In this document: in pieces, positions 1 through 49,800 of the stretch | Position numbering within the stretch: the stretch's first letter is position 1 | How the letters are laid out: each line of letters starts with the position of its first letter | Assembly (NCBI GenBank): GCA_026389265.1 | Contig: JAPLIE010000015.1 | Coordinates: forward strand, 1-49,800 | Source of the DNA: Cyanobacteriota bacterium | GTDB taxonomy: Bacteria > Cyanobacteriota > Cyanobacteriia > PCC-6307 > Cyanobiaceae | Length of the DNA: 49,800 nucleotides | Reading direction: 5' to 3' | Notes under the pieces: model-generated | Databases searched by the model: none | What the model saw: only the letters and a program-made list of their open reading frames with translations | What the model was told of the DNA's origin: nothing | Translations under genes and position numbers: made by a program

Positions 1-135
1 GCCGTAGAGCTCTATGAACCTAGGCAGCGACAGGCCTGCCTGAAACTGGATTCGATTCATGGCCATGGCAAACGCATCTGGTACAGGCGTACCAGTTTAA
101 GCGGGAACGGCCTGCTGACGGAGCTTGCTGCCTAA
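1..135 (+). CDS. C-terminal end of an upstream gene (partial, unidentified)
   Basis: An open frame enters from the left edge and stops with TAA at 133-135, giving 44 residues that are basic in the middle and end in LLTELAA. It lies on the same strand and 47 bp upstream of the rfbF start, so it is probably the last part of another polysaccharide-cluster gene. I do not recognise the family from this short tail. Confidence 0.35.
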   Translation, partial: AVELYEPRQRQACLKLDSIHGHGKRIWYRRTSLSGNGLLTELAA

Positions 136-182
136 TCAAGTAAGTCCATGCCCCCTGAATTGCCACGCCAGCAGGCCCTTCT

Positions 183-953
183 ATGAAAGCCGTGATCCTG
201 GCCGGTGGTCTGGGCACCCGCATCAGCGAGGAAACCCACCTCAAGCCCAAGCCGATGGTGGAGATCGGCGGCCGGCCGATTTTGTGGCATATCCTGAAGA
301 TCTACAGCAGCTTTGGTATTAACGAATTTGTGATCTGCTGCGGTTATAAGGGTTATGTGATCAAGGAGTATTTCGCCAATTACTTCCTGCACATGAGTGA
401 TGTGACTTTCCACATGCGCACCAATTCGATGGAGGTGCAGCAAAAAAATGCCGAGCCCTGGGAGGTCACCCTGGTGGATACCGGGGAAGCCACTCTCACG
501 GGCGGGCGCTTGAAGCGGGTGCAGCGCTATGTGGGTGATGAAACCTTCTGCTTCACCTACGGCGATGGGGTGGCTGATGTGGACATCAGCGCCGCAATCG
601 CCACCCATCGCGCCAGCGCAAAACTGGCCACCCTCACGGCGGTGCAACCGCCGGGTCGCTACGGGGCGTTGAACCTGGTGGAGGGTGATCAGGTGGCCGG
701 ATTTCAGGAAAAACCCCAGGGCGATGGCGGCTGGATCAACGGCGGCTTCTTTGTGCTGGAGCCTGGTGTTTTCGACACCATCCACTCCGATGACACCAGC
801 TGGGAGGGCGAGCCGCTCCAGCGCCTGGCTGCCGAGGGGCAACTGCAGGCATACCTACACCACGGCTTCTGGCAGCCGATGGACACCCTGCGCGACAAGA
901 CTTACCTCGAAGAGCTCTGGGAGAGCGGCAAGGCCCCCTGGAAACGCTGGTGA
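183..953 (+). CDS. rfbF: Glucose-1-phosphate cytidylyltransferase
   Basis: Makes CDP-glucose from CTP and glucose-1-phosphate, the entry step to CDP-linked 3,6-dideoxy and branched deoxysugars; cytoplasmic. The 256-residue product has the usual RfbF length. It opens with the nucleotidyltransferase signature [13 protein letters not shown], then [16 protein letters not shown], and carries the metal/nucleotide-site motif YGDGVADVD near residues 124-132. The C-terminal [11 protein letters not shown] is typical of RfbF. The ATG at 183 sits at the family's normal N-terminus. The stop overlaps the GTG start of rfbG by 4 bp (GTGA), indicating translational coupling. Confidence 0.95.
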
Positions 954-2026
954 ACCCCGATCCTTCCTTCTGGAGTGGCCGGCGGGTGCTGCTCACGGGC
1001 CACACCGGCTTCAAGGGCAGCTGGCTGGCCCTGTGGCTGCTGGAGCTCGGCGCGAACGTCACCGGGCTGGCCCTGGCGCCTGAAACCAATCCCAGTTTGT
1101 TTGCCCAGCTGGAACTGGAGCGGCGCCTTGATCATCGCCTCGGCGACATCCGCGATGCGGCCCTGCTGAATCAGCTGGTGGACGAAACGCGCCCTGAGCT
1201 GGTGCTGCACCTGGCCGCCCAGCCCCTGGTGCGCCGCAGCTACGCCGAGCCCACGGCCACCTGGGCCACGAATGTGATGGGCACGATCCACCTGCTGGAG
1301 GCCCTGCGCCGCCTGGATGAGCCCTGCACGGCGGTGCTGATCACCACCGACAAGGTGTATCGCAACCATGAGTGGCTCTACGGCTACCGCGAAAACGATC
1401 CCCTCGGCGGCCATGACCCCTACAGCAGCAGCAAGGCGGCGGCGGAACTGGCGATCGCCAGCTGGCGCGCCAGCTTCTGCGGCTGCTTGCCCCACCAGAG
1501 CCCCCAGCTGCGCATCGCCAGCGCCCGGGCCGGCAACGTGATCGGCGGTGGCGACTGGGCGGCCGACCGGATCGTGCCGGATGCGATGCGGGCCCTGGGG
1601 CGGGGCGAGCCGATCGGCGTGCGCAATCCGGCGGCCACTCGCCCCTGGCAGCACGTGCTGGAGCCCCTGGGCGGCTACCTGCTGCTGGCGGAGCGCCTCA
1701 GCGCCGATATCTCCCTGGCCGATGCCTTCAACTTCGGCCCCCAGCTAGAGGCCAACCGCAGCGTGCGCGAGCTGGTGGCGGCGGCCCTACGCCACTGGCC
1801 GGGGAGTTGGCAGGACCAGAGCGATCCCCAGGCCCCCCACGAGGCCAGCCTGCTCAACCTGGTGGTCGACAAGGCCCACCATCAACTGGGCTGGAGCCCC
1901 CGCTGGGATTTCGCCACCACCGTGGACCGGACCGTGGGCTGGTACCGGCAGGTGCAGGAGGGGCAGGCGTCAGCGCTGGCGGCCTGCTTAGCGGATTTGG
2001 AGGCGTATGTGACCCAAGCCCGCTGA
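950..2026 (+). CDS. rfbG: CDP-glucose 4,6-dehydratase
   Basis: Converts CDP-glucose to CDP-4-keto-6-deoxyglucose. The 358-residue short-chain dehydrogenase/reductase begins with the NAD-binding [15 protein letters not shown]. It has the RfbG-typical [12 protein letters not shown] and the catalytic ITTDKVY...YSSSKAAAE (Tyr-x3-Lys). It ends with the family's TTVDRT.GWYRQV stretch. It starts at GTG 950, overlapping rfbF by 4 bp. A second, diverged copy of its last ~36 codons lies at 3087-3200, so this 3' end may be a replacement acquired with the insertion that follows. Confidence 0.95.
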
Positions 2027-2027
2027 G

Positions 2028-2300
2028 ATGCTTCAGCTCAGTCGCCATGCTGTCGACAAACTCGCCACCTATGGCATTCAGGGTGCACGTCTTTGCTCGT
2101 GGCATGAGGCTCTTCAAACAGGAGACCCCTTTCTGGATATCTGCTCAGGCGCCTCGGGTAGCGTTTTCTGGTGGGAGCAACGGCCCTGGATCGTGATCTT
2201 CAGCCAAGATGGGGTAAGGGTCGTGACGACCTACCCAACCGATGAACGCACTGTGACCAATCGCCGCGGAGGTGGACGATGGATCTTTCCCAACACCTAA
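2028..2300 (+). CDS. DUF4258-like small protein, possible toxin of a TA pair
   Basis: A 90-residue protein. It begins LSRHAVDKLATYGI, which resembles the opening 'HA..R...RGI' of DUF4258/BrnT-like RelE-fold proteins. It ends with the typical pair of hydrophobic strands, RPWIVIF and VRVVTTYPT. DUF4258 proteins are often toxins or toxin-like, but the activity of this one is unknown. It starts 1 bp after rfbG and overlaps the next ORF by 22 bp, the tight coupling common in TA pairs. It lies inside the segment between the two rfbG tails, so it is probably acquired. Confidence 0.55.
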   Translation: MLQLSRHAVDKLATYGIQGARLCSWHEALQTGDPFLDICSGASGSVFWWEQRPWIVIFSQDGVRVVTTYPTDERTVTNRRGGGRWIFPNT

Positions 2301-2524
2301 CGACCCAGCTCAAGAGCATGGAGCGTCTGGTAGACGCAGAAACCGGCGCCATCCTCTTTCGTCATCCCACCTTGCGCGGCATCCCTGATCTGGTGGTTGA
2401 AGGGGACGGCTACACGCTGGAATTCATCGGCCCAACGCTGCTGTGTCTCGACATCAACGATCCCACCGGAATGGCGCGGCTGCTGGCTGATCCGTTGAAG
2501 GCCCAGCTGCCCATTGGAGTATGA
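2279..2524 (+). CDS. Small hypothetical protein, partner of the DUF4258-like gene
   Basis: An 81-residue protein with the start ATG at 2279 inside the preceding gene. It has a short amphipathic N-terminal helix (LTTQLKSMERLVD), followed by strand-rich sequence (AILFRHP, LVVEGDGYTLEFIG). I do not recognise a family. Position and coupling make it a candidate antitoxin or immunity-like partner, which is inference only. Its last bases overlap the remnant Rpn-type frame that follows. Confidence 0.45.
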   Translation: MDLSQHLTTQLKSMERLVDAETGAILFRHPTLRGIPDLVVEGDGYTLEFIGPTLLCLDINDPTGMARLLADPLKAQLPIGV

Positions 2525-2966
2525 GGAACGAACTGGTCTCCGCCTTGGCCTGCTGCCTGGCGGACTGCTCAACCTGCTCACCCTGCCGGTGAGGCCTGAG
2601 AGCGAGCTGGCCGCCACCAGCCAGCAGATCCTGGCCAGCCGCCCAGATCTGGACACGGTTGTGCTGCCTATGCTGGTACAACGTTTTCCCCAGTTCACCG
2701 AGGAACAGATCATGGTGATTGCCGGCATCCCTCGAGAAGAAATCCGCCAAACCCGTGCAGTTCAGGACTGGCTGGCCGAGGGCCGCCAGGAGGGTGAGGT
2801 AGCCGTCACCCTCCGCCTCCTCAACCTCCGCTGCGGCCCCCTCACAGGCGCCACCACCGACCAGATCAAGGCCCTGCCACTGGAGCGACTGGAAGCCCTA
2901 GCCGAAGCCCTGCTCGACTTCCATGGCCCGGCCGACCTAGGCACCTGGCTGGCAGCCAACGCCTGA
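2514..2966 (+). pseudogene. Rpn/DUF2887-DUF4351 nuclease, C-terminal remnant
   Basis: Encodes 150 residues corresponding only to the back half of an Rpn-type (recombination-promoting nuclease / PD-(D/E)XK transposase-like) protein. A middle segment (QFTEEQIMVIAGI.REEIRQTR.VQDWLAEGRQEGE) is followed by a DUF4351 tail (VTLRLLNLRCGPL...LPLERLEALAEALLDF). The catalytic N-terminal half is missing: the frame hits a stop at 2496 just upstream, and the only start is TTG at 2514. The full-length relative at 44597-45520 shows what was lost. It may still be expressed, but cannot be a nuclease. Confidence 0.7.
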
Positions 2967-3086
2967 GCCCCACCACACCACATCTGGTGTCTCAAGCGCC
3001 CGAATCCACCTCAAATCCAGAAGCATCCCGGGAGGACACCTCTCCCCCCCCTGGGCCGCGGGCCCCGAAGCCCGCACAAGTTCTGA

Positions 3087-3200
3087 ACCACCGTGGAGCG
3101 CACCGTGGGCTGTTACCGGCAGGTTCAGGAGGGGGCGGGTTCTGCCCTTGAATGGTGCCAGGCAGACCTGGCCCTCTACCAGAAGGTTCCCTCCCCATGA
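3087..3200 (+). pseudogene. Displaced 3' end of rfbG
   Basis: Translates in frame as TTVERTVGCYRQVQEG, then diverges to end YQKVPSP-stop. This is clearly homologous to the last ~36 codons of rfbG ([16 protein letters not shown] at about 1914-1962). The frame has no start and breaks immediately upstream. Its TGA overlaps the ATG of the next small gene (ATGA at 3197-3200), the coupling an intact rfbG would be expected to have. The simplest reading is that this is the original rfbG terminus, cut off when the 2028-3086 segment arrived. Confidence 0.8.
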
Positions 3201-3403
3201 GTGTCATTGTGAAGCGCGTGGGCGAAGCCGTGGAGGTGCTGCAGGGCGCGAGCTCCCTGCCTGAAGGTGAGGAGATCGTGCTGTTCACTGCCTCAGATCT
3301 GATCGATCTGGATCGCGAGCGCCGTGAGGAGGTGGATCTGCAGATGCCTTCCTTCCTGCGCGGTGCCGAGGACGAAGACGCCGAGGAGATGTTCCACCGA
3401 TGA
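3197..3403 (+). CDS. Small acidic hypothetical protein (68 aa)
   Basis: The start ATG at 3197 overlaps the stop of the displaced rfbG end. The product has a mixed N-terminal half (MSVIVKRVGEAVEVLQG) and a very acidic C-terminal half (DLIDLDRERREEVDLQM, GAEDEDAEEM). An upstream in-frame GTG at 3152 would extend it, but would run through the rfbG tail, so ATG 3197 is preferred. Its stop overlaps the next ATG by 4 bp. The family is not recognised. Confidence 0.5.
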   Translation: MSVIVKRVGEAVEVLQGASSLPEGEEIVLFTASDLIDLDRERREEVDLQMPSFLRGAEDEDAEEMFHR

Positions 3404-3501
3404 ATCCCATCCGCCTGGAGGTGCTGGCCCGCCGGGAGGTGGTCGCCCATTTCATCGCCGATCAGCGTCTGTTCAAGCTGGCTGCCAGGGTGTTGCCATG
3501 A
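3400..3501 (+). CDS. Tiny overlapping ORF (33 aa)
   Basis: ATG 3400 overlaps the preceding TGA, and its own TGA overlaps the epimerase ATG at 3498, so it is coupled on both sides by ATGA. The product, MNPIRLEVLARREVV...AARVLP, is basic and probably helical, and contrasts with its acidic neighbour. It may be a real micro-protein, a translational relay, or the stub of a longer deleted gene. The double ATGA overlap is the only evidence that it is translated. Confidence 0.4.
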   Translation: MNPIRLEVLARREVVAHFIADQRLFKLAARVLP

Positions 3502-4052
3502 GCAACGGAGCTGAACTGCACCCCACCCCGATCGAAGGCGTATTGGAGCTGCGCACCCAGCCCTTCGCCGACCATCGCGGTGCCTTCCTCAATGCCTTCC
3601 GGGCCGCCGAGCCCGCTTTTCGGGAGGCCTGGGGAGAAAAGGCGATTGCCCAGGTGAACCTGAGCCGCAGCGAAGCGGTGGGCACGGTCCGTGGCCTGCA
3701 TCTGCAAGCGCCGCCCCACAGCGAAGCCAAGCTGGTGCGCTGCCTAAGGGGGCGGGTGTGGGATGTGGCGGTGGACCTGCGGACGGGTTCGGCCACCTGG
3801 GGCCGCTGGCAGGCCGTGGAGCTCAGCCCGGATCTGGGCAACGCCCTGCTGATCCCGGAGGGCTGCGCCCATGGCTTTCAGGTGCTGGAGGCCAGCAGCG
3901 AGCTGCTTTATCTGCATTCCGGCGCCTGGGTGCCGGAAGCGGAAGCCGGGGTGCGCTTTGATGATCCGCAGCTGGCGATTCAGTGGCCACTGCCGCCGCT
4001 GGGCCTCAGCGGGCGGGATCTCGGCCTGCCCCTGCTTGAATCTCGCCCATGA
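3498..4052 (+). CDS. RmlC-like NDP-4-keto-deoxysugar epimerase
   Basis: A 184-residue cupin of the dTDP-4-dehydrorhamnose 3,5-epimerase family, acting here presumably on a CDP-4-keto-6-deoxyhexose. Visible family marks are FADHRGAF, NLSRSEAVGTVRGLHLQ (catalytic His in RGLH), KLVRCLRGRVWDVAVDLR, and IPEGCAHGFQVLE. The segment normally containing the catalytic Tyr (TDYY.P..E in classical RmlC) reads SGAWVPEAE, with Trp in place of Tyr, so specificity or reaction may differ from true RmlC. The start at ATG 3498 is chosen because it overlaps the previous stop and matches family length. Its TGA overlaps the methyltransferase ATG. Confidence 0.8.
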   Translation: MSNGAELHPTPIEGVLELRTQPFADHRGAFLNAFRAAEPAFREAWGEKAIAQVNLSRSEAVGTVRGLHLQAPPHSEAKLVRCLRGRVWDVAVDLRTGSATWGRWQAVELSPDLGNALLIPEGCAHGFQVLEASSELLYLHSGAWVPEAEAGVRFDDPQLAIQWPLPPLGLSGRDLGLPLLESRP

Positions 4053-5293
4053 GCCAGGCATGCTGCCGCCACTGTGGATCGCCGCTGGAGCACACGGTGA
4101 TCGATCTGGGCCATCAGCCGCCCAGCAATGCCTATCTTACGCCTGAGCAGCTGGCTGAGCCGGAGATCACCTACCCGCTCAAGGTGTTCGTGTGCGGCCA
4201 ATGCTGGCTGGTCCAGCTGCCTGCCCATGCATCAGCAGAGCAGTTGTTCACCGCTGATTACGCCTATTTCTCCAGCACTTCCAGCAGCTGGTGTGCCCAT
4301 GCCGAGCGGTTCGTGGCGGCAGCGGTGGAGCGAGTGGTGCTGGGAGCTGAAAGCCAGGTGGTGGAGCTCGCCTCGAACGATGGCTATCTGCTCCAGTATG
4401 TGCAACAGCGCGGTATTCCCTGCCTGGGAATCGAACCCACCCACGCCACGGCCGAGGCGGCCCGGGCCTTGGGGATTCCCACGATTGAGCGCTTCTTCGG
4501 GGTGGCCCTGGCTGAGGAGTTGGTGGCTGAAGGGAAGGCCGCTGATCTGGTGGTGGCCAACAATGTGCTGGCCCATGTGCCAGACATCAATGACTTCGTG
4601 GCCGGCATTGCCCGGCTATTGAAGCCCGCAGGCCGCGCCTCGATCGAGTTCCCCCATCTGCTGCGGCTGTTGGAGGGTAACCAATTCGACACGATCTACC
4701 ACGAGCACTACAGCTACCTCAGCCTGCGGGTGGTGCAGCGCATCGCCAAGCTGGCTGGGCTGGAGGTGGTGGATGTGGAGGAGATACCCACCCATGGAGG
4801 TAGCCTGCGGGTGTGGCTTGCTTCTCAGGGAGCTGCTGTGGACACCGAAGCGGTGGCGCGGGTGATGGCGGAAGAAGCGGCTGCGGGCCTGGAAAGCCTG
4901 GAGGCCTATCAGGGCTTCCAGCAACGTGCCGAGGCGGCCAAACACGCCCTGCTTGAGTTTCTGCTTCAGGCTCGGCGCGAGGGCAAACGGGTGTTGGGCT
5001 ATGGCGCGGCTGCCAAGGGCAACACACTGCTCAATTACACCGGCATCCGGGCTGATCTGCTGCCGGCGGTGGCTGACCGTGCGACCAGCAAGCAGGGCAA
5101 GCTGCTACCAGGAAGCCATATCCCGGTGATCAGCCCGGAGCAGCTGCAAGCTGAGTCTCCAAATGCCTTGTTGGTGTTGCCTTGGAATCTGATTGAGGAG
5201 CTCCGCGAACAGATTCCTGAGAGGGATCTTGTTACTGCGATTCCGGTGCTGAAGAGATGGCAACCTTTGCTGGCACCTTCCACGCTTCACTGA
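4049..5293 (+). CDS. Sugar C-methyltransferase (TylC3/EvaC type)
   Basis: A 414-residue SAM-dependent methyltransferase predicted to put a methyl branch on C-3 of a 4-keto deoxysugar nucleotide. The domain order is complete. An N-terminal zinc-binding segment carries two CxxC pairs (CRHC near residue 6; CGQC near 50). The central Rossmann SAM domain carries VVELASNDGYLLQ. A conserved catalytic stretch includes IYHEHYSYLS and HGGSLRVW. The C-terminal Methyltransf_14 domain carries GYGAAAKGNTLLNY. Its ATG overlaps the epimerase stop by 4 bp. The presence of this gene argues for a branched sugar rather than plain paratose/abequose. Confidence 0.9.
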   Translation: MSQACCRHCGSPLEHTVIDLGHQPPSNAYLTPEQLAEPEITYPLKVFVCGQCWLVQLPAHASAEQLFTADYAYFSSTSSSWCAHAERFVAAAVERVVLGAESQVVELASNDGYLLQYVQQRGIPCLGIEPTHATAEAARALGIPTIERFFGVALAEELVAEGKAADLVVANNVLAHVPDINDFVAGIARLLKPAGRASIEFPHLLRLLEGNQFDTIYHEHYSYLSLRVVQRIAKLAGLEVVDVEEIPTHGGSLRVWLASQGAAVDTEAVARVMAEEAAAGLESLEAYQGFQQRAEAAKHALLEFLLQARREGKRVLGYGAAAKGNTLLNYTGIRADLLPAVADRATSKQGKLLPGSHIPVISPEQLQAESPNALLVLPWNLIEELREQIPERDLVTAIPVLKRWQPLLAPSTLH

Positions 5294-5294
5294 C

Positions 5295-6122
5295 ATGCCA
5301 ACCATTCACCTGATTGGCAGTGAAGGCTTTATTGGTCGGGCCCTGCAAAGAGAAATAAGCGGAGATGTTCTTCACTGCTGGAGTCATTCACAGTCTGATC
5401 CCGATCACCACTTCGACATCCTTGATCCTACGAGCTGGGATAAACTCTTAGATCATCGGCCTAGCCATGTTATCCTCCTGAGTTGGCCGGGCTTGCCTAA
5501 CTATTGTGAACTTTTTCATGTGACCAGAAATCTTCCGGCTTCCATTGACTTGATTGATCGACTCATCTCCGCAGGTGTTACCAGGATTGTGGTAGCAGGA
5601 ACTTGCTATGAATATGGAATGCAAAATGGCCCCTTGCAGGAAGATGCTTTTACCGATCCCATGAATTACTACGCAATAGCTAAAGATGCTCTCCGCCGTG
5701 TCGTGGCATTGCGTTGTTCTGCGAGTGAAGTTCAGTGGTGCTGGCTGCGTGTTTTTTATCCCTATGGTTTAGGTCAAAATCAAAGCTCATTGCTGCCTTC
5801 TCTGCAGCGTGCAATAGACGAAGGCCAGCCTTTTTTTGCAATGAGCTCCGGTAGGCAGTTGCGAGATTTTGTATCTGTAGAAGATGTTGCAAAGCAGCTA
5901 CTCTTTTTAGCTACTGCTAAGAGTGCCACAGGCATATATAATGGAGGATCTGGCCATCCTAGGTCAGTCCTCGAACTTGCTGAAGAGTTGGTCTCGTCTA
6001 ACAATAGTAGTATAAAGCTTGATCGGGGTGCTTATCCTGATCGTTCAGATGAGCCCCTTGCGTTTTGGGCTCAAATGAATAAATTCAAGGCCCTTCAACC
6101 CCATCAGCTATCTCAATCATGA
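5295..6122 (+). CDS. NAD-dependent epimerase/dehydratase (sugar 4-ketoreductase-like SDR)
   Basis: A 275-residue extended SDR. It has the N-terminal dinucleotide-binding GSEGFIGRAL, VVAGTCYEYG at the catalytic Ser/Thr position, and the YAIAKDALRR Tyr-x3-Lys pair. It ends with the substrate-binding LRVFYPYGLGQ and RDFVSVEDVA. It probably performs the final reduction of the 4-keto C-methyl sugar. It begins 1 bp after the methyltransferase stop. From this gene onward the DNA is clearly more AT-rich than the preceding genes, suggesting a different origin. Confidence 0.85.
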   Translation: MPTIHLIGSEGFIGRALQREISGDVLHCWSHSQSDPDHHFDILDPTSWDKLLDHRPSHVILLSWPGLPNYCELFHVTRNLPASIDLIDRLISAGVTRIVVAGTCYEYGMQNGPLQEDAFTDPMNYYAIAKDALRRVVALRCSASEVQWCWLRVFYPYGLGQNQSSLLPSLQRAIDEGQPFFAMSSGRQLRDFVSVEDVAKQLLFLATAKSATGIYNGGSGHPRSVLELAEELVSSNNSSIKLDRGAYPDRSDEPLAFWAQMNKFKALQPHQLSQS

Positions 6123-6886
6123 GTTTTGACCCCATCCAGCAACATGTGCAAGATTCAGTAAATCGAGCAAGGAATCAATCAAAGGATTCCGAAATTACGA
6201 GTCCGGCCGCTAAATTCTTTGAGCGTAGCCACCAGCTTCAATATTCCTACAACTTTTCATGGCTAACAAGGCCCATCATCCAGTATCCACAGGATATTGT
6301 TGCTTTTCAGGAAATCGTTTCGTCTGTCAAGCCTGATCTGATTATTGAAACTGGAATTGCCCACGGTGGATCATTGGTCCTCTCGGCTTCCTTGCTGTGC
6401 CTGCTGGATGTTATGGAGGGCCTTGACCCTCGCAAGTCTCCCCGTAAGGTTGTGGGCGTTGATATTGATATCAGGCCCCACAATCGCAAGGCTCTAGACG
6501 ATCATCCATTGCGTTTTAAAATGGAATTGATTGAGGGATCAGCCATTGATCCTGCAATCATCAATCAAGTGCGCAGCCATGCTGTTGGCGTAGAGAAGAT
6601 TTTAGTCGCCTTGGATTCCAATCACACTCATGAACATGTGCTTGCTGAGCTCAATGCCTATGCCGATCTGGCCTCCGTTGGCAGCTATTGCATTGTGTTT
6701 GATACCGTGATAGAGGATCTTCCTACAGGTTCTTTCTCCGACCGACCTTGGGATGTGGGCAACAACCCCAAAACAGCTGTACACGAGTGGTTAAAGCAAC
6801 ACCCTGAGTTTGAAATTGATAAAGAAATAGATAACAAGCTTTTGATCAGTGTGGCTCCTGATGGGTATTTGAGGCGGAAGGTTTAG
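6119..6886 (+). CDS. CmcI-type (cephalosporin hydroxylase family) methyltransferase
   Basis: A 255-residue protein of the CmcI/RhmI family, common in glycan clusters, usually considered a SAM-dependent methyltransferase that decorates sugars. Signatures are IIETGIAHGGSLVLSASLL near residues 76-94, VVGVDIDIR, and ALDSNHTHEHVLAEL near 164-178. The start overlaps the SDR stop (ATGA at 6119-6122). AT-rich like its neighbours. A role in O-methylating the surface polysaccharide is inference from context. Confidence 0.8.
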   Translation: MSFDPIQQHVQDSVNRARNQSKDSEITSPAAKFFERSHQLQYSYNFSWLTRPIIQYPQDIVAFQEIVSSVKPDLIIETGIAHGGSLVLSASLLCLLDVMEGLDPRKSPRKVVGVDIDIRPHNRKALDDHPLRFKMELIEGSAIDPAIINQVRSHAVGVEKILVALDSNHTHEHVLAELNAYADLASVGSYCIVFDTVIEDLPTGSFSDRPWDVGNNPKTAVHEWLKQHPEFEIDKEIDNKLLISVAPDGYLRRKV

Positions 6887-7102
6887 GGGCATTGCCTTGT
6901 TTCGATGCTCTCATCTTCTATGTTTCCTGCTGCTTCTCCCTTGAGATTTGCCAAAGAGTTTTAGACCATATCGCCTGTGAGATCTTGAGACCCGAATGAT
7001 AATAGCAGCCGAGTGCCCATCCGTGCGGAGCTCTTTGGGCACACCACCGATGCGTTTGGCGTGTTGATGGTAAAGTGAATCAATCAATATTGTAGCTTCA
7101 CA

Positions 7103-8173
7103 ATGGCATCCAGTTTTCGCGATGGATGGTCGGTTGGGATTCCGACATTTAATAGGTATCACTTGCTCAAACAAGCATTGGCTTCAGCTGAAAGTCAATC
7201 TCATAAGCCTGCCGAAATTATTGTATCCGATAATTGTTCAACGGACCAAACCGGCACTGCTTCGTTATCCGATACCTCCATTCGATTCAGATATTTTAGG
7301 CATTCTAAGCCTGTTCCTCCTATTGAAAATTTCCGTAACGCATTGGCGATGTGCGAAACGGAGTATTTCAGTTGGCTTCAAGATGATGATTATCTGTTTC
7401 CAGGAACTGGTGAAGCCTTCAGTAAAGCATTCGCGCTTAATGATCAAGCTGTTGCAGTCATTGGCTATGCCTATCATGCCCGTGATATAGATCGTATTCG
7501 CGCCAATCAAACAACTCTTTGGGGACCTCCTGCTTTCCAGATGGATTTCGATTGTGGTACACCAATGGAAGTGTCTGTTGGTTGTCTGGTTCCCTGGCTC
7601 ACCTTTTTTTGGCCTGGCTTCTCTCCTGTGGCTGCGTTCAAAACTCAGGCTTTGCTAGAAGTTATGAATGACGTGCCAGACTTTTATGGATGTTCGTCGT
7701 ATCTATTCGAGCAATACGTCATTGCTTCACTGAATAAACTCGGTTCAATTGTTTACCTGCCTTCTGTGTTGGGCGTTCTACGTGATCACACCAGCCGAGT
7801 CACTGGATCTACTCACTACGATCCCGAAGCATGGCATGCGGCCTGGCTAGAATTGTATTCATATCTTGCTGAACTGATGCCCAAAGATACATCAGATATT
7901 GAACATTTTTTCTCAACTCGAATTAATGATTTTGACAACACGGAGATTTTGGATTTTCATTCATGTTTAATGTCGCGTAACGAGCATCCGTTGTCCCAGC
8001 TCCTTCTATCATGGCTATCTAAGTATCGCCATATTGATTTTCCCCAAGTCGAGGAGAATGCCAAGCCAGATGATAGTCAAACCTTTCTCAACAGATCACG
8101 CCGAGTAGCAAGGTTGCTTCTGCCGCCAATTCTCTATTCGCTTAAGCATCGCATTCATGCCCGTTTAGGTTAG
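7103..8173 (+). CDS. Family 2 glycosyltransferase
   Basis: A 356-residue GT-A fold glycosyltransferase. The N-terminus has the GT2 nucleotide-binding run VGIPTFNRYHLLKQAL and VSDNCSTDQT. The metal-binding motif appears as WLQDDDYLF near residues 91-99. The C-terminal half is less conserved and has no clear membrane helix, so the enzyme is cytoplasmic or membrane-associated. It is 216 bp downstream of the CmcI-type gene, not overlapping, so it may have its own promoter. AT-rich. Acceptor and donor are unknown; it probably transfers the cluster's sugar. Confidence 0.8.
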   Translation: MASSFRDGWSVGIPTFNRYHLLKQALASAESQSHKPAEIIVSDNCSTDQTGTASLSDTSIRFRYFRHSKPVPPIENFRNALAMCETEYFSWLQDDDYLFPGTGEAFSKAFALNDQAVAVIGYAYHARDIDRIRANQTTLWGPPAFQMDFDCGTPMEVSVGCLVPWLTFFWPGFSPVAAFKTQALLEVMNDVPDFYGCSSYLFEQYVIASLNKLGSIVYLPSVLGVLRDHTSRVTGSTHYDPEAWHAAWLELYSYLAELMPKDTSDIEHFFSTRINDFDNTEILDFHSCLMSRNEHPLSQLLLSWLSKYRHIDFPQVEENAKPDDSQTFLNRSRRVARLLLPPILYSLKHRIHARLG

Positions 8174-8207
8174 ATTTGATGACCGTCCAAATCTAAGCTC
8201 CACTCAC

Positions 8208-8262
8208 TGCTGCTCAGTGCCGATTCCTCCTCGCCGATTCCCCCCGCAACCGACTGCAACTG
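8208..8262 (+). repeat. 3'-end fragment of the membrane/coiled-coil repeat family (copy D)
   Basis: These ~55 bases are nearly identical to the 3' ends of the repeated small gene at 9829-9887 and 13950-14007, including the GTGCCGATTCCTCCTCGCC block. No start or membrane portion is present, so this is a scar. The rest of 8174-8334 shows no gene. Confidence 0.8.
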
Positions 8263-8334
8263 AACCAGATGGCGACGTCACCTGCCCACTCTGGCCGCGC
8301 CGGTGCCATCGATCGGGGCGATTCACCTGAGGCG

Positions 8335-8553
8335 CTACCCCAGCAGACAGGCCACTAGTGGCGTCTGGATGGCCCAGCTCGGATGCTCTAGGTCCACAAT
8401 GGATTTGGTGGCCATCACGCCACGGCCATACCGCCCCTCAAGCACGAGCGCATCCCGGCGCCAGCCGTGATCCACCCACTTCGATTCGATCGGCATTGTC
8501 AGGCCTGATCCCGCCTCTGTTGGGACCCGCACCGGGCTGAAGTCGATCTCATT
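8335..8553 (-). pseudogene. C-terminal remnant of an AAA/DUF4143-type ATPase
   Basis: Reading leftward, the frame gives NEIDFSPVRV, then LTMPIESKWVDHGW, ALVLEGRYGRGVMATKS and a stop. This resembles the C-terminal nuclease-like domain of predicted AAA+ ATPases with DUF4143 (…EIDF…IE.KW…). The walker-bearing N-terminal portion is absent. It lies among other decayed accessory genes. Family assignment is tentative. Confidence 0.5.
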
Positions 8554-8686
8554 GCCCGAATTGGGTAATTCCCCCGGCACCCCCACCCCACCCCTGGCGA
8601 CTGGCTCCGGCTGGCGTTGCAAGGCGTGGGCAGGCCCTCCCCGCGCTTCACCGGCCTACATTGAAACGATCCACCAGGCTGGGGTG

Positions 8687-9292
8687 ATGACCCTCTCCGC
8701 CGTCCCTGCTGCACTGGTAGCCACCTCTGGCGCCGATGGCCTTGCGCCACTGCGGTTTCCGCCTGAGCTGCGGATCACAGCTGAGCAGTTCGCCTGGGTC
8801 TGCGCCGAGAATCGTGAGGCGGTATTGGAGCTCGCTGCCGACGGCAGCCTGGTCGTGATCACGCCCACAGGCAGTGAAACAGGAGCCCGCAACACCCGGC
8901 TCGAAATGCGCTTGCTTCTCTGGGCTGATCAGCACGGCGGATGGAAGGTGTTCGGCAGCTCCAGTGGGTTCCATCTGCCCGACGGTTCGGTGCTGAGCCC
9001 CGATGCCTCCTTGGCAGCCCTCGATCGCTGGCAGGCGCTCAGCGCCGAACAGCGGCGTGGTTTCGCGCCACTCTGTCCGGATCTGGTGGTGGAGCTGGCG
9101 AGTCCCAGCGACGAAGGTCTACGCAGTATCGCGGCTTTGCGCCGCAAGATGGACATCTATCAACGCAATGGAGCTCGCCTCGGCTGACTTCTGCTGCCCG
9201 AGCAGCGGGCTGTGGAGGTGTGGCCAGCTGCTGGAAGCCGGCACCCCATTCCAGGGTCTCCAGCTTCAGATCGAGGAGATCTGGGCCGCCTG
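8687..9292 (+). pseudogene. Uma2-family endonuclease, interrupted
   Basis: The frame from ATG 8687 encodes a Uma2 (DUF820) protein: LRITAEQFAWVCAENREAVLELAADG, SGFHLPDGSVLSPDASL, CPDLVVELASPSDEG and the KMDIYQRNGARLG strand. The next codon is TGA (9184-9186), where the family has Trp (GW.LLP). The following codons read LLLPEQRAVEVW in the same frame. A further deletion/frameshift then leads to a recognisable terminus, LEAGTPFQGLQLQIEEIW. One nonsense change and one deletion therefore inactivate an otherwise well-preserved gene. A shorter protein lacking the last strands could still be made. Confidence 0.8.
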
Positions 9293-9407
9293 AACCAGCG
9301 CAGCGGGCCACCGCACAAACCCCACCACCAGCGCGATCAGCGCGCCGGTCAGCGTCAGCGCGGTGCGATCGAGACGGTCGCGGAACACTGGATGCCAGTT
9401 GGGTAAT

Positions 9408-9940
9408 TCCACGGATGCCAATCACGGGGGTGCATGCGTACTATTGCTGGAGCGGTTCGGTCTGGTCTCGCTACGTTGATGGCACAAAACAATGGGCTCA
9501 CTGCAAAGGACCCCTATCCCTGGCTGGATCAATCCGGCCTGGCGGCGCTGCTGGCCGGTTCCCTGCTCGTCCTGATCACGTTCTTCACCTCCTACAGCCA
9601 TGTCAACATCCCCGCCCATGCCAGCATCGCGGTCAATCAGCAAATCGGAATTCCTCTCCTCCTTGCCGCCCTGGCGGCGCTTGTTGGCGAGGTTAAATTG
9701 GCATCCAACAATCGATGCGCAGATCAACGCGATCGAATCGAGGCAAGAATCCGAGCGACTGAGGAACGAAACTGCTCAACTCAAGCTCGAGAATGCACAG
9801 CTCGCCGCGCTCGAATCCAAGCTCGACTTGCTGCTGCTCAGTGCCGATTCCTCCTCGCCGATTCCCCCCGCAACCGACTGCAACTGAGCGAAACACTGGC
9901 CCTGCTGCTGGAGGATCTGGATTTTTCAGGGTTCCGTTGA
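9408..9940 (+). pseudogene. Membrane/coiled-coil repeat-family gene, copy A (frameshifted)
   Basis: From ATG 9479 the frame encodes WLDQSGLAALLAGSL, a hydrophobic helix, then IPLLLAALAALVGEVK, a second one. The coiled-coil expected next (ESERLRNETAQLKLENAQ) is in another frame, so this copy carries a frameshift around 9700-9760. Its upstream sequence from about 9408 (ATTCCACGGATGCCA…) also matches copy B at 13461, so the duplicated unit includes the promoter region. Function unknown. Confidence 0.6.
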
Positions 9941-10113
9941 TACCCCATCACCGCCAGCGCACCGCTGCGTCGACGCTGCTCCCTTCTACGTAACGCAGCC
10001 CCAGCAGCCGCTTCCAGACCATCGGCCTCTGCTGTTTTCAGCCGGCCTGGGCAAGGCCGATCGCCACCGGCAAATCTGACCATTATTATGGCCACATTCC
10101 ATGTGGTTGCGCC

Positions 10114-10422
10114 GTGGTGGATGCTGTTTCCCTTTCTGATGCGAAATCGCGCTTTGCCCATCTGGTTCAGGCGGCAGAAGCTGGGCAAGTGGTGCACATT
10201 TCAAGGCACGGCAAGCCCGTGGCGGCGTTGCTCTCCGAGCAGGCCTACACTGCATTGCATCAACTGGAGTGCAGCCAGGCCCTCGGCGACGCCATTGATC
10301 GCTGGCGCCGGGCGGGTCGCTCTGGTTGCTACGAAGACTGGCCGTTGGCCTCAGATCCATCCACGGATCAGGAGGTGGCCTCGTGGCGTGATCTCACCCC
10401 GGGCCGGACTGTGGAACTGTGA
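10114..10422 (+). CDS. Phd/YefM-type antitoxin
   Basis: A 102-residue antitoxin. It starts at GTG 10114 with the Phd signature VDAVSLSDAKSRFAHLVQAAEAG, VVHISRHGKPVAALLS, and a C-terminal region that would wrap a PIN toxin. The stop overlaps the GTG of a VapC-like frame (10419). That toxin is truncated, so this antitoxin is effectively solitary. It may still regulate its own promoter or neutralise a related VapC elsewhere. Confidence 0.8.
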   Translation: MVDAVSLSDAKSRFAHLVQAAEAGQVVHISRHGKPVAALLSEQAYTALHQLECSQALGDAIDRWRRAGRSGCYEDWPLASDPSTDQEVASWRDLTPGRTVEL

Positions 10423-10592
10423 TACGTGTTTTGCTCGATACCAATGTGCTTTCTGAACCCCTGCGGGAGCACCCCACATGGATAGGGGGTATGGGCATTC
10501 CAGTCCTCACGAAGGCGGGGGGTTTGCGGGGTCGATGGCAGAAGGGGGTGGGGGGTCTGGATTGCCCTTTGGCCAGCGATCAGCTCACCTAG
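10419..10592 (+). pseudogene. VapC (PIN) toxin, truncated after ~17 codons
   Basis: The coupled frame begins IRVLLDTNVLSEPLREHP, the canonical PIN N-terminus with its first catalytic Asp. It then turns into unrelated Gly-rich sequence to a stop at 10590. The remaining catalytic acids are missing, so it is inactive. The break near 10473 marks a deletion junction. Confidence 0.75.
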
Positions 10593-10600
10593 CCCTGCTG

Positions 10601-10755
10601 GACCAGGCTGGCGTGATGACCCTCTCCGCCGTCCCTGCTGCGCCGGAAGCCACCTCTGGCGCCGCAGTTCGCCCTGGTCTGCGCCGAGAATCGTGAGGGG
10701 GTACTGGAGCTCGCTGCCGACGGCACTGGCAGGCGCTCAGCGCCGAGCAGCTGGG
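10601..10755 (+). pseudogene. Second Uma2 remnant with internal deletions
   Basis: Matches three separate pieces of the Uma2 gene at 8687: the start region (GACCAGGCTGGCGTGATGACC), the CGCCGAGAATCGTGAGG block, and CTGGCAGGCGCTCAGCGCCGA. The intervening parts are deleted and the frame is lost. It shows that the Uma2 unit was duplicated about 1.9 kb apart before decaying. Confidence 0.75.
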
Positions 10756-10828
10756 ATTTTCAGCGATTCGAAGGGATCGCGATGTTGGAAGCGGACCCGG
10801 AATATCCTGGTCTGAAGCAGCTGCAGCC

Positions 10829-11680
10829 TTAAACCAGCTGAATGCGTTGCGCGAGCTGCTGAAAGTAGCTTTGTGACCAGATTTCCAGTGGCTGAGGATC
10901 CACAACGAAGCGCTCAATGTCCTGGCGGGCGTTCAGCACATCGAGCCCAGCGATTCTATTCGTGAGCAGCATCTGCAGGTTTTCAGCGCTGAAGTCCTCT
11001 TCCTTCGGCCAGTGGCCACTCTGCCGCATGCGCTCCGCCAGGTGCTCCAGATGCAATGGGATGCCGCCGCGCACATACCACTCGAAATCAAACCAATCGC
11101 GGCCTTTCACGCGTTGCTTCCACTGGCGAAAAAGCAGCTCATGCATCTTTCCCGCAAACAGATCAGCAAGCGAAAAGCACTTCACGTAGCAGGAGAAAGG
11201 CTGCAATAGCAGCTGCTCCTCCGTCTGAAAGCCAAGGGGTGGGTCAGTGTCGACCTCCAGCTTGATCTTCACGGAGGCAGAACCGGCAAAGGATATCTGC
11301 ACCATCGTGGTGCTGGGCTTAAGAAACGCAGACACGATGGCAGTTCGGTTTGTTTTTTGTTTCTCTCGGATCTCCACCGGGATGCCCAGCGCTGCAAACT
11401 CCTCGGCAAGACCCTGCAGGTAGGGCTGCAGGGCAAAATCTGGATTCGGTTGCAACAGGGAGAAGTCGAGATCCTCTGAAAATCGCGGTAACTGCTGAAA
11501 AATGCGCAGGCAAGTGCCTCCATAGAAGGCTGCCTTGCCAAAGAATCCCCGCCGTACCAACCCCGCCAGAGCCACCTCCTGCAGCACCTCCCGCAGCGCC
11601 TGGCTGCGCTCGGTGTCGCTGGCCTGCGGCACTCGCTTCAGCATCTGCTCCAGTGCGGGATTGAGCTGGGTCTTTGCCAT
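10829..11680 (-). CDS. AbiEii/AbiGii nucleotidyltransferase toxin
   Basis: A 283-residue toxin of the type IV AbiE system, a nucleotidyltransferase that causes reversible growth arrest and phage abortive infection in characterised members. The key motif reads FYGGTCLRIFQQLPRFSEDLDFSL near residues 53-76 (GG.x.R…SxDxD). Downstream are VKIKLEVDTDPP and CFSLADLFAGKMHELLFRQW.RVKGRDWFDFEW, the conserved AbiEii core. The start ATG at 11680 overlaps the antitoxin stop (ATGA). The gene appears intact. Confidence 0.9.
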   Translation of the reverse strand: MAKTQLNPALEQMLKRVPQASDTERSQALREVLQEVALAGLVRRGFFGKAAFYGGTCLRIFQQLPRFSEDLDFSLLQPNPDFALQPYLQGLAEEFAALGIPVEIREKQKTNRTAIVSAFLKPSTTMVQISFAGSASVKIKLEVDTDPPLGFQTEEQLLLQPFSCYVKCFSLADLFAGKMHELLFRQWKQRVKGRDWFDFEWYVRGGIPLHLEHLAERMRQSGHWPKEEDFSAENLQMLLTNRIAGLDVLNARQDIERFVVDPQPLEIWSQSYFQQLAQRIQLV

Positions 11681-12351
11681 CAACCCTGATCCTGTTGCAT
11701 CATCTCGATCACCTTCAATAGTGTGCGCAGATAGCGCTGCTTGAACCCCGCGCTGAGGCAAAGGCGCAGCTCGTCCAGGCTGAGATCGCACAGCAGATCG
11801 GTATCCAGCCGGAGATCGCGCAGCAGCCAGTCGCGCATCGCTGAGCGCGAGAGCGGCGGCAGCTCCCGGCTCAGCACCAGCCGGTCGCACAGCGCCTTGG
11901 TGGGGCTCGCGAGCAGAAACCTCTCCCCAGCTGGGCCCTCTCCAAGCTGCTGGCCGATCGCATAGAAGCGCAGAGGCAGATGACTGTAGGAAAACCGCCC
12001 CAGGCTGTTGGTGAAGTTGCGGCTCGGCTTGACTGTCGCCGATGTGACCTCAGCCACTCCTTCGGGAATCATGCCGTGAAGAGCCAGGGCATAGTCGAGC
12101 GACACGTAGGAGGGGCCATAGAGATGGTTGGCCACCAGGGGCAGGCAGACGGGTGTGGAGCGCAGCGGCGCTCCCGTGAGATACAGGCCCCGTCGCAGCG
12201 GCTGCAGGGCTCCCTCCCGTAGCCATTCACTCACTTTGTCGTTGGGGCGCCGGTAGGGGCTGAGCACCTCATCCAGGGCCTCGCGGGCCAGCGGCACCGC
12301 TCCAAACCGGCGCAGTGGATGCACCAATCTGTCTGTTTTCAAAGAGATCAT
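11680..12351 (-). CDS. AbiEi antitoxin / transcriptional regulator
   Basis: A 223-residue type IV antitoxin. It has an N-terminal winged-helix region (KVSEWLREGALQPLRRGLYL), the AbiEi core (NHLYGPSYVSLDYALALHGMIPE, and ATPTKALCDRLVL-like ASPTKALCDRLVLSRE), and a basic Leu-rich C-terminus. It neutralises AbiEii and represses its own promoter in known systems. The start ATG at 12351 is chosen because it follows a strong palindrome and gives normal family length. Coupled to AbiEii by ATGA. Confidence 0.9.
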   Translation of the reverse strand: MISLKTDRLVHPLRRFGAVPLAREALDEVLSPYRRPNDKVSEWLREGALQPLRRGLYLTGAPLRSTPVCLPLVANHLYGPSYVSLDYALALHGMIPEGVAEVTSATVKPSRNFTNSLGRFSYSHLPLRFYAIGQQLGEGPAGERFLLASPTKALCDRLVLSRELPPLSRSAMRDWLLRDLRLDTDLLCDLSLDELRLCLSAGFKQRYLRTLLKVIEMMQQDQG

Positions 12352-12366
12352 CGGAATTGTTCCGAT
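12350..12366 (-). promoter_or_regulatory. Palindromic operator candidate over the AbiEi start
   Basis: A perfect 7-bp inverted repeat, ATCGGAA-TTG-TTCCGAT, overlaps the first base pairs of the AbiEi gene. On the minus strand a TAAGAT -10-like box lies at 12365-12370, about 13 bases before the ATG, and there is no Shine-Dalgarno sequence. Transcription would therefore begin almost at the start codon. This fits an autoregulatory site, by inference. Confidence 0.55.
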
Positions 12367-12462
12367 CTTAGCCGTGCCACTGGGGTCAGCCCAGCAATCG
12401 GATGCCCCGCTGCCCGCCCCCGCGGTCTCACGGCCCTGCGCAGCAAGTTGGCCGTTTGCCAG

Positions 12463-12567
12463 GCCAATAGCGAAACAAGCCCAGCGGGCCACAGAGGCGG
12501 AGCAGGCACCGCAGATCATCAACCGCTTCTGCCCGGCGAGGCCCCCTTTGGCTGTTTCGCTATTGGC
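12463..12567. repeat. 15-bp perfect inverted repeat flanking ~75 bp
   Basis: GCCAATAGCGAAACA at 12463-12477 is exactly complementary to TGTTTCGCTATTGGC at 12553-12567, and three more bases pair after a 1-nt offset. The enclosed sequence contains no recognisable gene. This looks like the terminal repeats of a small non-autonomous mobile element, or a long hairpin. The rest of 12367-12745 holds only this element and the following repeat fragment. Confidence 0.6.
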
Positions 12568-12681
12568 TTCTTCACCTCCCATAGCCATCTCGACATCCCC
12601 GCTTACGAGAGCGTCGCGGTCAATCAGCAAATCGGAATTCCTCTCCTCCTTGCCGCCCTGGCGGCGCTTGTTGAACCTTGA
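12565..12681 (+). repeat. Fragment of the membrane/coiled-coil repeat family (copy C)
   Basis: About 115 bases, from TTCTTCACCTCCCATAGCC to GGCGGCGCTTGTTG, match the second membrane segment of copies A and B (IAVNQQIGIPLLLAALAALV). Here they end abruptly at a stop. No start or coiled-coil is present, so this is a scar. It directly abuts the right arm of the 15-bp inverted repeat. Confidence 0.75.
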
Positions 12682-12745
12682 TCTTGTGGCCATCAGGCCA
12701 CCGCCCTGGCAGGCTGCTAGCGTGATATCAGCACTTGTTTGATCC

Positions 12746-13000
12746 ATGGCCCAGTTGCTGGTGCGCCACCTCGAGCCGGCAGTCAAGGAAGCCTTGCAGC
12801 GCCGCGCCCGCCGCCACGGTCTCAGCATGGAGGAGGAGGTGCGCCAGATCCTCGGCAAGGTTGTCCAGGAAGAATCCGGGATGACGGTCTCTGCAGGGCT
12901 GGGTTCCGCCATCGCGGCACTCTTTGCCGATGTGGCCTTGGAGCTGCCGATCCCCGAATGGCGTGGTGAGCAGCCCCAGGCCGCCCTCCTGGAGCCGTGA
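12746..13000 (+). CDS. FitA-type ribbon-helix-helix antitoxin
   Basis: An 84-residue antitoxin. It starts MAQLLVRHLEPAVKEALQRRARRHGLSMEEEVRQIL, the FitA Arc-like DNA-binding N-terminus, and has a C-terminal toxin-binding tail (LELPIPEWRGE). It overlaps FitB by 4 bp (GTGA). An 8-bp palindrome, TGATATCA, at 12723-12730 lies just upstream and could be part of the operator. Confidence 0.9.
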   Translation: MAQLLVRHLEPAVKEALQRRARRHGLSMEEEVRQILGKVVQEESGMTVSAGLGSAIAALFADVALELPIPEWRGEQPQAALLEP

Positions 13001-13416
13001 TCCTGCTGGATACCAACGTGGTTTCGGCCTTGATGCAGAAGCATCCGGACCCCGCTGTGGTGCAGTGGCTTGATCAGCAGAGCGCCGCTGAGATCTGGTT
13101 GCCCAGTGTGGTGGTGTTCGAGCTGCGCTACGGGGCGGCGATCCATCCCGATCCAGGCCGCAGGCGCCTCCTGCAGGAGGGTGTGCAGACCCTGCTTGAT
13201 CAGCTGATCGCGGAACGGGTTGCCCCGCTCGATGCCCTTGCCTCGCAGCGGGCCGCTCTCCTGGCGGCCGCCCGCCGCGCCAACGGCCGCAGCATCGATC
13301 TGCGCGACACCCTGATCGCCGGCATCGCCCTCGCCCGCGAAGCTCAGCTGGCGACCCGCAACCTGCGCCACTTCGATGACACCACGATCAGCCTGATCAA
13401 TCCCTTCGCTGGCTGA
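12997..13416 (+). CDS. FitB-type PIN ribonuclease toxin
   Basis: A 139-residue PIN toxin starting at GTG 12997. Conserved elements are MILLDTNVVSALM (first Asp), VVFELRYGA (Glu), and SIDLRDTLIAGIALA.EAQLATRNLRHFDD, which carries the later acids. The ending ISLINPFAG is typical of FitB. The toxin is a Mg-dependent RNase held inactive by FitA. It looks complete. Confidence 0.9.
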   Translation: MILLDTNVVSALMQKHPDPAVVQWLDQQSAAEIWLPSVVVFELRYGAAIHPDPGRRRLLQEGVQTLLDQLIAERVAPLDALASQRAALLAAARRANGRSIDLRDTLIAGIALAREAQLATRNLRHFDDTTISLINPFAG

Positions 13417-13533
13417 ACGGAAGGCTTCGCTTTGCAACCTCAAGGCACCACGAATCCGCAATTCCACGGATGCCAGCCCCATTAATACATGCGTTCTATT
13501 GCCTGAGAGGTTTGGATCGCGCTCGCTACGGTG

Positions 13534-14007
13534 ATGTCAGAAAGCAAGGATCTCACTACAGAGGAGCAATCGCCGTGGCTGGATCAATCCGGCCTTGCGG
13601 CCTTGCTAGCCGGCTCATTGGTTGTCCTGATCACCTTCTTCACCTCCTACAGCCATGTCGACATCCCCGCCCATGCCAGCATCGCGGTTGATCAGCAAAT
13701 CGGAATTCCTCTCCTCCTTGCCGCCTTGGCGGCGCTTGTTGGCGAGGTTAAATTGGCATCCAACGCTCGATGCGCAGATCAGCGCGATCGAATCGAGGCG
13801 AGAATCCGAGCGGCTGAGGAACGAAACCACACAGCTGTAGACGAAGTCGGCCGGAGGCCAAAGAACGAATCCGAGCAGCTGAAGAACGAAACTGCTCAGC
13901 TCAACATCGAGAACAGACGGCTCGCCGCGCTCGAATCCAAGCTCGACTCGCTGTTGCTCAGTGCCGATTCCTCCTCGCCGATTCCCCCCGCAACCGACTG
14001 CAACTGA
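13534..14007 (+). CDS. Small membrane/coiled-coil protein, copy B (most complete)
   Basis: A 157-residue protein starting at ATG 13534. It has a short polar N-terminus, two hydrophobic segments (LAALLAGSLVVLITFF; IPLLLAALAALVGEV), then a charged heptad-rich region (DQRDRIEARIRAAEERN, NESEQLKNETAQLNIENRRLAALESKL) and a Ser/Pro tail. It resembles a membrane-anchored coiled coil; the family is unknown to me. Relative to copy A it has an extra ~65 bp partial repeat of the ESERLRNET segment, which brings the coiled-coil back into frame. It lies directly downstream of FitAB and upstream of the convergent yvcK. Confidence 0.6.
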   Translation: MSESKDLTTEEQSPWLDQSGLAALLAGSLVVLITFFTSYSHVDIPAHASIAVDQQIGIPLLLAALAALVGEVKLASNARCADQRDRIEARIRAAEERNHTAVDEVGRRPKNESEQLKNETAQLNIENRRLAALESKLDSLLLSADSSSPIPPATDCN

Positions 14008-14074
14008 GCGAAACCTTGGCCCTGCTGTTGGAGGATCTGGGCTTCTTCAAGTGAGGTCACATTTCAAGACCCGC

Positions 14075-15508
14075 TCACCCCTCCCTGCGGTGCCTCTTGT
14101 AAAAGCGCATCACCGCCAGTGCCACGCTGCGGGAGTCATGGCGCAGCGTGGCGCTGGGGCGGGCGCCCTGCAGGGGGGCAAGCATCACTTCGTAGCCTTG
14201 GCTGCGCAGGGCTCGGGTGTCGCAGGTCACCGGTTCGGCGCCGCGCAGGCGGTAGTTGTGCACCAGGGCGGTGTTTTCCAGCTTTTCCTGGGCCAGCACG
14301 CAATCAAACAGCCGCCGCTCCACCCCCAGGGTGGCCAGTTGGGCCTCGATCGCCCGCAGATGGCCGCCCACATCCAGCCCATCGGTTTCGCCGGGCTGGG
14401 TCATCAGGTTGCAGATGTAGAGCCTGGGGGAGCGGCTGCGGCTGATGGCGGTCACCAACTCCGGCACCAGCAGATTGGGCAGTAGGGAGGTGTAGAGGCT
14501 GCCCGGCCCCAGCACGATCAGGTCGGCGTGGGCGATCGCCTCCAGGGCCTTGGGGAGGGCCGGGGGCCGCTCCGGCGTGCAGCCCAGGCGCACGATCGGG
14601 CTGGTGGCCTTGCCGATGGTGGATTCCCCCTCAATCCGTTCGCCGTTTTCCAGTTCGGCCCAGAGGCGCACATCGGCATTGGTGGCCGGCACCACCTGAC
14701 CCTGCACCGCCAGCACCCGGCTGCTGGCGGTGATCGCCGATTCCAGGTTGCCGGTGATGGCCGTGAGGGCCGTGAGGAAGAGGTTGCCGAAGCTGTGGCC
14801 CTCCAGGCCGCTGCCGGTCTTGAAGCGGTATTGGAAGAGCCGTGTCAACAGCGGCTCCTCCCGGGAGAGGGCCGCCAGGCAATTGCGGATGTCGCCGGGG
14901 GGCTGCACCCCGAACTCCCGCCGCAGCACGCCGCTACTGCCGCCGTCATCGGCCACGGTCACGATGGCGGTGATGTTGCCGCTATAGCGCTTCAGGCCGC
15001 TCAGCAGCGTGGCTAACCCTGTGCCGCCGCCGATCGCCACGATGTTGGGGCCACGATTGAGCCGCCGCTGGGCCACCAGGGCATCCACCAGCACCGTGTC
15101 CTTTTCAGGGGCCAGGGCCTGCTGGATGGTGCCAAAGCTGCGGCTCTGGCCCAGCCACACCAGGGCGCCGCCGATCACCAGCACCAGTGGCCCGGTGATG
15201 CCCCGCGGCATCACCTGGGTGACGCGGGCCAGCAACCACTTGATCGATTCCAGCGTCCAGTAGATCGGCTGCAGATCGGCCCACACCGCCGCCCCCAGCA
15301 GCGCCAGCAGCAGGCCGATGCCGGAGGTGAGCATCCAGCGCTTCACCACCAGGCCGGGCTGCAGCCAGCGCACCGCCCGCCTGGAGCGGTTCACCAGATC
15401 CCGCTGGCGCCTCTCACCTCGACCGAGCCACTCCGGCCGGCCGGTCCGGCGGGAGTCCTGGGGAGCGGTGCCTCGGCGCGGCAAGGTGATGGCGCCGGAG
15501 CGCCGCAT
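14075..15508 (-). CDS. yvcK: YvcK/CofD-like gluconeogenesis factor, membrane-anchored form
   Basis: A 477-residue protein of the YvcK family (UPF0052), which binds UDP-sugars and influences carbon metabolism and cell envelope in other bacteria. The N-terminal ~130 residues hold two predicted membrane helices (LTSGIGLLLALLGAAVW; GPLVLVIGGALVWLG), as in other cyanobacterial members. The CofD-like domain starts at PNIVAIGGGTGLATLLSGLK and continues with TVADDGGSSGVLR, GHSFGNLFL and LGPGSLYTSLLPNLLVP. Upstream in-frame starts would run toward the divergent ABC gene, so ATG 15508 is preferred. Confidence 0.9.
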   Translation of the reverse strand: MRRSGAITLPRRGTAPQDSRRTGRPEWLGRGERRQRDLVNRSRRAVRWLQPGLVVKRWMLTSGIGLLLALLGAAVWADLQPIYWTLESIKWLLARVTQVMPRGITGPLVLVIGGALVWLGQSRSFGTIQQALAPEKDTVLVDALVAQRRLNRGPNIVAIGGGTGLATLLSGLKRYSGNITAIVTVADDGGSSGVLRREFGVQPPGDIRNCLAALSREEPLLTRLFQYRFKTGSGLEGHSFGNLFLTALTAITGNLESAITASSRVLAVQGQVVPATNADVRLWAELENGERIEGESTIGKATSPIVRLGCTPERPPALPKALEAIAHADLIVLGPGSLYTSLLPNLLVPELVTAISRSRSPRLYICNLMTQPGETDGLDVGGHLRAIEAQLATLGVERRLFDCVLAQEKLENTALVHNYRLRGAEPVTCDTRALRSQGYEVMLAPLQGARPSATLRHDSRSVALAVMRFYKRHRREG

Positions 15509-15636
15509 TGGTGAAACCAACTCTACGAACGAACACCAGGGGATGAAACGGGCAGGATGGGGAGCGTTGACCCCGAAGTGCCTCTCCGGACGTGGCCGCT
15601 GCTCCCCCTCCTCCGCACTCCGGGGACGATGCCACC

Positions 15637-16488
15637 ATGCCTGCCAGCGCCAGGGCGGCCAACGCAGCTGAGGCGACCACAACCCTCCCCGAGGCCATGG
15701 CGGAGAAGGTGCCGGAAAGGGTGGCCGAGATGCGGGCGCTGGGGGTGCGCTGGGGGGAACGCACCGTGCTCGATGCCGTGGATTTGCGCCTCCTGGCCGG
15801 TGAACGATTGGTGGTGGTTGGCCCCTCCGGCGCCGGCAAATCCACGATCCTGCGGCTGCTGGCCGGGCTGCAGCTACCCACCAGCGGGGAGCTGTTCATC
15901 CACAGCAAACCCCAGACCTACCTTCGTCTCGACCAGCGCCATCCCCCCGATGTGCGCCTGGTGTTCCAGAACCCCGCCCTGCTCGCCTCGCTCACCGTTC
16001 GCGAGAACGTGGGTTTTCTGCTCTATCGCTACAGCCGGCTCCCAGACGCGGAGATTCGCCGCCGGGTGAGCCGGGCCCTGGAGGCGGTGGGGCTCTATGG
16101 CATCGAGGATCGACTGCCCGGCGAGCTGAGCGGCGGCATGCAGAAACGGGTGAGCTTCGCCCGGGCCCTGATCGATGACCCGGCCGCAGTCGATGGCCGT
16201 TCGCCGCTGCTGCTCTTCGATGAACCCACCGCCGGCCTGGATCCGGTGGCCTGCACCCGGGTGGAGGATCTGATCGTGCGCACCACCGAACTCACCAATG
16301 CGGCCGGTGTGGTGGTGAGCCACGTGATGAGCACGATCGAGCGTTGTGCTGAACGGGTGCTGCTCCTCTACGACGGCCAGTTCCGCTGGGACGGAAGCCT
16401 CGCCGACTTCCATCGCACCGACAATCCCTATGTGACCCAATTCCGGAGCGGTAGTCTGCGCGGACCGATGCAGCCGGCCGAGCTCTGA
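15637..16488 (+). CDS. ABC transporter ATP-binding protein, MlaF/TGD3-like
   Basis: ATPase of a phospholipid/MCE-type transporter. Walker A is VVGPSGAGKSTILRLLAG, the Q-loop is LVFQNPALL, the signature is ELSGGMQKRVSFARAL, and Walker B is LLLFDEPTAGLDP, followed by the H-loop VVVSHVMST. The ending (FHRTDNPYVTQF) is typical of MlaF. ATG 15637 is used; ATG 15697 is equally plausible, as the first 20 residues are Ala-rich and unconserved. It lies 4 bp upstream of the MCE gene, so the two form an operon. No permease gene is present here, so MlaE must lie elsewhere. Confidence 0.9.
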   Translation: MPASARAANAAEATTTLPEAMAEKVPERVAEMRALGVRWGERTVLDAVDLRLLAGERLVVVGPSGAGKSTILRLLAGLQLPTSGELFIHSKPQTYLRLDQRHPPDVRLVFQNPALLASLTVRENVGFLLYRYSRLPDAEIRRRVSRALEAVGLYGIEDRLPGELSGGMQKRVSFARALIDDPAAVDGRSPLLLFDEPTAGLDPVACTRVEDLIVRTTELTNAAGVVVSHVMSTIERCAERVLLLYDGQFRWDGSLADFHRTDNPYVTQFRSGSLRGPMQPAEL

Positions 16489-16492
16489 GCCC

Positions 16493-17668
16493 ATGCGCCG
16501 CACTGTCCGTGAGGCACTGGTTGGTTTTTCCCTCGTGGCTGCTGTGGCCGGAGGATTTGGTCTGTGGTTCTGGCTGAAGGGAATCTCCCTGGCACGCAGC
16601 AACTGGACGATTCAGGCCAGCTTCCAGGATGCGGCCGGCCTGGCCACCCGCTCCCCCGTTTCGTTCCGCGGGGTGCTGGTGGGCCGGGTGCGTTCCATCA
16701 AGGTGAACGACCGGGAGGTGCTGGCTGATCTGGAGATCACCGACCCCACCCTGCGCCTGGCCCGGCCGGTGATGGCCCGGGTTGGGGCGGCCTCCCTGCT
16801 GGGGGGTGATGCGATCGTGTCGCTGCTGAGCGCCGGTCCTCCCCAGTCCCTTGGAGGTCCAGGACCCCTCGATCGGGGTTGTGACAACACCCGCATGGTT
16901 TGCAACAGGGGCAAGGTCCGCGGCATTGAGGCCCCCACCCTCGATTCGGTGACCACCACCATGCAGAAGCTGCTCGACCAAGCGGACCAGGAGCGCTTGG
17001 TGAAGCGCCTCGCACAGGCCACCGACGCCTTTGACAAGACCGCCGAAGAGACCAAAAAGCTCGCCGTTCAGGGCCAGGCGTTTATGGGTGATGCCGAGAA
17101 GCTCGTGAAGGGGCTGAACGGTGTGGTGGGTAAGAGCGATCCGATCGTCCAAAACATCACCGCCGCCAGCGTCGATGCCCGCCAGGCCAGCCGCTCGGTG
17201 AAACAACTCGCCGGCCGGCTCGACCAGGCCAAGACCGTGAACGATCTGCAGGCCACCCTGGCCAATGCCCGCCAGCTCACGCAGCGCTGGGAGGCGGTGG
17301 GGGGCGATGTGCAGAAACTCACCGGTGACCCCTCCTTCTTGGCCGGCATGCGCAGTGTTTCGGTGGGTCTGGGCCGCTTCTTCGATGATCTCTATCCCGG
17401 CACGGCTCCGGCTGGCGGTGCCTCGGCCGGTCGCCGCGAAGGCAACCGTTCTCGTTCCGGCGAGGCCGGCGGATCCCCCCCTGGCAATGCGACCGGAGGC
17501 GGCTCCAGCCGTCGCGAAGGGTCCGAGGCCCAGGCCGTGGATTCAGCCAGGCCGGCGGCCACTCGTGCCCGCCCTCACCGCCCTGATCCCGCCGACCGCT
17601 TTGCGCCCCGCACCAAGGCGCCAGCCATGCCGGTGCCCGCCTACGGCTACGAGCTGCCCGCTCCCTGA
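16493..17668 (+). CDS. MlaD/TGD2-like MCE-domain protein
   Basis: A 391-residue substrate-binding partner of the ATPase before it, expected in the periplasm anchored to the inner membrane, moving lipids between membranes. An N-terminal helix (FSLVAAVAGGFGLWFWL) is followed by the MCE domain (residues ~40-120: AAGLATRSPVSFRGVLVGRV, LEITDPTLRLA). A long helical region follows, rich in Gln, Lys and Ala. The last ~80 residues are low-complexity Gly/Arg/Ser/Pro and probably disordered. Complete. Confidence 0.9.
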   Translation: MRRTVREALVGFSLVAAVAGGFGLWFWLKGISLARSNWTIQASFQDAAGLATRSPVSFRGVLVGRVRSIKVNDREVLADLEITDPTLRLARPVMARVGAASLLGGDAIVSLLSAGPPQSLGGPGPLDRGCDNTRMVCNRGKVRGIEAPTLDSVTTTMQKLLDQADQERLVKRLAQATDAFDKTAEETKKLAVQGQAFMGDAEKLVKGLNGVVGKSDPIVQNITAASVDARQASRSVKQLAGRLDQAKTVNDLQATLANARQLTQRWEAVGGDVQKLTGDPSFLAGMRSVSVGLGRFFDDLYPGTAPAGGASAGRREGNRSRSGEAGGSPPGNATGGGSSRREGSEAQAVDSARPAATRARPHRPDPADRFAPRTKAPAMPVPAYGYELPAP

Positions 17669-17709
17669 TCCGCCGCAGCGGTTCATCGCCGCTCGATCAG
17701 GTCCGTGAT

Positions 17710-17725
17710 GACCCCAACCGGGGTC
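17710..17725. terminator. Short hairpin between convergent genes
   Basis: GACCCC-AACC-GGGGTC forms a perfect 6-bp stem with a 4-base loop between the convergent MCE gene and chlD. There is no T-run on either side, so its use as a terminator is uncertain. Confidence 0.4.
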
Positions 17726-17733
17726 GGGTGGCT

Positions 17734-19920
17734 TCAGAGCCCCGCCACCGCCTCCAGGGCGATCGCGGCAATCGCCTGGTCGCTGGCCTTGGGCAGTTGC
17801 ACGTAGCGGCCGCCGGCGGCCTCGGCGAGGTCTTTGCCCATGCCGCTGCCGATGAACTTGCGCTCGGTGTCGATCACCAGCAGCTTGATGCCCAGGGAGC
17901 GGTAGCGGCTGGCCACCTGCTTCACCTCCTCCTTAAGGTCCACCGGTTCCTCCCCCTCCAGCTCGGGCTGACCGAGGGAGCGGGAGAGGGGCACGTTGCC
18001 GCGGCCATCGGTGATCGCCACCACCACCACCTGGCCCAGGTCGCCGCTGGCCAGGGCGTTGGCCCCCACCCGGGCGGCCTGGGTGAGGCCGTGGGCCAGC
18101 GGTGAGCCGCCGCCGCAGGGCATCGATTCGAGTCGGCGGCGGGCAGCGGTGATCGAGCGGGTGGGGGGCAGCAACACCTCAGCCTGCTCACCGCGGAAGG
18201 GGATCAGGGCGACTTCGTCGCGGTTTTCATAGGCCTCGGTGAGCAGCCGGATCACGGCCCCCTTGGCGCTCTGCATGCGGTTGAGGGCCATCGAGCCGCT
18301 GGCATCCACCAGGAAGATCACCAAGGCGCCGGCCTTGCGTTGCAGCTGCTTGACCCGCAGGTCGCCGTCCTCCACGATCACCTTGCGGTGGGGTTCGCGC
18401 TCGCGGCGGGCTTTTTGGTAAGGCGCCGCAGCCCGCAGGGTGGCGTCCACGGCGATGCGGCGCACGGGCCCCCGGGGCAGCATCGGTTTCACGTAGCGCC
18501 CGCGGGAGTCGCTGAGCACCACGGCGCGGCTGCCGCTGCCGCCGGATTTCGCTTTGGCGGCGCCGAACAGCAGCAGATCGGGGTCGATGGCGGTGGCCTC
18601 CGGATCCAGCAGGAACTCCTCGGGGACCTGGGGGGGCGCCTGATCCTCGGGGGTGTCGTCCTCCGGCTCGTCCGGCTCGTCCGGTTCGTCGTCGTTGTTG
18701 TTGTCGTTGTCGTCGCTGTTGTCGTCCTGGTGGTCGTCGAGCTGCTCCTCGTTTTGAGGAGATTCAGAATTCTCGGGCGGTTCGGGCTCCTTAGGCGGCT
18801 GTTCGCCCTGGGGCGGCGGAGGCGGTGGGGGTTCGAGGGGCTGATTGGGATCGGGCGGCGGCAGCTGCAGGGCCCGCGGCGCGATCACCAGCCGCACCGC
18901 CACCTGGAGATCCTCGGCCTCCACTTGGTCACGGCCGCTCAGGGCGGCGTGGGCCCGGGCCACCCGGACGGCGTAGAGCTCGCTGCGGTGGCCCTCCACG
19001 CCGCCACGAATCGCCTCGTTCACCAGGTAGGCGATCTGCTCGCGGCTGATCTGCACATCCGGTAACCACTGACGGGCCAGCAGCAGCTGGGTGGCCAGGC
19101 CGTCCGTTTCCTCCTGGAAGCGGACCCGAAACGCCTCCACCGATTCGCCGTGGTCGAGGGCGGAGCGGGTGATCGCTACCCGCTGCTCCACATCCAGCAG
19201 CTGGTTGGCCGAGAGGGCGATGGCGAAGCGATCGAGCAGGTGGTCGCGCACCGCCCCCTCCTCGGGGTTGTAGGTGGCGATCAGCAGGCAGCGGCAGGGG
19301 TGGGAGAGGCTCAGACCCTCGCGCTCGATCCGGTTGTCGCCCGACCCCACCGCCGCAAGGAGCAGGTTGGTGATCTGGTCGTCGAGCAGGTTGAGTTCAT
19401 CGATGTAGAGCACGCCCCGGTGGGCTTCCGCCAGCAGGCCCGGCTGGAACACCGGCGCCCCGGCGACCAGGGAGGCGGCCACATCCACCGAGCCCACCAG
19501 CCGGTCTTCGGTGACCCCCAGCGGCACCTGCACAAAGGGGGCCGGTTCGACCCGGGTGGGCAGCAGGGCCGAGCGGTCGGCGCCGCTGGCATCGCCCCCC
19601 AGCTCGGTGATGCGCCGGCGGATGGGGGCATCCCAGTCGTCCGGGCGGCTGGGGTCGACGTGGAGGGCGGTGGCGGCGCTGCCCAGATCCAGGCTGTCGA
19701 TCGGCGGTAGCAGGGCGTGGAGCCCCCGGGCCAGCACCGATTTACCGGTGCCCCGCCCGCCGGCGATCACCACCCCCCCCAGGCCCGGATCCACGGCCGC
19801 CAGCAGCAGGGCCAGCTTGAGGGTGCCGTGGCCGGTGATCGCCGCCAGGGGGAAGGCGCGGGCGGCCTGGTCGGAGGCTCCCACGGCTGGGGTGGCGCTG
19901 CCGGTGCTGCTGGCGACCAT
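17734..19920 (-). CDS. chlD: Magnesium chelatase subunit D
   Basis: A 728-residue protein, the normal ChlD length. It acts with ChlI and ChlH to insert Mg2+ into protoporphyrin IX, the first committed step of chlorophyll synthesis. The N-terminal AAA+ module has [19 protein letters not shown] (Walker A region) and [13 protein letters not shown] (Walker B). A Pro-rich then very acidic Asp/Glu/Asn linker spans residues ~365-440. The C-terminal von Willebrand A domain has the MIDAS motif [14 protein letters not shown]-like [13 protein letters not shown]. Starts at ATG 19920. Its presence identifies a chlorophyll-making organism. Confidence 0.97.
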
Positions 19921-20058
19921 GGGGGAGCGGAAGACCCTCGAATTGGGCAGTCTTGCCGATCACGGCCAGAGCGGCCTCCTTCCGCTCTCCTTCCGCCCTT
20001 CGCTCGGACCGATCGACCGCGGCTGTCGACTCGGGTGGGGACCCGGGGAGCCGCAGGC

Positions 20059-20213
20059 CGAGGCACCTTGGCCATTTGCAGTTAAGGGCACCTCGAAAAA
20101 TCACCTATCGAGAGAATTCGTTCTCAAGTTGGGGCTGATGCGGGAATGAGTCTCAATTGCTGCATCCCGCTGGAACTCGAATTTTCGAGGCACCTTGGCC
20201 ATTTGCAGTTAAG
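20059..20213. repeat. 28-bp direct repeat with nested inverted repeat (MITE-like scar)
   Basis: The same 28 bases, beginning CGAGGCACCTTGGCC, occur at 20059-20086 and 20186-20213. Between them, CCTCGAAAA (20091-20099) pairs with TTTTCGAGG (20182-20190), and a small GAGAA-TTCG-TTCTC hairpin lies inside. This resembles a miniature transposable element or an IS excision/insertion scar, and it precedes the response-regulator gene. The remainder of 19921-20244 shows no gene. Confidence 0.6.
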
Positions 20214-20244
20214 TTAATGGATAGAAGGCAAATAACGAAGCGGC

Positions 20245-20988
20245 GTGAAATCCAGCCCCTCAATCTGGATCCTGGAGGACGATGAGGCTCTGTGCGGCCT
20301 CCTGAAGTCCCGTTTCGACGCCCTTGGGTGGAGCAGCACCAGCTTCCATCGGCCCCGCAGCTTTGAGCTGGAGCTGGCTACCGACACCCCCACCCTGCTG
20401 CTCCTCGATGAGATGTTGCCGGATCGACGCGGCGTGGAGCTGTTGTCCGGCCTCCGCCTGAAGGGGCACCGTTTTCCTGTGGTGATGCTCTCTGCCCTCC
20501 AATCGCCGGAGGATCGCATCGCCGGGCTTGAGGCCGGCGCCGATGACTACCTGGGCAAGCCCTTCTCGTTCCGTGAACTCCAGCTGCGGATCGAGCGGCT
20601 GCTGGCGATCGATACCGGCTCTCTCGATGCCAGGGTGCCGCCCCCGGCCCAGGAATGCTTCCGGATCGGCGTCCTCCATTTCGATGGACTGCGCGCCCAG
20701 CTCACGTCGGTCGACGGCACGGTGACCCGCCTCAGCCGTGGAGATGCCGCCCTGCTGCAAGCCCTCTTCCGGCGTCCGGGGGAGGTGGTGGGTCGCCAGA
20801 CCCTGGGCCGCATCTCGGGCAGTCTGGTGGATGTGAGCCATAGCCGCAGTATCGATGTGCGGCTCAGTCGCCTGCGGCGTCTGCTCGGGGATCTACTGCA
20901 GCAAGGCGATGCCATCGAGGCGATCCGGGGTCAGGGCTACCGCCTTCAGGCGCCGGTCGAAGCCGCCGAGCCCCTTGTCAACTCCTGA
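20245..20988 (+). CDS. OmpR-family response regulator
   Basis: A 247-residue two-component regulator starting at GTG 20245. The receiver domain has the acidic pair LEDDEAL, the phospho-acceptor Asp in LLLDEMLPDRRG, the switch Ser/Thr in VVMLSALQ and Lys in YLGKPF. The C-terminal winged-helix domain has LSRGDAALLQALFRRPGEVV, SIDVRLSRLRRLLGD and IRGQGYRL. It controls transcription in response to the kinase encoded immediately downstream, with which it overlaps. Confidence 0.92.
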   Translation: MKSSPSIWILEDDEALCGLLKSRFDALGWSSTSFHRPRSFELELATDTPTLLLLDEMLPDRRGVELLSGLRLKGHRFPVVMLSALQSPEDRIAGLEAGADDYLGKPFSFRELQLRIERLLAIDTGSLDARVPPPAQECFRIGVLHFDGLRAQLTSVDGTVTRLSRGDAALLQALFRRPGEVVGRQTLGRISGSLVDVSHSRSIDVRLSRLRRLLGDLLQQGDAIEAIRGQGYRLQAPVEAAEPLVNS

Positions 20989-22324
20989 TGCACCTTCCGG
21001 TCTTGCCGGGTTTGATCGGCAGGACTGGATCGATCTGCTCAGCTCCCTGGCCGCGGGGATCGGCGTCAGCTTCGGGTTGCTGGTGTTGCTGATGCGCACC
21101 GTGCTGGAGCCCCAGCTGGTGGATGAGAGCGTGCGGCGAATCAACCGCAATGTGCGCCTGGTGGAGGAGGTGCTCACCCGAATCCCGGTGGCAGAGTTGC
21201 CGGATGGTGTGGTGGTACGAAGCGAGCTGGCGGGTCCCGAGAACAAGGCCCAGCGTTTGTCTGATTTCGACCGCGAGGTGAGCGATGAACTGAGCCGTCG
21301 CGAGGGGCTGGTCCGGGAGATCCGCCGCGACCGCCCCCCCCTGGAGGATCCCTGGGGTGGGTATTGGATCCAGCTCCGCCTGCCGGATCAACCCTCCCGC
21401 CTCTGGCTCTATCAGCCGGAGCGGCTCAGCAGCCTGAGTGTGTGGTACCTGCCGATCCTGCGTTCTCTGGCGTTGCTGCTGGGCACGGGTACCGGCATCG
21501 TGGTGTTCCTGCGCCGTCAGGTGGAGGTTCCATTCCGGCGGGTGATGCAGGCGATCCCCGACACCTCCCTGCCCCCCCTCGCCCTGTTGCCGGAACAGGG
21601 GGTGGCACCCTTGCGCACGCTCACCCTGCGGATCAATCGCCTGCTCGAGCGCCTCAACGGCGTGGCAGACGACCGGCGCGGCCTGCTGCGGGGGCTGGCC
21701 CACGATCTGGGGGGGCCCCAGGCCCGGCTGATGCTCCAGGCTGAGATCCTCCAGGAGTCGTTGGAGGGTGCACCCCGCCAGGTGGTGGATTCGATGCTGG
21801 AGGAACTGCGGCAGCTGGCCGCGATCACCGCCCAGCTTGGCGTTCTGGCCGATCAGGAGCTGCCGGCGGACAGCCACGAGCCCATCAGCCTCGATGATTT
21901 CTGCAAACGCCTGGTGGCTAGTTATCCAGCCAACGAGCGGCTCGTTCTGGCCGTTCCGCGGCTGTTTCTGTTCATCGATCTGGTGGGTTTGGAGCGCAGC
22001 CTCTGCAACCTGATCGATAACGCCCTTGAATACGGGCGGCCGCCGGTGACCCTCTCGGCCCTGCGACAGGGTTCCAGCTTGCGGATCCTGGTGGAGGATC
22101 GGGGTGACGGTCTGCGCAGCCCGACCCTGCTGACCATGCCCACCGGCTCGCGGGCCGACGATCGCCAGCGCCAGCACCACCAGGGCCTGGGCTTGCTCTT
22201 GGTGGACCGCTTCTGCCGCAGCCAAGGCGGTCGCCTGCTGCTGAGACGGTGCGAGGCTGGAGGCCTACGGGCCGAGATGCTGCTCCAGCCCACCCCGACC
22301 AATCCCCTGTTTCAGAATCTCTGA
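20975..22324 (+). CDS. Membrane sensor histidine kinase (EnvZ-like)
   Basis: About 449 residues if TTG 20975 is used, which overlaps the response-regulator end by 14 bp. No ATG or GTG gives a first membrane helix without running deeper into the regulator gene. Order: helix 1 (SSLAAGIGVSFGLLVLL), a ~110-residue periplasmic sensor region, helix 2 (LRSLALLLGTGTGIVVFL), HAMP-like linker, H-box RGLAHDLGGPQARLML, N-box SLCNLIDNALEYG, and G-box VEDRGDG plus GLGLLLVDRFC. The H-box has Gly-Gly-Pro-Gln where EnvZ-type kinases usually have Arg-Thr-Pro-Leu. Confidence 0.88.
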   Translation: MSTPDAPSGLAGFDRQDWIDLLSSLAAGIGVSFGLLVLLMRTVLEPQLVDESVRRINRNVRLVEEVLTRIPVAELPDGVVVRSELAGPENKAQRLSDFDREVSDELSRREGLVREIRRDRPPLEDPWGGYWIQLRLPDQPSRLWLYQPERLSSLSVWYLPILRSLALLLGTGTGIVVFLRRQVEVPFRRVMQAIPDTSLPPLALLPEQGVAPLRTLTLRINRLLERLNGVADDRRGLLRGLAHDLGGPQARLMLQAEILQESLEGAPRQVVDSMLEELRQLAAITAQLGVLADQELPADSHEPISLDDFCKRLVASYPANERLVLAVPRLFLFIDLVGLERSLCNLIDNALEYGRPPVTLSALRQGSSLRILVEDRGDGLRSPTLLTMPTGSRADDRQRQHHQGLGLLLVDRFCRSQGGRLLLRRCEAGGLRAEMLLQPTPTNPLFQNL

Positions 22325-23103
22325 TGATCCACCCCGATCGCCTGCGCTGGCTGGGTGTGATGTTGGGTTGCCGGCAGCGCCCGGCGGTTCCGGGCTGGCT
22401 GGCTCCCCGATCGGCTCTGGTGCTGCTCCTGGCGACGTTCCTCCTGGCCGATCCGGCCCGCTCCGCTGAGGTGCAGCTTCAATGCCAGGGCACCCTGCTG
22501 GAGGCCAGGGGCAGTGCCGAGCGCAAGCGTCCGTTGGCTCGCATCGCCTTCTCCCTCAACCTGGAGGCCGAGGCACCCACGGCCGATGGCGCCCTCGCCC
22601 GCCTGCAGGCCCGGCTGGCCGCGGTGCGGTCGGCCCTGCGGGCCTTGGGGGTCGAGGGGCTGGAGGTGGGTTCCCCCTCCACGTGGGCCAGGCCGGCGGA
22701 ACCGGGTCGGCCCGCCCTGGTGCAGGCCAACCTGCCGGTGGCCGGCAAGCTGGCGGGCCCGCAGCTGCAGGGGCTGATCCGCCGGGTCGGCGCCCTCCCC
22801 GGGGTGCGGCTGGCGCCCGTGAGCCCGGAGGCCGACCCCGCCGGAGCGGAAGCCTCCCGCCAGGCCCTGCTGGCAGCCGCATTCCAGGATGCGGAGACCC
22901 AGGTGCGACCGCTCGCCCAGCTGATCGGCAGGACCCGCCTGGTGCCCCTGCAGATTCAGGTGGAGGGAGGCGGAGGCCCCGTGATGATGCGGGCGGCCAT
23001 GGCCGAGGCCGCGCCGCCGCCCTTCGATCCGGCTGAGTTGCCCAAGCCCACCGATCGCCTGGCCATGCTGGTGCAGTTCTGCGCGGTTCAGAACCGGTTC
23101 TGA
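22324..23103 (+). CDS. SIMPL-domain (DUF541) periplasmic protein
   Basis: A 259-residue protein. It has an N-terminal signal region (ALVLLLATFLLADPARSA) and a SIMPL-like body: LQCQGTLLEARGSAERK, duplicated helix/strand segments (ARLQARLAAVRSALRALGVEG, ETQVRPLAQLIGRTRLVPLQIQVEG). SIMPL proteins are periplasmic and often of unknown role in envelope stress. ATG 22324 overlaps the kinase stop by 1 bp, so it belongs to the RR-HK operon and may be the signal-related partner. Confidence 0.75.
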   Translation: MIHPDRLRWLGVMLGCRQRPAVPGWLAPRSALVLLLATFLLADPARSAEVQLQCQGTLLEARGSAERKRPLARIAFSLNLEAEAPTADGALARLQARLAAVRSALRALGVEGLEVGSPSTWARPAEPGRPALVQANLPVAGKLAGPQLQGLIRRVGALPGVRLAPVSPEADPAGAEASRQALLAAAFQDAETQVRPLAQLIGRTRLVPLQIQVEGGGGPVMMRAAMAEAAPPPFDPAELPKPTDRLAMLVQFCAVQNRF

Positions 23104-23324
23104 AGCGCAGCGGAAACCGGACTGAGCCTCGCCGCGATCGAGGCCAAGATGGCCCTTCACAAGCAGCCACTCTGCCCTCGGCAAGCGGCTTCAGGCCTTT
23201 GGGAGCAGCGTGGCCACCGCCGACCTGGTGCGCAGCTTCGACCTCAAGGATCTGGTGCGCCCCGACTGGCCGGCCCGCCTGCCGGTGCGCTGCCCCGAGG
23301 GTCCCGACACCGGCGGGAACCCCT

Positions 23325-23657
23325 TCAGCCGAGCAGAACCCAGAGGCCCTTGCAGCCCAGATGCAGGGCCTGGTCGGTGCCGAGGTTGTAGAGGCCGCGG
23401 CACTTACACCAATCGATCAGGCCATGGGCCAGGAATTCCGCCAGACCCAGCCAGGCGTTGCCGCTGATCAGCGCCACCGCCAGGGCATGGGTGCCGACAT
23501 GGCCCGCCAGCCAATAGGGCCAGGCGATTCCTTCCACCTGGTTGCCTGGACATTTGCCTAGGGCGATCTTGTCGCTTTGGAGCGGAAAGTCGCAGAGGCA
23601 ATGGCCGAAGCAAAGCACCAAGAAGAGGGGCAGACCACTGAATCCCAACAGGGCCAT
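23325..23657 (-). CDS. DUF3307 small membrane protein
   Basis: A 110-residue protein with about three hydrophobic segments. It matches the DUF3307 pattern: FLVLCFGHCLCDFPLQSDKIA at the N-terminus (GH..GDF.LQ), the GHVGTHALAVAL middle, then LAHGLIDWCKCRG and TDQALHLGCKGLW at the end. Function unknown. It is convergent to the SIMPL operon. The 220 bp between them (23104-23324) hold only a 6-bp hairpin and an unrecognised coding-like stretch. Confidence 0.75.
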   Translation of the reverse strand: MALLGFSGLPLFLVLCFGHCLCDFPLQSDKIALGKCPGNQVEGIAWPYWLAGHVGTHALAVALISGNAWLGLAEFLAHGLIDWCKCRGLYNLGTDQALHLGCKGLWVLLG

Positions 23658-23812
23658 TGAACAGCTTTTAGCAAAACTTTGTGTCAGGTCATCCTAATCC
23701 TCGTCCGCAGGCTGGGAATTGTCTTGGATCACACCCCCACCGCCGCTGAGGCCCAAGGCCCCGACCACCGCACTACCCCCCCCCCGATCCCCCGATTTCG
23801 CGAGCGTGGAGC

Positions 23813-24100
23813 CCGCTGCTGCCGCCGAAGCTCGCCGATCCCTTCTGGCTGCTGGCCTTCACCGGGGCCTTCTGCACCAATGGCTGCCTGGCCCAGCTGG
23901 CGTTGCTACTGCTGCTCCTGGCGGCAGCGCGCGAACCCCAATCGGTGTGGCATCAGGCCCGCCGCCTGCTGGTGCGCCGCTGCTCGCGGCTGGTGGTGCT
24001 GGGGCGGGTGCTGCTGCTGGCGCCGCTGCTGGCGATGGGGTTTGCGGTGAGCGCCCGGCGCACCACCCTGCCGCCCCGGCAGGAGCCGGTGCTGCCATAG
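23813..24100 (+). pseudogene. HpsJ-like membrane protein remnant (H1)
   Basis: Open frame without a start codon in position: PLLPPKLADPFWLLAFTGAFCTNG, a Leu-rich helix, then VLLLAPLLAMGFAVSARR and PVLP-stop. It matches the start of remnant H2 and the end of H3 and H4, and in layout the full HpsJ-like protein at 46947. The cytoplasmic coiled-coil middle (QAPPLSAADQRQG… in H3/H4) is missing, so this is an internal-deletion derivative. The region 23658-23812 shows no gene. Confidence 0.65.
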
Positions 24101-24118
24101 GGGGACCCTCCCTATCCC

Positions 24119-24200
24119 TCAGCCCGCCCCGATCTCCTCCAGATCGAACACCAGCCCCGGAAACAGGGGCGCCCCCTCCAAACGGTCGGCGGGCTCGATC
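24119..24200 (-). pseudogene. Uma2 C-terminal fragment
   Basis: Reading leftward: PADRLEGAPLFPGLVFDLEEIGAG-stop spans the last strands of a Uma2 (DUF820) protein (…LFPG..DL.EI). Nothing of the catalytic part remains. A sister fragment lies at 35885-35960, also just downstream of an HpsJ-like remnant. Confidence 0.7.
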
Positions 24201-24224
24201 CGGCTGGGACTCTGGGCAGGGCCT

Positions 24225-24349
24225 GCCAGCGGAAACCGGTGGAGCTGCGCCTCACCCTGGCGGAGCGCCTGGCTGCCTTTGCGCCCATGGAGGGCGAAGC
24301 CACCGAAGTGATGGCCTGGGATCCCGTCGGGGCGGAAGCCAGCGAATGA
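24225..24349 (+). pseudogene. MazE antitoxin, N-terminally deleted
   Basis: Encodes LTLAERLAAFAPMEGEATEVMAWDPVGAEASE-stop (in pieces), almost identical to the C-terminal half of the intact MazE at 29415-29678. The DNA-binding AbrB half is gone. Its TGA overlaps the ATG of the MazF remnant. Confidence 0.8.
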
Positions 24350-24537
24350 CACCGGAGCGCACCCTGGTGGCCTGGGCTCCCGATCGGGGCGATGTGATCT
24401 GGATCGACCACAACCCCCAGGCCGGCAGAGAGATGAAGGATCACCATCCCTTTGGTCGCCTTGAGGCCGACAAGCTGGAGCAGGTGATGGAGCGCCGAAC
24501 CCCGCAGCGCTTCCAGGGGATCGGCCGTGATCGGTGA
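24346..24537 (+). pseudogene. MazF toxin with internal deletion
   Basis: Begins MTPERTLVAWAPDRGDVIWIDH… and DHHPF exactly like MazF at 29675, then jumps to GRLEADKLEQVMERR. About 60 residues of the catalytic core present in the intact copy (LSTAAFHRTVGLVVG…) are missing. The frame survives the deletion, so a short ~60-residue peptide could be made, but not an active toxin. The last codons run into a Phd scrap on the opposite strand. Confidence 0.85.
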
Positions 24538-24560
24538 TCACCAGGGTCTCGCCGCTTGCC
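24491..24560 (-). pseudogene. Phd antitoxin scrap
   Basis: On the minus strand this segment matches the Phd antitoxin at 36476-36757 (ESLVITDH… and the PLEAL-GSV region), with the middle deleted. It is a recombination footprint only. Confidence 0.6.
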
Positions 24561-24625
24561 CCACGGAATCGTATTGGTCATACTTATTTATTCGGTCCTA
24601 TGGATCGTGTTGTCATGATCAGCCC

Positions 24626-24892
24626 ATGATTAGCGAAGCCACGGCCGTCAGCTTCCGCCAAAACCTGGGCGACATGCTCAACCAGGTGCAGTACCGCCAC
24701 GACAGCATCGTGATCAAGCGGGATGGCAAGCCCGTGGCCGCCTTGGTGGATGCCCGCCTGTTTGAGCGGATCCGCAGGCTGCAGGCGCGTTTCGACGGGC
24801 TGTGCGAGCGCATCGAGTCGGGATATGCCGAGGTTCCAGAAGCCGAGGGTCTGGCCGAGATTGACGCCGCCGTGGCGGCCAGCCGCGCCTGA
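24626..24892 (+). CDS. Phd/YefM-type antitoxin
   Basis: An 88-residue antitoxin from ATG 24626: SEATAVSFRQNLGDMLNQVQYRHDSIVIKRDGKPVAALVDARLFERI is the Phd-fold DNA-binding half, followed by an acidic C-terminus. The preceding AT-rich stretch (24570-24610) looks promoter-like. Its toxin partner survives only as the C-terminal fragment that follows, so this antitoxin is orphaned. Confidence 0.8.
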   Translation: MISEATAVSFRQNLGDMLNQVQYRHDSIVIKRDGKPVAALVDARLFERIRRLQARFDGLCERIESGYAEVPEAEGLAEIDAAVAASRA

Positions 24893-25063
24893 GCGACCTC
24901 ACGGATCGCGACGACCTGCCGGTGCTCGGCACGTTGCTGGCGACGCTACGGCTTGGCTTGGCCCAGACGCTGGTGACTGGCGACAAGGCCCTGCTGACCC
25001 TGCGGGATCGCTATCCCATCCGCACCCCCGCAGAGTTCTGGGCGGCGCATGGCGGCCTCTGAA
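24889..25063 (+). pseudogene. PIN-family toxin, C-terminal fragment (COG1569-like)
   Basis: Continues in a frame overlapping the antitoxin stop: DRDDLPVLGTLLATLRLG, LVTGDKALLTL, IRTPAEFWAAHGGL-stop. These are the last catalytic Asp region and C-terminal strand of PIN toxins of the COG1569 type. No start codon or N-terminal acids remain. Confidence 0.7.
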
Positions 25064-25140
25064 CGTGCCCCAGGGAGGCTGCGTCGCAACGCCAGCTCTG
25101 GATAGGCGGCGTCATCACTGGTGATGCGGCACCCAGAGGC

Positions 25141-25554
25141 TCAGGCCAACTCCAGGCCTAGGTACTCCACGTAGGGCTGGACGTCCCGGTCGCTGAACAG
25201 CAGCGGCAGGTTGGCCTCGTAGCCCTCAGGCTTCTGCGAAGCAGTTGCAGGCCGTGGCGATGATCCCGTCCATCGTCTTGCGCACGGTGATCCCCTTGCG
25301 GCGCAGCTGCCGGACGTTCTCCGCTGCTTCCAGGCGTTGCTGCCGCCGAGCATCGGCAGCAGGGCCAGGGAGCGGAACAGCTGTCGGGCGGTGGCGACAT
25401 CCTGGTCGGTGCGGAACCCTTGCATCACCTCCACCAAAACGAGGTCGCCGATCGCCAGCGGCGTCGCCCCGAGCAACCCATCCAGCCGCTCCACCTCTGG
25501 GGTGCTCACCCCATGGAAGAAGTCGATCCAGACCGAGGAGTCAACAACGATCAC
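25141..25554 (-). pseudogene. VapC (PIN) toxin with two compensating frameshifts
   Basis: The single open frame starts normally (GTG 25554: IVVDSSVWIDFFHG, LVLVEVMQGFRTDQDVATARQL) and ends normally (LPLLFSDRDVQPYVEYLGLELA). The middle reads as unlikely Arg/Ser-rich sequence. A neighbouring frame there gives AAENVRQLRRKGITVRKTMDGIIATAC, the genuine PIN segment. One base lost near 25342 and one shift near 25230 therefore garble the core, including a catalytic Asp, while keeping the ORF open. Confidence 0.8.
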
Positions 25555-25697
25555 GCCTGCAGCTCGCCAATCGCGTGATCCAGGCGCTGGGTCTACAGAT
25601 CACCCTCCCAGGCCAGGCGCCCGCGGAAGGCGCGGATCTCCCCCTGCTGCTGCAGGTTGACCAGGGTGCGCAGAGCCAGCTCCACGGCTTCTGCGCA
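25551..25697 (-). pseudogene. VapB antitoxin, truncated with internal stop
   Basis: Frame AEAVELALRTLVNLQQQG, IRAFRGRLAWEGDL then TAG, continuing TQRLDHAIGELQA-stop. This is the C-terminal two thirds of a VapB (COG5450-like) antitoxin, without its ribbon-helix N-terminus. Its stop overlaps the VapC GTG, preserving the original operon order. Confidence 0.7.
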
Positions 25698-25774
25698 TGC
25701 TCAGACCCAGGGACGATGTTTAGAGCTTAGAGCGGTCATACACATCTGGAGGAGCTTGTCGCGGCGGCGGGGGG

Positions 25775-26209
25775 TCACGGCAGCGGCAGCCTCTGCAGGC
25801 CTTCAAAGCGTTCGAAATCGCGATCGAAACTCACCAGTCGCCAACCATTGGCGATCGCCAGGGCCGCCAGATAGGCATCGCTGCAGAGCCGGGCCGGCAG
25901 TTCAGCGCCACGCAACAGGTGGTGAAACACTTCCCAGCCGTCGTGCTCCGGCTCGGCCAGCTGCACGCCAGGCTGCTGGCAGAGGGCTTCCAGCAGGGTG
26001 GACGCTTCTGCAGCGTTCTTGACGGCCGGGCCCATCAGTTTCGGCTGGCAGACCAGGCGCACCAGCCCCAGGGCGGTGACCGTGCAGAACAGCACTTGGT
26101 CAGCGGCCTGCTGTTCCCAGTACTGAACAGCGTGCTGGTGGTGGATGTGGTCGGGCCAGGTCAACGCCAACCAGACATTCAGATCCGGCAGGTCGGCGGC
26201 GGTGCTCAT
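25775..26209 (-). CDS. VapC-family PIN toxin (intact, antitoxin damaged)
   Basis: A 144-residue PIN protein: LPDLNVWLALTWPDHIHHQHA (first Asp), VTALGLVRLVCQPKL, and LCSDAYLAALAIANGWRLVSFDRDFERFEGL carrying the later acids. The start ATG at 26209 overlaps the stop of an antitoxin frame (ATGA). Only the C-terminal part of that antitoxin is left, which is notable for an apparently intact toxin. A paralogous, deleted copy lies at 34761-35119. Confidence 0.85.
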   Translation of the reverse strand: MSTAADLPDLNVWLALTWPDHIHHQHAVQYWEQQAADQVLFCTVTALGLVRLVCQPKLMGPAVKNAAEASTLLEALCQQPGVQLAEPEHDGWEVFHHLLRGAELPARLCSDAYLAALAIANGWRLVSFDRDFERFEGLQRLPLP

Positions 26210-26312
26210 GGATCGAGCAGCTCGAACAGGGCGGCATTGCTGAGCTGGGGGTCCTCGATGGCCACGGGTCCGTCCAATCGCGGCAGCGTGGCCGCGGAGC
26301 GTGTCAGCCGGG
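26206..26312 (-). pseudogene. Antitoxin C-terminal fragment upstream of VapC
   Basis: Encodes ARLTRSAATLPRLDGPVAIEDP, LSNAALFELLDP-stop: the toxin-binding tail of the cognate antitoxin. It is nearly identical to the longer fragment at 35116-35328. The DNA-binding half has been replaced by HpsJ-like sequence on the opposite strand. Confidence 0.7.
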
Positions 26313-26353
26313 CGCGGCACCAGCACCGTTGCGCCTCTGCTGGCGCTGGGGCG

Positions 26354-26500
26354 CAACTTGCGCTGCTGGTGATGTTTGTGCTGGCGGTGGCCTTGCCGCT
26401 GCTGCCGGCCAAGCTCGCCGATCCCTGCTGGCCGCTGGCCTTCTCCGGGGCCATCTGCACCAATGGCTTCCTGGCGGTGCTGGCGGTGCTGCTGCACGAG
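26354..26500 (+). pseudogene. HpsJ-like remnant (H2)
   Basis: Open frame ALLVMFVLAVALPLLPAKLADPCWPLAFSGA, CTNGFLAVLAVLL: the first two membrane segments of the same gene as H1, at high similarity. The C-terminal parts are absent. It ends at an unclear junction near 26500; the stretch to 26645 shows no gene. Confidence 0.6.
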
Positions 26501-26645
26501 CCGCTCGGTGATGCCGTGCTTGAGCGCTTCTGCCAGGCGGCGCAACCGGCGCTGGCGGCCCCCACCGGCACGGAAATCCTGCGCCACGGTGGCCTTGTGA
26601 TCAGGATCTGGCGGATGCCGCGGCGGCGGCCTTGCAGCGTTTTGG

Positions 26646-26717
26646 CTGCGGACGCAGGTGCCGCGGTTGTTCGTGGCCAACGATTTCAGCCGCACCGATC
26701 TGCGGGCGGCACTGTGA
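26646..26717 (+). pseudogene. PIN toxin tail fragment
   Basis: Reads LRTQVPRLFVANDFSRTDLRAAL-stop. The pattern LF..NDF.RTD is the usual C-terminal end of one VapC group. No upstream PIN sequence remains in frame. Confidence 0.5.
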
Positions 26718-26736
26718 ACCAGCCGGCCTGCAAGGT

Positions 26737-27159
26737 TCAGCCCTGCTGCCAGGGATTGAGCAACGCCACCCCGGTGGCCTCGAAGTCGGCCAGGTTGCGG
26801 GTCACCACCACCAGGCTATGCACCAGGGCCGTGGCGGCGATCAGGCCATCGCGAAAGGGTCGGGGGTCGGGAACATGCAGGGCGGCACTCCGCTGGGCCA
26901 CAGCGCTATCCACCGCCAGAATCCGCCCCGCGAAAGCGGGCAGCACCGCCTGATCGAGCCATTGGCGCAACAAAGCGCCCTGGGCTGGATCACGGCGCTC
27001 CATCAACAGCACCCCCAGTTCCAGTTCGTGGAGGGTGATCGCGGAGATGAACAGCGCCGTGGCCTCCACCTGGTCGGCCCAGGCCGCCACCCCGGCATCC
27101 GCCTTGCCGGAGCGCACCTTGCGCAGCTCCGAAACCAGGTTGGTATCGAGCAGAAACAT
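26737..27159 (-). CDS. VapC-family PIN toxin
   Basis: A 140-residue intact PIN ribonuclease: MFLLDTNLVSELRKVR (first Asp), ISAITLHELELGVLL (Glu), FRDGLIAATALVHSLVVVTRNLADFEATG (later acids), and ALLNPWQQG end. Start ATG 27159 shares one base with the antitoxin stop (TGATG). Pairs with the YefM antitoxin upstream as a complete module. Confidence 0.9.
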   Translation of the reverse strand: MFLLDTNLVSELRKVRSGKADAGVAAWADQVEATALFISAITLHELELGVLLMERRDPAQGALLRQWLDQAVLPAFAGRILAVDSAVAQRSAALHVPDPRPFRDGLIAATALVHSLVVVTRNLADFEATGVALLNPWQQG

Positions 27160-27410
27160 CAGGAGAGATCGGCTCCCCGGGCCAGCTCCGATGGCTGGAT
27201 CAGGGGGAGCTCCAGATCCTCCACGCCGCTCAGGGCCAGCAGATCAGCGATCGAGCGCTCCTGACCCAGCAAGCGGCGGTAGTCCTCGATCGAGAGCAAC
27301 ACATGGGCGGGGCGGCCCCGGTCGGTGATGAACACCGGTCCCTGGCTGGCAGCGCGCTTGGCGCCGGCTGCGTCCTGGTTGAAGGCACGGCTGGTGATGG
27401 TCACGACCAT
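27159..27410 (-). CDS. YefM/Phd antitoxin
   Basis: An 83-residue antitoxin: VVTITSRAFNQDAAGAKRAAS, PVFITDRGRPAHVLLSIEDYRRLL is the Phd DNA-binding fold. The acidic tail (IADLLALSGVEDLELPLIQP) wraps the toxin. Preceded on its 5' side by nested palindromes (27412-27470) suited to cooperative autoregulation by YefM-VapC complexes. Confidence 0.9.
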   Translation of the reverse strand: MVVTITSRAFNQDAAGAKRAASQGPVFITDRGRPAHVLLSIEDYRRLLGQERSIADLLALSGVEDLELPLIQPSELARGADLS

Positions 27411-27411
27411 G

Positions 27412-27470
27412 CGGATCAGAGCCGAATCAATTCAAGATAGCAACATTGCTACTTGAAACGGACTGATCCG
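27412..27470 (-). promoter_or_regulatory. Nested palindromic operator candidate for yefM-vapC
   Basis: Inner palindrome 27431-27457: TTCAAG-a-TAGCAA-CA-TTGCTA-CTTGAA, 12-bp arms with a single unpaired A. Outer arms CGGATCAG (27412-27419) and CTGATCCG (27463-27470) are perfectly complementary. It lies immediately upstream of the antitoxin ATG. Such arrays are typical binding sites for Phd/YefM dimers; the assignment is inferred from position. Confidence 0.6.
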
Positions 27471-27595
27471 AGGCATGGATAAACAATGATGTGCAGTGCC
27501 TTCGAGCTGCTGGAGGCTCTGGGGCGCAACTGAACACCTTGGCCCCAGCCTGCCGGAGCTGCTCCTAACCTCAATTCATCGCGGCGAGGCCAACC

Positions 27596-27943
27596 ATGGC
27601 GAGCGTGCAGGAGATCCGCCAGCGGTTGCGCAGCCAACGGATCGATGTCTTGCGCAGCCGCATCGAGCCCCTGCTGGCCGGACGGGCTGGAGCGGAGGTG
27701 TGGCTGTTTGGCTCCCTGGCCCGTGGCGACTGGGATGCCCGCTCGGATGTTGACCTGCTGGCGGTGGCGCCGGATCAGAGCGCCGCTGATCAGCTGGCCG
27801 AGGCCCTGCTGGGAACGGGCCTGGCCGACGACGTGATCGGCCTCAGCCAGGGCCGCTGGCTGCAGCGTCAGCGGGGCGACGATCCCTGGTGGCGGGGCAT
27901 CTGCCGCGATGCGATCCGGCTTCAGCCGCTTCCGAGGCCATGA
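27596..27943 (+). CDS. MNT-type nucleotidyltransferase antitoxin (type VII TA)
   Basis: A 115-residue minimal nucleotidyltransferase: VWLFGSLARGDWDARSDVDLLAV carries the GSxARG…SDxDL active site near residues 41-63. In MntA-HepT systems this enzyme AMPylates the HEPN toxin. Overlaps the HEPN gene by 4 bp (ATGA). Intact. Confidence 0.88.
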   Translation: MASVQEIRQRLRSQRIDVLRSRIEPLLAGRAGAEVWLFGSLARGDWDARSDVDLLAVAPDQSAADQLAEALLGTGLADDVIGLSQGRWLQRQRGDDPWWRGICRDAIRLQPLPRP

Positions 27944-28353
27944 CGGTCCGTCTGCACGCCTGGCTGCGTCAGGCCCACAGCGATCTGGCCATGGCGGCCT
28001 ATGCCAGTGAGGGAGGCTTCCATGCCCAGGCCTGCTACCACTGCTGCCAGGCCGCCGAAAAGGCACTCAAGGCCTTGCTGCTGGCTCTTGGTCAGGAGCC
28101 GGAGCGAACCCACTCGATCGAGCGGTTGCTCGGTGCCCTGGAGCTGCTTGGCATCGAGACCGCCCCGCTGCGCCAATTGCCGCTCAAACCCCTGCAGCGG
28201 ATGACCACCGCCAGCCGCTACCCGGATGGCGATGAGGCTCCGGTGGATCTGTTCGAAGCGAGGGATGGGGCGCTGGCCCTGGCGGTGGCGCGGGCCGTGG
28301 TGGGCTTCGCGGATCAGCAGCTTGGGGAGCTTGATGGGCCGCAAGCCACCTGA
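27940..28353 (+). CDS. HEPN-domain toxin partner of MNT
   Basis: A 137-residue all-helical HEPN protein: WLRQAHSDLAMAAYASEGGFHAQACYHCCQAAEKALKALLLALG is the HEPN helix pair, followed by RTHSIERLLGAL. The canonical Rx4-6H RNase motif is not obvious, as in the COG2250 HEPN group. Forms an operon with the nucleotidyltransferase. Confidence 0.85.
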   Translation: MTVRLHAWLRQAHSDLAMAAYASEGGFHAQACYHCCQAAEKALKALLLALGQEPERTHSIERLLGALELLGIETAPLRQLPLKPLQRMTTASRYPDGDEAPVDLFEARDGALALAVARAVVGFADQQLGELDGPQAT

Positions 28354-28414
28354 TGCTCCTCATCGGGGCAGCTCCAGGAGACAACACCCCCCCGCAGGAG
28401 ATCGAGGTTCGGGG

Positions 28415-28744
28415 CTGCGGCTACGAGCGCAGCTGCGGCAACACGAAGCCCGGTTCAAACGCCGCCAGTCCGTCCTCCAGAGCCAACTCGCCGCCATCCA
28501 GGCCCCGCCCCTCTCGGCGGCGGATCAGCGCCAGGGCCTGCCGGCCCTGAAGGCCGATCTGCTCAGCCAGATCAAGACGCAAGAAACCAGCCTGCTCAAG
28601 CAAGCTGGCCCGCGGGTGCCCACCGAGGTGCTGATCAAGGACAGCCTGCGGGTGCTGCTGCTGGCGCCGCTGATGGCGATGGGGTTTGCGGTGAGCGCCC
28701 GGCGCAGCACACCGCCGCCCCTGCAGGCGCCGGTGCTGCCGTAG
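28415..28744 (+). pseudogene. HpsJ-like remnant (H3)
   Basis: Keeps the soluble/coiled-coil half and last helix: LRAQLRQHEARFKRRQSVLQ, PPLSAADQRQGLPALKADLL, QAGPRVPTEVLIKDSLRVLL, APLMAMGFAVSARR and PVLP-stop. The N-terminal membrane part is missing and the frame merges into the end of the HEPN region. It is nearly identical to H4 over this stretch. Confidence 0.7.
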
Positions 28745-28869
28745 GGGAGGGGGGGACTGGCTGCCACGGCAGGTTGGCTGCATCTCGCCTGGGCAGCCAT
28801 ATCAACCCAGGAAGAACCAGTGATGGGTCAACACCTGGACTAAGATTGCTTGCTGCCTGGGGCCCCTCC

Positions 28870-29085
28870 ATGCGCACCGTCAATGTTCACGAGGCCAAGA
28901 CCCAGTTTTCCAGGCTGATCGACGCCGCCCATGCCGGCGAAACGATCCTGGTAGCCAAGGATGGCAAGCCCTGGGTGCGGCTGGTGCCTCTGGAAACGGA
29001 TCGGACCCGGCGGCAGCCCGGGCTGCTTCGGGGTCAGCTGCAACTCCCCCGGAATCGATGTGCTTCTCGCCCCTCTGCCGCCTGA
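28870..29085 (+). pseudogene. Phd antitoxin with a C-run frameshift
   Basis: Starts well: MRTVNVHEAKTQFSRLIDAAHAGETILVAKDGKPWVRLVPLE. At about 29047 a run of five C shifts the frame. With one C fewer it would continue GIDVLLAPLPPEELDDLEAPLPS and stop at 29121-29123, overlapping the VapC ATG. The DNA-binding half is intact, so repression may survive while toxin binding is lost. Confidence 0.8.
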
Positions 29086-29121
29086 GGAGCTCGACGACCT
29101 CGAAGCCCCGTTGCCGTCTTG

Positions 29122-29280
29122 ATGGCCCCCTCGCTCCTGCTGGACACCCATGCCCTGCTCTGGTGGTTGGTGGAACCCGAGAAGCTCACCTCCCTCGCCC
29201 TAGCGGCCATCAACGATCCAGGGGCCAGGATCTTTGTGAGCCTCGATCCTGCGCTGGCGACCGGCGCTTCGGGGCGCTGA
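29122..29280 (+). pseudogene. VapC toxin, truncated
   Basis: Frame MAPSLLLDTHALLWWLVEPEKLTSLALAAINDPGARIFVS is the N-terminal third of a PIN toxin, with the first Asp. It then diverges and stops at 29278. The 29281-29414 sequence has no recognisable gene. Confidence 0.75.
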
Positions 29281-29414
29281 AGTCAAGGCGTCGCCATCGC
29301 CGCGACTGGCGGACTGCGCCCACCTGTGCAGCTTCCGCGCCGAGTACGGCAACAAGGCCCGAGCGGGAAGGCTTGAACAGGATGTTTAAACTGATGGGTC
29401 AACAACAGGGTTCC

Positions 29415-29678
29415 ATGGTGGCTTCTTCGCGGCCCCGTCAATCGCTTCGGCGCTGGGGAAACTCACTCGGTGTGCGGCTACCGGCCGCTATCTCCCGCGA
29501 AGCGGGCCTCCAGGACAACCAGACCGTGGAGCTGACGGTGGTGGCTGAGGGGGTGCTGATCCGGCCGGTGGAGCCGCGCTTGACCCTGGCGGAGCGCCTG
29601 GCTGCCTTCGCGCCCATGGAGGGCGAAGCCACCGAAGGGATGGCCTGGGATCCCGTCGGGGCGGAAGCCATCGAATGA
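29415..29678 (+). CDS. mazE: MazE-type antitoxin
   Basis: An 87-residue AbrB/MazE-fold antitoxin: SLRRWGNSLGVRLPAAISREAGLQDNQTVELTVV is the swapped-hairpin DNA-binding half, and LTLAERLAAFAPMEGEAT is the toxin-binding half. Start ATG 29415 is chosen over upstream candidates because the AbrB motif begins ~10 residues later. An 8-bp palindrome, GTTTAAAC, at 29384-29391 may be operator DNA. Coupled to MazF by ATGA. Confidence 0.85.
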   Translation: MVASSRPRQSLRRWGNSLGVRLPAAISREAGLQDNQTVELTVVAEGVLIRPVEPRLTLAERLAAFAPMEGEATEGMAWDPVGAEAIE

Positions 29679-30058
29679 CACCGGAGCGCTCCCTGGTGAC
29701 CTGGGTTCCTGATCGGGGCGATGTGATCTGGATCGACCACAACCCCCAGTCCGGCAGGGAGATGAAGGATCACCATCCCTTTGTGGTGCTCTCCACCGCA
29801 GCTTTCCATCGGACGGTGGGCCTGGTTGTGGGCTGCGCGATGACCTCAGCCGCCTACAACCGAGGCTCCAGCTTGGCGGTCGATCTGGGGCCGATTCCTC
29901 AGCGGCCGGATGCCCACAGCTATGTCCTCTGTCATCAGATCAAGTCGTTCGACTGGAAAGCCCGCAGCGCCCGACCCCATCCGCTTGGTCGCCTTGAGGC
30001 CGACAAGCTGGAGCAGGTGATGGAGATCGTGGGGCAGATCCTGGGCTTTTTGCCGTAG
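29675..30058 (+). CDS. mazF: MazF/PemK-type endoribonuclease toxin
   Basis: A 127-residue toxin: VPDRGDVIWIDHNPQSGREMKDHHPFVVLSTAAFH holds the conserved GDVxW and the H..R/HPFVVLS strand. VGCAMTSA and SYVLCHQIKSFDWKARSA carry the catalytic Ser/Thr region. GRLEADKLEQVMEIVGQILG is the terminal helix. It cleaves mRNA at short motifs in known relatives. This is the only full copy; two deleted copies lie at 24346 and 36018. Confidence 0.9.
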   Translation: MTPERSLVTWVPDRGDVIWIDHNPQSGREMKDHHPFVVLSTAAFHRTVGLVVGCAMTSAAYNRGSSLAVDLGPIPQRPDAHSYVLCHQIKSFDWKARSARPHPLGRLEADKLEQVMEIVGQILGFLP

Positions 30059-30299
30059 TCGCGGGGCGGCTGGCCCACCGGCATGGGCTCACGCCGGAGG
30101 CGATCGACACCCTGGCGATTCCTGCAGACACCGATCTCCCCATCCGGTACTGCCTGAAGCGCCTCATAACAGCAGCTGGCGCCAGTCCGTCCTCCAGGGT
30201 GCCCACCTTCCGCAGCACTCTCAGGGGCTTTCCTTCTGCTGCCAGCTGGGTTCTGAACAGCGAGATCCGCCTCCAGGCCGGCTTCGCCTCGGCCCATCG

Positions 30300-30502
30300 C
30301 CTGATGCTGATGGGCCCAATGACGACCAGGTGGCGGCCGGTCGCTCCATGGCCGATGCGGTGTTGCGGGAGGCGGAATGCTTCGGTAGCGACCAACCCGT
30401 AGCCGCAGCAAAGCTCTGCGCCACAAGCTCGGCGTGAGTAGCCGGCTGCAGGTGGTGGCAAAGGCGCTGCAGCTGGGCCTGGCCAGGCTGTGGGGGCGCT
30501 GA
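30300..30502 (+). pseudogene. LuxR-type HTH remnant
   Basis: Two adjacent frames together resemble a NarL/LuxR-family C-terminal DNA-binding domain: DDQVAAGRSMADAVL in one, then LRHKLGVSSRLQVVAKALQLGLARLWGR-stop in another. The receiver domain and proper frame are missing. Nothing else recognisable lies in 30059-30299. Confidence 0.55.
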
Positions 30503-30708
30503 TGCGGTGGAGGCCCTCAGCTGCAGGGCAGTGGCTGGTGGGTTGTAAGATTCCCATTAGAGATCCCTGTTGGGGGAGTGGGTCCGGGAGTTTTTCGGCA
30601 AGGCCAGCGCTGGTCCCATAGGCCTACGCATGGTTCGGCCCGAACAAAATGATGCGAAATTGCATGGTAATAATATTTACTCCTCAAAGCGATGTTGGAT
30701 CGAATTAG

Positions 30709-31602
30709 ATGCGTTCTGACTCCGCTTTTCAGCCCATCGCTGCCCTTGCCCCATTCAGCCTCCTCGCTCCGCTGGGTTCCCTGATTGCCGTGATCGCAAT
30801 GGCTCTCCTGGGTGAGGCTGTGGCCCAGCCGCAGCCCCAGTCTCAGGCCCGGCCGCAGTCCCTGCCGCAGTCCGACTCCCAGTCCCAACCTCTGCCCAAA
30901 CCTCAGCCCAAGCCCCCGCCAGCGGCCGTGCCGGCGTCGGTCGACTGGATCCAGTCCCTGGATCCGAAGGGCTTCTACGCCACCTTCGGCGCCGGCGCGG
31001 GCTGGCCCCAGCCGGTTCACTACCGCGACGATCGCCTCGGTCCGCGCCTGCCGATCCGGGGGGAGGTGCTGGCCGATCCAGGCTTCGCCTCCGAACGGGG
31101 TCTGGGCTACGACTTCGGCAGGCTGCGCGGCGAGCTCAGCTGGGTGCGTCGCCAGGCGACGATCGACGACGCGGCCTCCAGCTGGTCCGTGGGCCCCTTC
31201 CGCCCCATCGTCAGCCGCGACAGCCCGAAGGTGAGCAGCAATAGCGGCTTCGCCAGCCTGTATGCCGATCTGCCCATTGAGGGCACCCGTCTGATTCCTT
31301 ATGTGGGCGGCGGGCTGGGCGTCACGGCCCTGCAAACCAGTCCCACCACGCTCCAGCTGCGTCGTTTCAGTTCCACCTTCGGCGGTAGCGGCAAACTGCC
31401 GGCCTACCAGGCCAAGGTTGGCCTGGCCTACCGGAGCTCGCCGCGCACGGATCTGTTCGCGGAGGCGGTGTTTCAGGGCTCACCGTCCCGCAGCCAGGGC
31501 AGCCTGGAGCGCAGCCCCCTGATCAACTGGGGGATGCGCTTCGGCCTGCGCTGGCGCTTCGGGGGGCCCGTCAAGGCACCCGCTCCGGTGGCCACGCCCT
31601 GA
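30709..31602 (+). CDS. Outer-membrane beta-barrel protein
   Basis: A 297-residue predicted OmpA-like/small porin barrel. N-terminal signal region (SLIAVIAMALLGEAVAQ), then a Pro/Gln/Ser low-complexity linker (residues ~40-80), then alternating-hydrophobicity strands (GFYATFGAGAGW, LIPYVGGGLGVTAL, AKVGLAYRSS, FAEAVFQG). It ends INWGMRFGLRWRF. Exact function unknown. The upstream AT-rich stretch near 30665-30690 (TAATAATATTTA) is promoter-like. Confidence 0.75.
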   Translation: MRSDSAFQPIAALAPFSLLAPLGSLIAVIAMALLGEAVAQPQPQSQARPQSLPQSDSQSQPLPKPQPKPPPAAVPASVDWIQSLDPKGFYATFGAGAGWPQPVHYRDDRLGPRLPIRGEVLADPGFASERGLGYDFGRLRGELSWVRRQATIDDAASSWSVGPFRPIVSRDSPKVSSNSGFASLYADLPIEGTRLIPYVGGGLGVTALQTSPTTLQLRRFSSTFGGSGKLPAYQAKVGLAYRSSPRTDLFAEAVFQGSPSRSQGSLERSPLINWGMRFGLRWRFGGPVKAPAPVATP

Positions 31603-31604
31603 AA

Positions 31605-31634
31605 GGGGGCCTCTCCGTCGAGAGAGGAGGCCCC
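31605..31634. terminator. Hairpin between convergent OMP and speA genes
   Basis: GGGGCCTC pairs with GAGGCCCC through a short, imperfect inner stem. The hairpin sits between the convergent stop codons and could end transcription from both sides. Confidence 0.5.
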
Positions 31635-31658
31635 ATGAGCCGCGGCGTGGGTCCTGGT

Positions 31659-33596
31659 TCAGCCCTGCAGGTAGGTGGTCTGGCGGAGGCTGCCCTCGAG
31701 GTGATCCATCAGGCGGCGGGCGTCGCGGATCGCCAGGTCGCCGCGGGTGATCGCCGCCTCACTGGCCACCCGCAGGCGCTCCAGCAACGCCAGCGGATCG
31801 TGCTCCATCGCCTGCAGCACCTCGGCGTTGGTGTCGCCCCGCACCACGTGATCCACGCTGTAGCGCCCCCCCGCGGTGAGGCGGATGTGCACGGCATTGG
31901 TGCTGCCGAAGAGGTTGTGGAGGTTGCCCATCACCTCCTGGTAGGCGCCGCCGAGGAACAGGCCGATCCAGTAGGGCTGCTCGGCCTGGAGTTCATGCAG
32001 CTCCAGCAGGGCCTTGCTGTGGCCCCGATCGATGAAGCGAGCCAGCTTGCCATCGGAATCGCAGGTGAGGTCGGCCAGGGTGCCCAGCCGCGTGGGCTGT
32101 TCATCGAGGCGGTGCAGCGGCAGCACCGGGAAGAGCTGGTCGATGGCCCAGGTGTCGGGCGCTGAACGGAACACCGAGAGATTGGCGTAATAGGTGCCGG
32201 CCTGGGAGGCCCGCAGCCGCTCCAGCTCCACGGGCACCGGTGTGCCGGCGGGCAGGTCCTCGAGCCGCCGGGCGATGGTGGCGCTGCAGGACGAGGTGAG
32301 CTGCTCAGCCATGGCCCGCTCCGGCAGGCTCATGTAGCCGAGCCGGAAGGCGGCCAAGGCGTCGTCGCGGAACTTGAGGGCATCGTTCCAGGCCTCCTGC
32401 AGGCGCTCCGGCGGCAGGGGTTCGTGGCCGCTCACCCCGGCAAAGGTGTCGCGCAGGTTGCGCACGATCAGCGGCTCCTGCTCTCCCGGCTCCGGCGCCG
32501 TGATCGGCGGCCGACTGGCGCCCAGCACGTTGAACACCAACACCGAAAAATGGCTGGCGATGGCACGGCCGCTCTCGCTCACCAGGGTGGGCATGGTCAC
32601 GCCGTGGGGTTCGCAGCACTCCCGCACGGTGGCCACAACGTCGTTGGCGTAGTTCTGCAGGGAGTAGTTGGTGGAGGCGGCGGTAGCGGTGCGGCTGCCG
32701 TCGTAGTCGATGCCCAGGCCGCCGCCCACATCAAGGAAACCCATCGGCGCCCCCAGGCGGGTGAGTTCCGCGTAGAGCTGGCCGGCCTCCTGGAGGGCGT
32801 CCTTGAGCACGGCGATGTCGTTGATCTGGCTGCCGATGTGGAAGTGCAGCAGACGCAGGTCGGCCAGCAGGCCAGCGGCGCGCAGGGCCTCCACGGTGGC
32901 GAGCAGATCGGGGATCGAGAGGCCGAACTTGGCCCCCTCCCCCACCGAGCTGCCCCAGCGGCCGGTGCTGCGGGTGGAGAGCTTGGCGCGGATGCCGATG
33001 AAGGGTGCCGCCCCCAGCTCGTTGCTGGCGGCGATGATCCGCTCCACCTCATCGGCCTGCTCGATCACCACCACCGGCTGGCGGCCGAGGCGGCGGGCCA
33101 GGATCGCGGTTTCGATGTAGCGGCGGTCCTTGTAGCCGTTGCAGATCAGCAGGGCCTCGGGATCGTCGAGCAGCGACAGGGCGATCAGCAGCTCGGCCTT
33201 GCTGCCGGCCTCTAGGCCGAAGTGCCAGCGGCGGCCGCTCTCCACCAGCTGCTCCACCACGTGGCGCTGCTGGTTGCACTTCACTGGAAACACGCCCTGA
33301 TAGCGGCCGCGGTAGGCGTATTGGGCGATGGCCCGCTCGAAGGCGGCATGGAGCCGCTCCAGCCGGTCTTCGAGGATGTCGTCGAAGCGGATCAGCAGCG
33401 GCAGGCTGAGGTTGCGGCCCTGCAGCTCTCCCACCAGTTCCACCAGATCGAGGGAACCACCGCGGTCGCCGCGGGGCTGCACGATCACATGGCCCCGATC
33501 GCTCACGCTGAAATAGGGATCTCCCCAGCGGTCGATGCCGTAAAGGGCGGCACCGTCGGCGGCGCTCCAGGTGCCGGTGGGATTGGCGAGCACCAT
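31659..33596 (-). CDS. speA: Biosynthetic arginine decarboxylase
   Basis: A 645-residue PLP enzyme converting arginine to agmatine, the first step toward putrescine/spermidine. The PLP lysine lies in VFPVKCNQQRHVVE; GVFPVK, HFHIGSQINDI, DVGGGLGIDYDGS and SESGRAIASH are fold-III signatures in the right order. TSSCSATIA and LTCDSDGK mark the C-terminal part. Start ATG 33596 gives the family length. Complete; not in an evident operon. Confidence 0.95.
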   Translation of the reverse strand: MVLANPTGTWSAADGAALYGIDRWGDPYFSVSDRGHVIVQPRGDRGGSLDLVELVGELQGRNLSLPLLIRFDDILEDRLERLHAAFERAIAQYAYRGRYQGVFPVKCNQQRHVVEQLVESGRRWHFGLEAGSKAELLIALSLLDDPEALLICNGYKDRRYIETAILARRLGRQPVVVIEQADEVERIIAASNELGAAPFIGIRAKLSTRSTGRWGSSVGEGAKFGLSIPDLLATVEALRAAGLLADLRLLHFHIGSQINDIAVLKDALQEAGQLYAELTRLGAPMGFLDVGGGLGIDYDGSRTATAASTNYSLQNYANDVVATVRECCEPHGVTMPTLVSESGRAIASHFSVLVFNVLGASRPPITAPEPGEQEPLIVRNLRDTFAGVSGHEPLPPERLQEAWNDALKFRDDALAAFRLGYMSLPERAMAEQLTSSCSATIARRLEDLPAGTPVPVELERLRASQAGTYYANLSVFRSAPDTWAIDQLFPVLPLHRLDEQPTRLGTLADLTCDSDGKLARFIDRGHSKALLELHELQAEQPYWIGLFLGGAYQEVMGNLHNLFGSTNAVHIRLTAGGRYSVDHVVRGDTNAEVLQAMEHDPLALLERLRVASEAAITRGDLAIRDARRLMDHLEGSLRQTTYLQG

Positions 33597-33959
33597 CGGG
33601 CCCCGGGTTGTGGTGGATTGCGTGGCTGGAATCTAGTCAGCGGCGTGGGTGGCGCCTGGGCCATGGCACCCGCCGGCCGCCTCCTGCTGATCCCACCCAA
33701 TCGGGGGCGAGCTCACATGACCCGATCGCCTGCGGCCGGAAGCCTTCTTGCCTCGCCTGCCCCACCCGTGACGTTCAGGCTCTATGGCCGGGCTCGGGCG
33801 GGCGGCTTCGTTCTTTCAGCTCTTGGCGCTCAACAGTCCCAACCCCTCAGCATCACCGCCGGCCGGCACCGCCAGCGGCGTGAAAGGTCCAAGGCGCCCC
33901 CTTCCAGAAGCGGGTGAGAAGGGACGCCTGCAGCGGAAGCTTGAGTCAGTCGCATTCAG
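33597..33959. other. Gene-free stretch upstream of speA and of the Phd-VapC module
   Basis: GC-rich to about 33950, then AT-rich. It presumably holds the speA promoter on the minus strand, but no clear box is visible. No convincing gene or repeat is seen. Confidence 0.4.
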
Positions 33960-33987
33960 GCTAGCTTTAAAAATCATCAAGCTAGCT
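33960..33987 (+). promoter_or_regulatory. Paired GCTAGC operator candidate for phd-vapC
   Basis: GCTAGC palindromes at 33960-33965 and 33981-33986 are spaced 21 bp centre to centre, two DNA turns, just before the Phd start. The spacing suits two antitoxin dimers on one DNA face. Inferred from pattern and position. Confidence 0.5.
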
Positions 33988-33993
33988 CTATTT

Positions 33994-34287
33994 ATGCCGG
34001 ACTCCTCCCCCGACCCTTGCCGGTGCGAGGCCCGCCTGACGGTCTCGTTAGCGGACGCCAAGAACCATCTCTCGGCCCTGGTGGCTCGGGTGGAACAGGG
34101 GGAAGAGATCGCAATCACCCGTCGGGGGGTGCCGGTGGTGCGGCTGGTGCCCGATCCCGGGGATCGCGCCGGACGTGCTGGGCGCCACGAGCGGGTGGTC
34201 ACGGCGCTGGAGCGGCTGCATCAACTGCGGAGCGGCGTCGTCCTGGAGGGCGACCTGCGGCTGATCGCCCGGGAGGGACTGGATTGA
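33994..34287 (+). CDS. Phd/YefM antitoxin
   Basis: A 97-residue antitoxin from ATG 33994: RLTVSLADAKNHLSALVARVEQGEEIAITRRGVPVVRLVPDPG is the Phd fold, followed by a basic region and the toxin-binding ALERLHQLRSGVVLEGD. An upstream frame exists, but ATG 33994 fits the motif and follows the paired palindromes. Its stop overlaps the toxin TTG start. Confidence 0.85.
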   Translation: MPDSSPDPCRCEARLTVSLADAKNHLSALVARVEQGEEIAITRRGVPVVRLVPDPGDRAGRAGRHERVVTALERLHQLRSGVVLEGDLRLIAREGLD

Positions 34288-34712
34288 ACCAGGCGATCGC
34301 AACCTCCGCGTTTGTGCTCGACAACTCCGTGCTCTGCGGCTGGTTCCTCGCCAACCAAGCCTCTCCCTACAGCGATGCGGTGGCCGGGCTGCTCCCTGTG
34401 GTCGATGCCCACGCCCCGTGGTTGCTGCAGCTGGAATTCACCAATGTGCTACGCACCGCATGCCGCCGCGGCACTCTGCCGGTGGCTACGGCCCGCGAGA
34501 TCGTGGATCAGGTGGCCCTACTGCCGATCCGCATCGATGCCGTTCCTCCCCAGCCGACCGCCCTGCTGAGCCTGGCGCTGCGCTTCCAGCTCACCAGCTA
34601 CGACGCGGCTTATTTGGAGCTCGCCCTCCGGCTCCAGCTGCCGATCGCCACCCGCGATGACGCGCTAACTGATGCTGCCTGGGCTGCTGGGGTGGGGGTG
34701 CTCACCGCCTGA
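34284..34712 (+). CDS. VapC-family PIN toxin
   Basis: A 142-residue PIN toxin starting at TTG 34284 (TTGA overlap): FVLDNSVLCGWFLANQ (first Asp), LLQLEFTNVLRTA (Glu), LTSYDAAYLELALRLQLPIATRDDAL (later acids), ending AAWAAGVGVLTA. Intact; it makes a full module with the preceding Phd. Confidence 0.88.
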   Translation: MNQAIATSAFVLDNSVLCGWFLANQASPYSDAVAGLLPVVDAHAPWLLQLEFTNVLRTACRRGTLPVATAREIVDQVALLPIRIDAVPPQPTALLSLALRFQLTSYDAAYLELALRLQLPIATRDDALTDAAWAAGVGVLTA

Positions 34713-34760
34713 ACGGGCGAGCCCACGGTGAGCCAGGGCGTGACGCGGCGGCGGCGGGGG

Positions 34761-35119
34761 TCATAGCAGCGGCAGCCTCACCAGGCCTTCAAAGCGTTCG
34801 AAATCGCGATCGAAACTCACCAGGCGCCAGCCATTGGCGATCGCCAGGGCCGCCAGATGGGCATCGGTGCAGAGCCGGGCCGGCAGCTCAGCGCCCCGCA
34901 GCAGGTGGTGAAACACCTCCCAGCCGTTGTGCTCCGGCTCGGCCAGCTTCACGCCAGGCTGCTGGCACAGGGCTTCCAGCAGGGCAGAAGCTTCTGCAGC
35001 GTTTCTCACGGCTGTGCCTATCAACTTCGGCTGGCACACCAGGCGCGCTGGTGGATGTGTTCGGGCCAGGCCAACGCCAGCCAGACGTTCAGATCCGGCA
35101 GGTCAGCGGTAATGCTCAT
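34761..35119 (-). pseudogene. VapC paralogue with ~100-bp internal deletion
   Basis: The C-terminal two thirds (CQPKLIGTAVRNAAEAS, LCTDAHLAALAIANGWRLVSFDRDFERF) are nearly identical to VapC 25775-26209. The start region (LPDLNVWLALAWPEH) is also present near 35060-35119. About 100 bp between them are missing and the frame is broken, so this copy is dead. Confidence 0.85.
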
Positions 35120-35328
35120 GGATCGAGCAGCTCAAACAGGGCGGCATTGCTGAGCTGGTGATCCGCTATCGCCAGTGCGCCGTCCAACCGTGGCAGCGTG
35201 GCTGCGGAGCGTGTCAGCCGGGCGCACTCGGGTGCGGCGCTGAGCCCTTGCTCCACATAGCTGCGCAGCATCTGCTTGAGGGTCACACGTTCGCTGGCAG
35301 CGTGGGCAAGGCGATGGCGAAGCCCTGA
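35116..35328 (-). pseudogene. Antitoxin fragment paired with the deleted VapC
   Basis: Frame AASERVTLKQMLRSYVEQGLSAAPE, LTRSAATLPRLDG, LSNAALFELLDP-stop: most of the antitoxin except its start. It is longer than the sister at 26206-26312. Its stop overlaps the VapC ATG at 35119. Confidence 0.7.
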
Positions 35329-35412
35329 TCAGGCCCCTGGCCCCCAGTTTTCCAGTTGCAGACCCGGCACCCTGGCGAATTCACGGGTGTTTTTGGTCAC
35401 CAGCGGCGCCTT
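35329..35412 (-). pseudogene. VapC C-terminal fragment
   Basis: Reads PLVTKNTREFARVPGLQLENW then Gly-Pro-Gly-Ala-stop. LVT.NTREFARVPGL.LENW is the classic C-terminus of a large VapC group. No upstream catalytic sequence remains. Confidence 0.75.
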
Positions 35413-35416
35413 CTCA

Positions 35417-35857
35417 CTGAGGGCAGCGGTGGTTCTGGGCTTTCTGTTGCTGTTTCCGCTGCAGGGCCTGGCCGCCTGGCGGGGTCTGGAGGCCGCCCGA
35501 TCGCTGGCCTATCGCGCTGGGCGGGTGCAGCAGGCCCGCCTGGGCCAGTTCCGCCAGGCGGTGGAGCGCTCCGCCACCATCGCCGAGCTCCAGAGCCAGC
35601 TCGCATCCATCCAGGCGCCGCCCCTCTCGGCGGCGGATCAGCGCCAGGGCCTACCGGCCCTGAAGGCCGATCTGCTCAGCCAGATCAAAGCCCAGGAAAC
35701 CAGCCTGCTCAAGCAGGCCGGCCCGCGTGTGCCCACCGAGGTGCTGATCAAAGACAGCCTGCGGGTGCTGCTGCTGGCGCCCTTGCTGGCGATGGGGTAT
35801 GCGGTGAGCGCCCGGCGCAGCACACCGCCGCCCCTGCAGGCGCCGGTGCTGCCGTAG
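35417..35857 (+). pseudogene. HpsJ-like remnant (H4, longest)
   Basis: Keeps a membrane helix (AAVVLGFLLLFPLQGLAAW), the coiled-coil middle (VQQARLGQFRQAVERSATIAEL, PPLSAADQRQGLPALKADLL) and the terminal helix VLIKDSLRVLLLAPLLAMGY. It lacks the first membrane pair and a proper start, having been fused at its 5' end to a VapC scrap. It overlaps H3 with near identity. Confidence 0.7.
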
Positions 35858-35884
35858 GGGTGGGGGGGGGCGGCTCCCTGCTCT

Positions 35885-35960
35885 TCAGCCCGCCCTGATC
35901 TTCTCCCGATCGATCACCAGCCCATGAAACAGGGGCGCTCCATCCAAACGGTCGACTGGC
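35885..35960 (-). pseudogene. Uma2 C-terminal fragment
   Basis: Reads PVDRLDGAPLFHGLVIDREKIRAG-stop, homologous to the fragment at 24119-24200 and in the same relation to an HpsJ-like remnant. Confidence 0.7.
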
Positions 35961-36000
35961 GGGCAACCGTGTCGCCACCGGTCGGGGTCGTGGTGATCAG

Positions 36001-36055
36001 GGAGCGGAAGCCATCGAATGACACCGGAGCGCTCCCTGGTGGCCTGGGTTCCTCC
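36001..36055 (+). pseudogene. MazE end / MazF start scrap
   Basis: Carries the last codons of MazE (GGAAGCCATCGAATGA) overlapping MazF codons MTPERSLVAWVP. It then breaks into the convergent VapC end. It is a third copy of the MazEF junction. Confidence 0.75.
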
Positions 36056-36059
36056 ACCC

Positions 36060-36479
36060 TCACCACAGGCTCTGCCCATGGGGATAGTCGCGGATCTTTC
36101 GATCCGCGCTGAGCAGGGGCACCGCCAGCTCCCGGGCCTGGGCCACCAGGAAGCGATCGGCCGGATCGGCATGTAAGGGCTCCGGCAGCCGCGTGGCCGC
36201 CACCGCCACGGCGGGCTCCAGGGGCAGCAGGCGCACGGCCGGGATCGAGGCCACCACGGCAAGCCAGCGCTCCACCTCCAGGCTCAGGGCCAGCCGGCCC
36301 CGCTGCACGAGCATCGCCACCTCCCAGCAGCTGATGGCCGACACCAGCAACCCGGGGCCCTGCCCGGGCTGGGCGGCCCGCTCGATTTCCGCCTCAATGG
36401 CGGCCCGGGCCTGGGGCGAAAGCCGCTGCAGATCGCCACTGGCCCACCAGATCAACACATGGGTATCGAGCAGGATCAC
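36060..36479 (-). CDS. VapC-family PIN toxin
   Basis: A 139-residue PIN toxin: MILLDTHVLIWWASGD (first Asp), LLVSAISCWEVAMLVQRGRLAL (Glu), LHADPADRFLVAQARELAVPLLSADRKIRDYP (later acids). Intact. Start ATG/GTG at 36479 overlaps the antitoxin end by 4 bp. Confidence 0.88.
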   Translation of the reverse strand: MILLDTHVLIWWASGDLQRLSPQARAAIEAEIERAAQPGQGPGLLVSAISCWEVAMLVQRGRLALSLEVERWLAVVASIPAVRLLPLEPAVAVAATRLPEPLHADPADRFLVAQARELAVPLLSADRKIRDYPHGQSLW

Positions 36480-36757
36480 GCCAGCGCCTCCCAGTCGCCC
36501 TCGGCGACCGGATCGAAGGGCCCCTCGTAGCGGAGCACCGAACCCCGCAGGGCCTCCAGGGGATGGGCCGTGGGGGAATCGGTCAGTCGATAGGGGCGCA
36601 CCTCCAGCGCGGGCCTGCCGTGATCGGTGATCACCAGCGATTCGCCGCTGGCCTCGATCTGACGGAACAGCTCCAGGGCATGGGCCTTGAACTGGGATTT
36701 GGACACCCGCCGCGGCTGGGAGGGGCCCGGCAGCCCTCGGGGGGGGGAGACTTGCAC
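36476..36757 (-). CDS. Phd antitoxin
   Basis: A 93-residue protein starting at GTG 36757: RRVSKSQFKAHALELFRQIEASGESLVITDHGRPALEVRPYR is the Phd fold, followed by TAHPLEALRGSVLRYEGPFDPVAEGDWEAL as the toxin-binding tail. Imperfect inverted arms CTTAT/ATAAG at 36767-36771 and 36782-36786 lie just upstream. Complete module with VapC 36060. Confidence 0.85.
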   Translation of the reverse strand: MQVSPPRGLPGPSQPRRVSKSQFKAHALELFRQIEASGESLVITDHGRPALEVRPYRLTDSPTAHPLEALRGSVLRYEGPFDPVAEGDWEALA

Positions 36758-36800
36758 CTTGAGCTTCTTATGACTATGGCAATAAGCCTAGGGTTGTTTA

Positions 36801-36833
36801 CAGGTTGGTGTCGAGGGCCACGGACAATGTCAT
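36801..36833 (-). pseudogene. Possible PIN toxin N-terminal scrap
   Basis: Minus-strand codons MTLSVALDTNL then stop match the start of a PIN toxin (x-ALDTNL). Only ten codons remain, so this is tentative. Nothing else is recognised in 36787-36929. Confidence 0.3.
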
Positions 36834-36929
36834 GGCCGCGTTCAGCTGGCGAATGACCATTCCAGTCGCTGTGCGGCGGTCGAAGGGCGCCTACGCCGCC
36901 TGGGCTGGAATGGGCAAACGCGCCCCTAT

Positions 36930-36954
36930 GATGCCGTGATCTGATAACGGCATC
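36930..36954 (+). promoter_or_regulatory. Palindrome at the RHH-VapC start
   Basis: GATGCCGT (36930-36937) and ACGGCATC (36947-36954) are exactly complementary around a 9-bp spacer, ending 3 bases before the RHH antitoxin ATG. A dimeric RHH protein could bind here and cover the translation start; as RNA it would be a hairpin hiding the start. Inference. Confidence 0.55.
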
Positions 36955-36957
36955 AGG

Positions 36958-37179
36958 ATGCGCACGATCGTGGACCTGCCGGAGGCGGAGCGCGCCCAGC
37001 TCGATGCCCTTTGCCGCCAGCGAGGGCTGTCGCGGGCCGAGGCGCTGCGGCAGGCGCTGCGGCTGTGGCTAGACCGACAGAAACCCAGCCACGGCGAGGT
37101 CTTCGGCCTGTGGCGTGATCGACCGGAAGGCTCTCTGGAGCTGCAACAGGCCCTGCGGCAGGAGTGGGAAGCGCACTGA
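36958..37179 (+). CDS. Ribbon-helix-helix (CopG-type) antitoxin
   Basis: A 73-residue protein: MRTIVDLPEAERAQLDALCRQRGLSRAEALRQALRLWL is a typical RHH with one strand and two helices. The C-terminal EVFGLWRDRPEGSLELQQALRQEW binds toxin. Immediately adjacent to VapC, whose ATG follows the stop with no gap. Confidence 0.87.
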   Translation: MRTIVDLPEAERAQLDALCRQRGLSRAEALRQALRLWLDRQKPSHGEVFGLWRDRPEGSLELQQALRQEWEAH

Positions 37180-37539
37180 ATGCTGCTGCTCGACACCAAC
37201 ATCCTGATCGACGTGCTGCGCGGTGAAGCGCCTGCCCTGGCCTGGCTGGAGCAGCAGGAGCGGCCCCGCATCAGCGTGATCAGCTGGATCGAGTTGCTGG
37301 TGGGCTGCCGTGAGGGCGAAAGCGGCCGCGTGGAGGCCTGGCTGGATACTTTTCCTCGCCTACCCCTCGACGAGGCCATCGCCTTGGAATCGGTGCGGCT
37401 CCGGCAACGCCATGGCCTCAAGATTCCAGACGCCATCATCCTGGCCACCGCCCGCTGCGCCGATCTCAGCCTCGCCACCCGCAACAGCCGCGATTTCCCG
37501 ATCACGCTGGGTGGTGTGCTTCATCCTTACGGGGTCTGA
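37180..37539 (+). CDS. VapC-family PIN toxin
   Basis: A 119-residue PIN toxin: MLLLDTNILIDVLRGE (first Asp), ISVISWIELLVGCREGE (Glu), LKIPDAIILATARCADLSLATRNSRDF (later acids), ending VLHPYGV. Intact; forms an operon with the RHH antitoxin. Confidence 0.9.
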   Translation: MLLLDTNILIDVLRGEAPALAWLEQQERPRISVISWIELLVGCREGESGRVEAWLDTFPRLPLDEAIALESVRLRQRHGLKIPDAIILATARCADLSLATRNSRDFPITLGGVLHPYGV

Positions 37540-37561
37540 GGGCGGGGCGGCCTCAGCGCGC

Positions 37562-38659
37562 TCAGCCCTGCCGAGGGGCGGCGGGCAACCCCTCCATCCA
37601 CCGCAGCAGCTCGGCATTCACCCGCGCGGGCACCTCATCGTGGGGACAGTGACCGGCCTCCAGCACCACCTCGCTGGTGGCCGCCGGGGCATGACGCTGG
37701 AAGGCGGCGCGGCGGCCAGGGGCATTGATCCAGGGATCGCGGATCCCCCAGAGCAGCAGCAGAGGGCAGCGCAGCTGGCCGAAGAGATCGTCGAGGGGCT
37801 CACCGCTGGGGATGTCGAACACGGTGCGGAACACCCCGAAGGCCCCCGGATCCCGCGACGGGGCCAGGATCGCCTGAACCAGCTCCTCATCCACGTTGGT
37901 GCGGTCCACATACACCTGATTGAGGGTGCGGCGGATCGTGGCGGGGCGGCGCAGGTTCTCGAACAGCAGACGCTGCAGCACCGGACTCTTGAACAACGCC
38001 CCACCGATCGTGCGGCGGGCGATCGCCCCCCAGCCGCTGGCGGGTTTCTGGTCCTCGCGGAAGGGGCCGGCGGCGTTGAGCAGCGCCACCCCGGCCGCCC
38101 GCTCCCCGAGGGCGGCGCCGGCCGCCAGGGCGGCATAACCACCGAGGGAGTTGCCCACCAGCACCGTGGGGCGGCCGATCCGCTCCTCCACGTAGGCCGC
38201 CAGCTGGTCGCGCCAGAGGGCGCCGCCATAGGGCAGGCCGGCGGGCTTGGCGCTGCGGCCGAAACCCAAGAGATCGATGGCATGCACCTCATGGCGCTGA
38301 GCCAGCACTGGAATGTTGTGGCGCCAGTGGTCGGTGGAGGCGCCGAAGCCGTGCACCAGCAGGATCGCCGGCCCCTCAGGGGTCGCCGGCGCCGCCCGCA
38401 GCGCATGCACGGCGTGGCCGCGGTAGTTCCAGGGCTCGATCGCGCCGCGACCGGAGGTTGCTGGCGAGGCCTCCGGCACCTCCGCTGCCGCCGCCCTCGC
38501 CCCGGCAGCGCCCGCCACCAAACGGCCCGCATCAGCTGGGGCCGCCGTGGCCGCCGCCCCGGCTGCTGAACCTGGCTGCGCCGCTGAACCAGACTGAATT
38601 GCTGAACCAGACTGCGTCGTTGAACCAGACTGTTTCGCCACCATCCAAGCCATCGCCAT
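37562..38659 (-). CDS. Alpha/beta-hydrolase fold protein
   Basis: A 365-residue hydrolase. The core has ILLVHGFGASTDHWRHN, IDLLGFGRSAKPAG, the nucleophile elbow VLVGNSLGGYAAL (Ser), LLLWGIRDPWI (acid) and AGHCPHDEVP (His). The first ~75 residues after ATG 38659 are an Ala/Ser/Gln-rich tail with a repeated QSGS motif and look unstructured. Such enzymes in picocyanobacteria are often near pheophytinase-like proteins, but the substrate cannot be told here. Confidence 0.85.
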   Translation of the reverse strand: MAMAWMVAKQSGSTTQSGSAIQSGSAAQPGSAAGAAATAAPADAGRLVAGAAGARAAAAEVPEASPATSGRGAIEPWNYRGHAVHALRAAPATPEGPAILLVHGFGASTDHWRHNIPVLAQRHEVHAIDLLGFGRSAKPAGLPYGGALWRDQLAAYVEERIGRPTVLVGNSLGGYAALAAGAALGERAAGVALLNAAGPFREDQKPASGWGAIARRTIGGALFKSPVLQRLLFENLRRPATIRRTLNQVYVDRTNVDEELVQAILAPSRDPGAFGVFRTVFDIPSGEPLDDLFGQLRCPLLLLWGIRDPWINAPGRRAAFQRHAPAATSEVVLEAGHCPHDEVPARVNAELLRWMEGLPAAPRQG

Positions 38660-38706
38660 CGTGGAGGTGATGCTAGGAACGGCATCACGACCTCCGCCTG
38701 CCTCCC

Positions 38707-39045
38707 ATGCCGCGGCTGGATGCCGCCCCGCCGATGCCCCTCTCCGACGCCCTCGCTGACTGGCGCTCCCTGCTGCCGGGCATCGCCATCTGGGCCCTTG
38801 CCCTCTACGTGCCCCTGAGCCTGCAGCTGGGCCGGCTGGAGGAAGGATTGGCCTCAGGTCCGCTGGCCGGTGTCGGCAGCGAAGTGATTCTGGTGCTCGG
38901 CAGCCTGATCCTGGCCCTGGTGGCGGGGCTGGCGGCGGACCTGCTGCTGGGCTGGACCCTGGGTCCGGGCTGGGCCTCGAGCCTGGGGGTGCTGGCGGCC
39001 CTGTGGGGACCCTTCCTGGCGCTGGCCTCCCGCAAGGACAGCTGA
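38707..39045 (+). CDS. Small membrane protein (112 aa)
   Basis: Two to three predicted membrane helices (LPGIAIWALALYVPLSL; VILVLGSLILALVAGLAADLLLG; SLGVLAALWGPFLALA) with a short charged C-terminus (RKDS). I do not recognise the family. It lies between divergent and convergent neighbours with its own promoter region. Confidence 0.6.
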   Translation: MPRLDAAPPMPLSDALADWRSLLPGIAIWALALYVPLSLQLGRLEEGLASGPLAGVGSEVILVLGSLILALVAGLAADLLLGWTLGPGWASSLGVLAALWGPFLALASRKDS

Positions 39046-39076
39046 AGCCAGGCGACCGAAACCTCAATCGCGGCGG

Positions 39077-39628
39077 CTAACGCCAGTCGAGCCAGGGCAG
39101 GTGGGGCACGATCGCGGGGGTGCTGGCGCGGTAGGCCCCATAACCGGGATGCAGGGCCAGCAGGGAGCGCTCCTCCCGCCGCGCCTTGCCCCCCAGCAAG
39201 GCAGCCAGAGCCAGCAGCAGCGTCAGATGGAGCAGGCTGCCCAGCAGCAGGGCCATGCCAGCGGCCCCAAGCAGGATCTGGCGGTAGAGGGGATGGCGGC
39301 AATGGGCATAGGGCCCCTCGGTGACCAAGGCAGCGCCGGGCATCGGTTCGGGCAGAGGCGTAAGGCTGGCGCCGAGCTGCAGCAACGAGCGGGCGGCCCC
39401 CACCAGGGCGAGCAGCACCAGCGCCGCGCCGGCGAGGCGGAGCGCCAGCGGCCAGGTCAGGCCGAGGACCACCGGTGCCGGCCAGGCGGGCAGCAGCAGG
39501 GCCGCGAGCAACAGCAGCTGGGCCGCCAGCCACCATTCGCCGCGGCGGTTGTCGCGCCAGCCGGCGAGCGAAAAACCCCAGCGGTGCAGCAGAGCGGCCA
39601 GACCGCCTTCAAAGGGGTTGCTCGACAA
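39077..39628 (-). CDS. ICMT/NnrU-like membrane methyltransferase
   Basis: A 183-residue polytopic protein of the isoprenylcysteine carboxyl methyltransferase / phospholipid methyltransferase type. Several Leu-rich helices are followed by the conserved core ALVTEGPYAHCRHPLYRQILLG and KARREERSLLALHPGYGAY. Substrate unknown. It overlaps the antiporter stop by 20 bp, so it is co-transcribed downstream of it. Confidence 0.75.
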   Translation of the reverse strand: MSSNPFEGGLAALLHRWGFSLAGWRDNRRGEWWLAAQLLLLAALLLPAWPAPVVLGLTWPLALRLAGAALVLLALVGAARSLLQLGASLTPLPEPMPGAALVTEGPYAHCRHPLYRQILLGAAGMALLLGSLLHLTLLLALAALLGGKARREERSLLALHPGYGAYRASTPAIVPHLPWLDWR

Positions 39629-40991
39629 CGCCGCTCTCCGGAGTGGAGAGCACCAGTCTGAGCAGGATCGGCGCCAGGAAGGTAGTGCCGATCACCATCA
39701 GCAGGATGGCGGCCTCCAGGGCCGGAGTCAGGATGCCGGCCTGGCTGCCGAGGCCCAGGAAGATCAGTCCCACCTCCCCGCGCGGGAGCATGCCGAGGCC
39801 CACCACCAGTCGCCGGGTGGGCACGATGCTGAAGTAGCTCCAGCCGGCCGCCAGCTTGCCCACCACCGCCACCGCCAGCAGGAAGGCGGCCACCACCAGG
39901 CCCTCCCGGTTGGCCGGATCGAGGGGGTTGAGCACCGAGAGGTCCATGCCGGTGCCAATCAGCACGAAGAACACGGTGGCAAAGAGGGCCACCAGGGGCT
40001 TCACCGTTTCCTGGATCGCCTCGGTGTGGCGCGAGCGGCTGAGGATCAGGCCGGCGGCGAAGGCCCCCAGGGCGGCCTCCAGGCCGATCGCCTGGGCGGA
40101 GAAACAGCAGAGGATGAGCACCACGAAGCCGGCCACCACCACCTCCCCGGGGGCCTTGAGCCGATCGAGCACCCAGTCGAAGGCGGGGGCGGCGGTGCGG
40201 CTGAGCCAGAGGGCGCCGGCCACGAACACCGCGGCGGCCACCACCAGTCGCAGGATCGGTGCGATGGCGAAGGAATTACCGCTGGCCAGGCTCACCACCA
40301 CCGCCAGGATCACGATGCCGAGGATGTCATCGAGCACGGCGGCACCGATCACGATCTGGCCCTCGCGGCTGCGGAGCCAGCCCAGCTCACCGAACACGCT
40401 GGCGGTGATGCCGATGCTGGTGGCGGTCATGGCGGCCCCGGCGAACACCGCCAGCACCAGGGGCACGTGGAACAGCAGATGCAGGCCGATGGTGCCGAGG
40501 GCGAAGGGCAGCACCACACCGGTCACCGCCACCGTGGTGGCCTGCAGACCCACCGCCACCAGCTCATCGAGCTCGCTCTCGAGGCCCGTGAGGAAGAGCA
40601 GGGCATACAGACCGAGCAGCGACACCTGCTGCAGACCTGGAAAGCTCTCGTTGTAGAGGCTCTGCACCAGATCAGGGGTGGCGCCGGAGAGGCCCGCCAC
40701 CAGATCGAGCAGCCACTGGCTGAGGCGAGCGCCGCTATCCGGCGGGATCAGCAGGTGAAAGCCCGACACCCCGATCAGCACCCCAGCCAGCAGCTCCCCG
40801 AGGATGGTGGGCAGCTGCAACCGCACCATCCCCTCGGCGAGGGTGCGGGCAGCCAGAAAGATCACCAGGAAACGGCCCACCTGGATCAGGGTCTCAGCCA
40901 CCTCCAGGCTGTGGTTACTGATCGAGCCAGGGTCGGCCTGGAGCAACCAGGCGGGCCACACCATCAGCAGGGAGGCGAACGGGGAAGCCAT
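39609..40991 (-). CDS. CPA2-family Na+(K+)/H+ antiporter
   Basis: A 460-residue antiporter from ATG 40991. About twelve membrane helices include TILGELLAGVLIGVSG, LLFLTGLESELDEL, AMTATSIGITASVFGELG and AAVLDDILGIVILAVV (the paired Asp region used for ion transport). GTGMDLSVL and MLPRGEVGLIFLGLG lie near the end. No RCK/TrkA domain is attached. It would exchange cations for protons across the inner or thylakoid membrane. Longer upstream frames are basic and unconserved. Confidence 0.88.
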   Translation of the reverse strand: MASPFASLLMVWPAWLLQADPGSISNHSLEVAETLIQVGRFLVIFLAARTLAEGMVRLQLPTILGELLAGVLIGVSGFHLLIPPDSGARLSQWLLDLVAGLSGATPDLVQSLYNESFPGLQQVSLLGLYALLFLTGLESELDELVAVGLQATTVAVTGVVLPFALGTIGLHLLFHVPLVLAVFAGAAMTATSIGITASVFGELGWLRSREGQIVIGAAVLDDILGIVILAVVVSLASGNSFAIAPILRLVVAAAVFVAGALWLSRTAAPAFDWVLDRLKAPGEVVVAGFVVLILCCFSAQAIGLEAALGAFAAGLILSRSRHTEAIQETVKPLVALFATVFFVLIGTGMDLSVLNPLDPANREGLVVAAFLLAVAVVGKLAAGWSYFSIVPTRRLVVGLGMLPRGEVGLIFLGLGSQAGILTPALEAAILLMVIGTTFLAPILLRLVLSTPESGVVEQPL

Positions 40992-41318
40992 CAGGTCAGG
41001 CGGCGGAACCGCCGCCGCGACGAGGGCGGCGAGGCTCGGAAGCGGAAAGGGGAGCGAAACGGGAAGCAGCAATGCGGGCAGCACGGGTGACGCGGGCAAC
41101 ACAGTGGCGATCCGGGATGGCGACGCAGGGAGGCGGGCATGCCGCCCACGGCTGCGGCGGCCGAATGGAATGGTCGCGACCCTAGGGCGGACCTGCGGCG
41201 TGTTTGCTTCCTGATCTGGCTGCAACGATCTGATCCGGCAACGGCAGCGACCGCTACCGTCTGCCTAGGCGCCCTATGGCATGCGCCGATTCCCAAGCGG
41301 ACCCCGCAGGAGAGCGCA
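40992..41318. other. Divergent promoter region between antiporter and glgP
   Basis: GC-rich spacer without a convincing gene. A good ribosome-binding site (CAGGAGAG) precedes the glgP ATG at 41319. No clear -10/-35 boxes. Confidence 0.4.
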
Positions 41319-43850
41319 ATGACCACCGCCGAACCCCGCCGCCGCAATCTGCGCCTGCCAACGCCGGGCTGCTATGCCGATCCCGACCGCAGCGGCCTGA
41401 TGGCCGATGACGTGTTCGACGGCATGACCGAACACCTCTTTTACACGCTAGGCAAACTCGCCCCCGCGGCCAGCCGCCACGACCTCTACATGGCGCTCAG
41501 CTACGCCGTGCGCGACCGGCTGATGACGCGCTACCTGGCCGGCATCGAGGCGATCAATGCAACCCCCACCCGGGTGGTGGCCTACCTCTCGGCCGAATTC
41601 TTGATCGGCCCGCAGCTGGGCAACAACCTACTGATGCTCGGCATCCGCGATGAGGCTGCCGAGGCCCTGCGCCGCTTTGGGGTGGCCGACCTCGACGAGA
41701 TTTTGGAGGTGGAGGAGGAACCGGGGCTTGGCAATGGCGGCCTGGGCCGGCTGGCGGCCTGCTTCCTGGAATCGCTGGCCTCGTTGGAGATCCCGGCCAC
41801 CGGCTATGGCATCCGCTATGAATTCGGCATCTTCGACCAGCTGATCCGCGACGGCTGGCAGGTGGAGATCACAGATAAGTGGCTCAAGGGCGGCTGGCCC
41901 TGGGAGATCCCCCACCCCGACCAGTCCTGCTTCGTGGGCTTCGGCGGCCGCACCGAGAGCTACCGTGATGAGAAGGGCGCCTACCGGGTGCGCTGGATTC
42001 CGGCCGAGCACGCCATCGGTGTGCCCCACGACGTGCCGGTGCTGGGCTATCGGGTGAACACCTGCGACCGTCTGCGGTTGTGGCGAGCCGATGCCACCGA
42101 GAGCTTCGATTTCTACGCCTTCAACATCGGCGATTACTACGGCGCCGTGGAGGAGAAGGTGGGCAGCGAAACCCTCTCCAAGGTCCTCTATCCCAACGAC
42201 GGCACCGATGAGGGCCGGCGGTTGCGGCTGAAGCAGCAGCACTTCTTTGTGAGCTGCTCCCTCCAGGACATGCTCCGCAGCCTCGACCACCGCGGCATCC
42301 CGGTGCAGGACTTCCCAGACCACTGGGCGGTGCAGCTCAACGACACCCACCCGGCCATCGCCGTGGCGGAGCTGATGCGGCTCCTGATCGACGACAAGCA
42401 CCTCGACTGGGCAGACGCCTGGGACATCACCAGCCGGGCCCTCTCCTACACCAACCACACCCTGCTGCCGGAGGCCCTGGAGAAATGGGGCGTGGACCTG
42501 TTCAGCAACCTGCTGCCCCGCCACTACGAACTGATCTGCGAGATCAACCGTCGTTTCCTGCAGCAGGTGCGGCTGAAGTACCCGGGCAATGACCAGATCC
42601 TGCGCAAGGTGTCGATCATCGATGAGGAGGGCCGCAAGACGGTGCGCATGGCCCACCTGGCCACGATCGCCAGCCACCATGTGAACGGGGTGGCCGCCCT
42701 GCACAGCGACCTGGTGAAGACTGAGCTGTTCCCGGAATTCGCGGCGATCTGGCCCGAGAAGTTCACCAATGTCACCAATGGCGTCACGCCGCGGCGCTGG
42801 GTGGCCCTGGCCAACCCACGCCTTTCGGCCCTGCTGGATGAGGCGGTGGGACCCGGCTGGGTCAGCGACCTCGACCAGCTGCGCCAGCTGGAGCGCTTCG
42901 CCGGCGATAGCGGCTTCCTGGAGCGCTGGGAGAGCACCAAGCTCAATGTGAAGCAGCACCTGAGCAACTACATCCATCGCCACACCGGCGTGGCGGTGGA
43001 TCCGCAGTCGCTGTTCGATGTGCAGGTGAAGCGCATCCACGAATACAAGCGCCAACACCTCAATGCCCTGCAGGTGGTAGCCCAGTACCTGCGCATCAAG
43101 AGCGGCGACACCGCCGGCATGGCGCCGCGCACGGTGATCTTTGGCGGCAAGGCGGCGCCGGGCTACGCGATGGCCAAGCTGATCATCCGCTTCATCAATG
43201 GCGTGGCCGACATGGTGAATGCCGATCCGGACACCGAAGGCCTGCTGAAGGTGGTGTTCCTGGCCGACTACAACGTGAAGCTGGGCGAGCGGGTGTATCC
43301 GGCGGCGGATCTCTCCGAGCAGATCTCCACCGCCGGCATGGAGGCCTCCGGCACGGGCAACATGAAATTCGCGATGAATGGCGCCCTCACGATCGGCACC
43401 CTCGATGGGGCGAATGTGGAGATCCGCGAGCAGGTGGGCGCCGAAAACTTCTTCCTGTTCGGCAAGACCACGGCCGAGATCGCGACGCTGCAAAAGCAGG
43501 GCTACCGGCCCTGGGAGCTGATTCCGAGCCTGGAGCCGATGCCCGAGGTGCTGCGACTGATTGAGCAGGGCCACTTCAGCAATGGCGATGGCGAGATGTT
43601 CCGGCCGCTGCTGCAGAACCTCACCGGCGACGACCGCTTTTATGTGCTGGCCGACTTCGCCGACTACCTTCGGGCTCAGACCGAGGTGGGCCTTGCCTGG
43701 ACCGACCGGAGCCGCTGGAACCGGATGTCGCTGCTGAACACCGCCCGCACCGGCTTCTTCTCCTCCGATCGCTCGATCCGCGACTATGCCAGCCGGATCT
43801 GGAAGGCGGAACCGTTCCCGGTCACGATCACCTGCGAGCTCGACGAGTGA
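41319..43850 (+). CDS. glgP: Glycogen phosphorylase
   Basis: An 843-residue enzyme releasing glucose-1-phosphate from glycogen; mobilises reserve carbon. Motifs: AYLSAEFLIGPQLGNNL, EPGLGNGGLGRLAACFLESLA, QLNDTHPAIAVAELMR, NVTNGVTPRRWV and the PLP-lysine region EASGTGNMKFAMNGALTIGTLDGAN. Length and order match the family. ATG 41319 has an AGGAG ribosome-binding site 5 bases upstream; in-frame codons before it are not conserved. Complete. Confidence 0.97.
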   Translation: MTTAEPRRRNLRLPTPGCYADPDRSGLMADDVFDGMTEHLFYTLGKLAPAASRHDLYMALSYAVRDRLMTRYLAGIEAINATPTRVVAYLSAEFLIGPQLGNNLLMLGIRDEAAEALRRFGVADLDEILEVEEEPGLGNGGLGRLAACFLESLASLEIPATGYGIRYEFGIFDQLIRDGWQVEITDKWLKGGWPWEIPHPDQSCFVGFGGRTESYRDEKGAYRVRWIPAEHAIGVPHDVPVLGYRVNTCDRLRLWRADATESFDFYAFNIGDYYGAVEEKVGSETLSKVLYPNDGTDEGRRLRLKQQHFFVSCSLQDMLRSLDHRGIPVQDFPDHWAVQLNDTHPAIAVAELMRLLIDDKHLDWADAWDITSRALSYTNHTLLPEALEKWGVDLFSNLLPRHYELICEINRRFLQQVRLKYPGNDQILRKVSIIDEEGRKTVRMAHLATIASHHVNGVAALHSDLVKTELFPEFAAIWPEKFTNVTNGVTPRRWVALANPRLSALLDEAVGPGWVSDLDQLRQLERFAGDSGFLERWESTKLNVKQHLSNYIHRHTGVAVDPQSLFDVQVKRIHEYKRQHLNALQVVAQYLRIKSGDTAGMAPRTVIFGGKAAPGYAMAKLIIRFINGVADMVNADPDTEGLLKVVFLADYNVKLGERVYPAADLSEQISTAGMEASGTGNMKFAMNGALTIGTLDGANVEIREQVGAENFFLFGKTTAEIATLQKQGYRPWELIPSLEPMPEVLRLIEQGHFSNGDGEMFRPLLQNLTGDDRFYVLADFADYLRAQTEVGLAWTDRSRWNRMSLLNTARTGFFSSDRSIRDYASRIWKAEPFPVTITCELDE

Positions 43851-43938
43851 TGGATCAGCCGGTGATGAAGCTGCTGGGATCTAGGTTTAAGCAATCGATT
43901 ATTCACTGATAATCACTAGCTTCGCAATCACAGGCTTC

Positions 43939-43987
43939 GCAATCAATAGCCTCGGCCCTGCCCAGCAGGGCCGAGGCTATTGATTGC
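43939..43987. terminator. 22-bp perfect hairpin downstream of glgP
   Basis: GCAATCAATAGCCTCGGCCCTG (43939-43960) pairs perfectly with its complement at 43966-43987 around a CCCAG loop. It is placed between the convergent glgP and 44016-44471 genes. No T-run follows, so it may act as a bidirectional terminator or RNA-stabilising hairpin. The segment before it contains a repeated CTTCGCAATCA. Confidence 0.7.
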
Positions 43988-44015
43988 GGTGGCTGAGCTT
44001 CAGCTCGGCGCTCGT

Positions 44016-44471
44016 TTAGCCCCGGTCGGGTAGATCAGGGGTCTGGTGCAGCAGGCGGTTGAGGCGCAGGCGGTCTGCATTGAGCGGATCGGGGGCCAGT
44101 TCACCGGCCACCTCGCGGAATTTCTGCTCCACCTCATCAGGCACCCGCACATCAAAGATGCGCTCCATCAGCACCTCAATCGAGAAGAGGTGGGCGTTGA
44201 TGTTCTCCAGGTCAGCCATCGCCTGCTGCATAGCATCCGGCTCGGCTCCGGCGGCGGAGGCGGCCACAGCCCGCCCCGCATCAGGAGATGGGGCTCCGGC
44301 GGCCCGTGCTCCCTCGGGGGCGGGGGGCTCAGCATCGCCATACTGCTTCTGAAGCTCCTCCAGCACCCGTCCCGCCAGGGTGCGGAAGGATTGGAGGGAG
44401 GCCCAGTTGAGCTCCTGCTGTTGCCGGAGACTGGAGTTCTCCCGGATCAGCTGGCAGGGCTCTTCAGGCAC
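44016..44471 (-). CDS. Hypothetical helical protein (151 aa)
   Basis: Starts LIRENSSLRQQQELNWASLQSFRTLAGRVLEELQKQYG, an amphipathic helix. An Ala/Pro-rich linker (residues ~48-78) follows, then a second helical segment (MQQAMADLENINAHLFSIEVLMERIFDV, VEQKFREVAGEL). No family recognised; soluble, possibly a coiled-coil scaffold. Confidence 0.6.
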   Translation of the reverse strand: MPEEPCQLIRENSSLRQQQELNWASLQSFRTLAGRVLEELQKQYGDAEPPAPEGARAAGAPSPDAGRAVAASAAGAEPDAMQQAMADLENINAHLFSIEVLMERIFDVRVPDEVEQKFREVAGELAPDPLNADRLRLNRLLHQTPDLPDRG

Positions 44472-44596
44472 CGCTTCCCTTGTGCATTGGTTCCCATCAT
44501 GGCACCGAACCCGGAGGGCTGGTGCCGCCTCCCCTCTTGGTAGCCATCAACTGAGCATGCCATCCTCGGCGCCAGGAGCCATCCGTCCCCTCTGCT

Positions 44597-45520
44597 GTGG
44601 TCGCCAGCGACAAGCTCTTCTATTGGCTGTTCCAGGAGCATGCCGAACGCCTGCAGCCATTGGTGGCTGCCCTCCTGCCGAGGATGGACGGCTATGTGTT
44701 CAGCGCGCCGGTGCTCAAAGAAAGGGAATATCGCCTCGATGGGCTGTTCCTGCCGCCCGCCGATCAAGCGGATCTGCCGGCCTTGATCCTGGAAGCCCAA
44801 ATGGCAGCTGATCCAGGCTTTCTGCTGCGGCTCAATGCCGAAACGGGCCGCTTGCTGCAGCAACAGGATCGCCAGGGTCGGCCGATCCGCCACTGGCAGG
44901 TGGTGGTGATCTGCCCGTCGCGGGAGCTCAATTTCGGTGATCCCACGCCGGTGCAGGAGTTTGTGCGCGAAAGGCTGGTGTGGATCGAACTGGCGCCCGA
45001 ACGCTTGCCCCCAACGGCGCCGCCCCTGCAGAGGGCCCTTGGCATGCTGCTGCTGCCGGAAGAGCAGCTGCCCCATTGCTCGAAGGCGATCCGAGCCGAA
45101 GTCGCCGGCACCAGCCTCGATGCCGAGATCGACGATGTGATCGCCGCTATCCTGGTGGCACGCTTTAGCGGCCGCACCATCCCCGAGATCTGCGCCATGG
45201 GTGGGATCACCGTCGACGACTTCACGAGCAGCGTGGCCTATCGCGAGATCTTTGGCTTGGGCCGCAAAGAAGGCCGCCAAGAAGGCCGCCAAGAAGGACG
45301 CCAAGAAGGACGCCAAGAAGGCCGCCAAGAAGGCCGCCAGGCAGAAGCCGCCGCCCTCACCCTGCGCCAGCTGCAACGCCGCTGCGGCATCCTCAGCTCG
45401 GCGCAACAGTCCCGCATCCAGGGCCTGCCCCTGGGCGATCTCGAAGCCTTGGCCGACGCCCTGCTCGACTTCCAGGGACCGGAAGACCTCAACGCCTGGC
45501 TGAGCCGCCACGCCACCTAA
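44597..45520 (+). CDS. Rpn/DUF2887-type nuclease with tandem-repeat linker
   Basis: A 307-residue PD-(D/E)XK recombination-promoting nuclease-like protein. The N-terminus has the catalytic core: DKLFYWLFQEHAERLQPLV, YRLDGLFLPP (Asp), LILEAQM (E-x-Q), VVVICPSRELNFGD. The middle domain ends AYREIFGLGRKEG and is followed by six 12-nt repeats encoding EGRQ. The DUF4351 tail is LTLRQLQRRCGIL…LPLGDLEALADALLDF. GTG 44597 start. The repeat count varies among relatives in this family, by general knowledge. Complete relative of the 2514 remnant. Confidence 0.8.
   Translation: MVASDKLFYWLFQEHAERLQPLVAALLPRMDGYVFSAPVLKEREYRLDGLFLPPADQADLPALILEAQMAADPGFLLRLNAETGRLLQQQDRQGRPIRHWQVVVICPSRELNFGDPTPVQEFVRERLVWIELAPERLPPTAPPLQRALGMLLLPEEQLPHCSKAIRAEVAGTSLDAEIDDVIAAILVARFSGRTIPEICAMGGITVDDFTSSVAYREIFGLGRKEGRQEGRQEGRQEGRQEGRQEGRQAEAAALTLRQLQRRCGILSSAQQSRIQGLPLGDLEALADALLDFQGPEDLNAWLSRHAT
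45269..45340 (+). repeat. 12-nt tandem repeat (six units) inside the Rpn-type gene
   Basis: Units GAAGGCCGCCAA or GAAGGACGCCAA repeat six times in register with codons, encoding EGRQ. Two units carry the A variant side by side, suggesting recent unit duplication. A slippage-prone tract; length change keeps the frame. Confidence 0.85.
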
Positions 45521-45569
45521 ACCCCTCCCGCTTCAGCGACCGCACAGTTCACAAGATCGGCGCTATCGG

Positions 45570-45881
45570 TCAGGCCGCCAGCGGACCGCCCAGGTCATCG
45601 AGATCGTTGCGGGAGTCGTTCGGATCGCCGGCCTCGGCCTGGGCGGGGAGGGGGATTTCGATCGAGGTCACCACGTTGATCACATCGCGCAGACGCATCC
45701 CATCAGCGAACCAGCCCATCGCCTGCCCCACATCGCCGCGGCGCTCGGCATCGTGGGCCTGCTCCTCATGGGCCTCGGCCAGCAGGGCCAGCCAGCAGAG
45801 GGTGCGGGCCTGCACCACCGAGAGATCGAGCTCATCGAGCTGGCTCTCGGCGATCCGCTCGCTCTCCTGCTGCACCAGCAA
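45570..45881 (-). CDS. Hypothetical protein (103 aa)
   Basis: Mostly helical acidic protein: ESERIAESQLDELDLSVVQARTLCWLALLAEAHEEQAHDAERRGDVGQAMGWFADGMRLRDVINVV in pieces, ending with a disordered Asp/Asn tail. Possibly starts at a TTG or the ATG-like LVQQ codon; the start is unsure. The upstream 45889-45912 contains a tandem CTAGTTGGTCA repeat. Family not recognised. Confidence 0.55.
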   Translation of the reverse strand: MLVQQESERIAESQLDELDLSVVQARTLCWLALLAEAHEEQAHDAERRGDVGQAMGWFADGMRLRDVINVVTSIEIPLPAQAEAGDPNDSRNDLDDLGGPLAA

Positions 45882-46087
45882 CCGCAGCCGCTAGTTGGTC
45901 ACTAGTTGGTCAGATGGGTGATCTGTTCCAGGTGGCTGTCCTACTATGGTAGGTGGTGATCTGGTGCCAAAGCTGATGTAGGTGCAGCCGGTGATCACCC
46001 CACCATCCACCTCCAAGAGCCTCTGCCAAGTTGGAGTTTCAACACATTTGGCTCCGATCCACAGTGCATTTGACGTCGATCCAAAGG

Positions 46088-46111
46088 TTGACCCTCCAAA
46101 TGTGCTATGAT
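46088..46111 (+). promoter_or_regulatory. Extended -10 promoter for the PEP-CTERM-like gene
   Basis: TGCTATGAT gives an extended -10 (TGn plus TATGAT at 46106-46111). A TTGACC box at 46088 is too close (12 bp) to serve as a normal -35. Transcription would start near 46118, leaving a ~25-nt leader before ATG 46143. Confidence 0.5.
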
Positions 46112-46142
46112 GGCGATGGCGTGTGTTAACCCTCCCACCACC

Positions 46143-46805
46143 ATGAAAAACATTTTTAAGATTGGAGCCGCTTGTGCTCTTGGCATGAGTTCCTTCATTC
46201 TTGCCTCCGGCACTCCTGTCAAAGCTGCTGCCTGTGTTGACAACTTACTCGGCTTGCTGTCGACGAACAACCCTTGCACTGACAGCCAAGGCTATGAATT
46301 TACATTCATTAACTCCACCGGTTTTAATACGTCTACAACCTTGGGGGTAGGCGATCAGTTTGCTTTCCAATCTGCTTTTGGCAATTTTCAATATTCACTC
46401 CAAGCAGCTACTGCCTATACAACTACTCCCGGCACTTATACTCTCTCCTATAAAGTCAAAGCTCCAACCGGAAAACTTTTGAGCCAGCTAACCTCTGGCC
46501 TGCAGTCTACAGACAACACTGCCTCCGGTAGTTGGACAATTGTAGGCACCCAAGGACAAGCGCAAACAACATTGGCCGCCCCACTGACTGCCACCGGCGG
46601 TGTTTACAATTATGCTCCCAAGCTTAGCGAGGATACTTTCACAGCAACCCTTGTGGTTAATAGTGGAAACATCAGTACTGTTGGAAGCATGCTCAAGTCC
46701 GCACCTAAGCTATCTGAGGTTCCCGGCCCTCTGCCGATTATCGGAGCTGGAGCCGCGTTTGGATTCTCCCGTAAAATCCGTCGCCGCATCCAAGCCTCTG
46801 CTTGA
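46143..46805 (+). CDS. Secreted PEP-CTERM-like protein
   Basis: A 220-residue exported protein from ATG 46143. Signal peptide (KNIFKIGAACALGMSSFILASGTPVKAAA), a beta-rich middle domain (YEFTFINSTGF, FAFQSAFGNFQYSL, YTLSYKVKAPTG), and the C-terminal sorting tail VPGPLPIIGAGAAFGFSRKIRRRI. That tail has the short Pro motif, hydrophobic stretch and basic end expected for exosortase-type PEP-CTERM relatives in cyanobacteria. AT-rich compared with the chromosome. Followed by a strong terminator. Confidence 0.75.
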   Translation: MKNIFKIGAACALGMSSFILASGTPVKAAACVDNLLGLLSTNNPCTDSQGYEFTFINSTGFNTSTTLGVGDQFAFQSAFGNFQYSLQAATAYTTTPGTYTLSYKVKAPTGKLLSQLTSGLQSTDNTASGSWTIVGTQGQAQTTLAAPLTATGGVYNYAPKLSEDTFTATLVVNSGNISTVGSMLKSAPKLSEVPGPLPIIGAGAAFGFSRKIRRRIQASA

Positions 46806-46842
46806 TCAAATTGATCAAAACCTAACTTTAAATTTTCTTAAG

Positions 46843-46867
46843 TCCTCCCTAACGGGAGGATTTTTTT
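46843..46867 (+). terminator. Rho-independent terminator
   Basis: TCCTCCC-TAAC-GGGAGGA is a perfect 7-bp stem with a 4-base loop followed by seven T. It ends the PEP-CTERM-like transcript 40 bp after its stop. Confidence 0.9.
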
Positions 46868-46946
46868 GCTTATTGCACACGTATTCATCATCCCCTAAGC
46901 TTTTTTCACAGTCCATGATAAACTTTTTTTCTGGTGAACCACAACC

Positions 46947-47705
46947 ATGTCTGTTGCTGAAGAAAACCGTGGATTAAATCCCGAAGGGCGCAGTCGCCTA
47001 AAAGCCAAAACAGCTTTAACGATTGCAATAATCGGCTGGTTGCTGATTGCCTTTAGTCTCAACGCACTCATATTCAACTCCTTCCCCTTAGAGCTCGCCA
47101 CACCTGAATGGCAACTTAATCTCATCGCTTCATTGATCTCAGCGAGCCCCTCTCTTCTGATTGGCGCCACGCTCATCGCCCTTTCACTGGTGTTTGATCC
47201 TTCGACAAAAAACCTGAAAGACTGGAATCTCATCGTGGCGCGCGCGGCTTCGTGGTTTGCAATTGTGCTGTTGCTGATCATCCCCTTACAGTTTTATCTC
47301 GGTTCACGCGTACTAAAAAGTCAATCGAACAGGAGCTACGAAGCGATCAATAATCTAAAGTCCATAGCTAAAGGAATCAGTGCTATCAATTCCGAGGCCG
47401 ATTTGCGCCTCTACGTGGCCTCACTACCTAATGCCCCAAGACTTCCCGCCAAGTTTGATGCCCCTTTCCCGGTGATCAAACAACGCGCGATAGAAAATAT
47501 CCAAGCCCAAATTAATGCAGGATCTGAAAACATTAAACTTCAAAAATCTGAAGGCCTTCAGGTTTTCCTGAAAGAGGCGATCAGAAACATGGCCCAAGCC
47601 ATCTTAATGACAGCCTCTTTTTCAGCCCTGGCTGCCCTTAATTCAAAGGCTACAAACGCGTTTACTAAACTCTTTACAAGCTTGTTGCCAAAATCGCTTC
47701 GATAA
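46947..47705 (+). CDS. HpsJ-like membrane protein, complete
   Basis: A 252-residue protein: helices ALTIAIIGWLLIAFSLNALIF, LISASPSLLIGATLIALSLVF and ASWFAIVLLLIIPLQFYLG. A long cytoplasmic/periplasmic helical part (NNLKSIAKGISAINSEADLRLYVASLP, VIKQRAIENIQAQINAGSENIK) follows, and a terminal hydrophobic segment (AIRNMAQAILMTASFSALAAL). This is the HpsJ layout (hormogonium polysaccharide protein J), of unclear mechanism. AT-rich. It is the complete counterpart of the four remnants at 23.8-35.9 kb, though clearly diverged from them. Confidence 0.65.
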   Translation: MSVAEENRGLNPEGRSRLKAKTALTIAIIGWLLIAFSLNALIFNSFPLELATPEWQLNLIASLISASPSLLIGATLIALSLVFDPSTKNLKDWNLIVARAASWFAIVLLLIIPLQFYLGSRVLKSQSNRSYEAINNLKSIAKGISAINSEADLRLYVASLPNAPRLPAKFDAPFPVIKQRAIENIQAQINAGSENIKLQKSEGLQVFLKEAIRNMAQAILMTASFSALAALNSKATNAFTKLFTSLLPKSLR

Positions 47706-47723
47706 TCGATCTTTTCTTAACGA

Positions 47724-47747
47724 GCCTGGCGGGACTCGAACCTACGA
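47724..47747 (-). repeat. tRNA 3'-end fragment (candidate att site)
   Basis: CTGGCGGGACTCGAACC (47726-47742) and the next ACGA match the 3' end and T-arm of the tRNA-Arg at 47992-48064. No other tRNA parts are present. Integration into tRNA 3' ends leaves exactly such copies. The motif is partly common to many tRNAs, so its source is not certain. Confidence 0.5.
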
Positions 47748-47855
47748 GGGAGTTCCCCAGGTGACGCGCTGGATTCAGCAGGACACGAGACGGGTCAATA
47801 GGTCTCAGCGGCATGGGCCCCCGCAGCCGCACATGCCCCCCCGGGAGGCAGTGGA

Positions 47856-47915
47856 TTTGCCTACCGTTTGCCTAAGCTTGGTCGATCCGGCACGATTTTC
47901 CTAGCTGCTTGCCTA
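47856..47915. repeat. TTGCCTA direct repeats in the att-like region
   Basis: TTTGCCTA occurs at 47856-47863 and 47867-47874 (11 bp apart), and TTGCCTA at 47909-47915. Direct repeats of this size beside an attachment core suggest integrase arm-binding sites. No integrase gene is in the window. Confidence 0.45.
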
Positions 47916-47991
47916 ACGGCAGAGGGAGGAGGAGTCGGTTATTTTGGCCCCTTTTTCCCTACACCCTTGCCGAACCACGGTGTTGCCGAAC

Positions 47992-48064
<73 letters not shown>

Positions 48065-48157
48065 ATAGTAGCCAGCCTATCGCGAGCGGTGGCCCATGCT
48101 CCAGCACACCAGCCATGGCAGGCATCGGCCGTTAGCCGACTGAGTAACCTGATTGTT

Positions 48158-48510
48158 GGAAAGCAGCCGAGGTGATCGCGATCGGTGGAGGGTTGCCGGG
48201 CTTCGGCCACGGTGGTGCTCCGGCCGGTTGAGGAAAGTCCGGGCTCCCCGATGGCCAGGCCTGCCGGGTAACGCCCGGTGCGGGCGACCGTGAGGACAGT
48301 GCCACAGAAACACACCGCCGATGGCGATTGGCGGGGCTCGCTCCGCCAGCCGCACAGGTAAGGGTGCAAGGGTGCGGTAAGAGCGCACCAGCGGCATCGA
48401 GAGGTGCCGGCTCGGTAAACCCCGGCCGGGAGCAAGGCCAGGGCTTCGGCCCGCGGAACAAGGGTTGGCCATCGTTCCCGTTCCGTTCCCCGGCTTATGT
48501 GCTGCTTTCC
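48158..48510 (+). ncRNA. rnpB: RNase P RNA
   Basis: Catalytic RNA of RNase P, which trims tRNA 5' leaders. Conserved A-type blocks are GAGGAAAGTCCGGGCTCC near 48230, ACAGAAACA near 48304, GGTAAGAGCGCACCAGC near 48377 and GGTAAACCCC near 48414. The ends are set by the P1 helix, GGAAAGCAGC (48158-48167) pairing with GCTGCTTTCC (48501-48510). Ends may be off by a few bases. Confidence 0.93.
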
Positions 48511-48579
48511 ACCTCTTGATCCTTTTGATGCGATCCGGCCCTGCTCGCGAGGCCGCTTCAGGCGTTCACTGCTCCTGCC

Positions 48580-48942
48580 TCAGTCTTCGCTCCAGGCTTC
48601 CTGCATCGAAAGATCGAGTGCACGTGCCAGCGTGAGGAGCACCTGCCGCACCACCTCAGGGTCGCTCCGGTCGATCGGCCCCTGCAGCTGCTGGCGCAGC
48701 ACGGTGGTGGGCAGCCAGCTCATGGCGAAACTGATTCTCTCCAGGCCACTCCCCTCCTGAAGGCTGAGCGGCACCGCCAGGGGATGGGCCTCCAGCCGGG
48801 GATCACTGCTGATCGGCACCACCACCCAGCGCTCCAGCACAGCCGTGGCTGCATCAGGGGCGATCACGATCACCGGCCTGGCCTTGGCATCGCCCAGGCT
48901 GCGGTTGCGGGCCCAGCGGTAGATCCGGCCGCGCTCAGCCAT
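48580..48942 (-). CDS. PemK/MazF-type toxin
   Basis: A 120-residue toxin from ATG 48942: AERGRIYRWARNR.LGDAKARPVIVIAPDAATA carries the G.IY…KARPV(I)V strand. VVVPISSDPRLEAHPLAV holds the Ser/Thr site, and the end is helical (VVRQVLLTLARALDLSMQEAW). RNA endonuclease by family. Overlaps the RHH antitoxin by 8 bp. Confidence 0.85.
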   Translation of the reverse strand: MAERGRIYRWARNRSLGDAKARPVIVIAPDAATAVLERWVVVPISSDPRLEAHPLAVPLSLQEGSGLERISFAMSWLPTTVLRQQLQGPIDRSDPEVVRQVLLTLARALDLSMQEAWSED

Positions 48943-49177
48943 CGAGACCCTGCAGCGCAGCCATCCCCATGGCTGCCCCATCGGCCATGGCGTGGTCGAG
49001 ATCGCCCCCCTGGATCTGAGCCAACTGGCCATAGGCCTCCTGCAGGCGCTCCAGTTCCCGGCGGCGCAGCCAGAACTGAATGGCCTCCGTTACCGACGCC
49101 GAGCGATTGCCGCCCAGGGCATCGAGGGCAGCCAGCAGCTCCTCATCCAGAGACACACTGATCGAACGGGTGGCCAT
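48935..49177 (-). CDS. Ribbon-helix-helix antitoxin
   Basis: An 80-residue antitoxin: MATRSISVSLDEELLAALDALGGNRSASVTEAIQFWL is the RHH DNA-binding part, and the remainder (LERLQEAYGQLAQIQGGDLDHAMADGAAM) binds PemK. Upstream palindrome TAGGAATCCTA at 49198-49208. Confidence 0.87.
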   Translation of the reverse strand: MATRSISVSLDEELLAALDALGGNRSASVTEAIQFWLRRRELERLQEAYGQLAQIQGGDLDHAMADGAAMGMAALQGLDG

Positions 49178-49197
49178 GGACCTGGCAATCTTGCTGC

Positions 49198-49208
49198 TAG
49201 GAATCCTA
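49198..49208 (-). promoter_or_regulatory. Palindromic operator candidate for RHH-PemK
   Basis: TAGGA-A-TCCTA, a perfect 5-bp inverted repeat, lies 20 bp before the antitoxin start within AT-rich DNA suited to a promoter. Likely autoregulatory site by position. Confidence 0.45.
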
Positions 49209-49342
49209 CTGGAATTGATAGCAACGATTCCCTGCCGGTCGAAGCTTTGCCACCAGGCCGTCCGGCGGCCGAACGGAAACGGGCGGGGGGCTCCCGCCGG
49301 GTAGAGGATGAAGCACGCACCTCCCCATCGTCCGCCGCCGCC

Positions 49343-49800
49343 ATGGGCCAGGCGTCCCGCACACCACCGATCAGCGGCCAGCGCCTAGAGCAGCTGAGCG
49401 CACTCCTGGCCAGCCTCGGGATCGATCCCGTCGCCAGTGGCAAGCCCGCCGGCGCTGGCCAGCTGCAGGCCGATGCCACGGCCCTGGCCCCGATCGAGGA
49501 GGCCCTCACCCACACCTCCACCGGCCGCGTCCGCAACCACGAACAGCTGGAATTCCTCGGCGATGCGGTGCTGCGGCTGGCCGCCGCCGAGTTCCTCGAA
49601 CGCCGCCATCCCTCCCTCAGCGTGGGCCAGCGCTCCGCCCTACGGGCCCAGCTGGTGAGTGATCGCTGGCTGGCCGAACTGGCCGAAGCGATCGATCTGG
49701 CCCCCCTGCTGCGGCTCGGGCCGGTGGCCCTCGGCGATGCCAGTGGCCGGGCCACCGTGCTGGCCGAATGCTGCGAGGCCCTCGTGGGCGCCCTCTACCG
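49343..49800 (+). CDS. rnc: Ribonuclease III (5' part, runs off the window)
   Basis: From ATG 49343, 152 codons are visible. The RNase III signature HEQLEFLGDAVLRLAAAEFL has the catalytic Glu/Asp residues, preceded by EEALTHTSTG and followed by LRAQLVSDRWLAEL and LAECCEALVGALY. The dsRNA-binding domain is beyond the edge. It processes rRNA and other double-stranded RNA. Confidence 0.9.
   Translation, partial: MGQASRTPPISGQRLEQLSALLASLGIDPVASGKPAGAGQLQADATALAPIEEALTHTSTGRVRNHEQLEFLGDAVLRLAAAEFLERRHPSLSVGQRSALRAQLVSDRWLAELAEAIDLAPLLRLGPVALGDASGRATVLAECCEALVGALY

Follow-up and report, generated by a model that had tools for sequence, protein, structure and literature searches.

Two adjacent genes in a 49,800-nt stretch of DNA from a freshwater cyanobacterium (in the following, the window) were found to be one copy of a dispersed two-gene cassette that recurs across the genus of the source organism. 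The first gene (gene 1) encodes a predicted secreted surface protein with a PEP-CTERM-like VPGPLP tail and the second (gene 2) an HpsJ-like membrane protein. It is reasonably likely that the locus holds one of the exosortase substrate-and-partner cassettes that are typical of a Cyanobium-like genus; this name is used since the relatives retrieved from named records belong to Cyanobium, Synechococcus and uncultured cyanobacteria, several of them from lakes. What is new here is the exosortase-type tail with a changed motif together with an HpsJ family linked to the substrates. The adjacency of the two genes and their high AT content had been described in a first-pass annotation of the sequence and were both confirmed, the GC content being 0.492 for gene 1 and 0.465 for gene 2 compared to 0.647 for the window (Table 1).

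Table 1. Features of the window considered in this study.
Feature	Position	Strand	Details
HpsJ-like fragment	23813..24034	+	remnant outside the pair
HpsJ-like N-terminal fragment	26306..26494	+	remnant outside the pair
HpsJ-like fragment	28472..28708	+	nearly identical to the 35.4-kb fragment (85 of 89 residues); outside the pair
HpsJ-like fragment	35423..35821	+	nearest to other paralogues; remnant outside the pair
Gene 1, predicted secreted surface protein	46143..46805	+	220 aa; VPGPLP (PEP-CTERM-like) tail
Sorting tail of gene 1	46719..46793	+	VPGPLP motif, hydrophobic helix, SRxxRRR basic cluster; tail profile
Intrinsic-terminator-like hairpin	46840..46870	+	10-bp stem, T-run; between gene 1 and gene 2
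Gene 2, HpsJ-like membrane protein	46947..47705	+	252 aa, four predicted membrane helices; model matches, AlphaFold2, hydropathy
Partial copy of tRNA-Arg 3' end (att-like site)	47720..47747	-	28 nt, 89% identity
tRNA-Arg (CCT)	47990..48065	-	landmark of the syntenic locus
RNase P RNA (rnpB)	48188..48513	+	landmark of the syntenic locus

Linkage of tail genes and HpsJ-like genes

The source genome assembly comprises 3.49 Mb in 214 contigs. A profile built from its ten full HpsJ-like proteins gave 18 matches in this genome, ten of full length and four partial ones in the window. All ten full copies match the HpsJ_like_A model NF050013 at an E-value of 0.01 or better. A second profile, built from eight tails of the source genome, identified 15 copies with E-values under 1e-6, among them the eight, and no convincing match in the window besides gene 1. 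The motif P(G/A)P(L/P) was present in all eight aligned tails, in which the near-invariant Pro-Glu-Pro of PEP-CTERM proteins was not found, and every tail protein of the source genome that was scanned falls below the cut-off of TIGR04155.

For seven of the ten full HpsJ-like genes, a tail gene lies directly upstream on the same strand. The remaining three are located on contig C161, with a tail 2.2 kb upstream, and on C4 and C91, without a nearby tail. The cassettes are dispersed across several contigs.

Next, the linkage was counted in ten near-complete genomes of the same genus, where 94 HpsJ matches were listed and 84 kept after ten short ones had been dropped. The nearest tail was found upstream, on the same strand and within 1.5 kb for 55 of these 84 genes compared to 0.26 expected by chance, so that the co-occurrence which the first-pass annotation had wanted to see in other genomes is given. 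Within the same distance, the nearest tail was upstream on the opposite strand in 11 cases, downstream on the opposite strand in five and downstream on the same strand in two, some of these tails being shared with a neighboring HpsJ gene. This results in 73 of 84 genes with a tail within 1.5 kb on any side and 11 without. Conversely, 70 of the 126 tails in these genomes are the nearest tail of a full HpsJ-like gene within 1.5 kb and 56 are not; an HpsJ-like gene is thus not required beside every substrate. In named Cyanobium, Synechococcus and uncultured cyanobacterial records, retrieved with a query built around one source-genome paralogue, a same-strand tail gene was located at most 312 bases upstream in 16 of 17 HpsJ loci (20 loci, three of them set aside for short flanks; L189 is the only one without a tail).

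HpsJ-like matches and tails are both present in all 37 genomes of the genus (source included). The VPGPLP-type tail was found in none of 23 genomes of other genera, 15 of which contain weaker HpsJ matches. The copy numbers of tails and HpsJ-like genes correlate weakly (rho 0.35), and among the 26 genomes that are at least 95% complete the correlation (rho 0.33) is not significant.

For 41 pairs, the similarity of the substrates was compared to that of the adjoining HpsJ-like proteins, resulting in a Mantel r of 0.23 (1 of 2000 shuffles as high). Among distant pairs no correlation was observed (rho 0.003), and the Mantel value for tail against HpsJ was 0.07 (379 of 2000 shuffles as high). The nearest neighbors of substrate and HpsJ concur in 17 of the 41 pairs. 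A specific co-divergence of the two proteins was rejected, since the correlation arises through close orthologues only; as far as sequence comparison can tell, the pattern fits inheritance as a unit rather than substrate specificity. Over the 41 pairs, the mature domains show hardly any resemblance between copies (median similarity 0.05), and the sorting tails are near-constant (median 0.78).

The hairpin between the two genes was analyzed using a strict criterion, that is a stem of at least five pairs with at least four G-C, followed by at least six T in eight bases, at most 160 bases past the gene end. In the loci examined, such a structure was found behind 37 of 62 distinct tail-gene ends and behind none of 58 HpsJ ends, whereas letter-shuffled tail-gene ends gave 0.4. 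Of 37 distinct same-strand pairs, 28 have it between the two genes; many of these pairs are orthologues and hence not independent. As it also follows nine of 23 tail genes that lack an HpsJ-like gene behind them, it is not peculiar to the pair. The stem sequences vary between groups of pairs and the base pairing is kept. Since a looser scan of the region gave three hits where 2.9 are expected by chance, the case for a terminator is based on its recurrence across pairs. The substrate gene seems normally to terminate its own transcript.

No promoter could be found between gene 1 and gene 2 in a consensus promoter scan. By eye, a TA-N-N-N-T-like box, possibly a promoter of the HpsJ-like gene, was seen upstream of this gene in most orthologues of the site, located between the terminator and the HpsJ start (L145-L151, L153, L155, L160, L163).

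Properties of the two proteins and of the exosortase

The start codon of gene 1 is an ATG and its reading frame is already open from position 46107. The N-terminus resembles a signal peptide as judged by eye. The C-terminal sorting tail VPGPLPIIGAGAAFGFSRKIRRRIQASA makes up the final 28 residues of the protein, includes the basic cluster KIRRR and matches the eight-tail profile, which contains this tail itself, with an E-value of 1.5e-15. The order of motif, membrane helix and C-terminal basic cluster was apparent from the tail alignment and from the modeled helix 199-219. The mature part is rich in T (16.5%), S (11.0%) and N (6.1%), about 33% in total, and contains few basic residues (K and R 3.7%). 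Cys accounts for 1.2%, which is higher than the published PEP-CTERM value of 0.4 (+/- 0.2). Whether exosortase models recognize the tail, a point raised in the first-pass annotation, received a divided answer: TIGR04155 gave 10.6 bits, below its curated cut-off of 21.6, and no Pfam PEP-CTERM match was obtained, whereas the eight-tail profile recovered the 15 copies described above.

The AlphaFold2 model of gene 1 (pLDDT 62) shows a low-confidence beta-sandwich followed by the C-terminal helix, and the product is probably a beta-sandwich surface protein. Its fold matches are weak (Z 7.6 and lower) and comprise C-domains of proteases, a collagen-binding domain and carbohydrate-binding modules. 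As the best rows of this search are protease and collagen-binding domains, ahead of the sugar-binding modules, binding of polysaccharide by gene 1 is only a possibility.

Gene 2 matches NF050013 with 64.3 bits (cut-off 140; E 1.2e-17) over residues 25-228, corresponding to profile positions 5-209 of 217, and NF038305 with 31.3 bits (curated cut-off 60). It is thus a divergent HpsJ-like protein with significant full-length similarity, and the assignment made in the first-pass annotation holds, though below the curated cut-offs. The AlphaFold2 model (pLDDT 90) contains, among others, the helices 12-44, 53-83, 88-146 and 174-232, with a long helical hairpin predicted between membrane helices 3 and 4. 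The hydropathy peaks, a basic second loop and a basic C-tail suggest four membrane passes, with residues of about 121-208 forming a periplasmic helical hairpin. The accessible part of PMC1569441 places the motif residues of the exosortase and the PEP motif on the periplasmic side, which would be the same side as this hairpin. Foldseek gave no PDB match to the model with an E-value at or below 0.001, which does not make gene 2 a new fold. The best VIA match was a designed nanopore with a Z of 9.6, a value usual among helical bundles.

The presence of an exosortase, likewise named as a check in the first-pass annotation, was confirmed. One full, CrtA-like exosortase is encoded in the source genome on contig C175 (PF09721 99 bits; CrtA model 125.9 bits, cut-off 150). 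It carries the motifs ACNG, NTIR and HDDIG, and its surroundings resemble a polysaccharide locus by eye. No HpsJ match was found on this contig. Within the genus, 34 of 37 genomes (source included) have an exosortase match, and the remaining three (G005, G021 and G030) contain tails and gave no such match. G030, which is 95% complete, has 45 tails and only four HpsJ-like matches. In the source genome, a partial exosortase match of 44.6 bits (profile 92-166 of 254), probably a remnant, adjoins a tail gene on contig C25. The two features are located at 6749-7255 and 7379-8101 of L025, and the tail is the strongest tail match of the source genome.

In other genera, 20 HpsJ-like matches were found in 15 genomes; judged by coordinates, an exosortase is no more than 1 kb away for five of them and 3.3 kb away for one. 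Taken together with the counts in the genus, some lineages link their HpsJ-like proteins to exosortases, and the Cyanobium-like genus links them to tail genes. The gene order at locus L184 of another cyanobacterium is PFE-CTERM protein (39.6 bits, cut-off 24), HpsJ_like_A (201.5 bits, cut-off 140) and CrtA-like exosortase (146.3 bits, cut-off 150).

Compared to the PEP-CTERM/EpsH system, as far as its criteria are given in the accessible part of PMC1569441, the cassette proteins share the signal-peptide-like start, the short C-terminal motif, the membrane helix and the basic cluster. A Ser/Thr/Asn-rich mature part, many copies per genome and an exosortase in an apparent polysaccharide locus are further similarities. 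The difference is that P(G/A)P(L/P) replaces the Pro-Glu-Pro core and that the window tail scores below the TIGR04155 cut-off. Four predicted membrane helices and a CrtA-like exosortase in the genome are in common with HpsJ_like_A (NF050013), which is described as cyanoexosortase A-associated; here, however, many copies exist, and they adjoin tail genes rather than the exosortase, which is on another contig. The L184 cluster with its PFE-CTERM protein (NF050011) likewise has a tail protein directly upstream of HpsJ on one strand, but in that cluster the exosortase gene comes next, and the motif of the tail is other than VPGPLP. In Nostoc punctiforme, one exosortase likewise stands beside many tail proteins connected to surface and polysaccharide according to the accessible part of PMC12188702; it is of the CrtB type, in contrast to the CrtA type found here.

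The term HpsJ is absent from the main text of PMC12188702, as is cyanoexosortase from that of PMC8205485. In open-licence PubMed Central, no paper was found that joins HpsJ and exosortase or Cyanobium and exosortase, nor one on PFE-CTERM or on a PGPLP motif in cyanobacteria, which does not imply absence in print.

Proposed function and alternative explanations

In the proposed mechanism, the product of gene 1 would be exported by Sec as a Thr/Ser-rich surface protein and held in the inner membrane by its C-terminal VPGPLP tail. The CrtA-like exosortase encoded elsewhere would process the tail, and the protein would be passed to the cell surface or the exopolysaccharide. The predicted periplasmic hairpin of the HpsJ-like protein probably docks or escorts tail proteins at the exosortase. 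The intrinsic terminator would end the substrate gene, so that the partner may be made separately or at a lower level. This scheme, in which the tail protein is anchored, processed and delivered outside with HpsJ as its membrane partner, is drawn by analogy with the deletion of CrtB in Nostoc, by which the polysaccharide (HPS) was loosened from the filament and several PEP-CTERM proteins of the exoproteome were changed, as stated in the accessible part of PMC12188702. A more far-reaching idea is that picocyanobacterial HpsJ-like proteins are dedicated partners of individual substrates, with one exosortase, a near-constant VPGPLP tail and about ten adaptors, most of them encoded beside their own substrate and deciding when or where it is delivered. 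We consider this conceivable and regard it as tentative.

The HpsJ-like proteins might instead make or export exopolysaccharide, with the tail protein as an adhesin tying it to the cell; the linkage would then reflect a shared pathway with no direct contact to the exosortase. The Nostoc phenotype would fit this explanation, and by eye several HpsJ-like genes in other genera adjoin a glycosyltransferase-like gene. The hormogonium polysaccharide HpsJ model (cut-off 260) gave 240 and 313 bits for two HpsJ proteins scanned from these loci, and carbohydrate-binding modules are among the beta-sandwich matches of gene 1. These fold matches are weak, however, with the model at low pLDDT, Z under 8 and protease and collagen-binding domains leading. 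In addition, the cassettes of the source genome are scattered, no polysaccharide genes were recognized by eye in their 1.5-kb flanks, and ten full-length copies would be many for a single pathway. Overall, a role in polysaccharide production appears rather unlikely. Still less credible, and in our view hardly to be expected, is a bacteriocin-like pair, in which the membrane protein would confer immunity to its secreted toxin-like partner. This would explain why variable secreted domains of such low mutual similarity stand beside a recurrent polytopic membrane protein, and the HpsJ-like fragments in a repeat-rich zone would also be in line with it. It is contradicted by the near-constant sorting tail, by the adjacency of HpsJ and exosortase in other genera and by the many tail genes without HpsJ, and gene 1 gave no toxin family match with curated and Pfam family models.

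A recently acquired surface module integrated at tRNA-Arg was the reading of the first-pass annotation. Its notion of a linked surface unit stood, as the unit recurs across the genus, and its notion of an acquisition did not. An arrival of this kind would account for the low GC content and for the 28-nt copy of the tRNA 3' end, an att-like site that was indeed found beside the pair. The full pair is also absent from the site in G023, the relative with the most similar tRNA/rnpB stretch, and both genes are missing from it in five of 20 relatives. Against this stand the presence of the pair at the same locus in 11 of the 20 relatives, the position of the window HpsJ in the tree, the one-sided tRNA fragment and the reduced GC content of the site orthologues. 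The acquisition is thus largely contradicted by synteny and tree (see below) and is improbable.

With the substrate-and-partner cassette as the preferred explanation, a testable role for the HpsJ-like proteins follows from their customary position next to tail-bearing surface proteins in one genus; their family names (exosortase-associated, hormogonium polysaccharide) come without a mechanism in the literature examined. The P(G/A)PLP tail represents an added sorting signal, here scored below the curated cut-offs. Because the curated models under-score it, many surface proteins of freshwater picocyanobacteria may escape annotation as exosortase substrates. How such pairs are expressed may be approached through the terminator that recurs between the genes.

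History of the tRNA-Arg/rnpB site

The tRNA-Arg/rnpB loci of 20 relatives were compared to the window, including the open frame starting beyond rnpB, which we take to be rnc. The pair is located before the tRNA (first slot) in six of the 11 relatives that carry it at this locus (G003, G004, G009, G017, G018 and G025) and between tRNA and rnpB (second slot) in five (G006, G008, G011, G012 and G013). HpsJ alone was found in G005, close to a contig end, a tail alone in G002, G022 and G023, and neither gene in G007, G014, G015, G019 and G020. Both slots are occupied in G018 (L155), where a pair precedes the tRNA-Arg and another tail gene follows it.

A tree was computed from 57 distinct HpsJ-like proteins of the examined loci. 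In it, the window HpsJ clusters with five first-slot copies (100/97), and this clade is sister to a second-slot clade of four distinct rows (100/98). The HpsJ of G018 and G005 are found elsewhere inside the same larger group. The exact position of the window HpsJ is less sure due to its long branch and unusual composition. Low GC is strongest in the window pair; the site orthologues are also below their own surroundings, more mildly. The 28-nt tRNA copy sits between the pair and the tRNA-Arg on one side only and does not bracket the pair. The only other tRNA-Arg match in 43001-49800 comprises 14 nt near 44.0 kb and belongs to a different part of the tRNA. These data are better explained by vertical descent accompanied by losses, perhaps following a duplication around the tRNA, than by a recent arrival, and the window pair gives the impression of a long-standing occupant of its site, not of a newcomer.

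The four HpsJ-like fragments, whose existence elsewhere in the window had been recognized in the first-pass annotation, are part of a repeat-rich zone on the plus strand (23813-36053) with several duplications of about 50-310 bases at 82-96% DNA identity. The suggestion that gene 2 is the complete counterpart of these decayed copies was abandoned. Their best matches are the paralogues C4, C24 and C204a and not the window gene, which matches one fragment with 24% (E 0.17); the other three were not among the matches listed.

Two further observations concern the neighborhood of the pair. Between rnpB and rnc, the minus strand of the window carries a PemK/MazF-like gene paired with a CcdA/MazE-like one (48580-49177), and in G007 (L157) tblastn matches to both of these genes were found upstream of the tRNA. 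On the other side, a DUF2887/DUF4351 gene with an in-frame EGRQ repeat is located at 44597-45520.
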